This document shows, piece by piece, positions 1 to 64,000 of a DNA stretch of 64,000 bases. This DNA is from Tyzzerella sp. (GTDB lineage Bacteria > Bacillota > Clostridia > Lachnospirales > Lachnospiraceae), in NCBI GenBank assembly GCA_017465565.1, contig JAFTWA010000039.1:98454-162453 (forward strand), read 5' to 3'. Position 1 is the stretch's first letter. Every line of letters begins with the position of its first letter. The notes under the pieces were generated by a model, which saw nothing but the letters and a program-made list of their open reading frames with translations, made no database searches and was not told where the DNA came from. A program made the position numbers and the translations under genes.

Positions 1-226
1 TTTCGATATCTGTTTTCTTTAAGTAAGCGAGTAAACCTCTTCTTTGACCTACCATTTTAAGAAGACCTCTTCTTGAGTGGTGATCCTTTGGATTAGCTTT
101 AAAGTGTTCTGTTAATTCGTTGATTCTTGCTGTTAATACAGCGATTTGAACTTCTGGTGAACCTGTGTCGCCTTCTGTTCTAGCATATTCTGCCATAATA
201 GCTTGTTTCTTTTCCTTTGCGATCAT
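1..226 (-). CDS. rpsO: 30S ribosomal protein S15 (3' end outside window)
   Basis: About 75 N-terminal residues of ribosomal protein S15, which binds 16S rRNA early in assembly of the 30S platform. The start [20 protein letters not shown] and the conserved stretch [19 protein letters not shown] are diagnostic. The ATG at 224-226 follows a strong Shine-Dalgarno AGGAGGG. The C-terminus lies beyond position 1. It is the last gene of the leftward nusA-infB cluster seen here, but it also has its own promoter directly behind the ribF stop. Confidence 0.96.
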
Positions 227-322
227 GCTATGACCCTCCTATTTTCTTTTTATTAAACGCCTGAAATTAAGTAACGGTTGGAGTTTCCAATTACCGAACC
301 TCGGCTTTTCTCATACTGTAAT
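227..322 (-). promoter_or_regulatory. Candidate S15 autoregulatory leader
   Basis: About 95 nt of untranslated leader separates the promoter from rpsO. On the minus strand it contains a TTGGA-AAC-TCCAA hairpin nested in a longer pairable region (CGGTAA before it, CCGTTAC after it). S15 is known to repress its own translation through several unrelated leader RNA structures in different bacteria. That this leader is one of them is inference. Confidence 0.4.
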
Positions 323-351
323 ATAATACCACAGTAAAAATACAATGTCAA
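323..351 (-). promoter_or_regulatory. rpsO promoter (TTGACA-17-TATTAT)
   Basis: On the minus strand a perfect -35 TTGACA (346-351) and a -10 TATTAT (323-328) are separated by exactly 17 bp. It starts four bases after the ribF stop codon and reads into rpsO. This is a housekeeping sigma-A type promoter that lets rpsO be transcribed independently of the upstream operon. Confidence 0.8.
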
Positions 352-354
352 CAA

Positions 355-939
355 TTAAACCAGACTATTTTTACCATACAAGTAAAAGTCATATCCCAAA
401 AGTTGATTTACCAGCTCTGTATTTCCTTTTTTCAGTTCTTCTTTGATATAAGTACTGCTGATTTCTCTGCCTTCATATTGTTTCTTTTCAAAAACCTCTA
501 CTTGAAAATTATATTCTTCTCCAAATTCCTGAAGCATATGATAGTCTCCACGTTTTTGATATCCAAATCGAAAATCAGCTCCAACAACTACATATTTTGC
601 ATGAAATACACCTACTATAATGTCTTTAATAAATGCTTCTGCTTCTATGGCAGCTATTCTATCGTCGAAAGGGCAATCGATAAAATAATCAATTCTATTC
701 TTTAGAAACTCAGCCTTTTCAGGATTCGTCAGCAAAAAATCTTGCTTCTTATTCAATTTCTGAAACAATGGACTCATATCAAATGCTACAACAATACCAT
801 TCACATTGTCTTTTTTTTGGTGTTCTTCCACACGTTCAATCAACAAATTATGTCCTTGGTGTAACCCATCAAATTTACCAAATGTAATTGCTGAATTTTT
901 AGTATCTTGATATGCATCAAAACCTTTTATATACTGCAT
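355..939 (-). CDS. FAD synthetase domain protein, RibF-like, lacking the riboflavin kinase domain
   Basis: A 194-aa protein matching the N-terminal FMN adenylyltransferase half of RibF: the nucleotide-binding motif FGKFDGLHQGH (about residues 21-31), the VGADFRFGYQKRGD segment and the C-terminal EISSTYIKEELKKGN are all present. Typical bifunctional RibF is about 300-315 aa, with a C-terminal riboflavin kinase barrel starting after a LLG-x-P/D-Y segment. Here the protein stops just after LLGYDFYLYG, exactly at the domain junction. It should at best adenylylate FMN, so FMN must come from another kinase. It occupies the usual ribF slot between truB and rpsO. Confidence 0.85.
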   Translation of the reverse strand: MQYIKGFDAYQDTKNSAITFGKFDGLHQGHNLLIERVEEHQKKDNVNGIVVAFDMSPLFQKLNKKQDFLLTNPEKAEFLKNRIDYFIDCPFDDRIAAIEAEAFIKDIIVGVFHAKYVVVGADFRFGYQKRGDYHMLQEFGEEYNFQVEVFEKKQYEGREISSTYIKEELKKGNTELVNQLLGYDFYLYGKNSLV

Positions 940-949
940 ATTTCACCTT

Positions 950-1867
950 CTAGTCTTGTTCATTCTTGTCAAAAAACATTTTTTCTATTTTAAACAAATA
1001 TTTTTCCTTATTAAATTTGTAAATAGCTATAAATCGTTCCTGTCTATCATAAACACGAACCATCTTGCCATCTACAAGCTCCACAAACTTATTTAAATGC
1101 TTTGGAAAAAATACATTTCCATTATATACAAAGCTCATGTATTCATCTTTCAACGAAACTGCTTCGTATTCTAAAAACATCTTATCAATAGGAATCAGAA
1201 TCTCTTCTAATCTTCCACAATCTTTAAGTTCCTGCACCTGGGAAATCGTCAAACTATCCTTCCGTTCAAAGCTGCTCACTCTTGTTCGGATTAACTCCTC
1301 CATACAAGCGCCACAGCCTAATCTCTCTCCAATATCATGACACAATGTCCTAATATAAGTTCCTTTTGAACATGATACCTCCATGCGAACACGTGGCAGA
1401 TTCATTTCTTTTATCTGAATATCCAGAATCGTTACAGGTCTCGCTTTTCGCTCGATTTCAATACCTTCACGAGCGAGTTCATAGAGCTTCTTTCCATTTA
1501 CCTTCAAGGCTGAATACATAGGTGGAACCTGCATATAATCGCCAACAAACGACATAACAACATCCGCAACAGCTTCTTCTGTCAGACAATCCGTCTTAGC
1601 TTCAGCTAAAACCTCGCCTGAAATATCCTGTGTATCAGTCACTTTTCCCAGAAGCATCACCGTCTCATATGTTTTGTTTTTATCAGTAAGCATGTCACAG
1701 AGTTTTGTGGCTTTTCCAAGACACACTGGAAGCACCCCTGTTGCATCAGGATCCAGGGTACCTGTATGTCCGATTTTCTTTTGTCCAACAATTCCTCTGA
1801 GTTTTGCTACCACATCATGGGAAGTATAACCCTTTTCTTTGTTGATATTAATCACTCCGTGTATCAT
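950..1867 (-). CDS. truB: tRNA pseudouridine(55) synthase TruB
   Basis: A 305-aa enzyme that converts U55 of the tRNA T-loop to pseudouridine. The catalytic motif GHTGTLDPDATGVLPV carries the nucleophilic Asp at about residue 39. The RTLCHDIGERLGCGACMEEL segment is also typical. The start MIHGVININKEKG follows AGGAAG. It lies 12 nt after nrnA and 10 nt before ribF in the leftward operon. The length is normal for Firmicutes TruB including the short C-terminal extension. Confidence 0.95.
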   Translation of the reverse strand: MIHGVININKEKGYTSHDVVAKLRGIVGQKKIGHTGTLDPDATGVLPVCLGKATKLCDMLTDKNKTYETVMLLGKVTDTQDISGEVLAEAKTDCLTEEAVADVVMSFVGDYMQVPPMYSALKVNGKKLYELAREGIEIERKARPVTILDIQIKEMNLPRVRMEVSCSKGTYIRTLCHDIGERLGCGACMEELIRTRVSSFERKDSLTISQVQELKDCGRLEEILIPIDKMFLEYEAVSLKDEYMSFVYNGNVFFPKHLNKFVELVDGKMVRVYDRQERFIAIYKFNKEKYLFKIEKMFFDKNEQD

Positions 1868-1879
1868 AAATTCTTCCTT

Positions 1880-2827
1880 TTACATTTGCGCTTGAATCTG
1901 TTCTACAAGTTGTCCCAAAATATCCTCTGGTTTTCCTTTCATGGTAACTCCTGCCGCTTTTTTATGACCGCCGCCTCCGAAGTTCTGCGCCACTTTGCTA
2001 ACGTCGATATTCGATGTTCCTGTTGCACGAAGGCTCACTTTATATTCAGCAGTTCCCGTTTCATACAAAAAGATGGCAACTTCCACGCCCTTTGTCACGC
2101 GAAGCTGGCTTACAATACCTTCCAAATCTTTTGGTGTTACACCAATCTCTTCCATCATTTCTTTCGTGATGCAGGCGGCAATCGCTTTTCCATCTAACAA
2201 TAAGGAACTATCAGTAAGTGCCTTTCCTAAGATTTTGTTCTGCGCAAATGTTTTTTCATAAAATGTTTTATCTATGATTTCATTTGCACGGATATTTTTG
2301 CGCATCAAATCCGCTGCAGTTTCCATAGTCTCTGGGGCTGTACAAGAATACTGGAATACTCCTGTATCATGCACAATACCAAGATAAAGGCATTCTGCAA
2401 TCTCTGTCGTAATACTTTCTTTGTCCAAAAGACGATAAATAAGCTCGGATGTAGAGCTTGCCTCTGGAACAATATAATTTTCATCTGCAAATGCCCTGTT
2501 ACTAATATGATGGTCTACACACAGAGTTGTCCTTGCATTTTCAAATAGACATTCTGAAAAGCCAAGACGCCCTGCATCACCGCAATCTAATGCGATAAAC
2601 AAATCATATATTTTATCTTCCTGCACTTCATGTTTGATTTCTTTCGTGACTTCTATCATATGAAAACTATCCGGAATCTCTTCTAGATATACATCCACAG
2701 CGATTTCCGGATAATTGTTCTTAATATACTGATAGAGCCCCATGCAGGATCCAACACAGTCGCCATCTGGTCTCACATGACCTCCAATGGCAACTGTCTT
2801 TGCTTCACTCAAAGCACGGTTTAACAT
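1880..2827 (-). CDS. nrnA: DHH/DHHA1 phosphoesterase, NrnA-like oligoribonuclease / pAp phosphatase
   Basis: A phosphoesterase of about 315 aa. It has the N-terminal metal site GGHVRPDGDCVGS, the DHH signature CVDHHISN, and the C-terminal DHHA1 glycine motif GGGGHKKAAG. The family degrades nanoRNAs and dephosphorylates 3'-phosphoadenosine 5'-phosphate. It sits between rbfA and truB, as in many Firmicutes. I chose the ATG at 2827 because it is spaced 9 nt from GAGG. An ATG at 2836 would overlap rbfA by 8 nt but abuts the ribosome binding site. Confidence 0.92.
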   Translation of the reverse strand: MLNRALSEAKTVAIGGHVRPDGDCVGSCMGLYQYIKNNYPEIAVDVYLEEIPDSFHMIEVTKEIKHEVQEDKIYDLFIALDCGDAGRLGFSECLFENARTTLCVDHHISNRAFADENYIVPEASSTSELIYRLLDKESITTEIAECLYLGIVHDTGVFQYSCTAPETMETAADLMRKNIRANEIIDKTFYEKTFAQNKILGKALTDSSLLLDGKAIAACITKEMMEEIGVTPKDLEGIVSQLRVTKGVEVAIFLYETGTAEYKVSLRATGTSNIDVSKVAQNFGGGGHKKAAGVTMKGKPEDILGQLVEQIQAQM

Positions 2828-2828
2828 A

Positions 2829-3200
2829 TTACTCATCCTCTTTTTTAAGATCCTTTGTTACATCGTCAATCTTCTTTGACATTGCAACACCATAAGCAAT
2901 CGATTGGTCCATTACAAACTTAATTTCCGGTGTATTTCTCATGTTCAGCTTTCTGGCTAACTCACGGCGGATGAAACCTTCTGCACTCTGAAGACCTTTT
3001 ACAGTATCCTCCTGTGCCTTTTCATCGCCAAATACACTGATGTATGCCCTGCAAGTTTTTAAATCTGGAGCAACTTCTACTGCCACAACAGAAGTCATTG
3101 GAGCAACTCGTGGGTCTTTGATTCCCCCACGAATGATGTTGCTTAATTCCCTTTGAACTTCCACATTCACTCTTGTATTCTTAATACTATTCTTTCTCAA
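2829..3200 (-). CDS. rbfA: 30S ribosome-binding factor A
   Basis: A 123-aa cold-shock ribosome maturation factor with a KH-like fold that binds helix 1 of 16S rRNA. Typical sequence features are RVNVEVQRELSNIIRGGIKDPR at the start and the centre AYISVFGDEKAQEDTVKGL. It uses a TTG start at 3200 preceded by AGAGG. It lies 21 nt downstream of infB and meets nrnA at its 3' end. Confidence 0.95.
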   Translation of the reverse strand: MRKNSIKNTRVNVEVQRELSNIIRGGIKDPRVAPMTSVVAVEVAPDLKTCRAYISVFGDEKAQEDTVKGLQSAEGFIRRELARKLNMRNTPEIKFVMDQSIAYGVAMSKKIDDVTKDLKKEDE

Positions 3201-3221
3201 ATCTAATCCTCTTTTCTTCGA

Positions 3222-6038
3222 CTATCTTGGAATTTCTACCATCTTGTAAGCTTCTACCTGGTCGCCTTCTTTGATATCGTTGAATCTTTCAAATACGAAA
3301 CCACATTCGTATCCTGCTCTTACTTCTTTTACGTCATCTTTGAAACGTTTTAAGGAAGCAAGTGCACCATCAAAGATTACAATGCCATCACGGATAATAC
3401 GTGCCGAACATCCACGTTCAAACATACCATCTAATACGTATGAACCTGCAATTGTACCAACACCTGAAGCACGGAATGTTTGGCGAACTTCTGCATGACC
3501 AAGTACTTTTTCTTCGAATACTGGGTCTAACATACCCTTCATAGCAGCTTGGATATCTTCGATAGCATTGTAGATTACACGGTATAATCTTACGTCTACA
3601 CCTTCACGTTCTGCTGTTTCTTTCGCCGTCGCATCTGGACGAACGTTGAAACCGATAATAATTGCATTTGAGGTAGATGCAAGTGTAACGTCTGATTCGT
3701 TGATTGCACCAACACCGCCATGAATTACTTTTACTGCAACTTCTTCGTTTGAAAGTTTTACTAAGCTTTGTTTTACAGCTTCTACAGAACCCTGTACGTC
3801 AGCTTTTACGATAATTCCAAGTTCTTTTACGTTACCTGCCTGAATCTGGTTGAATAAGTCATCCAGAGACATCTTAGATTTAGTATCATCAATTAATTTC
3901 ACTTTATTCTGCGCGATAAATGTTTCCGCAAAGTTTCTTGCCTCTTTTTCATTTCCGCATCCTACAAATACTTCACCGGCATTTGGAACATCATTGAGAC
4001 CAAGGATTTCTACTGGTGTAGATGGACCTGCTTCTTTTACACGTCTTCCCTTGTCATCAATCATCGCTCTTACTTTACCAAAAGCAGCACCGGCAGCAAT
4101 AGGGTCGCCAACGCGCAATGTACCTTTTTGTACAAGTACAGTAGCCACAGGACCTTTACCTTTATCAAGCTCTGCTTCGATTACAAGACCTCTTGCACGA
4201 CGGTTTGGATTTGCCTTCAACTCAGCAACTTCTGCTGTTAAAAGAAGCATTTCCATTAAGTCTTCAATACCTTCACCTGTCTTAGCTGAAACAGGTACGA
4301 AGATTGTACTTCCGCCCCAGTCTTCTGCGATGAGACCATATTCTGTTAATTCTTGTTTTACTCTTTCGATATTTGCACTTGGCTTATCAATCTTATTAAC
4401 AGCTACTACAATTTCAATACCAGCAGCTTTTGCATGGCTGATAGCTTCTACTGTCTGTGGCATAACACCATCGTCAGCAGCTACTACAAGGATTGCGATA
4501 TCTGTTGAGTTTGCACCACGCATACGCATAGCTGTAAACGCTTCATGTCCTGGTGTGTCGAGGAATGTGATTTTTTCACCATTTACAGTTGCTACATAAG
4601 CACCAATATGCTGTGTAATACCACCAGCTTCTCCTGTAGTTACGCTTGTGTTACGGATAGCATCAAGAAGTGATGTTTTACCATGGTCAACGTGACCCAT
4701 AACACACACAACCGGCGGACGCTTCTTCATCTTGCTTTCGTCTTCTTCATCCTCTTTTAAAAGTTCTTCGATAACATCAACTACTTCTTCTTTTTCGCAA
4801 AGCACTTCAAATTCCATTGCGATTTCTTCTGCTGTATCGTAATCGATTTCCTGATTCATAGTTACAATTTTACCTTGCATAAATAGCTTCTTAACAATTA
4901 CAGATGGCTGAATCTTCATATGGTCAGCTAATTCTTTGATTGTTAATGCTTCAGGAATTGTAATCATTTTGATTTTTTCTTCTTCTTTTACAACAGGCTT
5001 TGGTTGAGGCTTTTGCTGAAGCGGAACATTCTTTTGGTTCTTTTGATTCTTTCTGTTTTTTCCGCCTCTTCCATCCTGTTCATCATCATTGCGATAATCT
5101 TTTTCTTTCTCTTTCTTCTTATAATTATCTTTTTGATTTTTACGCTGCGACTTTTGCTCTGGAACGATTGGTGCAGGAATAGACATATCATTTTTTCTTC
5201 TGTCATCCCGTCTATCGTTTCTTCTATCATCTCTTCTATCGTCTCTTCTATCGTCTCTTCTGTCGTCGCGTCTATCGTCACGTCTATTGTCGCGGCGCTC
5301 ATCTCTTCTGTCATCACGACGATCTTCACGTCTGTCATCGCGACGTTGTCCCCTATCTGCTCTTTCGAATCTTTCAGTTCTTTCAGCTCTTTCGGGTCTT
5401 TCTTGTCTTTCTTGTCTTTCAGGACGTTCTTGTCTCTGAACTGGTGCAGCCGGTTTTTCTACACGTTCTTGCTTTTGCATTGGTGCGGCATTTACTGGCT
5501 TTTCAACCGGTTCTGTTTTTTGAACTGGAGCAGCTACTGGACGTTCTATCTTCTGAGCAGGTGCTGCTGGACGTTCTTCTTTTTGAACTGGTGCTGCAGT
5601 CACTGGACGTTCTGCCTTCTGTGGCTGTGGTGCAGCCACTGGTTTCTGTGCAGTTTGCGTTGGAGCCGCAGGTCTTTGTGCTGCTGGACGCTCTGGTTTT
5701 GTAGCATAGCTCATTCCCTGTCTCAAGCCCTGGTTATTACTTGCAGTTCTTTGGCTCTGACCATATGGTCTTTGACCATCCTGACGTCTCTGATTTGGAC
5801 GGTTTCCTGCCTGACGGCTGTTTTGTGGTCTAAACACCTGAACGATGTTCTTTTTCTTTGGTGCTTCAGCTGGTGCTGCTGGGGCAGCAAAGTGATTCTT
5901 CACCATCTCCACATGTTCATCTTCAAGAGAGCTCATATGGCTTGACACCTCCACATTCTTTTCCCTCAAAAAATCGATTACTTCTTTGTTTGATTTATTT
6001 AAATCTTTTGCAATTTCATGTACTCGCACTTTTGTCAT
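3222..6038 (-). CDS. infB: Translation initiation factor IF-2 with a long disordered N-terminus
   Basis: A GTPase of about 938 aa that places fMet-tRNA on the 30S subunit and promotes subunit joining. The N-terminal IF2_N helix bundle ([15 protein letters not shown]) is followed by about 330 residues of low-complexity Pro/Gln/Ala and Arg/Asp sequence. After a second IF2_N segment comes the GTPase core with [10 protein letters not shown] (about 447), [12 protein letters not shown] and SAKTG. The ATG at 6038 is preferred because AGGAGG lies 10 nt upstream; the in-frame ATG at 6062 would run through the upstream stop region. It lies 16 nt after ylxQ. Confidence 0.96.
5203..5345 (-). repeat. 12-bp coding tandem repeat (RRDD units) inside infB
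   Basis: A run of about a dozen degenerate 12-bp units encodes Arg-Arg-Asp-Asp, with variants [12 protein letters not shown] and RRND, at about IF2 residues 229-282. Several consecutive units are nearly identical at DNA level, which indicates expansion by slippage. Neighbouring sequence carries [10 protein letters not shown]-type repeats. The product is a highly charged, presumably disordered spacer. Confidence 0.85.
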
Positions 6039-6054
6039 ACACTCATTACCTCCT

Positions 6055-6378
6055 CTATGCAATTGTATTCTGTTCTGTCTCTATATGTTTTAAGATTCCT
6101 TTTGCAAATCCCTGGTCTGTGACCGCAAGAGTTGCCCGGAACTCTTTTCCCATTGCATGCCCTAAGGTATCTTTATCTCCATAAAAATAGATTGGCACTT
6201 CATAGAATTCACACATGTTTTTAAACTTCTTTTTTGTATTTTCTGATGCATCCTCTGCAACAATTACGAGCTCTGCACATCCTGACTTCACTTCTTTTTC
6301 GGTGCAGAATTCACCGCTTGAAGTCTTACCTGCTTTTGTTGCAAGACTAATCATCGATAATGCTTTACTAAGCTTCAA
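6055..6378 (-). CDS. ylxQ: YlxQ, L7Ae-family RNA-binding protein
   Basis: A 107-aa ribosomal L7Ae/L30e-type protein that presumably binds kink-turn RNA. The [16 protein letters not shown] start region and the core [20 protein letters not shown] are family hallmarks. The best start is a TTG at 6378, 10 nt after AAGGAG and overlapping the end of rnpM by 11 nt. A longer reading from an upstream ATG would run antisense-like residues through the rnpM frame. The position between rnpM and infB is conserved in Firmicutes. Confidence 0.88.
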
Positions 6379-6643
6379 GTGACTCCAACTCCTTTGCCAG
6401 TTTTTCGTACACTTCTTTTGGAATAGCATGTTTGAAAGAACGTTCAAGACCTTTGCCTTTTACTGCTTTATCAAAGCATTCTTTTGAAAAACAGAGATAA
6501 GCGCCACGTCCATTCTTCTTTCCTGTTGTGTCAATCACAAAGTCTTCATCCGAAGTTTTTAAAACACGCATCATTTCTCGTTTATTTTTCATTTCTCCAC
6601 ATCCTACGCATTTACGCATAGGCACTTTTTTCACACTATTCAC
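6368..6643 (-). CDS. rnpM: YlxR / RNase P modulator RnpM
   Basis: A 91-aa protein of the YlxR family, recently named RnpM because it binds RNase P RNA. It shows the conserved PMRKCVGCGEMKNKREMMR start and the central KNGRGAYLCFSKECFDKA. It lies 15 nt downstream of nusA and overlaps ylxQ, the normal order. Confidence 0.93.
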   Translation of the reverse strand: MNSVKKVPMRKCVGCGEMKNKREMMRVLKTSDEDFVIDTTGKKNGRGAYLCFSKECFDKAVKGKGLERSFKHAIPKEVYEKLAKELESLEA

Positions 6644-6658
6644 GCAATCACTTCCTGA

Positions 6659-7780
6659 CTAAATGTAATCTTCTTCGTATTCACCTGCATATTCCTCTTC
6701 CATAGCCTCTGCAAGTTCCATCCAGTTTGCTGGAAGCTCTCCTGATTCGATTGCCTGTGTTTCACTCTTAATATCAATCTTATAACCTGTGAGTCTAGCT
6801 GCAAGTCTAGCGTTTTGTCCTTCTTTACCGATTGCTAATGATAATTGGTAATCTGGAACAATAACACTTGCTGTCTTATCGTCTGGGTCAGCTGCTACAG
6901 AAATTACTTTTGCAGGACTTAATGCATTTTCAATCAAGTATGCTGGATTTTCATCCCAATTGATGATATCAATTTTCTCACCGCGAAGTTCACTGACGAT
7001 TGCATTAACTCTTGCACCATTCATACCAACACAAGCTCCTACTGGATCTACATCTGGGTCATTTGACCAAACAGCAATCTTTGTACGAGAGCCTGCTTCT
7101 CTTGATACGCTCTTGATTTCAACAATACCGTCTCTTACTTCTGTTACTTCTGACTCAAATAAACGTTTTACAAGTTCTGGGTGTGTACGAGACACTAAAA
7201 TCTTAGGTCCTTTTGTTGTATTCTTAACTTCTACAACATAAAGCTTGATACGTTCTGTTGGTTTAAATACTTCACCCTTTACTTGTTCGTTTTCTGTAAG
7301 CATCGCATCTGCTTTACCTAAGTTAATACTTACATTTTTGCCTACATAGCGTTGTACCACACCTGTTACGATGTCTTTTTCTTTTTCGAAATATTGATCA
7401 TATACAACTTTTCTTTCTTCTTCACGGATTTTTTGAAGAATTAAGTTTTTGGCATTCTGTGTAGCAATACGCCCAAATGATTTTGATTCTACTGGAATCT
7501 GAACGATGTCACCCAATTCGAAATTTGCATCCTTCATCTTTGCTTCTGCAAGACTGATTTCCATAACTGGGTCCTCTACTTCTTCCACTACCGTTTTTTC
7601 TGCATATAAAGAGTATTCGCATGTTTCACGGTTCATGATAACTTTGATGTTGTCTGCTTTTCCAAAGTGGTTCTTGCATGCATTGATTAAAGAATTTTCA
7701 ATAGCGTCTAATAATGTCTCTTTGCTGATCTCTTTTTCTTTCTCAAGAATTGTCAAAGCTTCTAATAATTCTGTGTTCAT
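6659..7780 (-). CDS. nusA: Transcription termination/antitermination factor NusA
   Basis: A 373-aa elongation factor that binds RNA polymerase and nascent RNA and promotes pausing and hairpin-dependent termination. The N-terminal polymerase-binding domain is followed by S1 (GVVQRYVGKNVSINLGKAD) and two KH domains (DPVGACVGMNGARV; LAIGKEGQNARLAARLTGYK). It ends in an acidic tail. As in most Firmicutes it lacks the C-terminal AR repeats of E. coli NusA. GGAGGAAG precedes the ATG. It lies 18 nt after rimP. Confidence 0.96.
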   Translation of the reverse strand: MNTELLEALTILEKEKEISKETLLDAIENSLINACKNHFGKADNIKVIMNRETCEYSLYAEKTVVEEVEDPVMEISLAEAKMKDANFELGDIVQIPVESKSFGRIATQNAKNLILQKIREEERKVVYDQYFEKEKDIVTGVVQRYVGKNVSINLGKADAMLTENEQVKGEVFKPTERIKLYVVEVKNTTKGPKILVSRTHPELVKRLFESEVTEVRDGIVEIKSVSREAGSRTKIAVWSNDPDVDPVGACVGMNGARVNAIVSELRGEKIDIINWDENPAYLIENALSPAKVISVAADPDDKTASVIVPDYQLSLAIGKEGQNARLAARLTGYKIDIKSETQAIESGELPANWMELAEAMEEEYAGEYEEDYI

Positions 7781-7798
7781 TTTTTACTTCCTCCTAAA

Positions 7799-8266
7799 TT
7801 AAAAATGTAATGCCAAACGGATTAACGCGATATCTGCTCTTTTAAAAACCTGCGTAGTCTCGTCTTCATATTCAATCGTTACTGTATCTTTATCGTATTC
7901 TGTTAAAATACCAATAAATTCTTTTTGTCTGTCGATTGCACGGTATGTGCGGATTTCAACTTCCTCTCCAATGCTTCTTGCAAAATCTTTTTCTTTCTTC
8001 AAAGGTCTTCCGAGTCCTGGAGAACTCACTTCAAAGATATAAGTATCTTCAATATAATCTTTTTCATCCAAAATATCAGAAAAAGCTCTGCTTACAATTT
8101 CACAGTCATCTACCGTTATTCCCCCTGGTTTATCAATGTAAGCTCTCAGATACCATGTTCCAGCTTCCTTTACATACTCTACATCTACTAACTCAAATCC
8201 ATGAGCATCGATAATTGGTTGTAAGAGCTCCTCTGTTTTTTGTTCATATTGTTCTCTTTTAGACAA
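7799..8266 (-). CDS. rimP: Ribosome maturation factor RimP
   Basis: A 155-aa factor for late 30S assembly. Motifs are GFELVDVEYVKEAGTWYLR and the CEIVSRAFSDILDEKDYIED / FEVSSPGLGRPLKKEKDF segment. It uses a TTG start at 8266 with GAGG seven bases upstream. It is the first gene of the nusA-infB operon, directly behind a promoter and a strong leader hairpin. Confidence 0.95.
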   Translation of the reverse strand: MSKREQYEQKTEELLQPIIDAHGFELVDVEYVKEAGTWYLRAYIDKPGGITVDDCEIVSRAFSDILDEKDYIEDTYIFEVSSPGLGRPLKKEKDFARSIGEEVEIRTYRAIDRQKEFIGILTEYDKDTVTIEYEDETTQVFKRADIALIRLALHF

Positions 8267-8296
8267 TGTAAAACCTCACTTTCCTAAATACATGAA

Positions 8297-8324
8297 GAAA
8301 AGTGAACCTTTCGGTTCACTTTTC
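8297..8324 (-). terminator. Leader hairpin of the rimP-nusA operon, probable attenuator
   Basis: A perfect 12-bp stem (297-308 with 313-324 of this kb) closes a 4-nt loop and is followed on the minus strand by a short U-rich run interrupted by C. It lies between the rimP promoter (8353-8381) and the rimP start, so it is in the operon's own leader. It may also stop read-through from the topoisomerase gene. A weak U-tract is what a NusA-dependent terminator would show; that reading is inference. Confidence 0.65.
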
Positions 8325-8352
8325 TGTCGACATCTAATTCAGTTACATGTGT

Positions 8353-8381
8353 ATATTAGCACTTATTCTTCTAAAAATCAA
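8353..8381 (-). promoter_or_regulatory. rimP-nusA-infB operon promoter (TTGATT-17-TAATAT)
   Basis: On the minus strand TTGATT (376-381) and TAATAT (353-358) are separated by 17 bp in the short gap after the topoisomerase A stop. It is the only good promoter match upstream of rimP. Confidence 0.6.
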
Positions 8382-8390
8382 GCACTTTTA

Positions 8391-10649
8391 TTAATTTCTT
8401 TGCTTGTTACCACTTCCGCCCCGGCTCGATTGTTTCAGTCGGTTGAGCGTAATTTCTTTTTCTTTGAAAAGGACTTTCGATTCTTTTCCCTCTTCGAATA
8501 AATAGGTGTTTTCTACCACATCATTCTTCTGTAGTTTGATGCCTTTCACACCAATCGCAGTCTTCTTCATTTCCGAAATCTCACTGCCATGGAAACGTAG
8601 GAAATATCCTCCTGCAGTCTGGATAACCACACTTTGTTTGTCGTTGATTACTTGAACATTTAAGAGTTCATCGCCATCTGCAAGCTTTGTTGCTGCAATG
8701 GTTCGTTTTGCCACTAAGAATTCATTTCCTTCTACTTTCTTCACCATACCCTGTTTCGTTGTAAAAAGAAGTTTTGCAATGCGGAACTGATTTTCATCAC
8801 AAATAAATACGATTTCTTCTTCCGCACTATTATAGTTACTCATATTATCAATTGGAGTTCCCTTATCACGGAATTTTCCAAATGGAATATCCAGAACCTT
8901 CACCTGATGCATTTTACCTGTATTTGTAAACAGGCATACTTTTCCAGTATTGAGGCAAGATACTATGTACTTGCTTTCCGCATCTGCTGCTTCTTTGTTT
9001 CTTTCATAAGTAGGAACATCAATTGTTCTTGTGTAACCAAAGCGGTCCATAAGAAGAACCACATCCTGCTCCTCGATTTTCTTTTCTTCAAAGACCGCTT
9101 CTTCCGCATTTTCAATGACTGTACGGCGTTCTCTTGTATATTCCTTTTTTACCTTTTCCATGTCTTCCATGATGACATTTGCCATGGAATCGTAGTTATT
9201 CAGGATATCTTCGTATTTGGCAATGTTCTTGAGTGTAGTCTCATGCTCTAATTGGAGGGCTTCAATTTCGAGACCAATTAATTTGTAAAGACGCATTTCT
9301 AAAATAGCTGTTGCTTGTCTTTCTGTAAAGCGAAGCATAGAAGCCATTTTCTGAGAAATCTTTGTCTTAAACTTGATATTCTCTGTAATACCTTGTGTCA
9401 GACATGCCTTTGCATCTTTGATATTCTTACTTCCACGAAGGATTTCAATAATCAAATCAATAACATCACAGGCTTTGATAAGACCTTCCTGGATTTCTTT
9501 TTTATCTAATTCTTTTGCCAGAAGGGTTTTATACTTTCTTGTTGCCAACTCAAATTGGAAATCCACATGATGTTCAATGATACTCTTTAACCCCATGGTT
9601 TCAGGCTTCCCATCTGCAACGGCAAGCATATTTACACCAAAAGTATCTTCTAAACGAGTCTTCTTGTAGAGCATGTTCTTGAGATTCTCCACATCTGCAT
9701 CTTTCTTTAATTCTAATACAATACGGATTCCTTCTTTGGAAGACTGGTTGGAAATATCAACGATATCACTTGTTTTCTTTGCTTCTACTAAAGCAGCAAC
9801 GTCATTTAAGAACTTGCCAATGCCTGCACCAATCATGGTGTATGGAATTTCTGAAATGACAAGGCGTTTCTTTCCGCCCTTCATATCTTCCACTTCCACT
9901 TTACCGCGAAGCTTGATTTTACCCATTCCAGTTTCGTAGATATCGAGCAATTCATCTTTATTTACCACGATACCGCCAGTTGGAAAATCTGGACCTTTCA
10001 CATATTCCATCAATTCTTCGGTTGTAATTTCATTATTCTGCATGTATGCCTTTACAGCATCTACAACTTCGCCTAGGTTGTGTGTCGGAATGCTGGTTGC
10101 CATACCAACAGCGATACCTTCTGCACCATTTACCAGAAGGTTCGGAATACGAACTGGAAGTACCTGTGGTTCTTTTTCCGTCTCATCAAAGTTTGGCATG
10201 AAGTCTACCACATTCTTGTCCAAATCCTGAAGGAATACTTCCTGTGTTAATTTTGCAAGTCTCGCCTCCGTATAACGCATGGCAGCGGCGCCATCACCTT
10301 CAATGGAACCAAAGTTACCATGTCCGTCTACCAGAATCATTCCCTTTTTAAAATCCTGAGCCATAACAACTAATGACTCATAAATAGAACTGTCACCATG
10401 TGGGTGATATTTACCCATGGTATCCCCGACGATACGGGCACATTTACGATATGGTTTATCATAACGAATTCCGAGTTCATGCATATCATAGAGCGTTCTT
10501 CTCTGTACTGGTTTTAACCCGTCACGCACATCCGGAAGGGCTCTGGCAATGATAACACTCATGGCATAATCGATGTAAGATTTTTTCATTACATCAGAAT
10601 ATTCAGTTCTAATAATCTGTTCTGTCTGTAAAGTAAGTTGTCCTTTCAT
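8391..10649 (-). CDS. Type IIA DNA topoisomerase subunit A (ParC/GyrA family)
   Basis: A 752-aa breakage-reunion subunit. The winged-helix core has the catalytic Tyr at about 126 (AAMRYTEARL) and a quinolone-determining region GKYHPHGDSSIYES with the wild-type-like Ser and Glu. C-terminal beta-pinwheel blades follow, without a clear GyrA-box (QRRGGKG). That absence and the pairing with a 640-aa B subunit favour a topoisomerase IV-type or second gyrase-like enzyme over the main gyrase. The strong ribosome binding site GGAGGCG lies 14 nt after the B subunit gene. Confidence 0.88.
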   Translation of the reverse strand: MKGQLTLQTEQIIRTEYSDVMKKSYIDYAMSVIIARALPDVRDGLKPVQRRTLYDMHELGIRYDKPYRKCARIVGDTMGKYHPHGDSSIYESLVVMAQDFKKGMILVDGHGNFGSIEGDGAAAMRYTEARLAKLTQEVFLQDLDKNVVDFMPNFDETEKEPQVLPVRIPNLLVNGAEGIAVGMATSIPTHNLGEVVDAVKAYMQNNEITTEELMEYVKGPDFPTGGIVVNKDELLDIYETGMGKIKLRGKVEVEDMKGGKKRLVISEIPYTMIGAGIGKFLNDVAALVEAKKTSDIVDISNQSSKEGIRIVLELKKDADVENLKNMLYKKTRLEDTFGVNMLAVADGKPETMGLKSIIEHHVDFQFELATRKYKTLLAKELDKKEIQEGLIKACDVIDLIIEILRGSKNIKDAKACLTQGITENIKFKTKISQKMASMLRFTERQATAILEMRLYKLIGLEIEALQLEHETTLKNIAKYEDILNNYDSMANVIMEDMEKVKKEYTRERRTVIENAEEAVFEEKKIEEQDVVLLMDRFGYTRTIDVPTYERNKEAADAESKYIVSCLNTGKVCLFTNTGKMHQVKVLDIPFGKFRDKGTPIDNMSNYNSAEEEIVFICDENQFRIAKLLFTTKQGMVKKVEGNEFLVAKRTIAATKLADGDELLNVQVINDKQSVVIQTAGGYFLRFHGSEISEMKKTAIGVKGIKLQKNDVVENTYLFEEGKESKVLFKEKEITLNRLKQSSRGGSGNKQRN

Positions 10650-10662
10650 CTTTCGCCTCCTC

Positions 10663-12585
10663 CTATACGTCTAACTCTGCTTCTTTTGCATTTTCATAAA
10701 TAAACGCACGTCTCGGTGGAACTTCGCTTCCCATAAGCATTTCTGTTACCGAAGAAGCCATACGGGCATCTTCAATTTCCACCAATTTGAGAATACGTGT
10801 ATCTGGGTTTAAAGTCGTTTCCCATAACTGGTCTGCATCCATCTCTCCAAGACCTTTGTAACGTTGAAGCGTAAATGGTCCTGTCTGACGTTTACGGTAT
10901 TTTTCTAATGCTTTGTCATCGTACAAATACTCTTCTTGTCCATTCTTTGGCATGGCCTTGTAGAGCGGAGGCATGGCAATATAAACATGCCCTTCGTAAA
11001 TAAGCTCTGGCATGAAACGATAGAATAAGGTGAGTAACAAGGTTGAAATATGGGCACCATCCACGTCGGCATCGGCCATAATAATAATCTTGTCATAGCG
11101 AAGCTTACTAATATCAAAGTCGTTACCATAGCCTTCTGAGAAACCGCATCCAAATGCATTAATCATGGTTTTAATTTCTGCATTTGCAAGAACCTTATCA
11201 ATACTTGCTTTTTCAACATTCAAAATCTTACCGCGGATAGGTAAAATTGCCTGATACATACGGTTTCTTGCTGTCTTAGCTGAGCCACCGGCAGAATCCC
11301 CTTCCACGATGAAGATTTCACACTTGCTTGCATCCTTGCTTTCACAGTTCGCAAGCTTTCCGTTGCTGTCAAAGGAATATTTTTGCTTTGTGAGAAGATT
11401 GGTTTTTGCCTTTTCTTCTGTCTTACGGATTTTAGCTGCTTTTTCTGCACAAGTTAATACTTTCTTTAAGGTTTCTAAATTACGGTCAAAGTAATGCACA
11501 ATCTCATCGTTGGTTACCTTACTTGTTGCCTTTGCAGCATCTGGGTTGTCGAGTTTCGTCTTTGTCTGACCTTCAAATCTTGGGTCTGGATGCTTAATGG
11601 AAACGATGGCCGTCATACCGTTACGGATATCAGCACCTGTAAAGTTCGCATCCTTTTCTTTTAAGATTCCAAGCTCTCTTGCATACTGGTTCATAACCGT
11701 TGTAAAGGTAGTCTTAAATCCTGTTAAATGCGTTCCGCCTTCTGCATTGTAAATATTATTACAGAATCCAAGTACATTTTCATGGAATTCATTTACATAT
11801 TGAACTACAGCTTCTACTTCAATTCCTTCTGCCGTACCTTTAAAATAGATTGGATCATGAATTGCTTCATCCTTTTGATTTAAATCACGGATAAATCCAA
11901 GAATTCCTTCTGGCTCATGGAATTCCACACGCTCTACTTCCGCGCCTCGTCTATCTTCAAAAATAATAGTAAGAGTTGGATTTAAGTATGCAGTCTCATG
12001 CAGACGGCTCTTAATTTCCTCTGCTTTAAATTTTGTCTTTTCAAAAATTGTATCATCTGGCAGGAAGTTTACTTCTGTACCAGTCTTTTTTGTCTTTCCA
12101 ATAATAGGGAGTAACCCGTCCACTAATTTTACAACTGGATTCCCCTGTTCGTATCTATCATGATGAATGGCGCCTTCTCTGCTAATCTTAACATCCATGT
12201 ATGTGGAAAGCGCATTAACAACCGATGAACCCACCCCATGAAGTCCACCACTTGTCTTATAAGAAGAGTCATCAAACTTTCCACCTGCGTGAAGCGTTGT
12301 ATAAACCACACGTGCAGCCGGAATCCCTTTCTGGTGCATTCCAACTGGAACACCACGTCCATTATCAATTACAGTCGCCGAACCATCCTTTTCCAAATAC
12401 ACTTCAATCGTGTCACAATACCCTGCCAAATGTTCGTCTACTGCGTTGTCAACGATTTCATAAACCAGATGGTTTAACCCCTTTGTCGACACACTCCCAA
12501 TATACATTCCCGGTCTTTTTCGTACCGCTTCTAATCCTTCCAGCACCGCAATACTGTCTGCATCATATGTATTTCGTTTCGCCAT
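10663..12585 (-). CDS. Type IIA DNA topoisomerase subunit B (ParE/GyrB family)
   Basis: About 640 aa. It has the GHKL ATPase domain (VDNAVDEHLAGY; VIDNGRGVPVGMH; GGLHGVGSSVVNAL), the transducer and the TOPRIM domain (EGDSAGGSAK; IIMADADVDGAHI), ending with QRYKGLGEMDADQLWETT. The start MAKRNTYDADSI at 12585 has GAGG upstream; an in-frame ATG at 12642 would add an unusual Cys-rich extension. It forms a heterotetramer with the adjacent A subunit and precedes it by 13 nt. Confidence 0.9.
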   Translation of the reverse strand: MAKRNTYDADSIAVLEGLEAVRKRPGMYIGSVSTKGLNHLVYEIVDNAVDEHLAGYCDTIEVYLEKDGSATVIDNGRGVPVGMHQKGIPAARVVYTTLHAGGKFDDSSYKTSGGLHGVGSSVVNALSTYMDVKISREGAIHHDRYEQGNPVVKLVDGLLPIIGKTKKTGTEVNFLPDDTIFEKTKFKAEEIKSRLHETAYLNPTLTIIFEDRRGAEVERVEFHEPEGILGFIRDLNQKDEAIHDPIYFKGTAEGIEVEAVVQYVNEFHENVLGFCNNIYNAEGGTHLTGFKTTFTTVMNQYARELGILKEKDANFTGADIRNGMTAIVSIKHPDPRFEGQTKTKLDNPDAAKATSKVTNDEIVHYFDRNLETLKKVLTCAEKAAKIRKTEEKAKTNLLTKQKYSFDSNGKLANCESKDASKCEIFIVEGDSAGGSAKTARNRMYQAILPIRGKILNVEKASIDKVLANAEIKTMINAFGCGFSEGYGNDFDISKLRYDKIIIMADADVDGAHISTLLLTLFYRFMPELIYEGHVYIAMPPLYKAMPKNGQEEYLYDDKALEKYRKRQTGPFTLQRYKGLGEMDADQLWETTLNPDTRILKLVEIEDARMASSVTEMLMGSEVPPRRAFIYENAKEAELDV

Positions 12586-12643
12586 TCGCTTTAAAACCTC
12601 ACTTTTACTACATCTTGTGCACTTGCACATTTTCTCATACACT

Positions 12644-13816
12644 TTATAGTAACACTTCTACTAGGACATTTGCAAGTAAATCCATCGCATTTTTCATTTC
12701 CTGCACCGTATTCGTTTGCGCACCAGCCTCAATTAATAATGATTTTGGCATCATATGAAGACTATAGCGGTATCCTTTCAGATAAATACGTCTTGCAAAC
12801 CCTGGATACAGATTTTCCGCCGCCAGCTGCATTTGAAATGAAAAGGATAGATTTTCGTCAATGTAAGGATTATATAAATAGTCAATATCCCCATTAGATT
12901 TTGTTCGGCTAAGTCCGTTAAAAAACATAATTTTCGCCGTCTGCTTTCCGTCCACAGTCGTCACAAGATGTGTATTCTCTCCTACACCATCTCGATGCAA
13001 ATCGATGACAACCTCAATGCTTGGATACTGATTCAGAATCTCTTTTACACCAGTCTCTGCCATCTGGTAGGCTTTGCTGCGGTCGAGTTTTCCATTAATC
13101 AGGTCATAAACTCCTGCATGGTGTATGGTTTCGATTCCTTTTGCATTCAGTTGTTCCGATAAATAGGCTCCCATGCCTACAATTGTAGTGCTGGAATCCC
13201 CAGCCACAGAGTCGACAAATGCCTCCTGTGAATGGGTATGGAAAATCAGAACCTTCGGTCCTTCCTTTTCATTGTTAATATGCATATCATATTTTAAAAG
13301 ATCATCTACATTCAGCTGGTCTTCTCCTATCATGGTAGTGCTGTCCACCGTATAAAAGGTACTGAGAAGGTAATTAAAATCCTTTAGCCTTTCCATCGAC
13401 ATATCCACACTGCTCACCTGGGTTTCGATTGTTTCCTTTGATACTTCTGTCAAATCTTCGCTCATCGTGTATTCATCATTCGCCTGGGCTTCCAAAATCA
13501 TTTCGTAAGTCAGCGTATCCTCCACTTCAGCCGTTACAGGCACAGTTTCTTCCACATAGGAAAAAAGGGGAAATAACCTCTGCACCACAGCTTCCAGTAA
13601 GTTTCTCTCCTCTTCTTTGTCCGTCATGCTTACAATGCCAGGAAAGAAGAGTTTCTCTGACATATCCATAATTTCCACAGCAATTCCTTTTCCCCACCCA
13701 TTTTCCTTATGGATTTCTGCACGGCTTACCGTGTCGGATTTCCCCTGTATTCCCCAGTAAATAATCAAAATCAGAATCAAAATTCCCGTAATTATATTCA
13801 AAACTTGTTTTTTCAA
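12644..13816 (-). CDS. spoIIP: Stage II sporulation protein P (peptidoglycan amidase/endopeptidase)
   Basis: About 390 aa. It has an N-terminal membrane anchor (LNIITGILILILIIYWGIQ) and a C-terminal SpoIIP catalytic domain with HTHSQEAFVDS, the VVIDLHRDGVGE metal-site motif and the PKSLLIEAGAQTNT end. SpoIIP with SpoIID and SpoIIM degrades septal peptidoglycan so the mother cell can engulf the forespore. I prefer the TTG at 13816 (GGGAG 8 nt upstream) over the GTG at 13825, whose Shine-Dalgarno abuts it. It lies downstream of gpr, the usual arrangement in Clostridia. Confidence 0.92.
   Translation of the reverse strand: MKKQVLNIITGILILILIIYWGIQGKSDTVSRAEIHKENGWGKGIAVEIMDMSEKLFFPGIVSMTDKEEERNLLEAVVQRLFPLFSYVEETVPVTAEVEDTLTYEMILEAQANDEYTMSEDLTEVSKETIETQVSSVDMSMERLKDFNYLLSTFYTVDSTTMIGEDQLNVDDLLKYDMHINNEKEGPKVLIFHTHSQEAFVDSVAGDSSTTIVGMGAYLSEQLNAKGIETIHHAGVYDLINGKLDRSKAYQMAETGVKEILNQYPSIEVVIDLHRDGVGENTHLVTTVDGKQTAKIMFFNGLSRTKSNGDIDYLYNPYIDENLSFSFQMQLAAENLYPGFARRIYLKGYRYSLHMMPKSLLIEAGAQTNTVQEMKNAMDLLANVLVEVLL
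12646..12675 (-). promoter_or_regulatory. Candidate promoter of the topoisomerase operon
   Basis: TTGCAA (670-675) and TACTAT (646-651) are spaced by 18 bp on the minus strand, inside the last codons of spoIIP. The leader between it and the B subunit has a small TGTGC-ACTT-GCACA hairpin (12616-12629). Confidence 0.4.
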
Positions 13817-13861
13817 AATTACCACTCCCAGCGTTCTAATTATATGCCAGGAATAAGCCTC

Positions 13862-14782
13862 TTAGACCTTTGCATTCTGCGTGAAGAATACATTAAGGCC
13901 CTCTGCAATGGTTGCTCCTATTCGGTCAATGGATTCATCAATATCCTTCGGCGTCACAAACATGCCATAGAGATGTGGCGAAATCAAATCTTGAATTATT
14001 TCATATTTATCATCAGATTCCAATGTCGAAACCAGATTCTCCATGGTATCTCTTACGATAGTAGCGGCATCTACGACCGTTGGGACTCCGATTGCGATTA
14101 CCGGGATTCCAAGCGTTTCTTTACTGATTTCATTGCGATGGTTTCCAACGCCTGACCCCGGATGAATTCCTGTATCTGCAATCTGTATTGTCCGGTTAAG
14201 ACGCTTCGTGTTTCGTGCTGCAAGAGCATCCACTGCAAACACAACGTCCGGCTGAATCGTATCTACAATCCCTTTGATGATTTCCCAGGTCTCCATACCA
14301 GTCTGTGCCATAACACCCGGTGCAATCGCGCTAATCATATGAGATTCTTCCTCTCCCATTGCATATTTCCCATATTCCCTTACAATATGCCTTGTCACGT
14401 TAAGAGACTCCACCACACGTGGCCCTAAAGCATCTGGCGTCACATCACGATTTCCCAGGCCGACAACTAAGGCTGTAAAATCCGATTTATCAAATTCCAG
14501 AATATTATTAATGTAACTCGCCATCTCTCTTGCAACCTCTTTATGATATTCCTCGTCCGGCAACACCAGATTTGCAATCTCCATTGTAATATAAGTACCA
14601 ATAGGCTTTCCCATGGTCTTCGCTCCATTCTCCGTCAAAATCTTAACCTCTGTGATGCGAATCTCCCGTTCTTCATCATAAAACTCTTCCACACTGACTC
14701 CTGAAACCTCGACATTATCTGACTCAAAACGTTCTTTATCTTCTAACGCCAAGTCGGTATGAATATTATAACTTCCAAGCAT
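13862..14782 (-). CDS. gpr: Germination protease GPR
   Basis: A 306-aa aspartic-like endopeptidase that degrades small acid-soluble spore proteins during germination. The N-terminal region (YNIHTDLALEDKERF) is the processed pro-segment of the zymogen. The core has LVVGLGNRDVTPDALGPRV and IQIADTGIHPGSGVGNHRNE. Its presence with spoIIP indicates a real sporulation and germination cycle. The ATG at 14782 follows GAGGAATGGAAAT. Confidence 0.95.
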   Translation of the reverse strand: MLGSYNIHTDLALEDKERFESDNVEVSGVSVEEFYDEEREIRITEVKILTENGAKTMGKPIGTYITMEIANLVLPDEEYHKEVAREMASYINNILEFDKSDFTALVVGLGNRDVTPDALGPRVVESLNVTRHIVREYGKYAMGEEESHMISAIAPGVMAQTGMETWEIIKGIVDTIQPDVVFAVDALAARNTKRLNRTIQIADTGIHPGSGVGNHRNEISKETLGIPVIAIGVPTVVDAATIVRDTMENLVSTLESDDKYEIIQDLISPHLYGMFVTPKDIDESIDRIGATIAEGLNVFFTQNAKV

Positions 14783-14847
14783 ATTTCCATTCCTCGCTTT
14801 ATTTTCAGATAATCTCTAGTTTTTGTTAAAAAACAAAAAAATATGTA

Positions 14848-14876
14848 TTGACAATTTTTGTTTAATATTCTACAAT
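14848..14876 (+). promoter_or_regulatory. rpsT promoter (TTGACA-17-TACAAT)
   Basis: TTGACA (848-853) and TACAAT (871-876) are separated by exactly 17 bp on the plus strand. It drives the isolated plus-strand gene rpsT through a leader of about 85 nt. Confidence 0.85.
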
Positions 14877-14887
14877 ATCTGAGTGTG

Positions 14888-14923
14888 CATCGGTAGGACG
14901 TTCCGTGTCCGGGTCTACCGATG
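14888..14923 (+). promoter_or_regulatory. Structured rpsT leader hairpin
   Basis: A 9-bp perfect outer stem (CATCGGTAG with CTACCGATG) encloses an inner GGAC/GTCC helix, right after the promoter and about 45 nt before the rpsT start. The GC-rich fold in an AT-rich leader suggests autoregulation by free S20 or an mRNA-stability element. It has no U-tract, so it is not a terminator. Confidence 0.55.
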
Positions 14924-14966
14924 GTCATTTCAAATTGAAACAATATCGCATATTGGAGGTGTCACA

Positions 14967-15230
14967 ATGGCTAACATTAAATCAGCAAAGAAAAGAATTT
15001 TAGTTAACGAAACAAAAGCTGCTAGAAATAAAGCAATCAAATCAAGAGTAAAAACAGCTATGAAAAAAGTTGAAGCTGCTGTTGCTGCTAATGATAAAGC
15101 ACTTGCTGCAGAAACATTAAAAGCTGCTATCGCTGAAATCAACAAAGCTGGCAGCAAAGGTGTTTATCACAAAAACACATGTGCTAGAAAAGTTTCTCGT
15201 TTATCAAAACTTGTTAACACAATTGCTTAA
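14967..15230 (+). CDS. rpsT: 30S ribosomal protein S20
   Basis: An 87-aa Lys/Ala-rich primary 16S rRNA-binding protein: MANIKSAKKRILVNETKAAR at the start and YHKNTCARKVSRLSKLVN near the end. GGAGG precedes the ATG. It is one of only two plus-strand genes in the window, with its own promoter, leader and terminator. Confidence 0.97.
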   Translation: MANIKSAKKRILVNETKAARNKAIKSRVKTAMKKVEAAVAANDKALAAETLKAAIAEINKAGSKGVYHKNTCARKVSRLSKLVNTIA

Positions 15231-15248
15231 TTATAACATATAAAACAC

Positions 15249-15286
15249 AAAAGACAATCGTACCGTCATGCGATTGTCTTTTTTCT
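15249..15286 (+). terminator. Intrinsic terminator of rpsT (probably bidirectional)
   Basis: A 12-bp perfect stem AAAAGACAATCG / CGATTGTCTTTT with a 10-nt loop, followed by TTCTTATT. The A-run on the other side lets it also serve the convergent J-protein gene ending at 15289. Confidence 0.88.
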
Positions 15287-15288
15287 TA

Positions 15289-16362
15289 TTATTTTCCTTT
15301 TACAAGTCCTACTACCGCTTTCACAACAGCTATAATTATCACTACTGTGAACCAAGTCATAGCTGCCAGGAATATCAGTGCCGCAATAGTATTCCCATCA
15401 TCCACCATTCCAAACAGTGTACCATATAAATCGAACATGATAACAACAAACTGTGATAAGGCAATTCCTATTGCAATCACCGCCTGGGTAAATAATGGCG
15501 AATGCTTTTCTTTCACTTTTTTGCAAATCCATACAAAAAGAAAGATTGCCACAATACACAATACGATTGTTGTAAGAATTTCACTTTGTCGAATAACTGG
15601 TCTTAAAGCGCGGAATGCCATAACAAGTCCGGCTACTACGCCGCCGTAAACACCTGGATTCACTTTCTGCTTAATTCCAGCTTTCTCATCTAAAATCCGA
15701 TATAATCGGAGGCCGATTTGACTTAATTCACTAGGATTTCTTCCTCGTAAACGATAAAAATCAATGATATAATCATAGATATTTTTCTTAAGCTTTGTCT
15801 CTTCCAAAACATCACACAATTTTTCCAGGAAATCAGCTCTCTTTATGATGGATTCGTATTTCTTGTCTTCCAAAAACGATTTATATGCTTTTATCTGATT
15901 CTTATATTTCGGTGAAACAAGAACCTTTAATTCCGCAGCCGCCTCTAATACTAGCTCATGAGATTTAGCCTGTTCCTCCTGCTTTGCTTTCTGCATCGCT
16001 TCCTCAAAGGAATACTCTGGGGCTTTGCGAACATTGTGTTCCATCTCAACTTTGTTAAAATCATATTCTTTTTTCGGTTCCTCTTTTATTACTTCTGGTT
16101 CTGGCTTAATCTCTTCAAAGTTAAATCTTGATTGTGATTCTTTTACTTCTTGTATTTCCTCATTTTCCTGATAAGCATTCTGCACACTTCCGCGCCGTTT
16201 TCTTCTAGTCAATGTCACATATGCTTCATGAATCTCCTGAAATTTCTCTGGCTCTTCCTCTGGATGGTATTGTTTCGAAAGTGCTGCATATGCTTCTTTA
16301 ATTTGTTCTGGAGAACTGCCCGGTTCTAAACCCAAAACCCTATAAGCTGTTAACTGGTCCAT
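15289..16362 (-). CDS. Membrane-anchored J-domain protein with HPE in place of HPD
   Basis: A 357-aa protein. Residues 3-57 look like a J-domain (YRVLGLEPGSSPEQIKEAYAALSKQYHPE). The catalytic HPD loop is HPE (residues 33-35), and helix IV leads into a Glu-rich region. At least three hydrophobic segments lie in the C-terminal third (ILTTIVLCIVAIFLFVWI; LFTQAVIAIGIALSQFVVIMF; IAALIFLAAMTWFTVVIIIA). It overlaps the upstream Hsp70 gene by 13 nt, so the two are surely co-translated partners. The D-to-E change may weaken, but need not abolish, Hsp70 stimulation. The substrate is unknown. Confidence 0.8.
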   Translation of the reverse strand: MDQLTAYRVLGLEPGSSPEQIKEAYAALSKQYHPEEEPEKFQEIHEAYVTLTRRKRRGSVQNAYQENEEIQEVKESQSRFNFEEIKPEPEVIKEEPKKEYDFNKVEMEHNVRKAPEYSFEEAMQKAKQEEQAKSHELVLEAAAELKVLVSPKYKNQIKAYKSFLEDKKYESIIKRADFLEKLCDVLEETKLKKNIYDYIIDFYRLRGRNPSELSQIGLRLYRILDEKAGIKQKVNPGVYGGVVAGLVMAFRALRPVIRQSEILTTIVLCIVAIFLFVWICKKVKEKHSPLFTQAVIAIGIALSQFVVIMFDLYGTLFGMVDDGNTIAALIFLAAMTWFTVVIIIAVVKAVVGLVKGK

Positions 16363-18143
16363 ATAATTCCGCCTTCCTCTTCATCCTTATCTTCATCGTC
16401 TTCTTCATTTTCGTCAATTTCATCTTCCTCGTTTTCATCAAACTCTTCGAAAATGATTTCCTGCGCCAATGGGTCATAGCCTTCCATCTGTGCTATCATC
16501 TGCTCTAAGAATCTACGATATTTTGCAATTCTTCGTGTATTCTGACCTTCCAAAACCATCTCAAAATTACGGATAAAATTCTGCACATGCTCTCTCATAT
16601 AAGGAGGCACTTCTTCAAACAATGCTTTTAATTTTTCCATTACAAGCATATTTTCCGTAATCTCCTTTGGATGCACTTTAAGCTTCTGCAACTCATCCAC
16701 CTTGCGCTGTAATTCCTTTTCTCTCATATTCTGAGAAATTACTCTTGAAACAGACTGTCCTGTCGAAAGCACCTTCACATCTACGATTAGGATTCCGTTA
16801 ATGTCATATGTAAACCGCACATCCGCCGATTCTTCGCCACTTTTCTTTTTCGGAACTGTTACAGAAATCTCCGAAAGTTTCAGATTATCTTCCGCATACG
16901 GCTGTTCTCCCTGTAAAATCTCAAAACGAAGTGTAGTTTGATTATCACTTGCTGTATAAAAACGTTTGATTTTTGAGCACGGCAGCACCGTATTTCTTTC
17001 GATAATTGGTGACATATATGGATGGCTCGGATCTGCATGATTCACAACATTGGTTCCCAATGTAAATGGGCAGATATCCGTCAAAACATAATCTTTTATC
17101 TCTTCATTTCGCTCTTTAACTGCACAAATGAGTCCCAGTCCCTGCGCAATCATAAGGTCACTATTACTTACCACAACTGGCAGATTCCGAAAGATATGCT
17201 GCAAATATGACTGAATCAGTGGCATCTTGCTAGAACCGCCAACCATAACAACTGCATGTAAATCGTTGATCGATAAATCTCCATCCCGCAGCGCACGCGA
17301 AAGCACTCCCTTTATTTTACCAAGAAGCCTTGCACTTTCATCCAATAACCGTTGATTTGTATACATACTCTGGTAGGTTGTTCCATCCAAATTCAGTGTC
17401 ATCTTCGCAGATTCATCGTCCGTAAGACGACGTTTACACATTTCTGCCTGACGAAGTAAAATTGCGTAGGTTTTCGGAGAAACATTTCGTTTTGACAATC
17501 CATGTTCACTCAGAAAGCTTTCTGCCATAATTTCATGAAAATCGTCTCCACCCAAGTGGTTATCACCCGCTACCGAAATAATTTCCACCATGGTATCAAA
17601 ACATTCTACCACTGAAACATCCAATGTCCCACCACCAAAGTCAAAAATTAAGAACAGCTGCTCTTTGCTGGTATCAATATAAGAAGCCATTGCTGCCGCA
17701 CTCGGTTCATTGATGATACGTTTTACCGTAACACCGGCTAATGCTCCGGCTTTCTTAGTTGCTACGCGCTGCTTATCATGGAAATATGCCGGCACTGAAA
17801 CAATTACTTCTTCAATATCTTCCTGTAAATAATTCTTTGCATCCTCAACAATGGAACGAATCACAAAGCTGCTCAGTTCTTCCGGCAGAAATGTCTTCTT
17901 TCCAAGAACATACTTTTTCTCTGTTCCCATATCTTTTTTGAAAGATGCAGCCGTAGCTTCTGGATGTGTAACCAGGCGCTCCTTCGCCACCTCACCAACG
18001 AGCACGGTGCCATCTTCTGTCACACTTACTACGCTTGGTGTGAGAAAAGAGCCAAAACGGTTTGGGATTAATTCTACTTTATGATTACGGTACACTGCTC
18101 CAAGGGAGTTTGTCGTACCAAGGTCAATTCCAATTATTGCCAT
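16350..18143 (-). CDS. Hsp70 family chaperone (DnaK/HscC-like)
   Basis: About 597 aa with a full Hsp70 ATPase domain: AIIGIDLGTTNSLGAV, VIVSVPAYFHDKQRVATKKA, INEPSAAAMAS, FDFGGGTLDVSVVE and VVMVGGSSKMPLI. The substrate domain follows, ending in a strongly acidic Glu/Asp tail. It is shorter than housekeeping DnaK and resembles HscC-type accessory Hsp70s. The ATG at 18143 has GAGGTG upstream; a GTG at 18152 does not. It is translationally coupled to the membrane J-protein. It probably acts at the membrane on an unknown client. Confidence 0.88.
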   Translation of the reverse strand: MAIIGIDLGTTNSLGAVYRNHKVELIPNRFGSFLTPSVVSVTEDGTVLVGEVAKERLVTHPEATAASFKKDMGTEKKYVLGKKTFLPEELSSFVIRSIVEDAKNYLQEDIEEVIVSVPAYFHDKQRVATKKAGALAGVTVKRIINEPSAAAMASYIDTSKEQLFLIFDFGGGTLDVSVVECFDTMVEIISVAGDNHLGGDDFHEIMAESFLSEHGLSKRNVSPKTYAILLRQAEMCKRRLTDDESAKMTLNLDGTTYQSMYTNQRLLDESARLLGKIKGVLSRALRDGDLSINDLHAVVMVGGSSKMPLIQSYLQHIFRNLPVVVSNSDLMIAQGLGLICAVKERNEEIKDYVLTDICPFTLGTNVVNHADPSHPYMSPIIERNTVLPCSKIKRFYTASDNQTTLRFEILQGEQPYAEDNLKLSEISVTVPKKKSGEESADVRFTYDINGILIVDVKVLSTGQSVSRVISQNMREKELQRKVDELQKLKVHPKEITENMLVMEKLKALFEEVPPYMREHVQNFIRNFEMVLEGQNTRRIAKYRRFLEQMIAQMEGYDPLAQEIIFEEFDENEEDEIDENEEDDEDKDEEEGGIIWTS

Positions 18144-18208
18144 ACTGTTCACCTCATAAATTAAATTTATAATTGAATTTTACCACATCTTTTTCATTTT
18201 TCACAGAG

Positions 18209-18236
18209 AAAAAGCGCCTCAACAGAGACGCCTTTT
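18209..18236 (-). terminator. Intrinsic terminator of the purine permease gene
   Basis: A 12-bp stem with two G-U pairs and an AACA loop, followed on the minus strand by a run of five U. It lies just after the permease stop at 18248. Confidence 0.8.
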
Positions 18237-18247
18237 CAAAAAATTTA

Positions 18248-19699
18248 TTACATTGTAATTAATAAGAATCTAGCTGCAAATAATAATGCAATAATCGTAA
18301 CAACGAGGTCTTTCTTGCTGTATTTTCCTGTGAGTACTTTAATTAATACATATGCGATTGCACCAACACCAATACCGTTAGAAATTGAGTATGATAAACA
18401 CATCATAATTACTGTTAAGAATGCTGGAACTGCTGAAGCAACATCGTCCATATCGATTTTCCCGAAGCCTTTCATCATAAGAACACCAACGTAGATTAAT
18501 GCTGGAGCTGTTGCACATGATGGAATGATTGTTGCGATTGGGCTAAGGAATAAGCACGCTGCAAAACAAGCTGCTGTAACAACACTTGTAAGACCTGTTC
18601 TTCCGCCTGCACCAACACCTGCTGCTGACTCAACGAATGTTGTACATGTTGATGTACCAAGTACAGCACCTGTTAATGTACCAATTGAATCACACATCAT
18701 AGATTTATCAACATTGATTGGGTCACCATTTTCATCAAGCATATCTGCCTGTGCTGCTGTACCATATAATGTTCCAACTGTGTCAAACATATCTACAAGA
18801 GCAAATGTGATGATAAGAACAACTGCTCCAAATACACCATCAATATGCGCACCGCCAAATGCATTTGCCCAAGATTCAGGTTTAAATACACCTGTAATAC
18901 CGACTGACGCGAAATCTTTAAATGATTGTCCAATATTTCCAAGGTCAAATGATGGCACTTGGAGTGTTGAAACATAGTAAAGTACCGTAACAATAAGAAT
19001 TGTGATAATTACGCTGCCTTTTACGTTTTTCTTTTCAAGTACTGCAATTAAAATCAATCCAATAATTGTAAGAACAACTGGTGCCATAGCAAGCCATGCC
19101 GCAAAACCAGATTCAGCATTTACGATTGCTCCGTGGAAATCAAACAATTGGGAAATTGTGTATTGGTTTGACTGGATAAGTCCAACATTTTGGAAACCAA
19201 TATATGCAATAAAAAGACCAATACCTGCTGAAATCGCTTTCTTTAAGCATTCTGGCATTGCTGTTGCAATATATTTTCTAAGCCCTGTAAATGAAAGAAT
19301 CAAGAAAATAACACCTGAAAGGAAAATGATTACAACACCTGATTGATATCCTTCGATTACATCTACACCTGCGAAAAACGCACCTGAAACAAATGATGTG
19401 CAGAAGAATGAGTTAAGTCCCATACCACATGCCTGTGCGAATGGCATTTTCGCATAAAGCGCCATTAATAATGTACCGATACAAGCTACTAAGATAGATG
19501 CAATATATACCGCATTCCAGATTTGGCTAATTGCTGCAGCATCTGCTCCTTCTGCTACCAGCCAACCTGCTGCACCGCCAGCTGCAACCTGATTAGGGTT
19601 AACAACTACGATATAACACATTGCAAAGAATGTAGTAAGACCTGCAAATATCTCTGTTCTTACATCAGAACCTCTTTCTTTGATTTTAAAAAAGTCCAT
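18248..19699 (-). CDS. NCS2-family purine (hypoxanthine/guanine/adenine) permease
   Basis: A 483-aa polytopic membrane transporter of the AzgA/PbuG branch of NCS2. It begins MDFFKIKERGSDVRTEIFAGLTTF and has FAQACGMGLNSFFC and DMFDTVGTLYGTAAQADMLDE, the signatures of guanine/hypoxanthine transporters. It imports purine bases with protons. The ATG follows AGGAGGAA. It is monocistronic with its own promoter and terminator. I saw no purine riboswitch fold in the leader. Confidence 0.92.
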   Translation of the reverse strand: MDFFKIKERGSDVRTEIFAGLTTFFAMCYIVVVNPNQVAAGGAAGWLVAEGADAAAISQIWNAVYIASILVACIGTLLMALYAKMPFAQACGMGLNSFFCTSFVSGAFFAGVDVIEGYQSGVVIIFLSGVIFLILSFTGLRKYIATAMPECLKKAISAGIGLFIAYIGFQNVGLIQSNQYTISQLFDFHGAIVNAESGFAAWLAMAPVVLTIIGLILIAVLEKKNVKGSVIITILIVTVLYYVSTLQVPSFDLGNIGQSFKDFASVGITGVFKPESWANAFGGAHIDGVFGAVVLIITFALVDMFDTVGTLYGTAAQADMLDENGDPINVDKSMMCDSIGTLTGAVLGTSTCTTFVESAAGVGAGGRTGLTSVVTAACFAACLFLSPIATIIPSCATAPALIYVGVLMMKGFGKIDMDDVASAVPAFLTVIMMCLSYSISNGIGVGAIAYVLIKVLTGKYSKKDLVVTIIALLFAARFLLITM

Positions 19700-19740
19700 T
19701 TAATAATTCCTCCTCATATAAACTCTTAAAAACAGTTCTT

Positions 19741-19769
19741 ATTTTATCAAGTCAAAAAACAAAAATCAA
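19741..19769 (-). promoter_or_regulatory. Purine permease promoter (TTGATT-17-TAAAAT)
   Basis: TTGATT (764-769) and TAAAAT (741-746) with a 17-bp spacer on the minus strand, about 40 bp before the permease start. Confidence 0.6.
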
Positions 19770-19880
19770 CAAAATGCGGCAAATACTGTGCTTTTCATTT
19801 ATGATTTTTTCGCAGCTTTATTTATAAGCAATACTAATAAATTATGCAAGAATGTTTTTCATCTATATTTTAACTAATAA

Positions 19881-19915
19881 AAGAACCAGCACGAGACATT
19901 CTCGCGCCGGCCCTT
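19881..19915 (-). terminator. Intrinsic terminator after ilvC
   Basis: A 16-bp stem (some G-U pairs) with a 3-nt loop, ending in a U-rich stretch on the minus strand, 31 nt after the ilvC stop. Confidence 0.88.
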
Positions 19916-19945
19916 TTGTAGCGTATGTAAATCGATTCAAACAAA

Positions 19946-20995
<1,050 letters not shown>

Positions 20996-21047
20996 TTAAA
21001 ATAATTTATTTAGTTAAAGGCTTCTTCGCCTCTAGCTTCATATGTAA

Positions 21048-21551
21048 TTAATCTTCTGAGATATATACGCCCTCAGAACCTCTTGATAATCCTGTGATAC
21101 CTGTACGTGCAAGTTCCAGAATCTCATATGCCGCCATCAATTTCAAAAATGCTGCAACCTTTGAAGTTGTTCCCGTCATCTCAAGCATCAGTGAATCCGA
21201 CTCAACATCCACAATCTTTGCTCTGAAAATATCGGCAACTGAAATAATCTCGGCTCTCTGTGCTGCATTCGCTTTCACCTTAACCATGATTAATTCTCTG
21301 CAAACAGATTGTCCATCTTTTAATACCTTAATCTCAAGCACATCTTCTAACTTTGCTAATTGCTTTTCAATCTGCGACAAAATCTGTGTATCTCCAGTCG
21401 CTACTACTGTAATTCTAGTAATTCTGTCATCCATTGTAGTGCCTGATGTAATACTGTCGATATTGTAACCACGACGGCTGAATAGACCAGCTACACGGCT
21501 CAATAAACCAGCATTATTATTTACTAACAATGAAAATACTTGTGTTTTCAT
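21048..21551 (-). CDS. ilvN: Acetolactate synthase small (regulatory) subunit
   Basis: A 167-aa regulatory subunit with an N-terminal ACT domain (FSLLVNNNAGLLSRVAGLFS; RGYNIDSIT) that binds valine, plus the C-terminal activation domain. Such subunits must pair with the catalytic IlvB. No ilvB lies in this window, and the gene immediately upstream is a multicopper oxidase, so the large subunit must be elsewhere. It is the first gene of an ilvN-ilvC operon. Confidence 0.93.
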   Translation of the reverse strand: MKTQVFSLLVNNNAGLLSRVAGLFSRRGYNIDSITSGTTMDDRITRITVVATGDTQILSQIEKQLAKLEDVLEIKVLKDGQSVCRELIMVKVKANAAQRAEIISVADIFRAKIVDVESDSLMLEMTGTTSKVAAFLKLMAAYEILELARTGITGLSRGSEGVYISED

Positions 21552-21581
21552 AAATCATTTCGCCCTTTCTATGTTTTCTCA

Positions 21582-21605
21582 AAAAACAGAGTGCGTTCTG
21601 TTTTT
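21582..21605 (-). terminator. Hairpin in the ilvN-ilvC leader
   Basis: A 9-bp AT-rich stem (AAAAACAGA with TCTGTTTTT) follows the promoter almost immediately and ends in a U-run on the minus strand. It could be a weak attenuator or a 5' mRNA stabiliser. There is no leader peptide with branched-chain codons. Confidence 0.4.
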
Positions 21606-21607
21606 AT

Positions 21608-21636
21608 ATATTAACAACTCTATTTATATTTGTCAA
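21608..21636 (-). promoter_or_regulatory. ilvN-ilvC promoter (TTGACA-17-TAATAT)
   Basis: TTGACA (631-636) and TAATAT (608-613) with a 17-bp spacer on the minus strand, about 57 bp before ilvN. Confidence 0.8.
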
Positions 21637-21701
21637 CCTTTTTCGCACTTCTTTTTTATTTAAGTTCAGGCAGGCGTCAGTGCACCTGCCTAATGCTCAT
21701 A

Positions 21702-24700
21702 TTATCTTACTTTTGGCAAGAATTTGCAAATCATTTTCTTACATTTATGTGAAAAGCTTTGTTTCATAACTCTAAAAATGCCCCACATACCTGATTCAAT
21801 ATCCCACTTCATACTTCCTGAACGATATAAATAATCACCTGGTCGCGAAGCACCATTCTCCAGTTCAATATCAAAGGTATTTCCAATGCTGATTGCTCCC
21901 TGCATTGATATTCTGTCTATGCAGGCACGCTCATCCACCTCTTTCCATTCATGACCGTGTATGCAGAATCCAACATTTCTCGGTTTATCTGCCGGCATCA
22001 TTACACGGAATATCACCCGTTCATTTGAATACGCCTTAAACAACGGCGTCGACGGGTCTCCATGTACCTTACTGCTGAATACCTTTGAAGGTCTGTCGTC
22101 CTTCTGAAAACGGTTTGCAAAACGCTCCGAACGATAGTTATAACCCTTTTCTCCAGTATCCTCATGATCAATCCCCTCTCCATCCTCCTCTGGGATTGTC
22201 TTTACGATATTTCCTTCTTTATCCAGCATTCGTATTCCATTTTGAATAAACACTACATTTTCCCGGAAGCTATCCATGCCTGGTGCAGTAATCACGGCCT
22301 GCTCATGATACATTTCCTCCGCGAAGGAATTTGCATGATACCAGCATGCTCCTGCCGGCTCCACCAGTACCGCCCCAAAAAGTCCGTGATATCTGTGATT
22401 TCGCATATCTCCAAAAGACTGTATGATGCAAGAACCATATTCTTGGTCCGCATACCAAAGATATTTCTTACTTTCCCCCGGTCCTACAGTCTGCTCTCGA
22501 TTGTTATATCCCATATTGATTCCCGAATCACAGACTGGGTCATAGTGTAAAAATTGCGGATTCATAGAAACCCTCATGGAAGGGGTATGCTTAAGGTCCA
22601 ACGGAACACTTGGATAATCAAAATACGGAACCGGATTCGTAAATAGATTATGCAGCGTCACTTCAATCCACTCGCCAGCATTTACTCTCAAAATCAGTGG
22701 TCTAGGCTGATACCTTCCTCCTAATGCCATATCCACATCTTCCAGTGGAACAAATAATAAGCCATCTGGGTCATGGTCTCCATGACAATTATAAGGAATA
22801 TCTGCCTGAATCGCTGCCACTTCATACCTCCGAATCTTAGCGTCAGGTCCCGGACATAACGGCAGAGGTAATATCTGTGAAATCCCTTTACACAATGGTT
22901 TCAGCCATTTCTTAGGTTTGTCATAGGCACGAATAATGCCCCACAAGCCAAGCCATGCATCATCAATACCACCAAAATAGTACAAATAATCACCTGGATA
23001 ATATTGCTTTGTAATTCGAATATTAAACACCTCCGAAATGCCGAGGGTCTGGGCCGCTGTATCTGGCGATACGATATCATCAATCTCTTTTTTCCAGGAT
23101 AGACCAGTCAGGTTGAAGGCATGTTGCTCCTCATGTGCCCCATCCAGAAGACGAATCACAATTTCATCTCCAGGATAAGTTTCCAAAATCGGAGTTGCCG
23201 GGTCACCGTGAACATAAGAACTGAAAACATAAGCCGGATCTTCATATCTGCAAAGTCGTTCGCGCATTGGCTCGCAGCGATAATTGATTCCCATCACGCC
23301 AGGGTCATCATGGGAACCTGGAACATCTGGCGGATTTAGTGGATTTCCCTCTTTGTCAAATAGCAACGCAAAATCATGCACAAACAAAGTAAATTCACGG
23401 AAAGAAGAGCCATCCTTTCTCTTGATTACTGCGCGTGTTCCTGTATTAACCGGTTCTCCTGTGCAAACATCGTGGAATGTTGCGCCTGCCTCTTCCACAA
23501 TCAGTGCACCAAACACACCATGCTGCTGATGTGAATTTGCAAACAGATGGTCATGGAAAAAGACAGTTTTTAATTCCGTATCAGCAAAAAATCGTTCCAC
23601 TAACGTCTCGTACTGTCTCGCTCCCGCAATGTTATTCCACCCATTTGCTGCCCCATCAGAAACTATTGTGTCAAACTTTACCAAGTGAATATGAAATCCC
23701 GCCATATCCGTCAGAGTTCGCATTTGGAAAGGACTCTCTTCAATAAATTCTGGAAGCAGGTTAGTCAGTTGAATCTCTATACAATCCCCTGCATTTGCGC
23801 GGATGACAAGTGGTTCTACTTTAATTTTCTGCTCTTCCACTTTTCTGATATATTCGTCCAGCCCTCCATGTCGCTCAAGTTCTTCCTTCAGAACAAAAAA
23901 TCTGCCTTGCGGGTCATGCCAGCCAAAGCTGTTGTATGTGACCTTAGCTTGAACCAGCGCCAGTTCAAACAGCCGAACATTGTCTTTTTGACAGCAATAT
24001 GGTTTATCAGTATGACACGGGCAAGTATCCGAATACAAAGCCCCTGGTTCAAAATTTTCTACAAAGTTTGCCTGCTCCAAATCTGTCGGTTCAATCTTAT
24101 TCGTGCCGTCCGGATTCAAAATTCCAAGTGGTGGCTGCAATGGACGCTCTCCAAAGGTTCCGTTAATAAAATTCGGATATCCCGGATGGTCCTCGTCTTT
24201 CTTTGGTGGGCGCTTTCTATCCTTCAAGGGCATCAATGGTGGAATTGGCGTACCGTCCGGTAATCTTCCCGTTCCATCTTCCAGCCTGTCATGAATTCTC
24301 CACAAAGTCCACATTCCTTCATGGAAATGCGGATATAAATGACAATGAAAAATTACATCCCCAATGGTGCCATTAAGGCTCCCTGCTCCATGTAAAATAT
24401 CCAACGTATAGGTTTCCTGTGGACTAATGGAAATGGAATCAATAATCGTGGATGTCTGGCATGCTGGTTCTAATTTCCATTGATGATTGTGTAAATGAAA
24501 TACATGTGTCTCTTTCACACCGCCATGAATCAGGCGGATTTTGGAAGGGTCTCCCACATAGGCCCGTAAAATCGGTGGTGCCGGATCCCCATACACCCAG
24601 GAGCTCATGGAAATATCTTCTCCGGTATCTGCGTGGTCGTGGCTCAATGGTTCTCTATTTCTCATTGGTTCTGAACGGTAACTGATTGCAGTCGTCATGG

Positions 24701-25367
24701 ATGGTAAGCCTGTATGTGGGTCAAGGGGGTGATTTCCGTTTTTATCCTTTATTTCCAACTCGTCATGGAAAAACACAGCATATTCGCGAAAGGCTGGATT
24801 TGTCGGGTGGTAAATATCCGCAAACAAACCACTTTCTATTTCTTCTCCCGTCTCTGGATTCAGCCACTTTGACTCAGGGGCTTCTACAATAATCGCTCCA
24901 AATAACCCGTGTATATTCGTTGCCTCTTCACTGCTGCGAGGGTCTGCCATGTCGTGAAATACATAGACCCCTTCCTTGTGTGCATACCAAGTATAGGTGA
25001 TGCTTCCTTTCGTTGTTGTATCTCGATTATACCCCACACTTGCACCGTCCGATGTCTGTACATCATAATGCAGCCCCTGCACATGAATCGAAAGTGGTCG
25101 ATTCAGGGAATGCGAAAAGCAAACAACTACCTTATCTCCCACATTTGCACGAATAACTAGCGGCTGCACTTCTTCATAAGGCTGAGGTATTTCCTGATTA
25201 AAATTCTCTAGTGCTTTTTCTTTGATTCTTTCTGCATCTTTCTTTAACACAAAAAGGAGACCATCTGGATCATGATCTCCGAATCTGTTATATACAATTG
25301 GTATCTCAATTGCTTCAATATCATAGTGTCGATCTTTTTCCGAACTCGGATACGCATATAATTCCAT
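21702..25367 (-). CDS. Giant multicopper oxidase (MnxG-sized), repeated cupredoxin domains
   Basis: A 1221-aa protein built from three homologous cupredoxin-pair units. Each has a DGLLFVxKxxxE-type start, a FHD or HDH motif followed by GxFGAxIVE, and a GDPxxPI/LxxYxGD segment. Copper ligand motifs include HVFHLHNHQW (about 289) and the type 1 copper signature HCHLYPHFHEGMW (about 344) in unit 1, and FHIHLVKFD (about 561) and FFHDHLFANSHQQHG (about 610) in unit 2. Unit 3 is poorer in His. I see no signal peptide. The length and multi-domain plan resemble the spore-surface manganese oxidase MnxG. It lies 71 nt downstream of a DUF2935 gene and is followed by an 8-bp GC hairpin. Confidence 0.8.
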   Translation of the reverse strand: MELYAYPSSEKDRHYDIEAIEIPIVYNRFGDHDPDGLLFVLKKDAERIKEKALENFNQEIPQPYEEVQPLVIRANVGDKVVVCFSHSLNRPLSIHVQGLHYDVQTSDGASVGYNRDTTTKGSITYTWYAHKEGVYVFHDMADPRSSEEATNIHGLFGAIIVEAPESKWLNPETGEEIESGLFADIYHPTNPAFREYAVFFHDELEIKDKNGNHPLDPHTGLPSMTTAISYRSEPMRNREPLSHDHADTGEDISMSSWVYGDPAPPILRAYVGDPSKIRLIHGGVKETHVFHLHNHQWKLEPACQTSTIIDSISISPQETYTLDILHGAGSLNGTIGDVIFHCHLYPHFHEGMWTLWRIHDRLEDGTGRLPDGTPIPPLMPLKDRKRPPKKDEDHPGYPNFINGTFGERPLQPPLGILNPDGTNKIEPTDLEQANFVENFEPGALYSDTCPCHTDKPYCCQKDNVRLFELALVQAKVTYNSFGWHDPQGRFFVLKEELERHGGLDEYIRKVEEQKIKVEPLVIRANAGDCIEIQLTNLLPEFIEESPFQMRTLTDMAGFHIHLVKFDTIVSDGAANGWNNIAGARQYETLVERFFADTELKTVFFHDHLFANSHQQHGVFGALIVEEAGATFHDVCTGEPVNTGTRAVIKRKDGSSFREFTLFVHDFALLFDKEGNPLNPPDVPGSHDDPGVMGINYRCEPMRERLCRYEDPAYVFSSYVHGDPATPILETYPGDEIVIRLLDGAHEEQHAFNLTGLSWKKEIDDIVSPDTAAQTLGISEVFNIRITKQYYPGDYLYYFGGIDDAWLGLWGIIRAYDKPKKWLKPLCKGISQILPLPLCPGPDAKIRRYEVAAIQADIPYNCHGDHDPDGLLFVPLEDVDMALGGRYQPRPLILRVNAGEWIEVTLHNLFTNPVPYFDYPSVPLDLKHTPSMRVSMNPQFLHYDPVCDSGINMGYNNREQTVGPGESKKYLWYADQEYGSCIIQSFGDMRNHRYHGLFGAVLVEPAGACWYHANSFAEEMYHEQAVITAPGMDSFRENVVFIQNGIRMLDKEGNIVKTIPEEDGEGIDHEDTGEKGYNYRSERFANRFQKDDRPSKVFSSKVHGDPSTPLFKAYSNERVIFRVMMPADKPRNVGFCIHGHEWKEVDERACIDRISMQGAISIGNTFDIELENGASRPGDYLYRSGSMKWDIESGMWGIFRVMKQSFSHKCKKMICKFLPKVR

Positions 25368-25438
25368 TTTCTCGCATACCTTTATAAATTTCTTCTCTTT
25401 ATAGTATGCAAGAAACTATACGCGGGTTCGAAAAGTCA

Positions 25439-26452
25439 TTAGCCTTCCATCCACTTGTACCCATTCTCTAAGATACGAATATAATGGTTTGCTTCACGCA
25501 GCACGTGGTCCGCAAGGAGTGGTAAAATAATCGATTTCACCTGACAATTTAAGAGGCCTCTCGTTCCTGCCGCCTTAAAGTCGCGCAGTTCTTTTGTTTT
25601 CTCCAATGTCATTTCAGTCATTCTGTCTGAATAATCATCTGTCATGCAGTTATTTCCACACGTGTTATTGGCATAAGTGCTATTTCCACATGTATTATTT
25701 CCGTATGTGTTATTTGTGTATGCGGTATTCGCACGATAATCCTGCTTGCGGGCTTTCTCAATGAGTTCCTTGAAATCTCTTGCCAAATCATCTGCTGTTC
25801 CAATCAACTCTTCTTCACATGGATCCAAAAGTCCACGAATAAAAAGTGCATGCTCCATCATAATACAATTCCAGAACTCTTCCTGATTCTGTAAACTGCG
25901 GTAATTTACCCTTTGATTTCGCATCAAGCCTTCTACTGTATCACGATATAATTTCGCCTCTCTCATTATGTGGTCAATGAGCAGCGGATAATTGGTTGTA
26001 TACATACGGCATTCTTTTACTTCGCGAAGAAGACGTTCCTTGAAATCAATCAGACCGTTCAAAAGCGAAACAGCCTTCTCATTCAAACGATAAACCCTCT
26101 GCATCATTTCTCGTGTCACAACAAAATCACGTCCACACTTTAATTCCTGCTGAGCACTCGTAATACGTGTATCGATTGGAAGTCCGCTAAGCTCACAAGT
26201 CTTATTCTCTGCATCCATGGTATAATCCGTCACCATCTCATCTGACCGAAGTACACTTCCACTAATCATTCGATTGCTCATTTCCACCGTTCTTCGGTGT
26301 AAATCTTCAAATTCTGTCCGGTAATAATCTGCTTTTTGAATCCATTCGCTATCCTTTTGTACGAATCCTGCCTGTAAAAACATGGCATGTTCCTTCATGA
26401 TTCGCGCAAAAAACAAATGGGTTTCCAGGGATATTCTTACATAATCTCTCAT
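25439..26452 (-). CDS. DUF2935 protein with Asn/Thr/Gly/Cys repeat insert
   Basis: A 337-aa protein with two similar four-helix units. Each carries a regularly placed His/Glu pattern (SLETHLFFARIMKEHAMFL near the N-terminus; FWNCIMMEHALFIRGLLD in the centre; LPLLADHVLREANHYIRI at the end), consistent with a ferritin/hemerythrin-like metal-binding bundle. Around residues 237-275 is a low-complexity insert with TYGNNTCGNSTYANNTCGN-type repeats. DUF2935 proteins are common in spore-formers. It is the first gene of a pair with the multicopper oxidase, which suggests a shared metal or spore-coat role. Confidence 0.75.
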   Translation of the reverse strand: MRDYVRISLETHLFFARIMKEHAMFLQAGFVQKDSEWIQKADYYRTEFEDLHRRTVEMSNRMISGSVLRSDEMVTDYTMDAENKTCELSGLPIDTRITSAQQELKCGRDFVVTREMMQRVYRLNEKAVSLLNGLIDFKERLLREVKECRMYTTNYPLLIDHIMREAKLYRDTVEGLMRNQRVNYRSLQNQEEFWNCIMMEHALFIRGLLDPCEEELIGTADDLARDFKELIEKARKQDYRANTAYTNNTYGNNTCGNSTYANNTCGNNCMTDDYSDRMTEMTLEKTKELRDFKAAGTRGLLNCQVKSIILPLLADHVLREANHYIRILENGYKWMEG

Positions 26453-26498
26453 CTTCTACATACCTTTAAATTCAAGTTCCTTTTATCATATGCAGAAT

Positions 26499-28304
26499 TT
26501 AGGTTTGCTGTGCGATTTTCTCCGCTAAATCATTCAAATATACCCAGCGCTCCATCTTCTCTTCCAGAGCGGCTTCAGCTTCTTCTTTCTTGGCCAAAAT
26601 CTCTGATAACTTTGCTGAATTCGTTGCATTCTTAAGCATCTCATTTTCTAAAGACTCAATTTTTGCTTCCAGATTTGCAATATCGTCGTCGATGGATTCG
26701 TATTCTTTTTGTTCCTTATAAGTAAACTTCAGCTTTACCGGCTGATTTTGCTTCCAGTCCCTGCCTGATTTTTTCTCTGTATTTTGGCCTGCGTTGTTTT
26801 GTCCTGCATTATCTTTTGATGTTGCGTTGTTTCGGTCTGCCTGCTGACGTTGCTTCGCTTCCAGATAGTCTGTGTAGCCACCTTCGTATTGCTTTAATAT
26901 TCCTTCACCTTCAAACGCAAAAATACGGTCCACCAGATTATCTAAGAAATAACGGTCGTGTGATACCGTAATGATAATTCCATTAAATGAATCTAGATAA
27001 TCTTCCAAAATCGTAAGCGTTGGAATATCAAGGTCGTTAGTAGGTTCATCGAGTATGAGTACATTTATAGGTTGGATTAGTGTTTTGCAAAGATAGAGTC
27101 TGCGCTTTTCTCCGCCCGACAACTTGTTAATCGGTGTGTACTGTAAATTCCCGTCAAACAAGAAACGTTCCAGCATCTGCGATGCCGTTATCTTACCATC
27201 CTTCGTCTGTACATACTCTGCAGTGTCTTTAATATAATCAATTGCCCTCTGACTCGTATTCATCTCTTCCGCTTCCTGCGCAAAATAACCAATTTGGATG
27301 GTATCACCAATTTCCACTTCCCCCGCATCTGGTTCAATGATGCCTGTGATAATCTTCATAAGAGTTGACTTTCCACAGCCATTCGGCCCGATAATACCAA
27401 GTCTTTGATTCCTCAAAACAATATAGTTAAAGTCATTGATGATTGTTTTTCCATCATAGCTCTTGCTTACATGTTTCAGTTCAATGGTCTTCTTGCCCAT
27501 TCGGGTTCCAATGGATTCTAATTCTACAGTCGCATCCTGTACCGGCGCCTTGCCAGCCTTCAACGCCTCTAAGCGCTCCAATCTAGCTTTCTGCTTCGTC
27601 GTTCTCGCGCGACATCCTCGCTTCGCCCACTCGATTTCCATACGCAAAATACTCTGACGCTTGCGTTCAGAAGCAAGTTCCATCTCTTCACGCTGTGCTT
27701 TGAGTTCTAGAAACTGCGAATAGTTTGCCGTGTAACCATAAAGCTTTCCATGGCTGATTTCCAGAATCTTGTTCGTCACACGGTCCAAGAAATATCGGTC
27801 GTGGGTTACCATAATGATAACGCCCTTGAATTTATTCAAATAATCCTCCAGCCAGGTCGCCATTTCGTTATCGATATGGTTGGTTGGCTCGTCCAAGATT
27901 AGGACGTCTGTTGGGTTTACGAGTGCTTTTGCAAGCGCAACTCGCTTCTTCTGACCACCAGACAAAGTATTGATTTTAGCATCGTGGTCGTAGATGCCAA
28001 GCTTATTCAGAATATTTCTCGCTTCATGCTCCTTCTCATCAGTTACATAAGATAAGACTGTGGAACCTTCTGGAAACTCCGGGTTTTGCGGTAAATATGT
28101 GATGCGAAGACCATTCTGCTTGATAACTTGTCCTTCATCTGGTTCTTCTATTCCAGCAATTATTTTTAAAAGGGTGGTCTTACCGGTTCCATTGATACCG
28201 ATAATACCGATTTTGTCACCCTCGTGAATACCGTAAGAAACATCATCGAAGATGCGCTTCTCACCAAATATCTTGCTGACATGTTCTATGTTTAAAACGT
28301 TCAT
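26499..28304 (-). CDS. ABC-F family ATPase (Uup-like)
   Basis: A 601-aa soluble protein with two ABC ATPase domains. Walker A motifs are GINGTGKTT (about 36) and GPNGCGKST; signatures are LSGGQKKR and LSGGEKRR; Walker B motifs are LILDEPTNHID and LILDEPTNDLD. There is no transmembrane domain. An interdomain linker and a C-terminal coiled coil (YESIDDDIANLEAKIESLEN) are present, as in Uup-type ABC-F proteins, which act on ribosomes or branched DNA. A short Gln/Asn-rich spacer precedes the coiled coil. An antibiotic-resistance role is not indicated. Confidence 0.88.
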   Translation of the reverse strand: MNVLNIEHVSKIFGEKRIFDDVSYGIHEGDKIGIIGINGTGKTTLLKIIAGIEEPDEGQVIKQNGLRITYLPQNPEFPEGSTVLSYVTDEKEHEARNILNKLGIYDHDAKINTLSGGQKKRVALAKALVNPTDVLILDEPTNHIDNEMATWLEDYLNKFKGVIIMVTHDRYFLDRVTNKILEISHGKLYGYTANYSQFLELKAQREEMELASERKRQSILRMEIEWAKRGCRARTTKQKARLERLEALKAGKAPVQDATVELESIGTRMGKKTIELKHVSKSYDGKTIINDFNYIVLRNQRLGIIGPNGCGKSTLMKIITGIIEPDAGEVEIGDTIQIGYFAQEAEEMNTSQRAIDYIKDTAEYVQTKDGKITASQMLERFLFDGNLQYTPINKLSGGEKRRLYLCKTLIQPINVLILDEPTNDLDIPTLTILEDYLDSFNGIIITVSHDRYFLDNLVDRIFAFEGEGILKQYEGGYTDYLEAKQRQQADRNNATSKDNAGQNNAGQNTEKKSGRDWKQNQPVKLKFTYKEQKEYESIDDDIANLEAKIESLENEMLKNATNSAKLSEILAKKEEAEAALEEKMERWVYLNDLAEKIAQQT

Positions 28305-28354
28305 GTTAATATATTCTCCGATTGTTAGTTATCTTATTGCGGATTTTACTCTTT

Positions 28355-28819
28355 TTAGAGTTCTCTGTGTTCAATGAGATAGTCAAGGAAGGCTTCACAG
28401 CCTTCTAGTACATCATTGTATGTCTCATCGAAATTGCCAGTGTACCATGGGTCTGCAATATCTTTGCTGAGACCTGCAAATGATGGCAACTTGTAGATTT
28501 TTCCCTGTGGGTCACCGCCTGCGATACGATTCATGTTGCGGATATTGGCCGAGTCCATACCGATGAGGTAATCATAATAAGCATAGTCGGTGATAGTCAT
28601 CTGACGCGCGCGATGCGGGATGACAGGGATGCCGACACGTTTTAATTTTTGTACTGTGCCGTAGTGCGGTGGATTACCGATTTCCTCACGGGAAGTGGCG
28701 GCGGAATTGATTTCGAAGAGGTCGGCGAGGCCTCGTTGGGTGACCAAGTGGGTTAAGACCGATTCGGCCATGGTGCTACGGCAGATATTGCCGTGGCAGA
28801 TAAATAAGATTTTTGTCAT
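28355..28819 (-). CDS. Low-molecular-weight protein tyrosine phosphatase
   Basis: A 154-aa phosphatase with the P-loop CHGNICRS (Cys8 nucleophile, Arg14) and the general-acid loop DPWYTGNFDETY. The family dephosphorylates phosphotyrosine or phosphoarginine. The ribosome binding site AAGGAG lies upstream, preceded by an inverted repeat. It is the last chromosomal-type gene before the mobile element. Confidence 0.93.
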   Translation of the reverse strand: MTKILFICHGNICRSTMAESVLTHLVTQRGLADLFEINSAATSREEIGNPPHYGTVQKLKRVGIPVIPHRARQMTITDYAYYDYLIGMDSANIRNMNRIAGGDPQGKIYKLPSFAGLSKDIADPWYTGNFDETYNDVLEGCEAFLDYLIEHREL

Positions 28820-28842
28820 AGTTTTGATATCTCCTTATAATT

Positions 28843-28876
28843 CCTCGAACCCCTTGATTTTACTGGGGTTTCGAGG
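28843..28876 (-). repeat. 11-12 bp inverted repeat upstream of the phosphatase gene
   Basis: CCTCGAACCCC (843-853) pairs with GGGGTTTCGAGG (865-876) with one mismatch across an 11-nt loop. It lies just upstream of the phosphatase ribosome binding site and about 85 bp outside the first element repeat. No U-tract follows, so it is a leader hairpin or an old terminator. The GGTTCGAGG arm recalls a tRNA T-arm, but no tRNA fold exists here. Confidence 0.6.
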
Positions 28877-28958
28877 GTATTTGTTTGCCATGTGTTTTGG
28901 ATTTGTTTTCTCGTAACTTCTTGTAATTTTCTATATTTTGTCATATTTTTGGGGTGTT

Positions 28959-28980
28959 TTGTCCTAAAATTGTCTTATAA
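28959..28980 (+). repeat. Left tandem 11-bp repeat (integrase arm-type or att candidate)
   Basis: TTGTCCTAAAA is followed directly by TTGTCTTATAA, with a weaker TTGTCATATTT copy 21 bp before (938-948). It lies 22 bp beyond the integrase stop codon. The block TTTTGTCCTAAAATTGTC recurs at 48125 with one mismatch. Confidence 0.6.
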
Positions 28981-29001
28981 TTCAACTGGATTTCATGGTT
29001 T

Positions 29002-30231
29002 TCAGCACAGTTGAAATGCATGAATTTCAGGCTCCTCTTGCTCAATCAATCCTATTTTTATCATTTCTTCCCTAGCATCATCCTCACCCAAGTGGGTATA
29101 CACATTCATGGTCACACTAATCTCTGCATGTCCCATCAGGTACTGAAGTGCCTTTGGATTCATCCCTGCCCTTGCCATCTTACTGCAGTAAGTATGTCTG
29201 CAAATATGTGGCGAAATAGTTGGTAACTGTAATCTATGCAGGCTATTATATTTTTGCACTGCACGTTTGAAATAATGTTGCCAATGTTGTGCAATCATAG
29301 GTTTCTTGTCCTTGTCCAGAAACAAGAAGCAGGAATGACCATCTATCATTGGTTCCTTTTTCACTTTCTCACGATTTGCAATCACTCTTTCAAATGCTTC
29401 TCGCACTTCCTCAGACATTGGAATTCGCCTCGTACCACAAGAAGTTTTGGTGGTTTCTATGACGTACTCCATATTCCTCGTCCTTTGCAACTGATGGTCT
29501 ACGTGAATGACACCACTTTCAAAATCAATGTCCCTCTTCGTTAATCCACAGAACTCACTGATGCGAAGTCCCGTGTTAAACAAGATAAACATGCCATCAT
29601 AGTAACGGCTGAAAGTCGGGTCTTCTTTCACGAACTCTAGAAACCTTTTTTCATCTGCCGGCGAAAGTGCTTCACGCTTTACGCTATCATTTATTACAAC
29701 TGTTGACAAATGAAACTGAAATGAATTTTTTGTAAGCATCTCATCGTCAACTGCCATTTGAAATGCAGGACGTAAAACTCCGCGGACAGTATGAATGGTA
29801 CTATAGCCTTTTCCTTCTCTTTGCAGTTTGATTAAAAATAGTTTTGCATCTGACAATTTTACTTTGTGAATCGGCAATTGTCCGAAGGGCTCCTTTGCAA
29901 GAATCCCTTGTACGGTTTTATATCCTGAACGTGTGCTATGTCGAACTCCGGTTTTTGTCATCAAATAACGGTCCACCAGTTCAACCACATTCATATTGTC
30001 GTGCCACACACCACGAGATAACTCTTTCTCAATATCTTTGATTTTATCTCTTAGACATTTATCTTTTTTCCTGCCTTGCGGTGCTCTGTCAGTTGGTATT
30101 AAACACCAACTGTACACAGTCCTTCTCTTGCCGATCATGTCTTTATACTTGTATGAGTATCTTCCCGATTCATCCTGATATTCTCCGGGATGAAGGATTC
30201 TACCCTTGTTATCACGTCTCTTTCCGCTCAT
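29002..30231 (-). CDS. int: Tyrosine recombinase, Tn916-type integrase
   Basis: About 409 aa. The N-terminal arm-binding domain (GRILHPGEYQDESGRYSYKY) is the AP2-like fold of Tn916 integrase. A SAM-like core-binding domain follows, then the catalytic domain with Arg in FNTGLRISEFCGL, HICRHTYCSKM, the GHAEISVTMNVYTHL block and its Tyr nucleophile. The ATG at 30231 is preceded by GGAG; a longer frame to 30318 reads through a palindrome. It catalyses excision and insertion together with Xis. It lies at the element's left end with its stop 22 bp from the repeats. Confidence 0.93.
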   Translation of the reverse strand: MSGKRRDNKGRILHPGEYQDESGRYSYKYKDMIGKRRTVYSWCLIPTDRAPQGRKKDKCLRDKIKDIEKELSRGVWHDNMNVVELVDRYLMTKTGVRHSTRSGYKTVQGILAKEPFGQLPIHKVKLSDAKLFLIKLQREGKGYSTIHTVRGVLRPAFQMAVDDEMLTKNSFQFHLSTVVINDSVKREALSPADEKRFLEFVKEDPTFSRYYDGMFILFNTGLRISEFCGLTKRDIDFESGVIHVDHQLQRTRNMEYVIETTKTSCGTRRIPMSEEVREAFERVIANREKVKKEPMIDGHSCFLFLDKDKKPMIAQHWQHYFKRAVQKYNSLHRLQLPTISPHICRHTYCSKMARAGMNPKALQYLMGHAEISVTMNVYTHLGEDDAREEMIKIGLIEQEEPEIHAFQLC

Positions 30232-30252
30232 TCTTGCTCCTTTCCAAGAAAC

Positions 30253-30280
30253 GTGGTATAGCGTACGTTTACTATACCAC
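30253..30280. promoter_or_regulatory. Perfect 9-bp palindrome between xis and int
   Basis: GTGGTATAG and CTATACCAC are separated by 10 bp containing CGTACG, about 20 bp upstream of the integrase start. The symmetry suggests an operator or a hairpin controlling int expression. Confidence 0.6.
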
Positions 30281-30411
30281 AGTTTCCCAATATTTTGTAT
30301 TACTTTTTCACTCTGCATAACTTGGCGTTACGGCATGCATTGCATCGGCATATATCTGCCCTCAAATCGCCTCTAATTCGTCCACCTACAGGAACTGTCA
30401 CTGGCAGTTCC

Positions 30412-30612
30412 TTACGGATGCATGGCAACAAATCGCTCAAATAGCTCTCGCTTGATTTGTACCCGATTGCCGTTCCAAAGCAGATATTTGGCCCGTTTAT
30501 CGTCTTCAATTAGTTGCCGCAGTTTACCCTCACCAATGCGAAAGTAAACGGCTGCCTCCTCAATGCTTAACGTGTATTTTTCCCAAATGGGAACCTCTTT
30601 TAATTTACTCAT
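30412..30612 (-). CDS. xis: Excisionase (Tn916 Xis-like)
   Basis: A 66-aa winged-helix protein: [18 protein letters not shown] and [20 protein letters not shown] match the Tn916 Xis family, and the end [14 protein letters not shown] is typical. AAGGAG lies upstream. It directs the integrase towards excision. It lies about 180 bp upstream of int in the usual order. Confidence 0.9.
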
Positions 30613-31155
30613 CTATCTAAAAATCTCCTTGCCGTCATGTTTAATTTATAATCTTTCACTTAAATTTATATCAATCTATCAGAATTCGTCCTCGACACCC
30701 CTGACATACGGGAACATTTCTTTCGGTCATGCATTTAACCTCATAGGAATTTCACCTCTCTGTGATTCTCACTGAGCCGCCCTCATTGGTTGCGGCAAGT
30801 CTAACCTGCTCGACCTGTGACTAGACGGAAGTATCACAATTTCTTCTGCTTGTCATCGCCCTCAATACATGTGCCTTGTATTGTCGATTCTAAAAATCCG
30901 TAGCTTATCAGCGGCAAAGCCGACGGCAGAAGGAAAGTAAAAGAAATGCTGATTATTAAATTTTCAAGGTGCATGTGGAGTTTCAAAAAAATACCCTCTC
31001 ACTTTTACCCTTTAGAAAAAATAGGGGTGTTGATAACCTATTTTTGAAAGTTTTATAAATTTTTAATAATTTAGGATTATATGGTTGTATTAGGGTATTA
31101 AAAAACCTCCTCACTTTACATGCCGAAAAATGGGGAGGTTGCACAACACTATATA

Positions 31156-31242
31156 TTAAATTATTTTATGTTTTGATATATTTTTTTCTTTTTCTGCCTG
31201 TAATCTTTCTTTTTCTGCTTGTAATTTACTATATTGGGTAGT
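31156..31242 (-). pseudogene. Remnant of a coiled-coil mobilisation-module gene
   Basis: Between a TGA at 31243-31245 and a TAA at 31156-31158 the minus strand reads TQYSKLQAEKERLQAEKE and then KNISKHKII. The two heptad-like units come from a 21-bp tandem DNA repeat. It has no start codon. It resembles the N-terminal coiled coil of short proteins (DUF3847-like) encoded next to relaxase genes; that match is from memory and weak. Confidence 0.35.
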
Positions 31243-31261
31243 TCACTAGACAGGTCACTGT

Positions 31262-31355
31262 GGCAGGTACCACCTACCACCAAAAGGGCGAACTTACCCC
31301 TTGATGAAGTAATTGCTTTTTAACCCCCCTATTGTGACTCCTGGGTTTTTCCCGG
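31262..31355 (-). other. Candidate oriT (MOBQ-like nick region)
   Basis: The minus strand holds GTAAGTTCGCCCT (31285-31297), one base off the GTAAGTGCGCCCT-type nick sequence I recall for RSF1010/MOBQ plasmids. It is flanked by near-perfect inverted repeats at 31262-31278 (centred on GGTACC) and 31340-31355. No intact relaxase gene is present nearby. Confidence 0.45.
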
Positions 31356-31575
31356 AAATTCGGCGTTATTTGGTGTTCGTTCTGGTTTGTGACACCTACA
31401 CTGACTCCTAGGGGCTATTTCTGACCCCTAAAAATTTACGTTGTAAAATGTCCATAAATGCCGTAACGGCGGGCGTTGCACGACGATGTGATAAGAGCCG
31501 GGGGACACTCTGTGAACCCAGCTCTTTCTCCTGCTTGATTTTCGACCCTTAATTTTTTTTCAACACATGTATTAA

Positions 31576-31995
31576 TCAAACTCTTTTCAGATTTCCTAAC
31601 TTATTCTTTTGGCTAAACAAGATTAACAAATATTCCTTTTCGATTTCAGACTGATTTAACTTACACTGTAAACTTTCTATCTCCTCATCATAAGCATCAA
31701 TTAATGCATTATACTCTTCAAGATTATACTCTAAGTTTTTCTTTTCCATCAGAAATTCATCTGTCTGTTTTTGAAATTTCTCGGCATATAAGACAGAAGC
31801 ATCCTCAAAACCTTCTTTATATGCCCTTTCGACTTCTTTCTTCTCTTGATTTTTATCAAAAATATGTACTCCAATTGCGGATAATCCGGCACTAATTACT
31901 CCCACAGATATTTTGTCACTATGTCTACTAAAAATAGAATCCCCTTGCCTTAGCCACTCTTTTATTAATGGTTTTAATTTATCTATCTTTCTCAT
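31576..31995 (-). CDS. Unrecognised 139-aa protein: hydrophobic segment plus coiled coil
   Basis: I do not recognise this family. Residues 28-46 (KISVGVISAGLSAIGVHIF) form a small-residue-rich hydrophobic helix, followed by a long charged coiled coil (about 50-125; KNLEYNLEEYNALIDAYDEE). It could be a membrane-anchored or pore-like partner. It lies 27 nt downstream of the 445-aa gene in the same orientation and is probably co-transcribed. It is at the 3' end of the element cargo, beside the decayed region. Confidence 0.65.
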   Translation of the reverse strand: MRKIDKLKPLIKEWLRQGDSIFSRHSDKISVGVISAGLSAIGVHIFDKNQEKKEVERAYKEGFEDASVLYAEKFQKQTDEFLMEKKNLEYNLEEYNALIDAYDEEIESLQCKLNQSEIEKEYLLILFSQKNKLGNLKRV

Positions 31996-32022
31996 ATGAA
32001 AGTTACTCCTAAGCTTCTCTTT

Positions 32023-33360
32023 CTACTCGTTATTCATTATCAATTGCGAATATTTTTCTTTAATAAATTCCTGCTTAATATTAGCAATAAATTTATCACC
32101 TGTAAATATTGTTAACAGAGTTGCCCCTATTCCTCCAATATCTAATTTTGATACATTCTTTGACAAAGCTGCATGAAGAACATTACTCGAAGAAGTAATG
32201 ACATTTGCTATCTTAATTATTTTTCTGATCTTAACTTCTTTTATTTCTGTCGATTCAGCAGAATCAATAATTAGCATATAAATAATTTCAACTATTATAT
32301 TTATCATCATAGCCACCAACGCACTAATACTTATCTGCTTTAAGTCTGACTTCAGCAAGCGTTCAATTTCGATACTATTCCAACCCTTTTCTATTAATTC
32401 CTGAGATTTTTTTTGATCAATTACTGATAAGACAGGTATTGGAAGTCCTTCAACACAGTATTTATCCGATGTCAAATGAATGGATTGTCGAACAACTGCA
32501 GCCATAATTCTTTTGTAGTCTTCTTTAATACTTAAAATACAATTCTGCAATATATCCATCATATCTTTCGGATTTTTATAGTCAATAGCTTGATCCGAAA
32601 ACTGGAGTTCTCTATTTTCTATAAAAACATCCAATGCTTTGATTTTATGGCCTCTTACTACCTGATAACTAGAAAAATCAACAAATGTTATTGTACTTGT
32701 CATAATGTTTAATGTTCCAAATATCCACCCCAAAATTGGATCATGCCCTAACGTCGCAACATGGTGGTTTTTTCCATATATATTGTTATATGTACCATTG
32801 GAATTTTGCTTATTCAGTCCAGCTATATTAGGTATGCTTTTCTTGTCTAATCCATTCAATGCATCGTACGGAACAGGTTGAGTAAGTATTTCTATCCAGC
32901 TTCGGTATTCATTTTCACGTTTATAAAATGCTTCTTGTGAATCTAATGCTTTGTCCTTATGTTGCTCACGATACTTAGATAATGCTTTTGCTTCATATAA
33001 TGCACCAGAACTTTTGCCATCGTATAGACCACCTACATGCTGTTTTTCCTTAGCACCAAGTCTATCTTCTTTACTAATCTCAAGCGAAAGATTCTCCAAC
33101 TGTGTCATCTTCAATTTTGGTGATAATACCCATCTAATAGTTTGAAGCATTATCGTTAAAAACAGAAAATTCACATCAAATTTATCAAGTGCTGTTTCCT
33201 TCTCAAATTGTTTATCTAGATCGTTTAATATTTCTTGTGCATTTGAAGCAATTCCTGACACTCTACTTGATTCTCTAATTATCTTGTCCATCTTGTCAGA
33301 TGCGTTTTCTGTTGATTTATTTAATTTTTCTTTTCGTTTTTTTAATTCTTCTATGCTCAT
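32023..33360 (-). CDS. Unrecognised 445-aa protein, possible membrane association
   Basis: I cannot assign a family. The first 50 residues are a Lys/Glu-rich helix. A hydrophobic stretch FLFLTIMLQTIRWVL follows, then a central motif HHVATLGHDPILGWIFGTLNI (split here as HHVATLGHD and PILGWIFGTLNI) with conserved-looking His/Asp. Further hydrophobic helices are ISALVAMMINIIVEIIYMLI and IGGIGATLLTIFTGDKF. It pairs with the downstream 139-aa gene. Its place in a defence-bearing element makes a phage-defence or element-maintenance role plausible, but nothing in the sequence proves it. Confidence 0.65.
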   Translation of the reverse strand: MSIEELKKRKEKLNKSTENASDKMDKIIRESSRVSGIASNAQEILNDLDKQFEKETALDKFDVNFLFLTIMLQTIRWVLSPKLKMTQLENLSLEISKEDRLGAKEKQHVGGLYDGKSSGALYEAKALSKYREQHKDKALDSQEAFYKRENEYRSWIEILTQPVPYDALNGLDKKSIPNIAGLNKQNSNGTYNNIYGKNHHVATLGHDPILGWIFGTLNIMTSTITFVDFSSYQVVRGHKIKALDVFIENRELQFSDQAIDYKNPKDMMDILQNCILSIKEDYKRIMAAVVRQSIHLTSDKYCVEGLPIPVLSVIDQKKSQELIEKGWNSIEIERLLKSDLKQISISALVAMMINIIVEIIYMLIIDSAESTEIKEVKIRKIIKIANVITSSSNVLHAALSKNVSKLDIGGIGATLLTIFTGDKFIANIKQEFIKEKYSQLIMNNE

Positions 33361-33528
33361 TCTAATCTTAATTTATATTTGTCTTATATATTTTTTCGCA
33401 CTACATTTACTTCTGACATCTTATAGACCGCTCAATTGCTTTCATTCATATAATAATACCACAACAACAATTCATTGTAATGGCAAAAACTTATGTCCCA
33501 AATAACGATATGTATTTATTCTTCTTTC

Positions 33529-34665
33529 TTATTTCAAAATTTTAAGTAATGCTTGAACAATTTTATGAGCATCTTCTACGGAATTATCTTTTCCAAATGA
33601 AATTCTTATTGTGCCTCTTGCATAATTTTCATCTAATCCTATTGCTTGAAGTACATGTGAAATTTGTGTATTCACACTATCACATGCCGAGCCGGTCGAA
33701 ACACAAATCGCCATCAAATCAAGCCGATGCAAAATTGCTTCACCATCACCTCCACGAAATGACAAACTTATATTTCCTGGAACATGAGTTGTAGATCCAT
33801 TCCTTATATAATCAATCCCTGCTACATCAAGATTTGTAATTAATATTTTTTCTAATTTTTCAAGATGTTTTGTGTTTGTAACAATTTGCTCGCAATTCTT
33901 TTTGAGTGCAATAGACATACCAACAATTCCTGCTACATTTTCAGTCCCAGCTCTCAAACCAAATTCTTGTGCACCACCATCAGAATACGGAACAATATGG
34001 GTGCCTTCTTTTATATACAAAAAGCCTACCCCTTTGGGACCATTAAATTTATGCGCAGAGGCAGAAAGCATATCAACTCCCAACTCTTTAACATCAATTG
34101 GAATATGCCCCAAACATTGAACTGCATCAGTATGAAATAAAGCCCCATGACTATGTGCTAGTTCTGCCAATGCTCTTATGGGTTGAATAGTACCAATTTC
34201 ATTATTTGCGAGCATAACAGAAACCAACCTAGTCTCATCAGTTATTATATCACTAAGTATTTCTGGTGTGATAACACCATCGTTCTTGGGGCTTAAATAC
34301 TCAACCGGATATCTCAATCTTGCAAGCGATTTACATGCATTCAATACCGCATGATGTTCTATTGCTGATGTAATGATTGTTCGCATATATACATCCGAAA
34401 ACGCCGAACCTTTTATTGCCCAATTATCACTTTCCGTTCCACCAGAAGTAAAAAAGATTTCTTCCGGCTTCGCATTAATACATGAAGCAATAATCTTTCT
34501 AGCCTCTTTTATAGCTCGTCTAGCAGTTCTAGAAAATGAATACGGTTGTGAAGCATTACCATACTCTTCCAAAAAATATGGTTTCATCGCTTCAAATGCA
34601 TCTAAATCAAGTTTTGTTGTCGCCGCATTGTCGGCATAAACTATTTTTTTCATATCATTTCTCAT
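33529..34665 (-). CDS. dndA: Cysteine desulfurase (DndA/IscS/NifS-like) of the BREX operon
   Basis: A PLP enzyme of about 378 aa that takes sulfur from cysteine as a protein persulfide. It has YADNAATTK at the start, HTDAVQCLGH, the PLP-lysine motif SASAHKFNGPKG (about 205) and the active-site loop STGSACDS with the catalytic Cys. Its start ATG at 34665 overlaps the stop of the zinc-knuckle gene as ATGA, so it is translationally coupled to the BREX operon. In Dnd systems DndA supplies sulfur to DndC; here the acceptor should be BrxP. A housekeeping iscS role is unlikely because no iscU or thiI is adjacent. Confidence 0.85.
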   Translation of the reverse strand: MRNDMKKIVYADNAATTKLDLDAFEAMKPYFLEEYGNASQPYSFSRTARRAIKEARKIIASCINAKPEEIFFTSGGTESDNWAIKGSAFSDVYMRTIITSAIEHHAVLNACKSLARLRYPVEYLSPKNDGVITPEILSDIITDETRLVSVMLANNEIGTIQPIRALAELAHSHGALFHTDAVQCLGHIPIDVKELGVDMLSASAHKFNGPKGVGFLYIKEGTHIVPYSDGGAQEFGLRAGTENVAGIVGMSIALKKNCEQIVTNTKHLEKLEKILITNLDVAGIDYIRNGSTTHVPGNISLSFRGGDGEAILHRLDLMAICVSTGSACDSVNTQISHVLQAIGLDENYARGTIRISFGKDNSVEDAHKIVQALLKILK

Positions 34666-34868
34666 CTGAAAAGCGTACACCCTTCTTCTTTAAATTCCTC
34701 AATCTTTTCAAGAAGATCCTCCTCTGTACATCCAAGATACTCGGCAAAACAATTCAAACAATAAAAATCAGATATTTCGTTGCTTAATATCTTTTTATTA
34801 ATTCCAATTGTGTCCTTATCTAATTTTTCCTTTCCACATACAACACAATTAATTTCCATCTCTAACAT
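34662..34868 (-). CDS. Small zinc-knuckle protein in the BREX operon (unrecognised)
   Basis: A 68-aa protein with two CxxC pairs (Cys8/Cys11 in NCVVCGK and Cys37/Cys40 in FYCLNCFAEYL) and an acidic helical C-terminus (EEDLLEKIEEFKEEG). This is a likely zinc ribbon. It overlaps the end of brxL by 20 nt (11 nt if ATG 34859 is used) and the start of the desulfurase by 4 nt, so all three are co-translated. I do not know a described role. It could be an adaptor between the desulfurase and BrxP or a DNA-binding accessory. Confidence 0.8.
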   Translation of the reverse strand: MLEMEINCVVCGKEKLDKDTIGINKKILSNEISDFYCLNCFAEYLGCTEEDLLEKIEEFKEEGCTLFR

Positions 34869-36324
34869 CCTTTACTGCATATTGTGGTATGCTTTTCCCA
34901 CGATATTCCACATCTAATATTCCCAACTGTGTTTTTATTATTCCTCTCATTTTACACGCAGGTCTGAGGCAATAAAGATTAAACTCATGCATAGAAATTT
35001 CTTTTGCAGCGCGAACATTCGGAAAAAGAAGTTTTAGAAAAGCTGTACATATTCTTTTAACTGCCTCCGTATCACGAGTATCTGGATGGTCTGGTAATTC
35101 AATTAACTCATCAACAATTGCTCTATAACTCACATCCTCGCGCAATTGATGCATTATTGAACTAAAATATTCCGAATTAAGCGCCCATCCACATACTTTC
35201 AAATCATCGTTCATTCTTGGAATGTCCCATCCCTTAATAAAACCATGTATTCTATCAAGCAAAGCACTTTCCTGAAAGAGCTTAGGTAATTCAGTAAACA
35301 TATTTGTATACTCATCCATATTATCTTGATGTATGTTTCCCAAGAAAACTACCCCCGCATCTGACTTGCCATCATATCCACCAATATTAAATGTTCCATA
35401 CTCCATGTATCCTTGCATAATTGAACGCATTTCGTTAACGTCCCCAAACTGCACAAGTTTTACTTCATCAATTACAACAAAATCATTTCCTATAATAAAC
35501 CCTGGAGATCTGCGTGATGTGTCGTAAAACATTTTTGCCCGAGTCACTTTACCTCCGTCAGTCAACATACCGTATTTACTTACATGACCAAACACATAAG
35601 ACTTTCCTGTTCCCTTAGGCGCCAATTCAATTATATTTAATCTTTTTTCAACAAATGGTAGTAAACGAGAAAGCATTGTTAATTTTTGTTCTTTGCTCTT
35701 ATACCCTGACGCATTGTAATCAATCGCTCCTAGTAAAATATCTATCCATTCATCAATGGAAAATTCGTTTCGAACATCTTTGTAATACTCAATATCTATT
35801 GAATATGGGCAAAAATTTTTAAAAGCAGTAAGTTTAATTTTTCCTTTTTTACCTTTTTTCATTTTGTCATCTTCAAACTGCTGGTCAAACTCATTTGGAG
35901 CACGATATCCTAGTTCAATCATCCCCCATGTCTCATGTTCTGCAATTAACTCATCTTTCACTTTCTCCCAGACACCGTCTTCGATAATTGTATCTTTATT
36001 TGTCAAGCCAAAATCCGGAAGTGAAAATGTAATTTCACTAGTTTGAATATCAATATCAACTGTTATTTTCGCTAATATTTGAACTTTTTCACGTTCAAAT
36101 ATAATCTTATCCTTTATCGCTGTCCAATCTTCTTTACGAGGAATATATGCTTTCACAAACTCTGATATTTGCACTGCGTCAAAATTTCCATTATCATCTT
36201 GAAATTCAGCCAGTAACCAGTCTCTCATAAATGAAGGAAGGCTGAGTGTAGAAAAAAAATTATTCTTTTTTAAATCCTTATAAACAATCATTCCATTAAA
36301 ACAATCTCTTATTTTTTCATGCAT
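34849..36324 (-). CDS. brxL: BrxL, AAA+ protein of the BREX system (short form)
   Basis: 491 aa. The AAA+ core has a Walker A-like APKGTGKSY (about 233), Walker B FVVIDEV (about 283) and the family stretch SRRSPGFIIGNDFVVIDE and MRSIMQGYMEYGTFNIGG. BrxL of type 1 BREX forms DNA-bound AAA+ rings and carries an additional C-terminal Lon-like domain. This copy is about 180-200 residues shorter and ends without a recognisable Lon Ser-Lys domain. Its ATG overlaps the pglZ stop (TAATG). Confidence 0.87.
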   Translation of the reverse strand: MHEKIRDCFNGMIVYKDLKKNNFFSTLSLPSFMRDWLLAEFQDDNGNFDAVQISEFVKAYIPRKEDWTAIKDKIIFEREKVQILAKITVDIDIQTSEITFSLPDFGLTNKDTIIEDGVWEKVKDELIAEHETWGMIELGYRAPNEFDQQFEDDKMKKGKKGKIKLTAFKNFCPYSIDIEYYKDVRNEFSIDEWIDILLGAIDYNASGYKSKEQKLTMLSRLLPFVEKRLNIIELAPKGTGKSYVFGHVSKYGMLTDGGKVTRAKMFYDTSRRSPGFIIGNDFVVIDEVKLVQFGDVNEMRSIMQGYMEYGTFNIGGYDGKSDAGVVFLGNIHQDNMDEYTNMFTELPKLFQESALLDRIHGFIKGWDIPRMNDDLKVCGWALNSEYFSSIMHQLREDVSYRAIVDELIELPDHPDTRDTEAVKRICTAFLKLLFPNVRAAKEISMHEFNLYCLRPACKMRGIIKTQLGILDVEYRGKSIPQYAVKDVRDGN

Positions 36325-38648
36325 TATTTACCAAAACCTCCACTCAGCATATTATCAAGCGTCAGCCCTTTTGCTCTTTGTAGGCCTTCTCTTTCAAAAC
36401 GGAAAACAATATTTGCTTTTACTGGATTACCTGAAACATAGATATCAGCCACACAATCGCACGCTCGTTCTGGCTTATCTAGTTGAAATTTAAAAGTTTT
36501 CTTATCTGTTTCTGCAACCCCTGTGTAAAATTTTCCATTCACTTTAATAGAAAGATTACTAATTTCGTTTTTCGACCAAATAACAAGAACTGGTTCTGTT
36601 TTATAACTGAATGTAACCTTTCTATCATCGTTCATCACCTTAAATTCCCACAAAGTGCTATTTCTTGTGATACGTATCACAGGTACAACAACCTCTTCCA
36701 ATGTTGCACCTCCATGAGTTTCAACAGCAGCTGGTCTCGCACCATCAAACCTATCATAGCCAGCCAGAATACACAACTGTCCTTCATGTACCGCATACGA
36801 AAGGTCTTTTGTTTTGTCATTATTTTCGCATACTCTTCCACCATGAGTGCCTGTGCGATTAGATTCTATTGGTAAAATAGATTTTTTTATTACAGCAAGC
36901 CTACTAGCTCCATGATCAGAAATTATATATGCGTGTTTATATTTGTTTGTTGCAAGCTTAGCACTTATATTGGAAAGCACTTTATTAATAGTTTCCAATT
37001 CATCAATCAGATGAATTGGATATTCTGATTTTTCAAAATTATAGTCTCCAATTGCTTCATGTTTATCCTTATCAATTTGCTTAATAAAACCAACAATTTC
37101 AGCATCATATGTCTTGAACTCACTCAAAAACTCCTTATTGACTTCAGTAATTGATGGTAAATTACACTTTGCTACCTTAGGTTCTGCAAAAAGGTCTTTT
37201 TCCGCACACTTCTGTAATATATAGTTAAGGAATTCTACTCCAAGGGCATCTACAAAGTATAAAATAGAATTCTTCTTATCAAATCCGCCAACAATTTCTG
37301 CTCTAGAAGGAAGCTCTACAAAATGCTGTTCTTCAGCTTCTTGTTTCACTAATTCTTCAAATTCCGGATAAATTACATTACGCAACTTTTGCATCGTGTA
37401 TTTTGCAAAGTACATATCTAGCAACTCATTATTATAATAATAAGGACTAACATAATTATAAAAATCCGGGAAATTTGTTTGAAGAAGAGATAACAATTCT
37501 TCGTCATTAAACTGTGCCTGATATAATCCAATAAGTTTTATTGCCTTTTCCTTTTCTTGCTTCGTTAAATCGGATAAATAATAAATAGCATCTTTTCCTT
37601 TTTGATCCACGAACTCACAATAATCAGCAACTTCTTCTTCAGATAAATTTAACCGATATCTCAATGACTTCCACTGTTCATAAAGACCTTGAAATTTATT
37701 ACTATTATGAGCATATTGCAAGATGACACGAATTATATTTCGCATTAATTCAGAATGAATATTTGTTCGGTCCACAGCATCAAAAATAATCTGATTTTTG
37801 CATTCAGGAAAAACTTTCATAGCAACAAACAACAACCACTTTTTGTAGTCATCGTAATTATTCCACTCTTGTAACGCATATTCATAACTATTACTATCAC
37901 CAAAATGCTTCAAAATGATTGCTTTAAAACTAGACTGTTCTTCGCTCAAATTAAGCAGATATCTCCAATACCGTTCATCGTGTTCTTTGCCTAAAAACAC
38001 ATTGAGTTCTGGAAATTTATTTTGAAGAATTTGAAGAGGTGTGTTAAGCATACTTATCGCATATTGGCCCTTAGCAAAAACCAATGGTTTATTTTTCGTC
38101 CGAACAAAAACCTCTTCTCCAGTCATTTCATTTTCTATTGCCTCCGGTAAATTTTCTATGCCACATATTACATTCACTGTCTCGAGCGAGAACTCGGGAG
38201 ACAGGAATGTAATATGAGGTTTAACAAAATCCTCATATGTATCAACTGTTACTACTTGCTGCATTACACGCAAATCTTTCTGACTCATAGTTTTTAATAT
38301 TTCTTCGCAATGATAACAAACGACAACCACTTTCTTTGCAATCCTCATATTACACAATATTTGCAGTGTTTTTTGTAACTCATCATTTCCAATCAATCGC
38401 AAATAGGTAGTCAAACCAAACACAAATGTATTTTGAGGACTTTTCTTTAAAGTATCAATCATGGCCATGACATTTGGCAAACTATCATCTTTCGCAAAAT
38501 CGGCAATATGACTGATTACATTTGTACCGACATTAAAATAATCATAAATTGCTGTCTTCTGATAAGAATTTTCAACATTAACGAACAGCGGTAAAGTAAC
38601 TTCTTCATCTCTTAGGTATTCATTTATTCGCTCAATGCAACCATTCAT
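36324..38648 (-). CDS. pglZ: PglZ, alkaline phosphatase-superfamily BREX protein
   Basis: 774 aa. The C-terminal half is a PglZ phosphatase-like domain: LYFVDALGVEFLNYIL (about 461, metal-binding Asp), YIISDHGASRLAV (about 576), GTHGGRVCEN (about 603) and AAVETHGGATLEEVVVPV (about 650). The N-terminal half is helical. PglZ is the signature protein of all BREX types. It lies between brxC (18 nt) and brxL (1-nt overlap). Confidence 0.92.
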   Translation of the reverse strand: MNGCIERINEYLRDEEVTLPLFVNVENSYQKTAIYDYFNVGTNVISHIADFAKDDSLPNVMAMIDTLKKSPQNTFVFGLTTYLRLIGNDELQKTLQILCNMRIAKKVVVVCYHCEEILKTMSQKDLRVMQQVVTVDTYEDFVKPHITFLSPEFSLETVNVICGIENLPEAIENEMTGEEVFVRTKNKPLVFAKGQYAISMLNTPLQILQNKFPELNVFLGKEHDERYWRYLLNLSEEQSSFKAIILKHFGDSNSYEYALQEWNNYDDYKKWLLFVAMKVFPECKNQIIFDAVDRTNIHSELMRNIIRVILQYAHNSNKFQGLYEQWKSLRYRLNLSEEEVADYCEFVDQKGKDAIYYLSDLTKQEKEKAIKLIGLYQAQFNDEELLSLLQTNFPDFYNYVSPYYYNNELLDMYFAKYTMQKLRNVIYPEFEELVKQEAEEQHFVELPSRAEIVGGFDKKNSILYFVDALGVEFLNYILQKCAEKDLFAEPKVAKCNLPSITEVNKEFLSEFKTYDAEIVGFIKQIDKDKHEAIGDYNFEKSEYPIHLIDELETINKVLSNISAKLATNKYKHAYIISDHGASRLAVIKKSILPIESNRTGTHGGRVCENNDKTKDLSYAVHEGQLCILAGYDRFDGARPAAVETHGGATLEEVVVPVIRITRNSTLWEFKVMNDDRKVTFSYKTEPVLVIWSKNEISNLSIKVNGKFYTGVAETDKKTFKFQLDKPERACDCVADIYVSGNPVKANIVFRFEREGLQRAKGLTLDNMLSGGFGK

Positions 38649-38666
38649 ATGTATATCACCTTTCTT

Positions 38667-41600
38667 TTACTTTTTCATGTCTGTTTTTATTATCCCAATT
38701 CCAACCGAAATATCTTCTTGAATCAGTGATTTCAGATATGTCTTCAACTCTGATATATCGTCCATTTTATCAACAATATTCTTTGCCAATACACTACCTT
38801 CCGTATCATATTTTGCTGTGGCAAACTCTTTAATAAGCTTATCCACCATTGGATTTAAATACCAATCATATGGCTGAGCTGCTGCTCGCTCCTTCAAATA
38901 AGAACGCACTTCATCTACCCTCAACAACACGGCGTATTCTTTTAAAATCTTTTCTCTAAAGACTTCATCACATTTATCTTTGTCTAATAACGTTTCATAA
39001 AATGAAGTAGTTTCAAGATATTCCATAGCCTTAATTGTTTCATCATCTTCTGGACGTTGTCTTGAAAGTGTTAAAAACGCTTGTCTGGCTTTGTCATACT
39101 CTTCTTCACTAACCATACAAATGATAGGCGTCTCGTTTAACTTCGACCACTCTTCTGGCGAATCTGTATTTGTCTTTTGCCGCCACAAATTTTTTAATTT
39201 AATTTTACCCAATGTGCTCTTAAAATCTTTTGCCACTTTTTCCACTAATTGTAAGTATGATGTCTTATCTTTTGTAAAAGTATCTCCCGTTGGCATTGTA
39301 GTAAATAAATTGCCTTGCTCATCGGTATCAAATTCTTTTACATAGAAATTGCAAACTGTAATAAATAAACTAAGCTGATTTTTGTAATACGCATCAAACA
39401 AATCTCCCTTTTCCTGAATTAGCTTGAGAAAAACATTTTTTTGAGAATCCAAAAGTGTTCCCTGACGTTTTAAATCATACAATGCTTTTACCAGTGGTTC
39501 TATGTCACCGAGATAATTTTTTGATGCCTCATAAGAAATACGGATGTTTCCGCATTTTGCTTTCCAACCATCAAGCGCCTCTCGAAGATTTTTTGCTTTC
39601 CCAATAAGCTTGTTACTCTCAGCAATTATTGAATATTCAACGATAACCTCGTCTATTTTTTTATCAGCAGTTTCTTTTGCCCATACCCAATTTGCAGAGT
39701 CAGCATCAAATTTTTTCTTAACTTCATTTATGTACTGCCCTTCATCTTCAATGTCTTCGGCAAGTTTTATGAGTTCTTCATTGTTATATCCCTTTAAATA
39801 AGCTGACATTCCTGCTCTGCAATTTTCTTTTGTAAATAAGAAAGGTAAATCTTGGATAAGTGTAGGATTTTCTTTAAACAGTGTACCAATTGCACTCGCT
39901 ATTTCAGATTCAGCTTGGCCCATAGCTACATTATTAGCTATTCCAGAATACAATTGTATTGCTTTCAAAACTATTTCTTCACTAGTTACCAATAAAGCAT
40001 CTCTCAAATGATACTCTAGACACCAAATAGGGAATGTTAATTCCTTCATTCGATTACGAATGTAGTTTCTAGTATTAGGAACATTTGTACACTGCTCGAT
40101 ACTTATACCAAAGGCTGCGCAAGTCAACTCATTAAACTTACGAATCTCCTCAGTCATGGTTACTATATATTTTTCACGATACTTAGTTTCTTGACCAGCA
40201 GCATACTTAATAACCCACTCAATCATCGCTGATAAATTTGCTAGGGTCATTTCTCCACCTGCAATGCCATCATCATAACCGTATTGATCACCAATATAAT
40301 CTTTTAATACAAATCCAAGAATAAATGCCGTAAGATTGCACGGCAAAAAACCATAAGGTGCTTCTGTGAGTTTTGTGTAAATAGTCGAAATAGCAACTCT
40401 ATCCCCCTTATCAAACTCCTCTTTAATCACTTCTTCTACGCATTTTTTTATTTGTGATATATGGAGATGAGGCTTATCTTCCCAATATCGGTACTCTTCT
40501 GGCATTCCCCAAGCTCCCTCTAGAGCCTTTTCCAACTTTTTCTTAGGTTGTGGTGCATTGAATGGTCCTTCAGTCTTTCCATTAACTGCAGATTTAACAC
40601 CTTGTTTTAATGCACCAATCACATACATACCATCTATAAGATCGTAATTCACTTCAGGAGCAAAACGATATGTCTCGCGAACAACACTATAAAGTCCAGC
40701 ATGAAGATCATCAAGATTACTACGACGTTCACGTATTATCGTCCCATTACTCGCTCTTCTACAAATGTAGAAAGCTCCATTATCCTGTATATCTTGTTTC
40801 CATGCGCCAATTTCTTCAGAAGCCTTTTGTGAATAATTTTGGCTCTGCGTATTATCATTCTTATCAAACGCTTCACTTTGAACCATATACTCGATAAAGC
40901 TATTCCATCTATCATTTCCAAATGGAGTGGCTCCGGTATCAATAATAGTCAAATTCATATCGTCTGTTTTAGAATCCTTCAGACAACTATCTATTTCACT
41001 CGCAATAATTTGGCTTTCCGCATCATTTTTAGAATACACACAAATACAGTTAAATGTACCCTTTTTATGTGCTTGTTTCTTCATCTTGTTTATACAGCTA
41101 GCGATAGTATCGTATGCTGCTGTCATAAATGAAAATCTCAGTTTTAGAGCACCTGGCATTGAAAGAGTATCATTAAACTTTTGTTCAGCTATTAATTTCG
41201 ATGTTGGCCACTTAGCTTCAACATCCTCTTTTTGTATAGTTGTAGTAGCAATTAATTGCACAACATACACCTTTTGTCCCTGAATTGTTTTAGGGAACAA
41301 GATATCCATCTTGCATAAACTTTCAGCTATACTTGCCGCACTATTTCCAATAGCTGTTCCTTCGAAAGCTAAGTTTAAATTCTTCTCAGTTGCATAAAAA
41401 CATTCTACTGCATCGCCATTCATATAAGAAATAGCTTGCATCAATAATACTGTTTTGAGAATTTTACTTTGTTCATCATCCAGCCTATAACTTTTCGCCT
41501 TACTAATGGTACTCAAAATATTCCTAATATCTTGACGCAAATATCTACCTTCATCCTGATAAAAGTACTCCCAAAGCATGTCAATTGTAACAAACGGACT

Positions 41601-42908
41601 TGCTGTGTATGGTCCATAGTTATCGATATACCATTGAAAATCCTTTAGTTTAGTACCTAGATTATTCTTAATGTACCCAAACATACTTCTAGTATTTTCT
41701 TGGAAAGAAGAAGCTATATACTTCAAAATCAACGCTGCATACGGATGAATCGGCAAAATATTCATCATATCTTCATCTGTAATATCATCAGGCGTAAGCG
41801 TATTCAACTTATCTTCAATCATTTTGCGACTAACGCTAGTATCAAAAAACTGCGTCTCACAAATTTCTTTCCATTCTTTAGCAATTTGTTCATCTGCGTT
41901 CTTCTCCAACGCATGTCCAATAAGTTTGAACGCAATGTTTTCCGGAAGATCAATAACGCATGTAGGTTTAACAAAACGATCAATTACCTTTTTCTCGCTT
42001 TTTCCATCTTTTGAAACTTCCTCACTTACACCGGAGTGGGTTACAACTAACAAACAAAAATTATTTGTTTCTGTAACCTCCATAATTTCTTGAAAGCCCG
42101 TAAGATCATGAATATGATTTTGAAAATATTTTGTGAATTCATCCCAAACAAAAAACAGTTCTTGTAAATTATTACCTTGAATTACATCTTTGAGCCATTT
42201 GATAAAAATTTTAACATCCAATTTCATTGGATCAATACCATTTTGTTTACCTAATTTAGCAATTTTACCCATCAAAATTGCCAAAGCTTCACCAGTGTAA
42301 GTCTGCAAGCCTTTAATAATATCGTCAACAGTTTGACCAATAAACTGGCTATCCTCCGCTAAAATCAACTCAAAATAAGCCTTATTTCTGGGAATAGACA
42401 ACCATTTCAAAGAAGCATCTTTTAAAGTAGAATGTCCCAGGTATGAACATTCAGCTTCCTTCAAAGCTTCAATAATACTTTGTTGCATAATAGAACAAAG
42501 GTCGGCATCTCCATCAATTGATGATGTTCCATAGCAATGGACTGTCACAATCTTCTTAATGCTACCACTATCATCTTTTCGTTCCTTCATAGCACAAAAT
42601 CTTTTTTTCAAGGTCTTGTCAAGATTATATCTATCGAAATACGCCTCTGTACTTTCACGATCCGCCTTAAGAAGACTGGTAAGCGTAAGAGCTGCATAAG
42701 ATTTACCCGTTCCATAGCCACCCTCAACCCATATTCCAAGGGGTTGCTTTCGCTCAATAACATTTGCTGTAGTTTCTATTAAGTTAATGAACGTAGGATG
42801 AGGATAGAAATCTCTCCAATCAACGTCACCTTTGTTAATAAGTTCATCGGTAACACAAGGATAATACTGTTTTTTTATATCGAAATACTTTCTATATGTA
42901 CTTGCCAT
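38667..42908 (-). CDS. brxC: BrxC, large P-loop ATPase of the BREX system
   Basis: A 1413-aa ATPase with Walker A EGGYGTGKS (residues 62-70) and Walker B LFFVWDEF (about 255), followed by a very long helical region. The start YRKYFDIKKQYYPCVTDELI and the size match BrxC/PglY. The family is needed for both modification and defence in BREX systems. It lies 15 nt after brxP and 18 nt before pglZ. Confidence 0.9.
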   Translation of the reverse strand: MASTYRKYFDIKKQYYPCVTDELINKGDVDWRDFYPHPTFINLIETTANVIERKQPLGIWVEGGYGTGKSYAALTLTSLLKADRESTEAYFDRYNLDKTLKKRFCAMKERKDDSGSIKKIVTVHCYGTSSIDGDADLCSIMQQSIIEALKEAECSYLGHSTLKDASLKWLSIPRNKAYFELILAEDSQFIGQTVDDIIKGLQTYTGEALAILMGKIAKLGKQNGIDPMKLDVKIFIKWLKDVIQGNNLQELFFVWDEFTKYFQNHIHDLTGFQEIMEVTETNNFCLLVVTHSGVSEEVSKDGKSEKKVIDRFVKPTCVIDLPENIAFKLIGHALEKNADEQIAKEWKEICETQFFDTSVSRKMIEDKLNTLTPDDITDEDMMNILPIHPYAALILKYIASSFQENTRSMFGYIKNNLGTKLKDFQWYIDNYGPYTASPFVTIDMLWEYFYQDEGRYLRQDIRNILSTISKAKSYRLDDEQSKILKTVLLMQAISYMNGDAVECFYATEKNLNLAFEGTAIGNSAASIAESLCKMDILFPKTIQGQKVYVVQLIATTTIQKEDVEAKWPTSKLIAEQKFNDTLSMPGALKLRFSFMTAAYDTIASCINKMKKQAHKKGTFNCICVYSKNDAESQIIASEIDSCLKDSKTDDMNLTIIDTGATPFGNDRWNSFIEYMVQSEAFDKNDNTQSQNYSQKASEEIGAWKQDIQDNGAFYICRRASNGTIIRERRSNLDDLHAGLYSVVRETYRFAPEVNYDLIDGMYVIGALKQGVKSAVNGKTEGPFNAPQPKKKLEKALEGAWGMPEEYRYWEDKPHLHISQIKKCVEEVIKEEFDKGDRVAISTIYTKLTEAPYGFLPCNLTAFILGFVLKDYIGDQYGYDDGIAGGEMTLANLSAMIEWVIKYAAGQETKYREKYIVTMTEEIRKFNELTCAAFGISIEQCTNVPNTRNYIRNRMKELTFPIWCLEYHLRDALLVTSEEIVLKAIQLYSGIANNVAMGQAESEIASAIGTLFKENPTLIQDLPFLFTKENCRAGMSAYLKGYNNEELIKLAEDIEDEGQYINEVKKKFDADSANWVWAKETADKKIDEVIVEYSIIAESNKLIGKAKNLREALDGWKAKCGNIRISYEASKNYLGDIEPLVKALYDLKRQGTLLDSQKNVFLKLIQEKGDLFDAYYKNQLSLFITVCNFYVKEFDTDEQGNLFTTMPTGDTFTKDKTSYLQLVEKVAKDFKSTLGKIKLKNLWRQKTNTDSPEEWSKLNETPIICMVSEEEYDKARQAFLTLSRQRPEDDETIKAMEYLETTSFYETLLDKDKCDEVFREKILKEYAVLLRVDEVRSYLKERAAAQPYDWYLNPMVDKLIKEFATAKYDTEGSVLAKNIVDKMDDISELKTYLKSLIQEDISVGIGIIKTDMKK

Positions 42909-42923
42909 TTATCTACCTCCACA

Positions 42924-45245
42924 TTAAAAAAGTTCAAGAACATTTGATGATGTTTTTTCATTCTTCAAGTAAATGTTATCTAAATCAATTGTAAACGATA
43001 CTGAAATAAATTCAGGATAATTTGATGCAAGACCATTTAACACTCTAATCATTATGTCTCGATCAAGACCAAAAATCTGTGTAGGACTTATGCCGTCACT
43101 GTCTATATCATGATCTAGCAAACGATTGAGTGTAAAACTATAGTATCCACCGCATTTTTCTGCGAACTTATACAGTGCATATAAAATAACTCTTGAATCT
43201 GGATTTGACCAACTTGTCCGATATATCGACATCAGTTTATCTTTCTCTTTTTTACCATTTCCAAATCCTATATCACCAAATGGTAGACTTGCAAATCTAT
43301 TGAAGCAACTCCAAATATCTTTTGCCCAAGTTGTTTTCGCGCCCGCTTCCTCCAAAAGAGATATCGTATAATCTTTACTATATTCACACTCAAAATCAAT
43401 ATTTGTCACAAACCAACGCAATTGTGGAGAATAGACTGCGTTTGTAAACATAATCCCCCAGGAAGCAATGTCATTTAACCCGAGTTTTTTTACTAGTTGT
43501 GCCGTAGACGAAAATTTGTTATCAACAAGCATTTCGCTATCTCGTAAAAAACGTTTAAAAAAACTATACATCTGAGAACCTAAAGTATGATTTTCATCAA
43601 ATTCATTTTCATATTTTATATATTGCTCAAACCACTCCATTTTAGGAGCAAAGTGTGAATAGCAATTCAAACTCTTTTCTTTCATGTTTTGATTATCTCC
43701 TTTTGGTATTTCTATAGAATTATACACTAAACAACCTTTGAGTGCTTTATGACATTCGGAACAGTGTTTGCAGTCATCACTAATACTAATCTCACCATTT
43801 TGCATTGAAAGGCAACCATTATGACAATCTGCTTCGCACTCATGACATCCTATACACTGTGCTGCCTTTCTAAATACATTTTTAAACAACTTAATAAATA
43901 AAGGATTTTGTTTTGCTATTTCATTCGAAATAACTATCTTTATATCATCGCCACTTTCTAAGACATCAAAACTATAGTTATTCCCTCTGTGCATCACACT
44001 ATACGAACCATTATCTTGTTCCAGCACCCCAACTGTTTTCATCCAGATTTTCCAATCAGTGTTTGGCTCTCTGATTTGAATGATTATTTGTCCCTTTTCG
44101 ATTCTATCTGAATATTTTGGCAAAAAATGTAGATCTCTTCCATTCTTTCTCGCCTTCCACCCTCCGTTTTCAATAAATTCTTGCAATCTTTCTTCTGATT
44201 GGAAATTTTGATTATAATGTTCTTTGATTTTCTTCACTAGTGCATCAAATTCCTCTTGATAACACTCTCTAGCCATATATTCGTTTCTCTCTGATGCTCC
44301 AGGACATACTAAACATCCAGCTCGGCGATTTCCCTTTTTATATGCACTATTAAGAATAAGACTTTCTGAAAAAATATAGAGATATAATTCTGCCGAATTC
44401 CATTCGAGAATTGGATTACAACTCCACTGTCCTTTATGTTTTTCACCAAGGCTAACATAATCATACTCACTTCTTGATAGACTTTCACTACCACGAACTC
44501 CCACGAATGCCATTCCCGTAAAATTATTTTTTTCAATATAGTCTCTTAATCGAAGAATCTGCGGTGATGTTTTATGAACACTACAACACCATCTAACAAC
44601 TGTTGCCGGTGGACCAAATTGACTCCATGTATATTCGGGATTAAATTCGGATTTCGAACGAAGAAATACTATATTTTCACCCAAACACCACTCTTCAATT
44701 TTATCAACCACATCATATGTGTCTGGAAATTCCATCCCTGTATCTCCAAATAAAACTTTAAAATCGTTATGTGGAAGCGCCCTTGCTACAAGATCCAATG
44801 TCACAACACTATCTTTTCCTCCACTGAAAGCCACATAAAACACATCTATTTTATTACGGTATTCCATATAGTAATTATATATTTTTTTAATAGTTTCTTG
44901 TGTTAGACTTTCCATTATTTCTCTGTTCTTCTCAACCATTGCCGGAATGTCTACAAAACGAAGATAGTCTCCCTCTGGTTCTGGCTGTTCTACCAAAATA
45001 ACTTCTGGTTTTTGACATAAAGAACCGCCTTTTGTCTTTGCAACAAGTCGTCCTCTATAGTAGTAATTATTTGACTCTGCCCACATATATGGAAACATAT
45101 CATTCTTGTCATATTTCCAATATTGATCAAATCCTAATATATCCAATTCCTCATAATAAACTGGTCTTGGCTCCTTACTAAAAATAAGAGGGGTATTATT
45201 TAATTTATAGCCGCCTGTCTCAGCGTCCCATTCATAAGAATACAT
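42924..45245 (-). CDS. brxP: BrxP, PAPS reductase-like sulfurtransferase with Fe-S domains
   Basis: 773 aa. The PP-loop motif AFSGGKDS is at 139-146, followed by LFGDTGMEFPDT, the PAPS-reductase stretch RWCCSVHKTSPQILRL and GVRGSESLSRS. A CLVCPGASERNEY segment lies near 313. A ferredoxin-like module follows with two clustered Cys sets, CIGCHECEADCHNGC (about 465) and CKHCSECHKALKGC, which can hold two 4Fe-4S clusters. DndC, its closest known analogue, uses this chemistry to put sulfur into the DNA backbone. BrxP defines type 4 BREX. It lies 11 nt after the 788-aa gene. Confidence 0.9.
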   Translation of the reverse strand: MYSYEWDAETGGYKLNNTPLIFSKEPRPVYYEELDILGFDQYWKYDKNDMFPYMWAESNNYYYRGRLVAKTKGGSLCQKPEVILVEQPEPEGDYLRFVDIPAMVEKNREIMESLTQETIKKIYNYYMEYRNKIDVFYVAFSGGKDSVVTLDLVARALPHNDFKVLFGDTGMEFPDTYDVVDKIEEWCLGENIVFLRSKSEFNPEYTWSQFGPPATVVRWCCSVHKTSPQILRLRDYIEKNNFTGMAFVGVRGSESLSRSEYDYVSLGEKHKGQWSCNPILEWNSAELYLYIFSESLILNSAYKKGNRRAGCLVCPGASERNEYMARECYQEEFDALVKKIKEHYNQNFQSEERLQEFIENGGWKARKNGRDLHFLPKYSDRIEKGQIIIQIREPNTDWKIWMKTVGVLEQDNGSYSVMHRGNNYSFDVLESGDDIKIVISNEIAKQNPLFIKLFKNVFRKAAQCIGCHECEADCHNGCLSMQNGEISISDDCKHCSECHKALKGCLVYNSIEIPKGDNQNMKEKSLNCYSHFAPKMEWFEQYIKYENEFDENHTLGSQMYSFFKRFLRDSEMLVDNKFSSTAQLVKKLGLNDIASWGIMFTNAVYSPQLRWFVTNIDFECEYSKDYTISLLEEAGAKTTWAKDIWSCFNRFASLPFGDIGFGNGKKEKDKLMSIYRTSWSNPDSRVILYALYKFAEKCGGYYSFTLNRLLDHDIDSDGISPTQIFGLDRDIMIRVLNGLASNYPEFISVSFTIDLDNIYLKNEKTSSNVLELF

Positions 45246-45256
45246 AACATTTCACC

Positions 45257-47623
45257 TTACATTTCATCATTTTTATTTCGGTTCACAATAGCCTTTTTCA
45301 GTAATTCTTCCACCTTCTTATATCGCCTATCTGTAATAAAACCTCGCTTGCACAAATAATCTAACGCATCGTTTTTCGATGTAATATTAGTCCGAGCCAA
45401 TGCATCAATTACAATGGATTCAAAATCGAAATTCGTCGTTTGTTTCTTTACAATTACACCAGCAGCACTGCTTTTTGTAAATCCAAGAAATTTAAGTTCA
45501 AACAATTTGCTAAATCGAAAAATATACTGTTGCAAAAGATATGTATTCCATGGGTATCCACACACTGGGAATCGCATAAACTCTACAATTTCACCTATTG
45601 GTAAATAATCATCGCAGTAAAAAGAAATTGCACTATCTACTGATTCGATATCAAACTCCACAGCATCCTCCGATACAAATTCATCGCGATTAATACGAAT
45701 CGCATTCTGATGAATCACCTCCCAATACGGAGCTGTCCCAATATAGTTTGCTAATTCCTGAACATTTGCTACAGTAAAATAAGTATGACCCTTTGCATAG
45801 TCAGCAAATACATCTGCAATTTTCATCTGTTCACCTTTTCTTGTAATAACACCTGTTGCAACATCATATTTGGCTCGAAGATAATAGGTCAATATTCTAC
45901 GTATACCAAGCACACTAAATTTTGTTACTAATTTCTCATACAAATCCTCATCAACCTGCACAAGATTATCTACTATCTCATTACAAGTGATATATTTACT
46001 ATCTTTTAACAAAGTTTCGCAAATCTTAACAAACACTTTTTTATCATTCTCTGAAATATGAGCAACATCAACATGAAAATATTCTGTTTTACTATTTCCC
46101 ATAATTTGTGGATTATTGAAATGAAGTACCGAATAAATATCATCATGATCTAAATGAGATAACTTACTGTAAATATCTTCATACGAGCACGGTTCATCTG
46201 CACTAATCAGATAATTTTCCACTTCACCAGCAATATTAGGCTTTGTCCCTATTTTGTATGAAAAATATTTATTTTCGTAATACAGCGGAGTTCCATCAAA
46301 CGTTACTTTCATATACTCAACAAGCATTTCTGTACTATAAATATACGAATTGAACAAGTCCTTAAATTTTTCAAACAACACATTATAAAATAGCACATCA
46401 TAATTCTTAAAATACTCTTCAATATATTTAACAAGTTTTATAGCTATATCTTTTTCAACTATCGCCTTTGGCAAAAAAAATCGTTCATCAAAAACAAAAC
46501 ATTTCTGATTAATGTAACTCAAAATTTCATCGTTTTCTACTATTTTCCCATACTGTTCTTCAAAAAGACTTTCAAATCGTCGGCGATCCATAATTGAATT
46601 CGGACGATATCCTCGTTTAAATGCGGATATTAAAACAGACTCGATTTCAGAAGGTGCTTTATATGCTCGTTCTATGGTTATAGAAACACTTTGAACCACT
46701 TTAGCAGAATTATTCCTACCAAGAATATATCCTTCCCCAAGTCTTTCCGCCCAGCTCGCAAATGACAAAATATTTAACATTGCTTCTTTAGAAATATCAT
46801 AATCCTCTATAACTTGGTCAAGCGTTAAATAAGCATGCTTATAATTTTCTTTTAATAACGAATATACTTGTTTAAATGCTTCAGGATACAAAGCATTCAA
46901 TTCCATATCTTTCTCAGTAACAACATATTCATGCAACTCGACTTTGTTGGATTCATCTAGCGTTTTTACACCAAATTTCAAGAACTTTGCATACAATTTT
47001 GCATAATTTCGCAAAAATTTGGATAAATCCTTATGCAAAACACGAAAAAAATTAAAACCTTGTAATGTATTAACAAAGGTATTATATTGCTTTAAATTAT
47101 TTATTTCCCATACTGTGTTAATGCTTTTCTTTTGATTAATTGCATAATCAGAAACTTCATCAAAACAGATCAATATCCAATTAACAAAATTTTCTTTTTC
47201 CCCTGCATCCAAAAGCCATTTTCGAAATTGTACTTTATTGTTACTTTTTCTCGTGCCAATCGCCATTGTCTTTTCATCTAACGCCGGTGATTCTGCCTTC
47301 TCAAGTGCGTATGTGAGAATTTGTTTATATTCCTCAGGCTTATTCTTTCGCAATGCCACTATTTCGTCAAACAATTTTGTTCCAACTTTATTAGTTGGAC
47401 TAACCTTGCCAAAAGCAGAATACTCCATGCTTTGAAATTGAAATGTAATACCATTAATATTTCGATAGATTTCATCAATATTTTCACCATGACTAATAGC
47501 CATCTTTCGAAGCATATTTGATACGCGTCGTATTGCCTCTTTTCGTCCTTCTTGTTTGTTCTCTACTCTAATTACAGCCTCAAGAAGGATTGCAGCTTCA
47601 TATTTATTCCACTTAGGTTGCAT
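45257..47623 (-). CDS. Unrecognised 788-aa protein, first gene of the type 4 BREX operon
   Basis: I do not recognise this protein. It is mostly helical with several winged-helix-like segments (TLDQVIEDYDISKEAML; SADEPCSYEDIYSKLSHL; YCDDYLPIGEIVEFMRF), which suggests DNA binding. The N-terminus (EAAILLEAVIRVENKQEGRK; RRVSNMLRKMAI) is well-structured, and the C-terminus (ARTNITSKNDALDYLCKRGF) resembles a small folded module. There is no obvious catalytic motif. It precedes brxP by 11 nt and is clearly in the same operon. It may be a target-recognition or regulatory subunit. Confidence 0.85.
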   Translation of the reverse strand: MQPKWNKYEAAILLEAVIRVENKQEGRKEAIRRVSNMLRKMAISHGENIDEIYRNINGITFQFQSMEYSAFGKVSPTNKVGTKLFDEIVALRKNKPEEYKQILTYALEKAESPALDEKTMAIGTRKSNNKVQFRKWLLDAGEKENFVNWILICFDEVSDYAINQKKSINTVWEINNLKQYNTFVNTLQGFNFFRVLHKDLSKFLRNYAKLYAKFLKFGVKTLDESNKVELHEYVVTEKDMELNALYPEAFKQVYSLLKENYKHAYLTLDQVIEDYDISKEAMLNILSFASWAERLGEGYILGRNNSAKVVQSVSITIERAYKAPSEIESVLISAFKRGYRPNSIMDRRRFESLFEEQYGKIVENDEILSYINQKCFVFDERFFLPKAIVEKDIAIKLVKYIEEYFKNYDVLFYNVLFEKFKDLFNSYIYSTEMLVEYMKVTFDGTPLYYENKYFSYKIGTKPNIAGEVENYLISADEPCSYEDIYSKLSHLDHDDIYSVLHFNNPQIMGNSKTEYFHVDVAHISENDKKVFVKICETLLKDSKYITCNEIVDNLVQVDEDLYEKLVTKFSVLGIRRILTYYLRAKYDVATGVITRKGEQMKIADVFADYAKGHTYFTVANVQELANYIGTAPYWEVIHQNAIRINRDEFVSEDAVEFDIESVDSAISFYCDDYLPIGEIVEFMRFPVCGYPWNTYLLQQYIFRFSKLFELKFLGFTKSSAAGVIVKKQTTNFDFESIVIDALARTNITSKNDALDYLCKRGFITDRRYKKVEELLKKAIVNRNKNDEM

Positions 47624-47758
47624 AACAATTCCCCTTATAATTTTTTATTTTCAAACCTTCTAGAATGCCTCCACATTTCATCAGCATATTTCTCATATTT
47701 CATACAAACTTCCAGACAAACAAATCAATTGCGTTTGGAACAAAATTACTCAATATAT

Positions 47759-47787
47759 AAAATATCACATAAACTATTTTATTTCAA
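47759..47787 (-). promoter_or_regulatory. Weak candidate promoter of the BREX operon
   Basis: TTGAAA (782-787) and TATTTT (759-764) are 17 bp apart on the minus strand, giving a leader of about 130 nt before the 788-aa gene. The -10 is poor, so the assignment is tentative. Confidence 0.3.
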
Positions 47788-47903
47788 TTCGCATTAACGT
47801 AATTCGACAAATTTCTTTTTTGGCAACTTTAGTATTTATTTGCTAAAAGTTACATTTTAAGATTGATCTAATTATCTTTTCTTCTACTTCAAACTGTTTT
47901 TTT

Positions 47904-47954
47904 AACAAAAAGCAAGGTGAACCAAGGGCACTTACGTACCCTTAATCACCTTGC
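47904..47954 (-). terminator. Strong intrinsic terminator upstream of the BREX operon
   Basis: A nested hairpin: outer 9-bp GCAAGGTGA/TCACCTTGC and inner AAGGG/CCCTT. On the minus strand it is followed by CTTTTTGTT. It stops leftward transcription from the mazG side, so the BREX operon needs its own promoter. Confidence 0.8.
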
Positions 47955-48342
47955 ATTGATAACCTCTGTTATATTCTAACACACATCCCCAGAAAAATCG
48001 ACATTATTTTCACCTTGTCTTATCCTTGGATTGCCATCAGACAAAAGCCACAAACCGTCCTTGCCCGTGTCACCTAGCACCTATATGCCTCTTTTCCCTT
48101 CGCCACACCACGCTTCTCACATAATTTTGTCCTAAACTTGTCCTAAAACTTTCTTCCTAACGCCCACAAACCTTTACATTTCTTGCTATCTTACTACTTT
48201 CTCCCGCGCTGCCGTGGCAAACCATTAATACTTTTATCATAATTTAATCTCCTAATTTATTACTTTCTATTTCGTGAAAACAGAAAAGCCAAGCATGGTA
48301 TAGATAATACCATAAACTTGACTTTAAATCTATGTATTTAAG
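47955..48342. other. Non-coding junction between the two defence clusters
   Basis: No gene is visible in about 390 bp. It holds a TTGTCTTATCC copy near 48017, the right tandem repeat at 48127-48148, and a perfect 7-bp palindrome ATGGTAT-AGATA-ATACCAT at 48295-48313 just past the mazG-like stop. Base composition shifts to more C-rich, patchwork sequence. It is probably the right end of the integrated element. Confidence 0.5.
48127..48148 (+). repeat. Right tandem 11-bp repeat matching the left one
   Basis: TTGTCCTAAAC is followed directly by TTGTCCTAAAA. With two flanking T it matches 17 of 18 bases of the block beside the integrase, in the same orientation. It may be integrase arm sites or part of the att core. 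Confidence 0.6.
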
Positions 48343-48687
48343 CTATTTTTCTTTTAACTCCGTATACTTTTCTTTACTTCCAAAAGCCTTTTCTACAGGA
48401 TATTTTTCATTATTGCTTTTTACTTTTTCTCTGACTATTTCATCCAAATCTAGTCCGCAAGTATCAGCCATAAGTATACAGTAATTCACTACATCTGCAA
48501 GTTCTTCTTTGATTTTATCCTTCTTTGATTCACAAATTACGTCTTCGGCACTCCACTGAAATACTTCTAAAAGTTCTGCAGCTTCTAAGTTTATTGAAAT
48601 TGCCAAATCTTTTGGATTATGAAATTGTTTCCAATTTCTATCATCTCTAAATTTTAATACTTGTTCTATTGTTTCCTGCGTCACCAT
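48343..48687 (-). CDS. MazG-like nucleotide pyrophosphohydrolase
   Basis: A 114-aa all-alpha NTP pyrophosphohydrolase of the MazG / dCTPase (RS21-C6) type: the metal-binding EAAELLEVFQW and EELADVVNYCILMADTCGLD pattern is complete. It hydrolyses (d)NTPs to monophosphates. It follows the GIY-YIG/helicase gene by 20 nt, a recurrent pairing in bacterial defence islands. It might deplete or sanitise nucleotides during infection. Confidence 0.85.
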   Translation of the reverse strand: MVTQETIEQVLKFRDDRNWKQFHNPKDLAISINLEAAELLEVFQWSAEDVICESKKDKIKEELADVVNYCILMADTCGLDLDEIVREKVKSNNEKYPVEKAFGSKEKYTELKEK

Positions 48688-48707
48688 TTTAACACCTCCA
48701 TTACATA

Positions 48708-50462
48708 CTATTTAGTAGCATTTAATAATGCCTCTCGCAATTCGTCATCGCATGCATAAATATATAATCCTTCAACTCCGCGGGTCATAAGTACACGCAC
48801 TTCATGTTGAATAAGCGTTTCACCGAACTGCTTTTTACTTCCATCTAACAATGTTCTATTTCTTACCGCTTTTGCGTTACAGCTAGCTGATGGATCGAAT
48901 ATAATCTTGCCATTACGATATTTCACAGAAGGTCCCAGAATTACGCCTGCATAATTCAAATCAAACCCCTGAATTGTAAATGTAGATCCTACCTCTCCAA
49001 GCGTTTGTGGTTGTTCCGCCCAAGAGAGTGACTTATTTGCTCTCTTAGTTCTTCTATCCAACTCCTGTTCTAACTCTCTATTCCAAGGTTTATGCCACTT
49101 GTCAATAATTACTTCCCAATATTTTGAGAACCTTGCCACTGGAGAAGAAGTTGAACTATATTCCCAATCATATGTTGCAATCATTCTTGATAATTTATGA
49201 TTATCGTCTAAAGCTTTTGACTTTAATGCTTCTTCTAATTCATAAGGACTTTCAAAGATTCTTATTTCGTATCCACCTTTATTACTTGGGATTCTTGAAA
49301 TTTGACGCCTTTTTGTAAAATCATCAATCCAACTAACTATCTCTTCTGATGCTTTTATACGAAGTTGATTTTTCAGTTCAAAATAGTTATTCTGTTTCTT
49401 TGCTAATTCTCTATACTGTTCTAATATTTGAGCTTCCCAATATTGTTCTGTTGTGAGTATCTGATTTTCATCAAACATTACTACAGTAACTCTAGCTCGG
49501 TCAATAATGTCTTTAAGTTGATTATTGCCTTGATATGACTGCTTACCCTGGGTTAGAAGTAAATGTGCTTCATCGATAAATGCAACATCTATAGGTTCAT
49601 CCTCTGTATGATGATTAATAAATGTTGTTGGCTTACAAACAACTTCTCCATATCGTTCTGTCAATCCAAGTTTTTGTGCAATTTGTTTGTAAACTGTAAT
49701 CTGTTCATCATGATTTACCATCATGCAGCATTTCAAAGGTTCTATCTCCTGCTCCTCCGCACTAGCAAATATCTCATAAAATGTGCTACTATTAAGAACT
49801 GTTTTTCCTGTCCCTGCTTCTCCCTCAATGAATATCAATTGATTTTTCTTTTGTGTTTGCAATACCCCAAAAATTCTCTGTAAAATGCATCTTTTCACCT
49901 CTTCTTGCTCCTCTGTTAATTTGTGAAGAGGCGATGCCTTAAAAACAGCTGAATCCTTTATTGCACTTTCACTTGGAAATAACTCTTTATTGTCACTACG
50001 AAGTTTTTTCCAAACCATTCGGAAAATATCATTCATCTCGGTATCCGGATAATATCTACTTTGTGGATTACCACGCACATTATGAATTTTTCTCACACGC
50101 TCTACACTCATCATATAATGCATTAATCTATTCTCTATATCCAATGTCATAGATTTATTAAAGTGCTCATGCCCAATAATATATAAACTTACATCTTGCA
50201 ATAAAAGTTGATGTTGCCATTTACCCTTATCTGCGCCAGCATCGTAATGTTGCTTTGTTCTTTGAACAATGTTATTAGATTCCCCTATGTAAACCTCATA
50301 ATCACCCGTTTCCTTCCAATTATGAATATAAACTGTTGGAAATTGTAACAGTATTTTTCTTTCTTTATCAGATACCTCTTCAAACAACGACTCCTGAAAA
50401 CCTCTTAGGCCTTGTATATTATCATTTATTTTCTTCACTATCGGTTTAATGTTTGTTCCCAT
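48708..50462 (-). CDS. GIY-YIG plus DUF2075 (Schlafen-like) nuclease-helicase protein
   Basis: 584 aa. Residues 43-73 (TVYIHNWKETGDYEVYIGES) form a GIY-YIG-like nuclease core. A superfamily 1 helicase-like DUF2075 ATPase follows, with Walker A IEGEAGTGKT (about 215), Walker B AFIDEAHLLL (about 295), the TFTIQGFDLNYAGVILGP motif and the VRVLMTRGVEGLYIY end. Such fusions are seen in phage-defence neighbourhoods. It is co-transcribed with the MazG-like gene. Confidence 0.82.
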   Translation of the reverse strand: MGTNIKPIVKKINDNIQGLRGFQESLFEEVSDKERKILLQFPTVYIHNWKETGDYEVYIGESNNIVQRTKQHYDAGADKGKWQHQLLLQDVSLYIIGHEHFNKSMTLDIENRLMHYMMSVERVRKIHNVRGNPQSRYYPDTEMNDIFRMVWKKLRSDNKELFPSESAIKDSAVFKASPLHKLTEEQEEVKRCILQRIFGVLQTQKKNQLIFIEGEAGTGKTVLNSSTFYEIFASAEEQEIEPLKCCMMVNHDEQITVYKQIAQKLGLTERYGEVVCKPTTFINHHTEDEPIDVAFIDEAHLLLTQGKQSYQGNNQLKDIIDRARVTVVMFDENQILTTEQYWEAQILEQYRELAKKQNNYFELKNQLRIKASEEIVSWIDDFTKRRQISRIPSNKGGYEIRIFESPYELEEALKSKALDDNHKLSRMIATYDWEYSSTSSPVARFSKYWEVIIDKWHKPWNRELEQELDRRTKRANKSLSWAEQPQTLGEVGSTFTIQGFDLNYAGVILGPSVKYRNGKIIFDPSASCNAKAVRNRTLLDGSKKQFGETLIQHEVRVLMTRGVEGLYIYACDDELREALLNATK

Positions 50463-50620
50463 TCTTTCTGTTCCTTATTATTCTTCAAGCATCCTGGAGT
50501 TTATAATTTTTCAACATTTCTGAAATCCCCATGCTCCATAATCTACCATCATAATCTTTAATAACACTATTCTTAAATTATATTACGGGAGAATGATACT
50601 TTCAATCCTAATGTTTGAGT

Positions 50621-52195
50621 TTAAACATTATAAAAATTTATAATTCTATCTATTACCTCTTTCAAATGTGCAAACACAATTTCTAAGCTACCATCATCCA
50701 TATTACAGATTGCCTCACAAAAAGCCATTTTATCAAATTCTTCTATTTCTTTTTTTTCACCATAGTCTCCAATCGTTGTCTTTTTAACATAAAATGGTTG
50801 CAAATCAACGGCATCTAACACTAAGGCATTTTCAATCCCTTTTTGAATTTTTTTAGCATTATCATATCGTGGGATCGACAACGCCACAACATTATTTTTG
50901 ATAGTTTCTTTTCTATTAGTATCACAATCCTTTAGACATATATTTATAATCGGTAGATTACAAGCGACCAAAAACTGAAATGCTCTATCAACACTTTTAT
51001 CACCAGAATTAACTTCTTGTCCATTATCCCCTATATATCCTACCCATTTAAACCGAAAAGGAACCTCATATTTAAACACTTGTAAAGCCTTTGTAAAATA
51101 CCTCTCATCTGTTCTACCTTCAAGATATACCACTGATTCCTCTGTTGAAAATTCATGAATCGAAAACGCATCACGAACTGCTTCTTGGGATGCACATTTG
51201 AAATATTCTGGTTTATCATTAACAACAATATCGCCTGCATCATTTCTTGTAAGTACAATAACTTTATCATTTTTTCGATTTTCATTATGTACAATAAATG
51301 GAGAATGTGTTACTGTGAAAATTTGTGAAGTCTGTAACCCATTTTCATTAGTAAAAATCCCTTTATAATAATCCATAATCTTTTTCTGCCATGTAGGATG
51401 GAGACTAATTTCTGGTTCATCAATGAAAACGAACGCTCCATTCATAGCATTTACATTCTTCAGTAAAAAACATCCTCGATAAACAATTTGTTTTTCACCA
51501 GAGCTCAGGTTATCAATTGGTATATCTATTCCATTTTTCTTAAACAAAATAGCTTTATAACCATTCATATTTTCTATATGACTATATATAAGCCCATCAA
51601 ACATTCTTGAAAATGCTTTTGTAAATCTAGGCATTCGTTCATTTGTAACAAGTTGTGACAATGGTATATCAGGATTCTCTCTACATACCTTGGACACCTC
51701 AGCATCATCTAGCGCCTGAATATCTATTATTAATTGCTTGATTTGTTTCGGAAAATTTCCACTTGATTTATAACTTGTATCATCTGAATCTAGAGAAAGA
51801 CTCGAAACAGAAGATATATTTGAAGCATGAAAATTTATATCAACATCAGAAAATATTCCATTAAAGAAATATCTTTGTCTAAAGTCAGGATGTCCTGGTA
51901 TTGTATTCCATCCAGACTCATCTTTAACCCATATTGTGTTCTGTCCATTAATATTTTTAAAATAATAGTTTAAGATGTGTGATTCATTATCTTTCTCAAT
52001 TTCAACAGATGCTTCAAACTTTGGTTCTCCTGATATAATTTGATATATAGCGTTAAGTATTGTACTCTTTCCACAACCATTCTCTCCTGCAATTATTACA
52101 GTATCTACTGCCTTACCATCACCCCTACAAAAATCCAATGAAAGGTTTCCTAATATTGTATGATTATTAAATGTGATTTTTTTTATTTTGTGCAT
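50621..52195 (-). CDS. ABC-type ATPase fused to a TOPRIM-like nuclease (OLD / fused PARIS-like)
   Basis: 524 aa. The N-terminal SMC/ABC-like ATPase has Walker A GENGCGKST (37-45), signature NLSSGEKQ (about 226), Walker B FVFIDEPEISLHP (about 258) and VTHSPFIV. The C-terminal domain has a TOPRIM-type Glu motif VVYLEGRTDERYF (about 355) and an acidic DCD (about 420), as in OLD nucleases and the DUF4435 effector AriB. A single-chain PARIS (AriA-AriB) or a class 1 OLD protein are the two best readings. It lies 42 nt downstream of the NACHT gene. Confidence 0.75.
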   Translation of the reverse strand: MHKIKKITFNNHTILGNLSLDFCRGDGKAVDTVIIAGENGCGKSTILNAIYQIISGEPKFEASVEIEKDNESHILNYYFKNINGQNTIWVKDESGWNTIPGHPDFRQRYFFNGIFSDVDINFHASNISSVSSLSLDSDDTSYKSSGNFPKQIKQLIIDIQALDDAEVSKVCRENPDIPLSQLVTNERMPRFTKAFSRMFDGLIYSHIENMNGYKAILFKKNGIDIPIDNLSSGEKQIVYRGCFLLKNVNAMNGAFVFIDEPEISLHPTWQKKIMDYYKGIFTNENGLQTSQIFTVTHSPFIVHNENRKNDKVIVLTRNDAGDIVVNDKPEYFKCASQEAVRDAFSIHEFSTEESVVYLEGRTDERYFTKALQVFKYEVPFRFKWVGYIGDNGQEVNSGDKSVDRAFQFLVACNLPIINICLKDCDTNRKETIKNNVVALSIPRYDNAKKIQKGIENALVLDAVDLQPFYVKKTTIGDYGEKKEIEEFDKMAFCEAICNMDDGSLEIVFAHLKEVIDRIINFYNV

Positions 52196-52237
52196 TATAC
52201 CTTCTCCTTTGCCTAGTTAATCTAATAAACCAATTTT

Positions 52238-54949
52238 TTAACCCATGTAAGTTAAATACTCCTGTATAGTTTTTTCATCAACCCCTGTCCAATCAGCATT
52301 TGACAAATCTGCTTCCACAAGCATTTCCTTAATATTTACGTTATTCAAATCAAACTGTATCATTTTTACACCATCTAACTTTGCATTTTCCATAATACAA
52401 TCTGTCCAAATAGTATCTTTGATTATAACACGAGACAAATCTGCCCTAGTCAAATCTGCATAACTAAAATTAACACCATCAAAAACAGCATCATCAAAAT
52501 TTGATGCGGTTAAATTTGCTCCTTCAAAATTAATATTTTTGAAGACAGCATCAGTAAAATAAGCCCCTTCTAACATTGCCGATTGAAATATTGTTCCGAC
52601 AAACATATTACCAGTAAAATTTGAAGCAGCTAACTCTACGAATGTAAAATCTGCTTTTTCAAAATTTACATTACTAAAAGTAGTTCTATCTGCAATTACA
52701 TCTCCACATATAAGATGATTCATATTACAGTTATTGAAAGTTGAACCACTTAATATGCCTTCACTAAATATGCTATCTTCAAATGATATTCCACTTAAGT
52801 TCCAATCTAACATATTTAAATTATAAAAAACAATATTATTAAGATTAATATAATCGGATTCTTTTTGTCTGATGTCTGCATAACACTTAACTATTGCTCT
52901 TATGCTACTTTCATATATACGCACTCTCTCAATAAGTTTTAAATAAGACTCGGCATATACTTTATTTGAATTGTTTTTCAATTCTCCGATTACAACAGGA
53001 TAGTCCTTTCCATATCCGTAGGCAAGAATAAATTCCACCATTTTTTTCCAAACTTCATCATCAATAATAGTTCCATCAACTTCCAAACTTTTATTTTCAA
53101 TAATTTCCTTAATAAATTGAATAATTTCTTCTGTTATTACGTTTTCCGAGAAAATATAAAACAATAACCACTGAAAAGTTTCCCCCGAAAACATATCAGT
53201 ATATTTAAACAAAATTTCGATAATAGCAACAGCTGCAAGATATTCATAAAATGTTTTATGAATAAACTCTATCTCTGAGTTCTTCCAATCCATATCGTTC
53301 TGTCTTTCTCTTAAAAAGAAAAGTAATACTAATTTTGACGGATTATCATTTTTATGTTTTTGTATCCAATTTTCACATAACTCAGTACATTTCAACTGTT
53401 CACAATAATCATAAATATTTTTTATATTTACAGCCCTGCTATTATGCCTATATGCACAAATTCCCAAATGATGTAACATCTGATGATACTCTTTATACTC
53501 TGCTGATTTAAAATGAAAATCTACTTTAGAATTTCTATTATATTCTCTAGTATAAATACATCGAAAAATCTTTTCATATAATTCCGCTGTATTCTTTAAT
53601 AACTCAAACTGTACATCAGTATGTTTGATTGTCCATACAACCAAGAATAGAAGCAACGGTGATTTGCTTAATTCATTGAATCTATTATTCAAAATCGGCA
53701 TTTCTTGTTTTACACCAAAATGATTTATTAGTATTTCCCAGAAGTCTTTTCTTAAGTCATATGAAAAAAATTCATGTGGATCTGAAATATTTTGGGTGTG
53801 AATACCAAAATCATCCTCATCATAAAGCAAATGCAAAATTCTTAACTCTTCACATCTGATATCTGATATTGTTTTTAGCATTACCTGCGTACGCCCACTG
53901 ACAATAATTTTGCATGGTATTTCCCATGAACAGTTTTCTAATTCTTGCATCAATTCTCTGGCTGTATTATATACATCGCACTTAATTTCATCTAAACCAT
54001 CTAGAATAAGCAGTCTTCTTTTGTTCTGTTTGTTTTCCAAAAACCACGGCATATGTTCGCAAATATACGTTTTTACAGTATCCAAAGCAGATTTTTTTGC
54101 AGAAAAAGGAACCTTATATAAATCAATAAAAACAACGATATAATTTAACTCTTCTATTGAACATACAGTTGCAGCAACCATTTTCATTAAAGAGGACTTT
54201 CCACTTCCAGGCTCCCCGTGAATACATAATAACTTCGATTGCTCACTGCTAAACCAATCCATTACATAACTTGTAGTATCAACAATTACAGAAGGCTCTG
54301 AATTTATTTCATTTCGTTTATCTAACTTACCATACAAAGAAACATAAATATCTTTAAGATTAAATTCCTCATTCATAACAGGCATTAAAACTTGTTTTTT
54401 CAATGATTCTTCATAAAAAACTCTCTTTTTTTCTTTTTCCGATTCTCCCGTTGCTTCTCTAATGATTATCCTTTCTTTAAGATCTTGAATACTTTGTTTA
54501 ATTTCGATCTGATGTCTATTTATATTGCTAATTGAATAAACTTGAAACCATTTATATAACATCTCTCTTTTCTGAATTTCTGCATAGAACAGTCTGTACC
54601 AATATCCGGTTTTTCTATCAGCAGTATATCTATAATCGACTTTCGATAGTGCTTGTTTCAGTTTTTCTTCTACTACGCACCCTTCTAAAATCCAACTTCC
54701 ATAAATCAACTCACAGCAAGTTGCAATATGTTCATCATCTACATATGTGCCATCTGTATATATTTTGATACTTGCTTCAATTGCATCATACAATTGACAT
54801 TCTGGACTTTCTTGCCGTTCATGTACAAGCTTGCCTATCTTGTCCCATAACATGCCGGTTCCAATATCCAATGCTTTTGACACTATATAGTCAGCAACAG
54901 AAAAACCATATAAATTCGAAGCCATTATTGTTTTTATAAAATTTGTCAT
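52238..54949 (-). CDS. NACHT NTPase with C-terminal pentapeptide repeats
   Basis: 903 aa. The helical N-terminus (about 1-200) has no domain I recognise. The NACHT STAND core has Walker A GEPGSGKSS (about 244), the NACHT-specific Walker B LLILDGLDEI (about 313) and sensor KIIVSGRT, then winged-helix/helical domains. Residues about 703-895 are pentapeptide repeats (NFEGANLTASNFDDAVF; SYADLTRADLS), a right-handed beta-helix that replaces the LRR or TPR sensor of other NLR-like proteins. Bacterial NACHT proteins act in anti-phage defence. AAGGAG precedes the ATG. A terminator-like hairpin sits in its leader. Confidence 0.85.
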   Translation of the reverse strand: MTNFIKTIMASNLYGFSVADYIVSKALDIGTGMLWDKIGKLVHERQESPECQLYDAIEASIKIYTDGTYVDDEHIATCCELIYGSWILEGCVVEEKLKQALSKVDYRYTADRKTGYWYRLFYAEIQKREMLYKWFQVYSISNINRHQIEIKQSIQDLKERIIIREATGESEKEKKRVFYEESLKKQVLMPVMNEEFNLKDIYVSLYGKLDKRNEINSEPSVIVDTTSYVMDWFSSEQSKLLCIHGEPGSGKSSLMKMVAATVCSIEELNYIVVFIDLYKVPFSAKKSALDTVKTYICEHMPWFLENKQNKRRLLILDGLDEIKCDVYNTARELMQELENCSWEIPCKIIVSGRTQVMLKTISDIRCEELRILHLLYDEDDFGIHTQNISDPHEFFSYDLRKDFWEILINHFGVKQEMPILNNRFNELSKSPLLLFLVVWTIKHTDVQFELLKNTAELYEKIFRCIYTREYNRNSKVDFHFKSAEYKEYHQMLHHLGICAYRHNSRAVNIKNIYDYCEQLKCTELCENWIQKHKNDNPSKLVLLFFLRERQNDMDWKNSEIEFIHKTFYEYLAAVAIIEILFKYTDMFSGETFQWLLFYIFSENVITEEIIQFIKEIIENKSLEVDGTIIDDEVWKKMVEFILAYGYGKDYPVVIGELKNNSNKVYAESYLKLIERVRIYESSIRAIVKCYADIRQKESDYINLNNIVFYNLNMLDWNLSGISFEDSIFSEGILSGSTFNNCNMNHLICGDVIADRTTFSNVNFEKADFTFVELAASNFTGNMFVGTIFQSAMLEGAYFTDAVFKNINFEGANLTASNFDDAVFDGVNFSYADLTRADLSRVIIKDTIWTDCIMENAKLDGVKMIQFDLNNVNIKEMLVEADLSNADWTGVDEKTIQEYLTYMG

Positions 54950-54984
54950 CCGAGTATATCTCCTTCAACTTAGATTTGTATAGC

Positions 54985-55033
54985 AAAAAAAGTAAGAAAA
55001 CAAAGCCTTTCTGTTCTTTATTTCCCTACTTTT
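54985..55033 (-). terminator. AT-rich terminator/attenuator between the XRE regulator and the NACHT gene
   Basis: A long imperfect stem of about 17 bp (AAAGTAGGGAAATAAAG with the complement of AAAGTAAGAAAACAAAG) is followed on the minus strand by seven U. It ends transcripts coming from the regulator gene and lies about 40 nt before the NACHT start, so it may also attenuate NACHT expression. Confidence 0.65.
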
Positions 55034-55116
55034 GAGACCCACTTTATTTTATCATATTCTCATACAAATTTCGACAAATTTAGTGTTAAGTATTCCTCAG
55101 TTTTAAAAATAATTTC

Positions 55117-56022
55117 TTATTCCTTTTCCAAAATCGTCGCTACTATCCCGCACGCGATTCCACCAATCGGAAACACCACCCAATTCATTTTCCACAGATC
55201 GAAAATTAATCCGCTTGCCAGAAATATTGCCGTAGCAGTTAACATAATCACGCCACAGATTTTTCCTGATATTTCTTCTCTCTTCTTTCCTTCTTCTGTA
55301 TGCATGCGATTGTATCGCTCAATATCGTATTTATCCTTTTGCAATCCAAAGTATGTAAAGATTGTAACAGCGGTTGTCACACATCCCATTAAGATAACCA
55401 CAGGCAGCGTACTTTCATCGTTCACTATCCTCATTCCAGTTAAAGAAATCAGGACAATCACACCAACTAATATTAAAACGACTCCCAACGCTATCGCTTT
55501 CATAAACTTCTTGTCAAAGCTTTCCACTTCATCTTCTTGATAAAAATATGGTAGCTGAGGATGTTTTTTGTCAAAATTCTCTTTTTCAATACCTAACATA
55601 ATAAAAACAGGTACGGCAATCGCCACGCAGCAAAGAAGTATGACAACACCTAACATTGCATATCTTTCTCCCATCACTGCTGTTTCTGCCATATTTGCAA
55701 CACCTGCGAGATATAAAAGAATGGTTACGCCAAGCAATATGATTCCTACACCCAAAGAAATTCCTTTGCTAAATCGGTTCTGTAAGTTTTCGTATTTATT
55801 CTTTTCGCCTGTAGAATCAGCGGTAATCTTTCCTTTCAGCAAAGCATCTATACTACAGTCGAAAATTTCACATATCGCGATTAATTTCTCTGTCTCCGGA
55901 TATCCGCTGCCACTCTCCCATTTTGACACAGCCTGCCTGGATACTTCTAATTGTTCTGCCAGTTGTTCTTGTGACATACCTTTCATTTTTCTCAAGTTCT
56001 GTAGATTTTCGTTAAATGCCAT
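55117..56022 (-). CDS. XRE-family regulator with C-terminal membrane domain
   Basis: 301 aa. The N-terminal HTH (NLRKMKGMSQEQLAEQLEVS; RQAVSKWESGSGYPETEKL) spans about residues 5-60. The rest holds five to six hydrophobic segments in two similar halves (ISLGVGIILLGVTILLYLAG; AIALGVVLILVGVIVLISLTG; GVIMLTATAIFLASGLIFD). This is a common Clostridia arrangement of a membrane-bound transcription factor. Targets are unknown. It is next to the defence cluster but resembles host genes. Confidence 0.85.
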   Translation of the reverse strand: MAFNENLQNLRKMKGMSQEQLAEQLEVSRQAVSKWESGSGYPETEKLIAICEIFDCSIDALLKGKITADSTGEKNKYENLQNRFSKGISLGVGIILLGVTILLYLAGVANMAETAVMGERYAMLGVVILLCCVAIAVPVFIMLGIEKENFDKKHPQLPYFYQEDEVESFDKKFMKAIALGVVLILVGVIVLISLTGMRIVNDESTLPVVILMGCVTTAVTIFTYFGLQKDKYDIERYNRMHTEEGKKREEISGKICGVIMLTATAIFLASGLIFDLWKMNWVVFPIGGIACGIVATILEKE

Positions 56023-56141
56023 TTCTATGCACCTCCAGTATTTATTTTATAGTTATATCCTATCTTTGCATAGATAAATTTTCCACCAACCTGAATTTGC
56101 AACTTCAATTTTCCTCGCAACTTTAGGTTGCTGCTCCAAAA

Positions 56142-56492
56142 TTACAGCATCCTCTCCACCCATTCTTTTTCTCTAAATCCAGTCAGCACGAAATCATCCC
56201 CAACAACCAATGGTCTCTTCACTAGCATCCCATTGGTTGCCAGTAGTTTCAATTGCTCATCTTCACTCATCTCTGCCAACTTGTCCTTCAATCCCAACTC
56301 TTTATACAAAAGTCCGCTTGTATTAAAAAATTTCTTCAGTGGCAATCCACTCTTTTCATACCACGCTTTCAATTCCTCGTATGTTGGATTTTCTTCCACA
56401 ATAGGACGTTCCTCGAAAACCACGTTATTTTCTTCCAGCCACTTTAAAGCTTTCTGGCATGTACTACATTTTCTATAAACTAAAACTAACAT
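56142..56492 (-). CDS. ArsC/Spx-family thioredoxin-fold protein
   Basis: 116 aa with the redox motif CSTCQKAL (CxxC at about 9-12) and the ArsC-family stretch KKFFNTSGLLYKELGL. It ends with VKRPLVVGDDFVLTGFREKEW. It resembles YffB/Spx-like proteins rather than a dedicated arsenate reductase: no arsB or arsR is nearby. It is downstream of an MFS gene in the same orientation. Confidence 0.85.
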   Translation of the reverse strand: MLVLVYRKCSTCQKALKWLEENNVVFEERPIVEENPTYEELKAWYEKSGLPLKKFFNTSGLLYKELGLKDKLAEMSEDEQLKLLATNGMLVKRPLVVGDDFVLTGFREKEWVERML

Positions 56493-56547
56493 AATTAATC
56501 CTCCATTTCTTTTGCATCGCTCAATGCCTTTTTATCTACTAATATTT

Positions 56548-57780
56548 TCATTTATTCTCTCGCTTATACAACAATTCAAATCGCTTTTTATCCATTCCGC
56601 TATATACAACCAAAAGCAGCAACAATGCCATTCCTATACAAAATACCAATATCCAGCCCTCTCTAAAGGTATAAAGCACGACAAGCTTTCCAACAATAGT
56701 ATTTCCCAGTGAAGAACCCATGGTCATGAAAATATTATTGATAGATGTAAATCGCCCGCGGTGTGACATCGGAATTCTCTTTGAAATGTAGGGACTGACT
56801 CCCAGTGTATGTAACACTTCTCCCAAAGTGAAAAAGACCATGGAAATCATGTAAAATATCAAATCCTTTTGATAAAAGAAATATGAACATATCCCAATTG
56901 TTTGTATAAGCATACCCAGCTTAATTCGTTTCAAATCGTTCCACTTCAGTGTAAGCTGCGTTAAAAGCGGTGTGAAACAAATCACTACAGCTCCATTGAT
57001 GCTTGTAAGCATTCCAAAGAAGACAGCTCCCTGATCCAAAAACATTTCATCCATTTGTATCGGCAGCAAATAATTAAACTGTGTATAAACCATATGGGAA
57101 ACACAGCTAATCACAGCAAAGATTAATAGAATTTTACGTGCCTTTAAAATATCCCAAAGAGTACCTGTTTCACGCTCTTCATATGTATTATCGTTCTTTG
57201 CTTTTTCGATTGTCTTCGGTACAAATAAGAAAATAAGAATCGTCGAAGACAAAACAGCCAATCCACAAAGCAAAAATGATAGCCACAGGTAATTATTAAA
57301 TAATAAGCCTCCTAATGTCGGTGCAAATACAACACCCAAGTTACTTGCTAAGTATTGCAGCGAATAAGCCTTCTCACGGTCATGGTCACTTGTAAGCTCT
57401 GCAATTAAGGAATCATATGCCGGCCATTCCATGTGTTGGAATAACGAACCAATATAATAAATACAAAGACTCGCTGTGCTTAACGGTAACATAGCTGTAA
57501 GAATATACAGTGATACCGATATTAAATCGAATATCAGTATCAGATTTCGTTTATTATATTTATCCGTCAGTTTTCCTCCAGTCAAACCAAAAGGTAATTG
57601 AAGAATCCCAAAAACCAAAAACCATAAGGCCACCTGCTCGGCATTGAAATTTAGTTTACTTTTTAATATCAGTGTTAACATAGGCCAAATAAGTGACCCC
57701 ATTGCAGTAACAAAGCGTCCAAAACACAGAATATATACTTCCTTTTTTAAACCTTTGTACATTTGAAATATACGACTCAT
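56548..57780 (-). CDS. MFS transporter (multidrug-efflux type)
   Basis: A 410-aa protein with about 12 hydrophobic helices. GGKLTDKYNKRN at the loop 2-3 position is the MFS signature; a related MSHRGRFTS motif lies in the second half. The substrate cannot be told. It lies between a DUF436 gene (18 nt upstream) and the ArsC-like gene. Confidence 0.82.
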   Translation of the reverse strand: MSRIFQMYKGLKKEVYILCFGRFVTAMGSLIWPMLTLILKSKLNFNAEQVALWFLVFGILQLPFGLTGGKLTDKYNKRNLILIFDLISVSLYILTAMLPLSTASLCIYYIGSLFQHMEWPAYDSLIAELTSDHDREKAYSLQYLASNLGVVFAPTLGGLLFNNYLWLSFLLCGLAVLSSTILIFLFVPKTIEKAKNDNTYEERETGTLWDILKARKILLIFAVISCVSHMVYTQFNYLLPIQMDEMFLDQGAVFFGMLTSINGAVVICFTPLLTQLTLKWNDLKRIKLGMLIQTIGICSYFFYQKDLIFYMISMVFFTLGEVLHTLGVSPYISKRIPMSHRGRFTSINNIFMTMGSSLGNTIVGKLVVLYTFREGWILVFCIGMALLLLLVVYSGMDKKRFELLYKRENK

Positions 57781-57798
57781 AATTTACCTTATCCTTAA

Positions 57799-58356
57799 TT
57801 ACAATTTTTTCTCATCATACACAGCTCTGCTTCCGCCCACAAACTTTGCTCTTGTTCGTGCGCAGACAACATGAGCATCACCAATCTTTTTCTGATTGAT
57901 TCTCACCGGAACCGCTACATCCTTTAAATGCATCCCAATAAGGGTATCACCGATATCCATGCCAGCATGAGCCTTGATATGTTCTACTGCCACCGGCTCT
58001 GCAAATTCTTGATATGTCACAGTTGCAAATGAACCGCCAGCTTTTGGCTGTGGAATTACGTTTACCTCTTCGTAACCATACTTTTGAGCCGCTTCAGCTT
58101 CTAGAATCAAGGCTCGATTCAAATGCTCACAGCACTGTGCTGCCAAATAAACTTCTCTTTCTTTTACTGCACGGTAAATGCCTGCAAATACTGCTTTAGC
58201 CGCCTTCGGACTTGATGTTGTGCCTATTATTCCACCAATCACTTCGCTGGTAGAACATCCTACTACAAATATATTTCCTTTTTTCAAATTTGCTATTTTT
58301 ATAATCTCGCAGGCCGCATTATAACTTTCCTGCTCTAATTTTACTAATGTTTCCAT
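57799..58356 (-). CDS. DUF436 / TIGR01440 family protein
   Basis: 185 aa. The motifs VVGCSTSEVIGGIIGT, AAQCCEHLNRALILEAEAA and HAGMDIGDTLIGMHL are characteristic of this Firmicutes family of unknown function. It begins a small leftward cluster with the MFS and ArsC-like genes. Confidence 0.87.
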   Translation of the reverse strand: METLVKLEQESYNAACEIIKIANLKKGNIFVVGCSTSEVIGGIIGTTSSPKAAKAVFAGIYRAVKEREVYLAAQCCEHLNRALILEAEAAQKYGYEEVNVIPQPKAGGSFATVTYQEFAEPVAVEHIKAHAGMDIGDTLIGMHLKDVAVPVRINQKKIGDAHVVCARTRAKFVGGSRAVYDEKKL

Positions 58357-58453
58357 GTTAAACTATACCTCTAATTCTCTCAATTCTGTTCCATATGTAC
58401 ATTTGTATAACCTATTATACAAAAAACCAATAGCCAGTTCAAGATTATTAGAC

Positions 58454-58491
58454 AAGTAAAAGAACCACGCTGATTTCTCAAACGTGGTTCT
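58454..58491 (-). terminator. Intrinsic terminator after the Ca2+/Na+ exchanger gene
   Basis: A 9-bp perfect stem AGAACCACG/CGTGGTTCT with a U-rich run (TTTTACTTG) on the minus strand, in the 167-bp gap after the exchanger. Confidence 0.82.
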
Positions 58492-58523
58492 CTCGAGGGG
58501 TATATATATGTCTGAACTGCATT

Positions 58524-59459
58524 TTACACTAACAAATAAACAAAATAGCATGCATATGCTACAAGCATGACAATTCCCCATGGTCTTGTAAGCATTTTTT
58601 TCTTGTATGTACTAATCCACAAGAGTACTCCTGCCAAAATTGCAATAGTTGTATCAACAATAAAGCTTGGTTCAAATATAACAGGAATAATTAATGAACT
58701 GGTACCGATTACAAATAAAATGTTAAAGATATTGCTTCCTACGATATTACCAATCGCAATATCTGCATTTCCTTTTCTTGCTGCGGTAACCGATGTTACA
58801 AGCTCTGGAAGCGATGTTCCGAGTGCCACAATGGTAAGACCAATGAAACGCTCACTTAAGCCAACCGCATTTGCAATGTTTGTTGCAGCATCGACAGTCA
58901 CATCACTGCCCCATACAACAATTACACCGCCAACCACTGCACTAATCAAAAGCTTCCAAACATTTTTTTCTTTTACATTAACAGATTCTTCCTCTTGTGG
59001 TCCGTTTTTTGCAAGCCAGAACAAATACGTAAGGTAAATGATAAAGAGTATCCATAAGATAATACCTTCTACTCTGCCTACTGTATTTCCAAACATACCC
59101 ATTACACCCAAAACTACTGTTACAAAAAGCATAAATGGGATTTCAACCATAAGTGTCGATTTTTGTACTGCTACAGAAGTAATAAGTCCTGTAAGACCAA
59201 GGATAATTAAAATATTTAAAATATTACTTCCTACTACATTGCCAATTGCAATACCTGCATTTCCCTTTAATGCAGCTGTGATACTAACTGCTGCTTCTGG
59301 TGCGCTTGTCCCCATTGCTACAATAGTTAAACCTACTACTAATTGCGGAATGCCAAATTTAGATGCAATTCCTGCAGTGCCGTCTACAAACCAGTCTGCA
59401 CCCTTTACTAACATTAAAAATCCAACTGCAAGCAACAAAATTTGTAAAATTATTTCCAT
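58524..59459 (-). CDS. CaCA-family Ca2+/Na+ (K+-dependent-like) exchanger
   Basis: 311 aa with about ten membrane helices and the two inverted alpha-repeats: VAMGTSAPEAAVS with GNVVGSNILNILIILG, and VALGTSLPELVTSV with GNIVGSNIFNILFVIG. These form the ion-binding centre. The protein resembles YrbG. It lies 6 nt after the KdpE-like regulator, in one operon with the two-component system, which suggests that ion homeostasis controls it. Confidence 0.9.
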   Translation of the reverse strand: MEIILQILLLAVGFLMLVKGADWFVDGTAGIASKFGIPQLVVGLTIVAMGTSAPEAAVSITAALKGNAGIAIGNVVGSNILNILIILGLTGLITSVAVQKSTLMVEIPFMLFVTVVLGVMGMFGNTVGRVEGIILWILFIIYLTYLFWLAKNGPQEEESVNVKEKNVWKLLISAVVGGVIVVWGSDVTVDAATNIANAVGLSERFIGLTIVALGTSLPELVTSVTAARKGNADIAIGNIVGSNIFNILFVIGTSSLIIPVIFEPSFIVDTTIAILAGVLLWISTYKKKMLTRPWGIVMLVAYACYFVYLLV

Positions 59460-59465
59460 TTTCCT

Positions 59466-60173
59466 CTACCTCTCCTCCGGAGCAATCATACGATATCCTA
59501 CTCCTAATTCATTTGCTATGTACTGGTTTTCACCAGGCTTTTCGCCTAATTTCTTACGAATGTTTGCCATATTTACCTGAAGTTTTTTGATACTTCCACT
59601 GTCTGAATAGCCCCAGATTTTCTTGATAATTTCCGAATAGGTCAACACCCTTCCAGCATAAATTGAAAGTAACTGGACAATATTATATTCTGTCTGTGTC
59701 AGTTTTACCTCGGTTTCTTCCAAAGTCACTTTCCGTTCATCATAATCGATAAATAAATCCTTCATGGTGAACTGGTTCATTCCAGCCTTGTCTCCATTAC
59801 CCTGACGGTTATTCCGAAGCGCCACACGCACCCTCGCAAGAAGCTCATCGGTTCCAAATGGTTTCGTCACATAATCATTCGCACCAAAATCCAGAGCCTC
59901 CACTTTATCACGCTCGCCGGTTCTGGCTGACAAAACAATAATTGGCATGTCTGACGTTTCTCTTACCATTTTTATAAAATCAATCCCATCCGTATCCGGG
60001 AGTCCAAGGTCTAATATCAGAAGATCCGGACAATGGGAATGAAACATCATTTCCCCATTCTTTCCATTCTTTGCTGCAAGCGCCTGATATCCGTTTGTAC
60101 TAAGAATTGTTTTTACAAAGTTACTGATGTTTGTGTCATCTTCTACAATCAAAATCTTATATTTACTACTCAT
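59466..60173 (-). CDS. kdpE: OmpR/KdpE-family response regulator
   Basis: 235 aa. The receiver has acidic pocket Asp12/13, phosphoacceptor Asp55 in LLILDLGLPD and VLSARTGERDKVEALDFGANDYVTKPF (conserved Lys). The winged-helix effector domain ends KLQVNMANIRKKLGEKPG. KdpE-like by similarity. It overlaps the sensor gene by 8 nt. No kdpFABC potassium pump is in the window, so the regulon may be the adjacent exchanger. Confidence 0.87.
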   Translation of the reverse strand: MSSKYKILIVEDDTNISNFVKTILSTNGYQALAAKNGKNGEMMFHSHCPDLLILDLGLPDTDGIDFIKMVRETSDMPIIVLSARTGERDKVEALDFGANDYVTKPFGTDELLARVRVALRNNRQGNGDKAGMNQFTMKDLFIDYDERKVTLEETEVKLTQTEYNIVQLLSIYAGRVLTYSEIIKKIWGYSDSGSIKKLQVNMANIRKKLGEKPGENQYIANELGVGYRMIAPEER

Positions 60174-61227
60174 CGCTTTCTTCCTCCATCTTCAGTTCGA
60201 ATCGGAAACAACATCCGCCGGATGGTCTGTTTTCTGCACTAATCTTACCATCATGCGCTTTAATAATGGACGCACATACGGATAATCCAATTCCCATACT
60301 GCTCTTTTGGCTGTCTGCCGGTGCCTCTTTCTTTTCAAAATATCCCGTAAAAATATCCTGAATACGATCTTTTGAAATACCGCATCCGTCATCTAAAATT
60401 TCAAAAACAGCAATTCCATTTTTCTCACGTACTCGCAGAATAAGTTCTGTCATTCCTTCTGCATGCTGTACTGCATTTTCTAGAATATTTACAATTACCT
60501 GCTCAATTAAGACTGCATCCATCGGAATACTAATAAAATCGTCTGGAATCTCAACTTTGATTTGTTGCTGTGGATAACGTTTTTTTAAACGAACAAGAAC
60601 CGCATCAATCAACTCCTCTAAAACGGTAGATGTCTTAATTAACTTCACACTTCCACTATCAATTTTTGTAACAGACAAAAGGTTTTCTACCATTCCAATC
60701 AGCCATTGGGAATCTTCTTTCATCCCCTTTACCAATTGCAATAATTGCTCTTTACTTAAATCATCATATTGAGCTAGAATCACTGAGCTAGAACCATAGA
60801 TTGTAGTAAGAGGACTTCTTAGGTCGTGCGAAACCGCACGAAGAAGATTCGCTCTCATCTTTTCTTTCGCGGTCTCTGCCTGCATCTTCTCTGTCTGTCT
60901 GATTTTTGTTGTCAGTGTGCTGGAAATGATAGTAATAATCAACATAATAATGGCCGATACCATATTTTCAGGAATACTAAAATTAAATTTGAAGTAAGGA
61001 AACGTAAATGCAAAATTTAGTGCCAGCACACTGAGCAACGATGAGAAGATACCATACACATATCCATCTGTAATAAGTGAAATCAAAAAAACAGCCAACG
61101 CAAAGATCGCAGGTATTAAAGAATAAGTCTGAAATACCGTCTCCACCCATAGACTCAGGCAGAAAAATGCAATCAAAACGCTAACTGTGAAAATTGTATT
61201 CTTTATAATCTTATGAAACTGATTCAT
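60166..61227 (-). CDS. KdpD-like sensor histidine kinase (DUF4118, short form)
   Basis: About 353 aa. Four N-terminal hydrophobic helices (about 15-100) form a DUF4118 domain as in KdpD. HisKA has AVSHDLRSPLTTIYGSS (phospho-His about 135), then HATPase with NILENAVQHA, DDGCGISKDRI and GIGLSVCASI. The large cytoplasmic KdpD and Usp domains are missing. The ATG at 61227 follows GGAGGAG; an upstream TTG at 61245 is within that site. Confidence 0.87.
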   Translation of the reverse strand: MNQFHKIIKNTIFTVSVLIAFFCLSLWVETVFQTYSLIPAIFALAVFLISLITDGYVYGIFSSLLSVLALNFAFTFPYFKFNFSIPENMVSAIIMLIITIISSTLTTKIRQTEKMQAETAKEKMRANLLRAVSHDLRSPLTTIYGSSSVILAQYDDLSKEQLLQLVKGMKEDSQWLIGMVENLLSVTKIDSGSVKLIKTSTVLEELIDAVLVRLKKRYPQQQIKVEIPDDFISIPMDAVLIEQVIVNILENAVQHAEGMTELILRVREKNGIAVFEILDDGCGISKDRIQDIFTGYFEKKEAPADSQKSSMGIGLSVCASIIKAHDGKISAENRPSGGCCFRFELKMEEESDE

Positions 61228-61253
61228 GATGATTTTCTCCTCCAAACACTCTG

Positions 61254-61288
61254 ATTATAGCACGTGCCCGGTAAAGAATCAGTAAAGA
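61254..61288 (-). promoter_or_regulatory. Two-component operon promoter with OmpR-type direct repeats
   Basis: On the minus strand, -10 TATAAT (254-259) and a weak -35 CTGATT (277-282) are 17 bp apart. Two TCTTTAC repeats (271-277 and 282-288) with exactly 11-bp periodicity straddle the -35. This is the layout of OmpR/PhoB-family activator sites, so autoregulation is likely. Confidence 0.6.
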
Positions 61289-61289
61289 T

Positions 61290-62270
61290 TTATAGGTTGT
61301 TTTGAAAACAAAACTGTTGCTGTAAAATGAGTGGGTAGCAGACGAGCTCATCCCCCTCCAAATCCTCGAGATGCATATCCACTGCGGAAATTTGGCTATT
61401 TCCATAGGTTTTATAATAATAAATACCTTTCTCTGTATTACAGCAGGAGCTGTAAATTGTGTATTCATACTCCTCTTTTCCTACCTGCACACATCCTTTT
61501 TGCTGTTCCACAGACCCTAAAATATGGAAAAACTGGCTTACATTCCCGTCTTCATTTTCATGGATAAGAGAGTTTTCCTTTACAAATGTTGCCCTGACAA
61601 ATCTAGATGCAGATGACAAATCACCAGGAAGCCCCAGCCCGCCCATTCCTCGGCTATAGACCTCTAATGGGAGCGTTTTTGCAAATGTATTTACGGGTTC
61701 TTTCTTTGTAAGGCTCATATAATTATTCAAGTGATACATCTGATATGCAAAAGGAGGATTGTTCGTCAGCACACCGACAGGATTATCGAGGACTCGCAGG
61801 CCTTCTTTCACAGGCTCTATTACAATCGAACTTTCTTTATCCGACACTATAAAATGAAGTGGGGTTAACGGAAGTTCTTTGCTATAGCGAAGCATGATAA
61901 GATTTGTGCGCTTCAACAATTCTTTTGCATCTGCTACTGTTTTACATCGTCCCAATACCCATGGAATAATTTCAAAGGGTGCAATATTATACATTCCTTC
62001 CCGTTCGCTCAGATAAACTGCATTCCCCGGAAAATTAAGTCCTGCCATACTGAGCCCTTTTTCATTTGTTGCATCATAATAAAGGGGATAATTATCTTTT
62101 ACATAAGCCATACCAATGATTGCATAATGCACCTTCATCGTTGCCTCTTTTCGAAATGCAAACTGATAATTTCTCGGTGTAATTGTCACACTTTCATAAT
62201 AAGAATGCTCTAAATCTAAGTTACGGCCAAAATAATGGTCTTTGGCTTTATAGGAAATAGCTGTACACAT
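61290..62270 (-). CDS. bsh: Choloylglycine hydrolase family, probable bile salt hydrolase
   Basis: A 326-aa Ntn-hydrolase. After Met removal Cys2 is the nucleophile (MCTAISYK). Other catalytic positions are Arg16 and Asp19 (GRNLDLE), Asn in GLSMAGLNFPGNAVY and Asn in GVLTNNPPF, all present at expected spacing. The GLNFPGN form favours bile salt hydrolase over penicillin V acylase. It cleaves glycine or taurine from bile acids. Length is typical. Its ribosome binding site lies in a long hairpin. Confidence 0.88.
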   Translation of the reverse strand: MCTAISYKAKDHYFGRNLDLEHSYYESVTITPRNYQFAFRKEATMKVHYAIIGMAYVKDNYPLYYDATNEKGLSMAGLNFPGNAVYLSEREGMYNIAPFEIIPWVLGRCKTVADAKELLKRTNLIMLRYSKELPLTPLHFIVSDKESSIVIEPVKEGLRVLDNPVGVLTNNPPFAYQMYHLNNYMSLTKKEPVNTFAKTLPLEVYSRGMGGLGLPGDLSSASRFVRATFVKENSLIHENEDGNVSQFFHILGSVEQQKGCVQVGKEEYEYTIYSSCCNTEKGIYYYKTYGNSQISAVDMHLEDLEGDELVCYPLILQQQFCFQNNL

Positions 62271-62276
62271 AAAAAC

Positions 62277-62334
62277 GCCTCATTTCTTTTTTCCTTAGTA
62301 TTTCCATTCTAAGAAAATATAAACAAAATGAGGC
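62277..62334 (-). promoter_or_regulatory. Long hairpin enclosing the bsh ribosome binding site
   Basis: On the minus strand GCCTCATTT (326-334) pairs with AAATGAGGC (277-285), with AU-rich pairing and a CTTAG/CTAAG tip between. The downstream arm contains the GAGG Shine-Dalgarno and is followed by TTTTT and then the bsh ATG. It could act as a translational switch or as a terminator. Confidence 0.55.
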
Positions 62335-62353
62335 ATATATTTGTTGCATAAAC

Positions 62354-62372
62354 CCTTGCGCAAAATGCAAGG
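62354..62372 (-). terminator. Small hairpin after the 46-aa gene
   Basis: CCTTGC/GCAAGG, 6 bp, 18 nt after the stop of the small acidic gene and followed by GUUUAUG. It is a weak terminator at best. Confidence 0.35.
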
Positions 62373-62389
62373 ACTATTCCCGAAAAATA

Positions 62390-62530
62390 TTATTCTTTAA
62401 AGAAATCCGGATTCTCCTCTAAGAATTTATCCAATTCCTCATCCGACAGGTCTGCTAAAAATTCATTATAAAAATCCACATCGTCCCCTAGTACATATTC
62501 CCAGAATTTATCACGCTCTTCTTTCATCAT
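62390..62530 (-). CDS. Small acidic 46-aa protein (hypothetical)
   Basis: The minus strand reads MMKEERDKFWEYVLGDD, then VDFYNEFLADLSDEEL and DKFLEENPDFFKE, then TAA. TGAGGA lies 5 nt before the ATG at 62530. It has amphipathic helices and strong negative charge; the function is unknown. It is divergent from a small XRE regulator that may control it. Confidence 0.6.
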   Translation of the reverse strand: MMKEERDKFWEYVLGDDVDFYNEFLADLSDEELDKFLEENPDFFKE

Positions 62531-62580
62531 AGTCCTCAACAATCCCCTCTTTTATGTTCCATTTCTCCACATTACTATTT

Positions 62581-62597
62581 TAGTCTGGTTAAGACTA
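62581..62597. promoter_or_regulatory. Palindromic operator candidate in the divergent region
   Basis: TAGTCT-GGTTA-AGACTA, perfect 6-bp arms, lies between the divergent 46-aa gene and the XRE regulator. A TATAAT-like -10 for the regulator lies at 62626-62631. Confidence 0.5.
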
Positions 62598-62658
62598 TTT
62601 AGCAATAGGTAAAAGTTGTCTTTTTTATAATAAAGAAAACACAAAAGAGGTGTTCCCA

Positions 62659-62865
62659 ATGATATATGAAAATATTCGCAATTTGCGTGAAGATAGTGAT
62701 AAGTTACAAATTGAATTAGCTGAGTATTTACATGTCAAACAGACAACCTACTCAAAATATGAGCGTGGGAAAATCAACGTTCCTGTTGATGTTTTCATCA
62801 AACTTGCTGATTACTATGATGTGACAATTGATTATTTGGTTGGTAGAACAAAGAATAAAAAATAG
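62659..62865 (+). CDS. Small XRE-family HTH regulator
   Basis: A 68-aa single-domain HTH protein: NLREDSDKLQIELAEYLHVK, QTTYSKYERGKINVPVDVF and the end YDVTIDYLVGRTK. The ATG at 62659 has AGAGG 8 nt upstream; a GTG at 62650 lies inside that site. It probably autoregulates through the palindrome at 62581. Confidence 0.85.
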   Translation: MIYENIRNLREDSDKLQIELAEYLHVKQTTYSKYERGKINVPVDVFIKLADYYDVTIDYLVGRTKNKK

Positions 62866-62894
62866 CCTGCTTCTGTTTCTCGAAGCAGGTTATT
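62861..62894. terminator. Bidirectional terminator between the XRE gene and the RelA/SpoT-domain gene
   Basis: A 13-bp stem with one mismatch (AATAGCCTGCTTC with GAAGCAGGTTATT) overlaps the stop codons of both convergent genes and ends in U-rich sequence in both directions. Confidence 0.78.
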
Positions 62895-63672
62895 TTAATT
62901 CTTGTGATTCTTTTTCTTTTTTGATTCGTCTGAAATAGCTACTCATCTCATCTGCCACGCCAGAAAGTCTGTTTAAGATTGTCGAAAAGTCTTTCAGCAT
63001 TTCATCGTCCTGATAATATGGATATACAATATCGTGGTCTATTTCACTCCAGCCCTCTTCAAATAGCGTTCTACACTGAATTTCCACATAATATCCTCTA
63101 TACTTAATAATATAATGTAATGAACGGTAAATCCCACCTGAACGGATTTCAAGAAGGTTTCCGTCATAAATCTTTTCATCTCCGGAACGTTTATACACCT
63201 TTGGGCGCTCCGCAATATAATTGTGTTCTGGATTTTCATCAAAATCCTTTAATCTATCTTCCACATAGAATTCTGGATTATTTTCAAATACTGTTGTGAT
63301 ATATTTGTGGAAATGAACCCAATCTTCGCGGTACAGGAAAAATACACGGATACCAATTAAGTCGGTAAGATACTTTTCATAATTTTCTCTGTTAATATGT
63401 GCAAACCTTTCTCTTGCGGTTCTGCGCTTGCGAATAATCTTTTCAATTAAGTGCTTTGGCTCTTTCGTACGATATCTGTACGAGTGAATGCCCGCTTTCT
63501 CAATATCATAAAGATAATCATTGACAAAATCCTTCCCAATATCACGAAACATCTCTGTCTTGGTTGTGTAATCATCATAGATTGCTTCTAACTCCTCCCA
63601 CGCCATTTCTGATTCACGCAGTTCTTCTTCATCAATGTTATATTCATCTAAAAATTCTTTCTTATCTAGCAT
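62890..63672 (-). CDS. (p)ppGpp synthetase, RelA/SpoT domain (small alarmone synthetase type)
   Basis: 260 aa with the synthetase domain: the G-loop-like LTDLIGIRVFFLYRED, YRSLHYIIKYRGYYVEIQCRT and EEGWSEIDHDIVYPY. There is no HD hydrolase domain and no TGS/ACT. It would transfer pyrophosphate from ATP to GDP or GTP. It differs from RelP and RelQ in its longer N-terminal helical part. GGAGAAAT lies upstream of the ATG. Confidence 0.85.
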   Translation of the reverse strand: MLDKKEFLDEYNIDEEELRESEMAWEELEAIYDDYTTKTEMFRDIGKDFVNDYLYDIEKAGIHSYRYRTKEPKHLIEKIIRKRRTARERFAHINRENYEKYLTDLIGIRVFFLYREDWVHFHKYITTVFENNPEFYVEDRLKDFDENPEHNYIAERPKVYKRSGDEKIYDGNLLEIRSGGIYRSLHYIIKYRGYYVEIQCRTLFEEGWSEIDHDIVYPYYQDDEMLKDFSTILNRLSGVADEMSSYFRRIKKEKESQELK

Positions 63673-63689
63673 TTATATTTCTCCATAAA

Positions 63690-63730
63690 ATTAGACACAT
63701 CATTTGTATCGCCCAAACAATGTGTCTAAT
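63690..63730 (-). terminator. Intrinsic terminator after the GGGtGRT gene
   Basis: An 11-bp perfect stem ATTAGACACAT/ATGTGTCTAAT extended by TTTG/CAAA, followed by UUUUAUGG on the minus strand, 20 nt after the GGGtGRT stop. Confidence 0.82.
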
Positions 63731-63750
63731 TATTAATTGAAATTAATTTC

Positions 63751-64000
63751 TTAGAATTTGCCAGCGTCTGCTGCTTCCTGGATAGAAACTGCAACTGCTA
63801 CTGTCATACCAACCATTGGGTTGTTACCAGCGCCGATAAGTCCCATCATTTCAACGTGAGCAGGAACTGATGAAGAACCAGCAAATTGTGCATCACTGTG
63901 CATACGTCCCATAGTATCTGTCATACCATAAGAAGCTGGACCAGCTGCCATGTTATCTGGGTGAAGTGTACGTCCTGTACCACCACCAGAAGCTACTGAG
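63751..64000 (-). CDS. GGGtGRT protein (5' part outside window)
   Basis: The last 82 residues of a longer gene. The visible sequence starts SVASGGGTGRTLHPDN, the motif that names the GGGtGRT family (PF14057), and continues PASYGMTDTMGRMHSDAQF to EAADAGKF. The family is conserved in Clostridia; a link to a neighbouring Fe-S scaffold protein is recalled but cannot be checked here. An internal ATG would give a 66-aa frame, but the family motif lies upstream of it. Confidence 0.9.
   Translation of the reverse strand, partial: SVASGGGTGRTLHPDNMAAGPASYGMTDTMGRMHSDAQFAGSSSVPAHVEMMGLIGAGNNPMVGMTVAVAVSIQEAADAGKF

Follow-up and report, generated by a model that had tools for sequence, protein, structure and literature searches.

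The gene set quoted for type 4 BREX is brxPCZL (PMC11931770, PMC12707154). In the passages of PMC12839542 that treat BREX-4, the parts named are BrxC, a PAPS reductase, DUF4007, PglZ, BrxL, a cysteine desulfurase and a small zinc finger, that is, five known components plus the desulfurase and the zinc finger, and the cysteine desulfurase is reported in 56% of type 4 BREX taxa. The same source describes DUF4007 as a BrxA-like DNA-scanning part that is often fused to BrxP. BrxA, DUF4007, SspB and DndG are multi-HTH proteins with several winged helices, for which DNA scanning has been proposed (PMC12839542, PMC10853773). BREX-4 has also been the subject of an experimental study by Yuan et al. (Nat Commun 2026, 17:1717), cited in PMC13326643.

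The stretch of DNA analysed here, termed the window, comprises 64,000 nucleotides of Tyzzerella sp. (assembly GCA_017465565.1, contig JAFTWA010000039.1, positions 98,454 to 162,453). Its type 4 BREX operon carries BrxP, BrxC, PglZ-4 and BrxL in that order downstream of an extra head gene, orfX, which the cited passages on type 4 BREX do not list. The original prediction had referred to a published four-gene core without this gene, in agreement with brxPCZL as quoted in PMC11931770. The sections and passages of PMC12839542 that were covered mention no X-like protein, and no description was found in the BREX-4 literature searched, which consisted of main texts, with the experimental study of Yuan et al. 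lying outside it. The family, designated X, is apparently undescribed, and its novelty is provisional.

The orfX gene occupies positions 45257..47623 and encodes 788 amino acids from an ATG start that follows aaggggaattgtt. Both the reading frame and its place at the head of the operon were borne out by the analysis, which adds that the strand, absent from the original prediction, is minus. The region 5' of the gene (47624..48342, minus strand) is presumed to hold the operon promoter; a promoter scan found 4 candidates against 3.1 expected from shuffled sequence, which is no better than expectation. The predicted spacing of 11 nt (45246-45256) separates the orfX stop from the start of brxP (42924..45245), and brxC (38667..42908), pglZ (36324..38648) and brxL (34849..36324) follow, all on the minus strand. 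The assignment to type 4 BREX is based on profile matches to all four proteins: BrxP, a PAPS reductase with conserved cysteines of Fe-S type that are invariant in the alignment (PADLOC BrxP, 4.3e-238; PAPS_reduct, 1.2e-29), the ATPase BrxC (PADLOC, 1e-207), a type 4 PglZ (NCBIfam BREX_PglZ_4, 3.3e-121) and BrxL (PADLOC, 1.4e-210). The C-terminus of the window BrxP is weakly SspB-like (PADLOC SspB, 0.0046 over residues 666-762) and matches a short PADLOC BrxP model at 1.9e-5, with no Pfam match.

The orfX product itself matches no family in Pfam (E<=0.05) or in PADLOC and NCBIfam (E<=1), and the best Pfam hits are noise (DUF433, 0.069; Sigma70_r1_1, 0.089, the latter in the core). Membership of the DndB family would be expected to show as a DndB match, and none was obtained in Pfam (E<=0.05), NCBIfam or PADLOC (E<=1). 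An identity as PglX/BrxX was likewise rejected, as an N6-adenine methyltransferase domain was not found with Pfam, PADLOC or NCBIfam. The protein is comparable to BrxA, DUF4007, SspB and DndG in having several winged-helix-like segments and a proposed part in scanning DNA, but differs from SspB and DUF4007 in that it has no PADLOC SspB match (E<=1) and none of 58 X proteins has a DUF4007 match (E<=0.05).

Two features define members of family X, a C-D core and a gene lying immediately 5' of brxP in the same orientation, and orfX has both. Among 101 X or X-like sequences, a set that includes contig-cut fragments, three short B-D proteins without BREX and one module-A protein from locus L120, N-terminal modules A, B and E precede the C-D core in 27 different module strings. 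The window protein has the string A-B-C-D, all encoded on the minus strand. Module A (residues 3-110; 47294..47617; profile 1.5e-41) is all-helical in the structure model, and E9, S35, L38, R54, N55, G58, I59 and Q62 are invariant in 27 sequences (alignment A4). It is followed by the helical module B (residues 130-216; 46976..47236; profile 2.6e-21), by core domain C with winged-helix-like repeats (residues 316-600; 45824..46678; profile 4.8e-96) and by core domain D (residues 600-787; 45263..45826; profile 3.2e-65), which contains a conserved P..G..WN..LL motif region with P686, W692 and L697 invariant in 58 sequences. Locus L120 has a gene of 238 aa (5663-6379) between X and BrxP that joins module A to a putative HNH-like cysteine pattern at its end, with no Pfam HNH match.

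The winged-helix-like segments claimed for the protein were recovered as a fold likeness of the core. The AlphaFold2 model is confident within domains (mean pLDDT 86.2) but not in the placement of the domains (pTM 0.56). A Foldseek search with this model gave three PDB matches at E<=0.001, all UFL1 chains (best 7.9e-5), with SelB next at 0.015 and other weaker neighbours besides; the low TM-scores (query-normalised 0.11-0.16) mark these best neighbours as a general fold likeness only. UFL1 and SelB are both tandem winged-helix proteins. For modules A and B, Foldseek returned no PDB structure at E<=0.001, and PDB sequence searches with profile A1, alignment A4 and the L120 module-A protein returned nothing usable. 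Homology of the X core to BrxC, PglZ, BrxP or BrxL is unsupported (hhalign at most 6.2%).

Some of the N-terminal modules look, by sequence likeness, like DNA-binding kinds. Phage_int_SAM_1, an integrase SAM-like domain, is matched in 6/58 X proteins (Pfam; best 6.7e-7), including L035 and L086, where the match sits on module B and is below the Pfam cut-off; 18 other proteins scanned singly showed no such match at E<=0.02. HTH_26 is matched in 1/58 X proteins, and the X protein of L128 has a HARE-HTH match above the cut-off (3.4e-7). In the window protein itself, SAM-like or sigma hints are under every cut-off or absent.

The association of X with BrxP was assessed from bait loci obtained by searching genome contigs with a BrxP alignment, regardless of X; the best 80 of 340 confirmed relatives were taken, and their BrxP proteins are 43-64% identical in the best segment. 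Of these best 80 of 340 loci, 78 have an X profile match 5' of BrxP in the same orientation, which is split over two ORFs in L041 and L085. The contigs of L051 and L077 have no sequence upstream of BrxP, so the testable set is 78 and the association is found in all of it, which supports a tight link with type 4 BREX in the clade of the window. The gap between X and BrxP ranges from -35 to +38 bases in 74 of the 78 X-bearing loci among the best 80 of 340 relatives. By their record titles, which are unchecked and in many cases those of MAGs, the bait loci derive from Firmicutes groups, Bacteroidota, Fibrobacter, Alphaproteobacteria, Desulfobulbus-type bacteria, Spirochaetes, Synergistes, Akkermansia and one archaeon; the title 'Alistipes' of L048 appears wrong.

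Sampled genomes show the limits of this association. A match is present in 34 of 398 genomes of the window's own phylum, and the loci taken from these besides the window were 16 of BREX-4 type and 18 of SspD type. X is detected by profile in 7/16 BREX-4-type loci, to which L131 adds a weak relative, and in 0/18 SspD-type loci; eight of the 16 (L117, L118, L119, L124, L125, L127, L130 and L132) have no X by profile. The BrxP of X-less L130 is broken, that of L127 short and that of L132 fragmented. Nine loci from further genome samples include five with X; L151, L157 (a fragment) and L158 have none by profile, and L159 has an 832-aa ORF in the X position that the X profile does not match. The original prediction would have been undermined by a rare association: X is near-constant in one clade but not universal, occurring in 12/25 loci from the sampled genomes, where three of the further samples were built around known carriers of BREX-4.

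Relatives also occur outside complete BREX-4 operons. With the window protein as query, 13/295 genomes of its order were matched, eight in BREX-4 loci (the window included), one in L028 and four without BREX in the examined sequence. A single-sequence scan of genome contigs with the same query found no relative, probably because the family is divergent; the whole-genome search did find relatives, and 11 proteins recovered with the window protein were aligned to give profile A1. Plasmids gave no match, and among phages one record was matched. The fecal phage scaffold MT835511 (L174, 12947-26067) carries X-BrxP-BrxC-PglZ-BrxL, and each of three viral contigs (L114-L116) carries X and BrxP. In L028 (86-8650), X core proteins adjoin an SspD-SspB-SspC-type set on a contig that ends before any PglZ or BrxL position.

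A FastTree phylogeny of 125 BrxP or SspD-type tips, rooted at the midpoint and including the duplicate pairs L035/L154 and L089/L123, shows X to mark a single clade, which comprises 98 tips and has a local support of 0.996. X is found by profile in 90/94 BrxP-selected tips of that clade, a count that omits the window and three X-selected viral contigs and in which an X match anywhere in the locus was scored. The four misses are L051 and L077, which lack the sequence, L131, which has a weak X-like ORF, and L159 with its unmatched 832-aa ORF. Outside the clade, X is present in 0/27 tips, comprising 18 SspD-type and nine BREX-4 tips; in six of these nine (L117, L118, L124, L125, L127 with its short BrxP, and L158) each of the four remaining genes is seen. 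The tree omits L132 and L157, whose sequences are too fragmentary. X divides type 4 BREX into X-bearing and X-less systems.

The distribution bears on the view that X is the sequence-recognition subunit of phosphorothioation, whose modules would read the target and hand the site to BrxP. The position of X next to BrxP in 78/78 testable bait loci (from the best 80 of 340 relatives), the shuffled modules, some of DNA-binding kinds, that recall specificity subunits, and the X core beside the SspD-SspB-SspC-type set in L028 speak for this view. It is nevertheless unlikely in our judgement, as X is missing from the BREX-4 tips outside the clade and BrxP may carry a DUF4007-like end of its own (in L118, a DUF4007 match of 3.6e-6, just below the cut-off).

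A further observation against it comes from BrxP. Identity profiles of other operons reveal a swapped central block of BrxP (residues ~181-650 in L038 numbering), whose position in the window, ~43296..44705 on the minus strand, is approximate and was carried over on the basis of similar protein lengths (773 and 774 aa). In the operon pairs L038/L092 and L082/L048, identity in the block drops to 25-57% per 60 residues, with the ends of BrxP conserved, BrxC 86-91% alike and BrxL 91-96% alike. This pattern looks like allele exchange, and the block is a candidate specificity cassette that may set the modification site. A subunit that reads the target would be expected to follow the swapped block, and X does not after controls. 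Partial Mantel tests on 62 operons with BrxL, the C-terminal third of BrxC and PglZ as controls leave no link between block and X core (domain C, r -0.04, p 0.895; domain D, r 0.04, p 0.157); with BrxL as sole control the link is small (r 0.21 and 0.26, p 0.001).

Divergence of the X core parallels that of BrxC and PglZ better than that of the BrxP block, with distance correlations of 0.82-0.90 for BrxC and 0.84-0.89 for PglZ against 0.52-0.54 for the block. For every tested segment, the correlation with the block is only moderate (0.43-0.60); X thus behaves like the rest of the operon, being neither a partner tuned to the block nor special in ignoring it. The conserved BrxP ends track X (r 0.73-0.75), which indicates that shared ancestry contributes to the correlations. 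In a matched comparison of 108 pairs whose BrxC proteins share at least 60% identity, of which 21 at block identity 50-60% were left uncounted, the identities of domains C and D are 46.6/56.9% for same-block pairs (n=37) and 47.0/54.7% for different-block pairs (n=50), and module strings agree in 9/37 same-block and 9/50 different-block pairs.

The original prediction proposed that the protein could replace PglX or DndB. Its tight link to BREX-4 and its DNA-binding-like modules stand, but a role in setting the modified sequence is unsupported: it loses ground because nine outside-clade BREX-4 tips are without X and because the X core does not follow the BrxP block after full controls. The target-recognition parts of type I HsdS and PglX have shuffled modules and change fast. 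X resembles them in both respects, but differs in that it does not vary with the BrxP block and has no methyltransferase domain.

The rate of divergence was compared in 60 pairs drawn from 68 complete operons, each used in at most three pairs, which were chosen for high BrxP identity and a few of which involve the duplicate loci (L035=L154, L089=L123). X is less conserved than each of the other four proteins in 56/60 pairs. Mean identities are 44.5% for X, 53.4% for PglZ, 62.4% for BrxC, 70.6% for BrxP, a figure flattered by the choice of pairs, and 76.8% for BrxL. Fast divergence of X would also fit a decoy or relaxed constraint. As a decoy or guard, X would use its variable modules to bait phage anti-BREX proteins and then trip PglZ or neighbouring effectors. 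Besides the fastest divergence among the five proteins, this account can draw on the turnover of modules and on adjoining defence-type genes, but near-constant presence in the clade suits a working part more than an accessory guard, and we regard it as very unlikely.

Relatives of the X core point to a different protein family. Profile A1 matches 15/216 genomes of the class, of which three hold BREX-4 X proteins and 12 hold other proteins; with a single profile, both C and D are detected in ten of these 12 genomes and D only in two. Ten of the non-BREX core proteins were scanned, and Sigma70_r4 is matched at E<0.01 in 10/10, above the cut-off in five, and RNA_pol_A_CTD above the cut-off in 3/10. 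Alignment of the X core to 11 of these alpha-CTD/sigma-4 proteins with hhalign gives 99.9% for domain C and 99.6% for domain D. No BREX gene was found in 14 loci of such proteins (L160-L173). The proteins of these loci share the C-D core with X (L169, L170 and L173 show D only, with a single profile), but their N-terminus carries RNA-polymerase-type DNA-binding domains instead of modules A, B and E. In L165 (2758-9516) and L167 (9427-15646), the sigma-4/C-D protein is encoded last in a set of four genes whose sizes are similar in both loci; the L165 set includes DUF6339, and its sigma-4/C-D protein adjoins a methylase-NgoFVII nuclease fusion. Under the explanation favoured below, the shared core would connect a defence protein with an RNA-polymerase-like protein family.

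This homology of the core is an argument for X as a transcription factor or RNA-polymerase partner that regulates the operon or couples the BREX complex to the polymerase. An identification of X with the alpha-CTD/sigma-4 proteins themselves was rejected: the C-D core is present, but Sigma70_r4 or RNA_pol_A_CTD is matched in 0/58 X proteins (Pfam, E<=0.05). A role in transcription is also favoured by X-less L124, where a sigma-70 gene recognised by Pfam (10627-12108) lies 28 bases upstream of BrxP, and by X-less L132, where a gene that is sigma-70-like by sequence likeness (4478-5923) lies 27 bases upstream. Putative sigma-like genes or fragments also precede BrxP in X-less L130 (10890-11531) and L118 (11263-11625). 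However, sigma-like genes occur in only some of the outside-clade loci, and a mere regulator of the operon would scarcely be expected to diverge in step with BrxC and PglZ or to be the fastest gene; a role of this kind seems quite unlikely. A bolder version, which we consider very doubtful, holds that X derives from the alpha-CTD/sigma-4 family and that its core ties BrxC-PglZ to opened or transcribed DNA in a transcription-coupled phage defence. The swapped N-terminal modules would then choose the invader, and some X-less BREX-4 systems would use a real sigma factor at the X position.

The explanation we favour, and hold at about an even chance, is that one BREX-4 clade has an obligate fifth subunit in X, a DNA-engaging sensor or adaptor of BrxC-PglZ, with the phosphorothioation site set in BrxP. 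The N-terminal array of interchangeable helical modules would touch DNA or an invader molecule, and the C-terminal winged-helix-like core would dock on the assembly of the BrxC ATPase and the PglZ effector. X would thereby belong to the restriction side as a rapidly changing sensor or adaptor, and the site of phosphorothioation would be set inside BrxP by the central block and the putative DUF4007-like end. If this is right, reconstructions of the X-bearing branch with brxPCZL only lack an obligate component, and the most variable gene escapes finders like PADLOC-DB 2.0.0, in which no model matches it. Discrimination between invader and self in BREX-4 would also become testable, with the modification site in BrxP and sensing in X.

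The surroundings of the operon in the window contain further genes of note. A MazG-like gene, a Schlafen-group helicase with a sub-threshold GIY-YIG match, a PtuA-like ATPase and a protein of 903 aa that lacks a clear match lie at 48343-54949 on the same strand as BREX, and together with the operon this region looks like a defence island. Between it and orfX, on the minus strand from 48240 to ~48157, is a short putative cut-off start that resembles a low-molecular-weight phosphatase.
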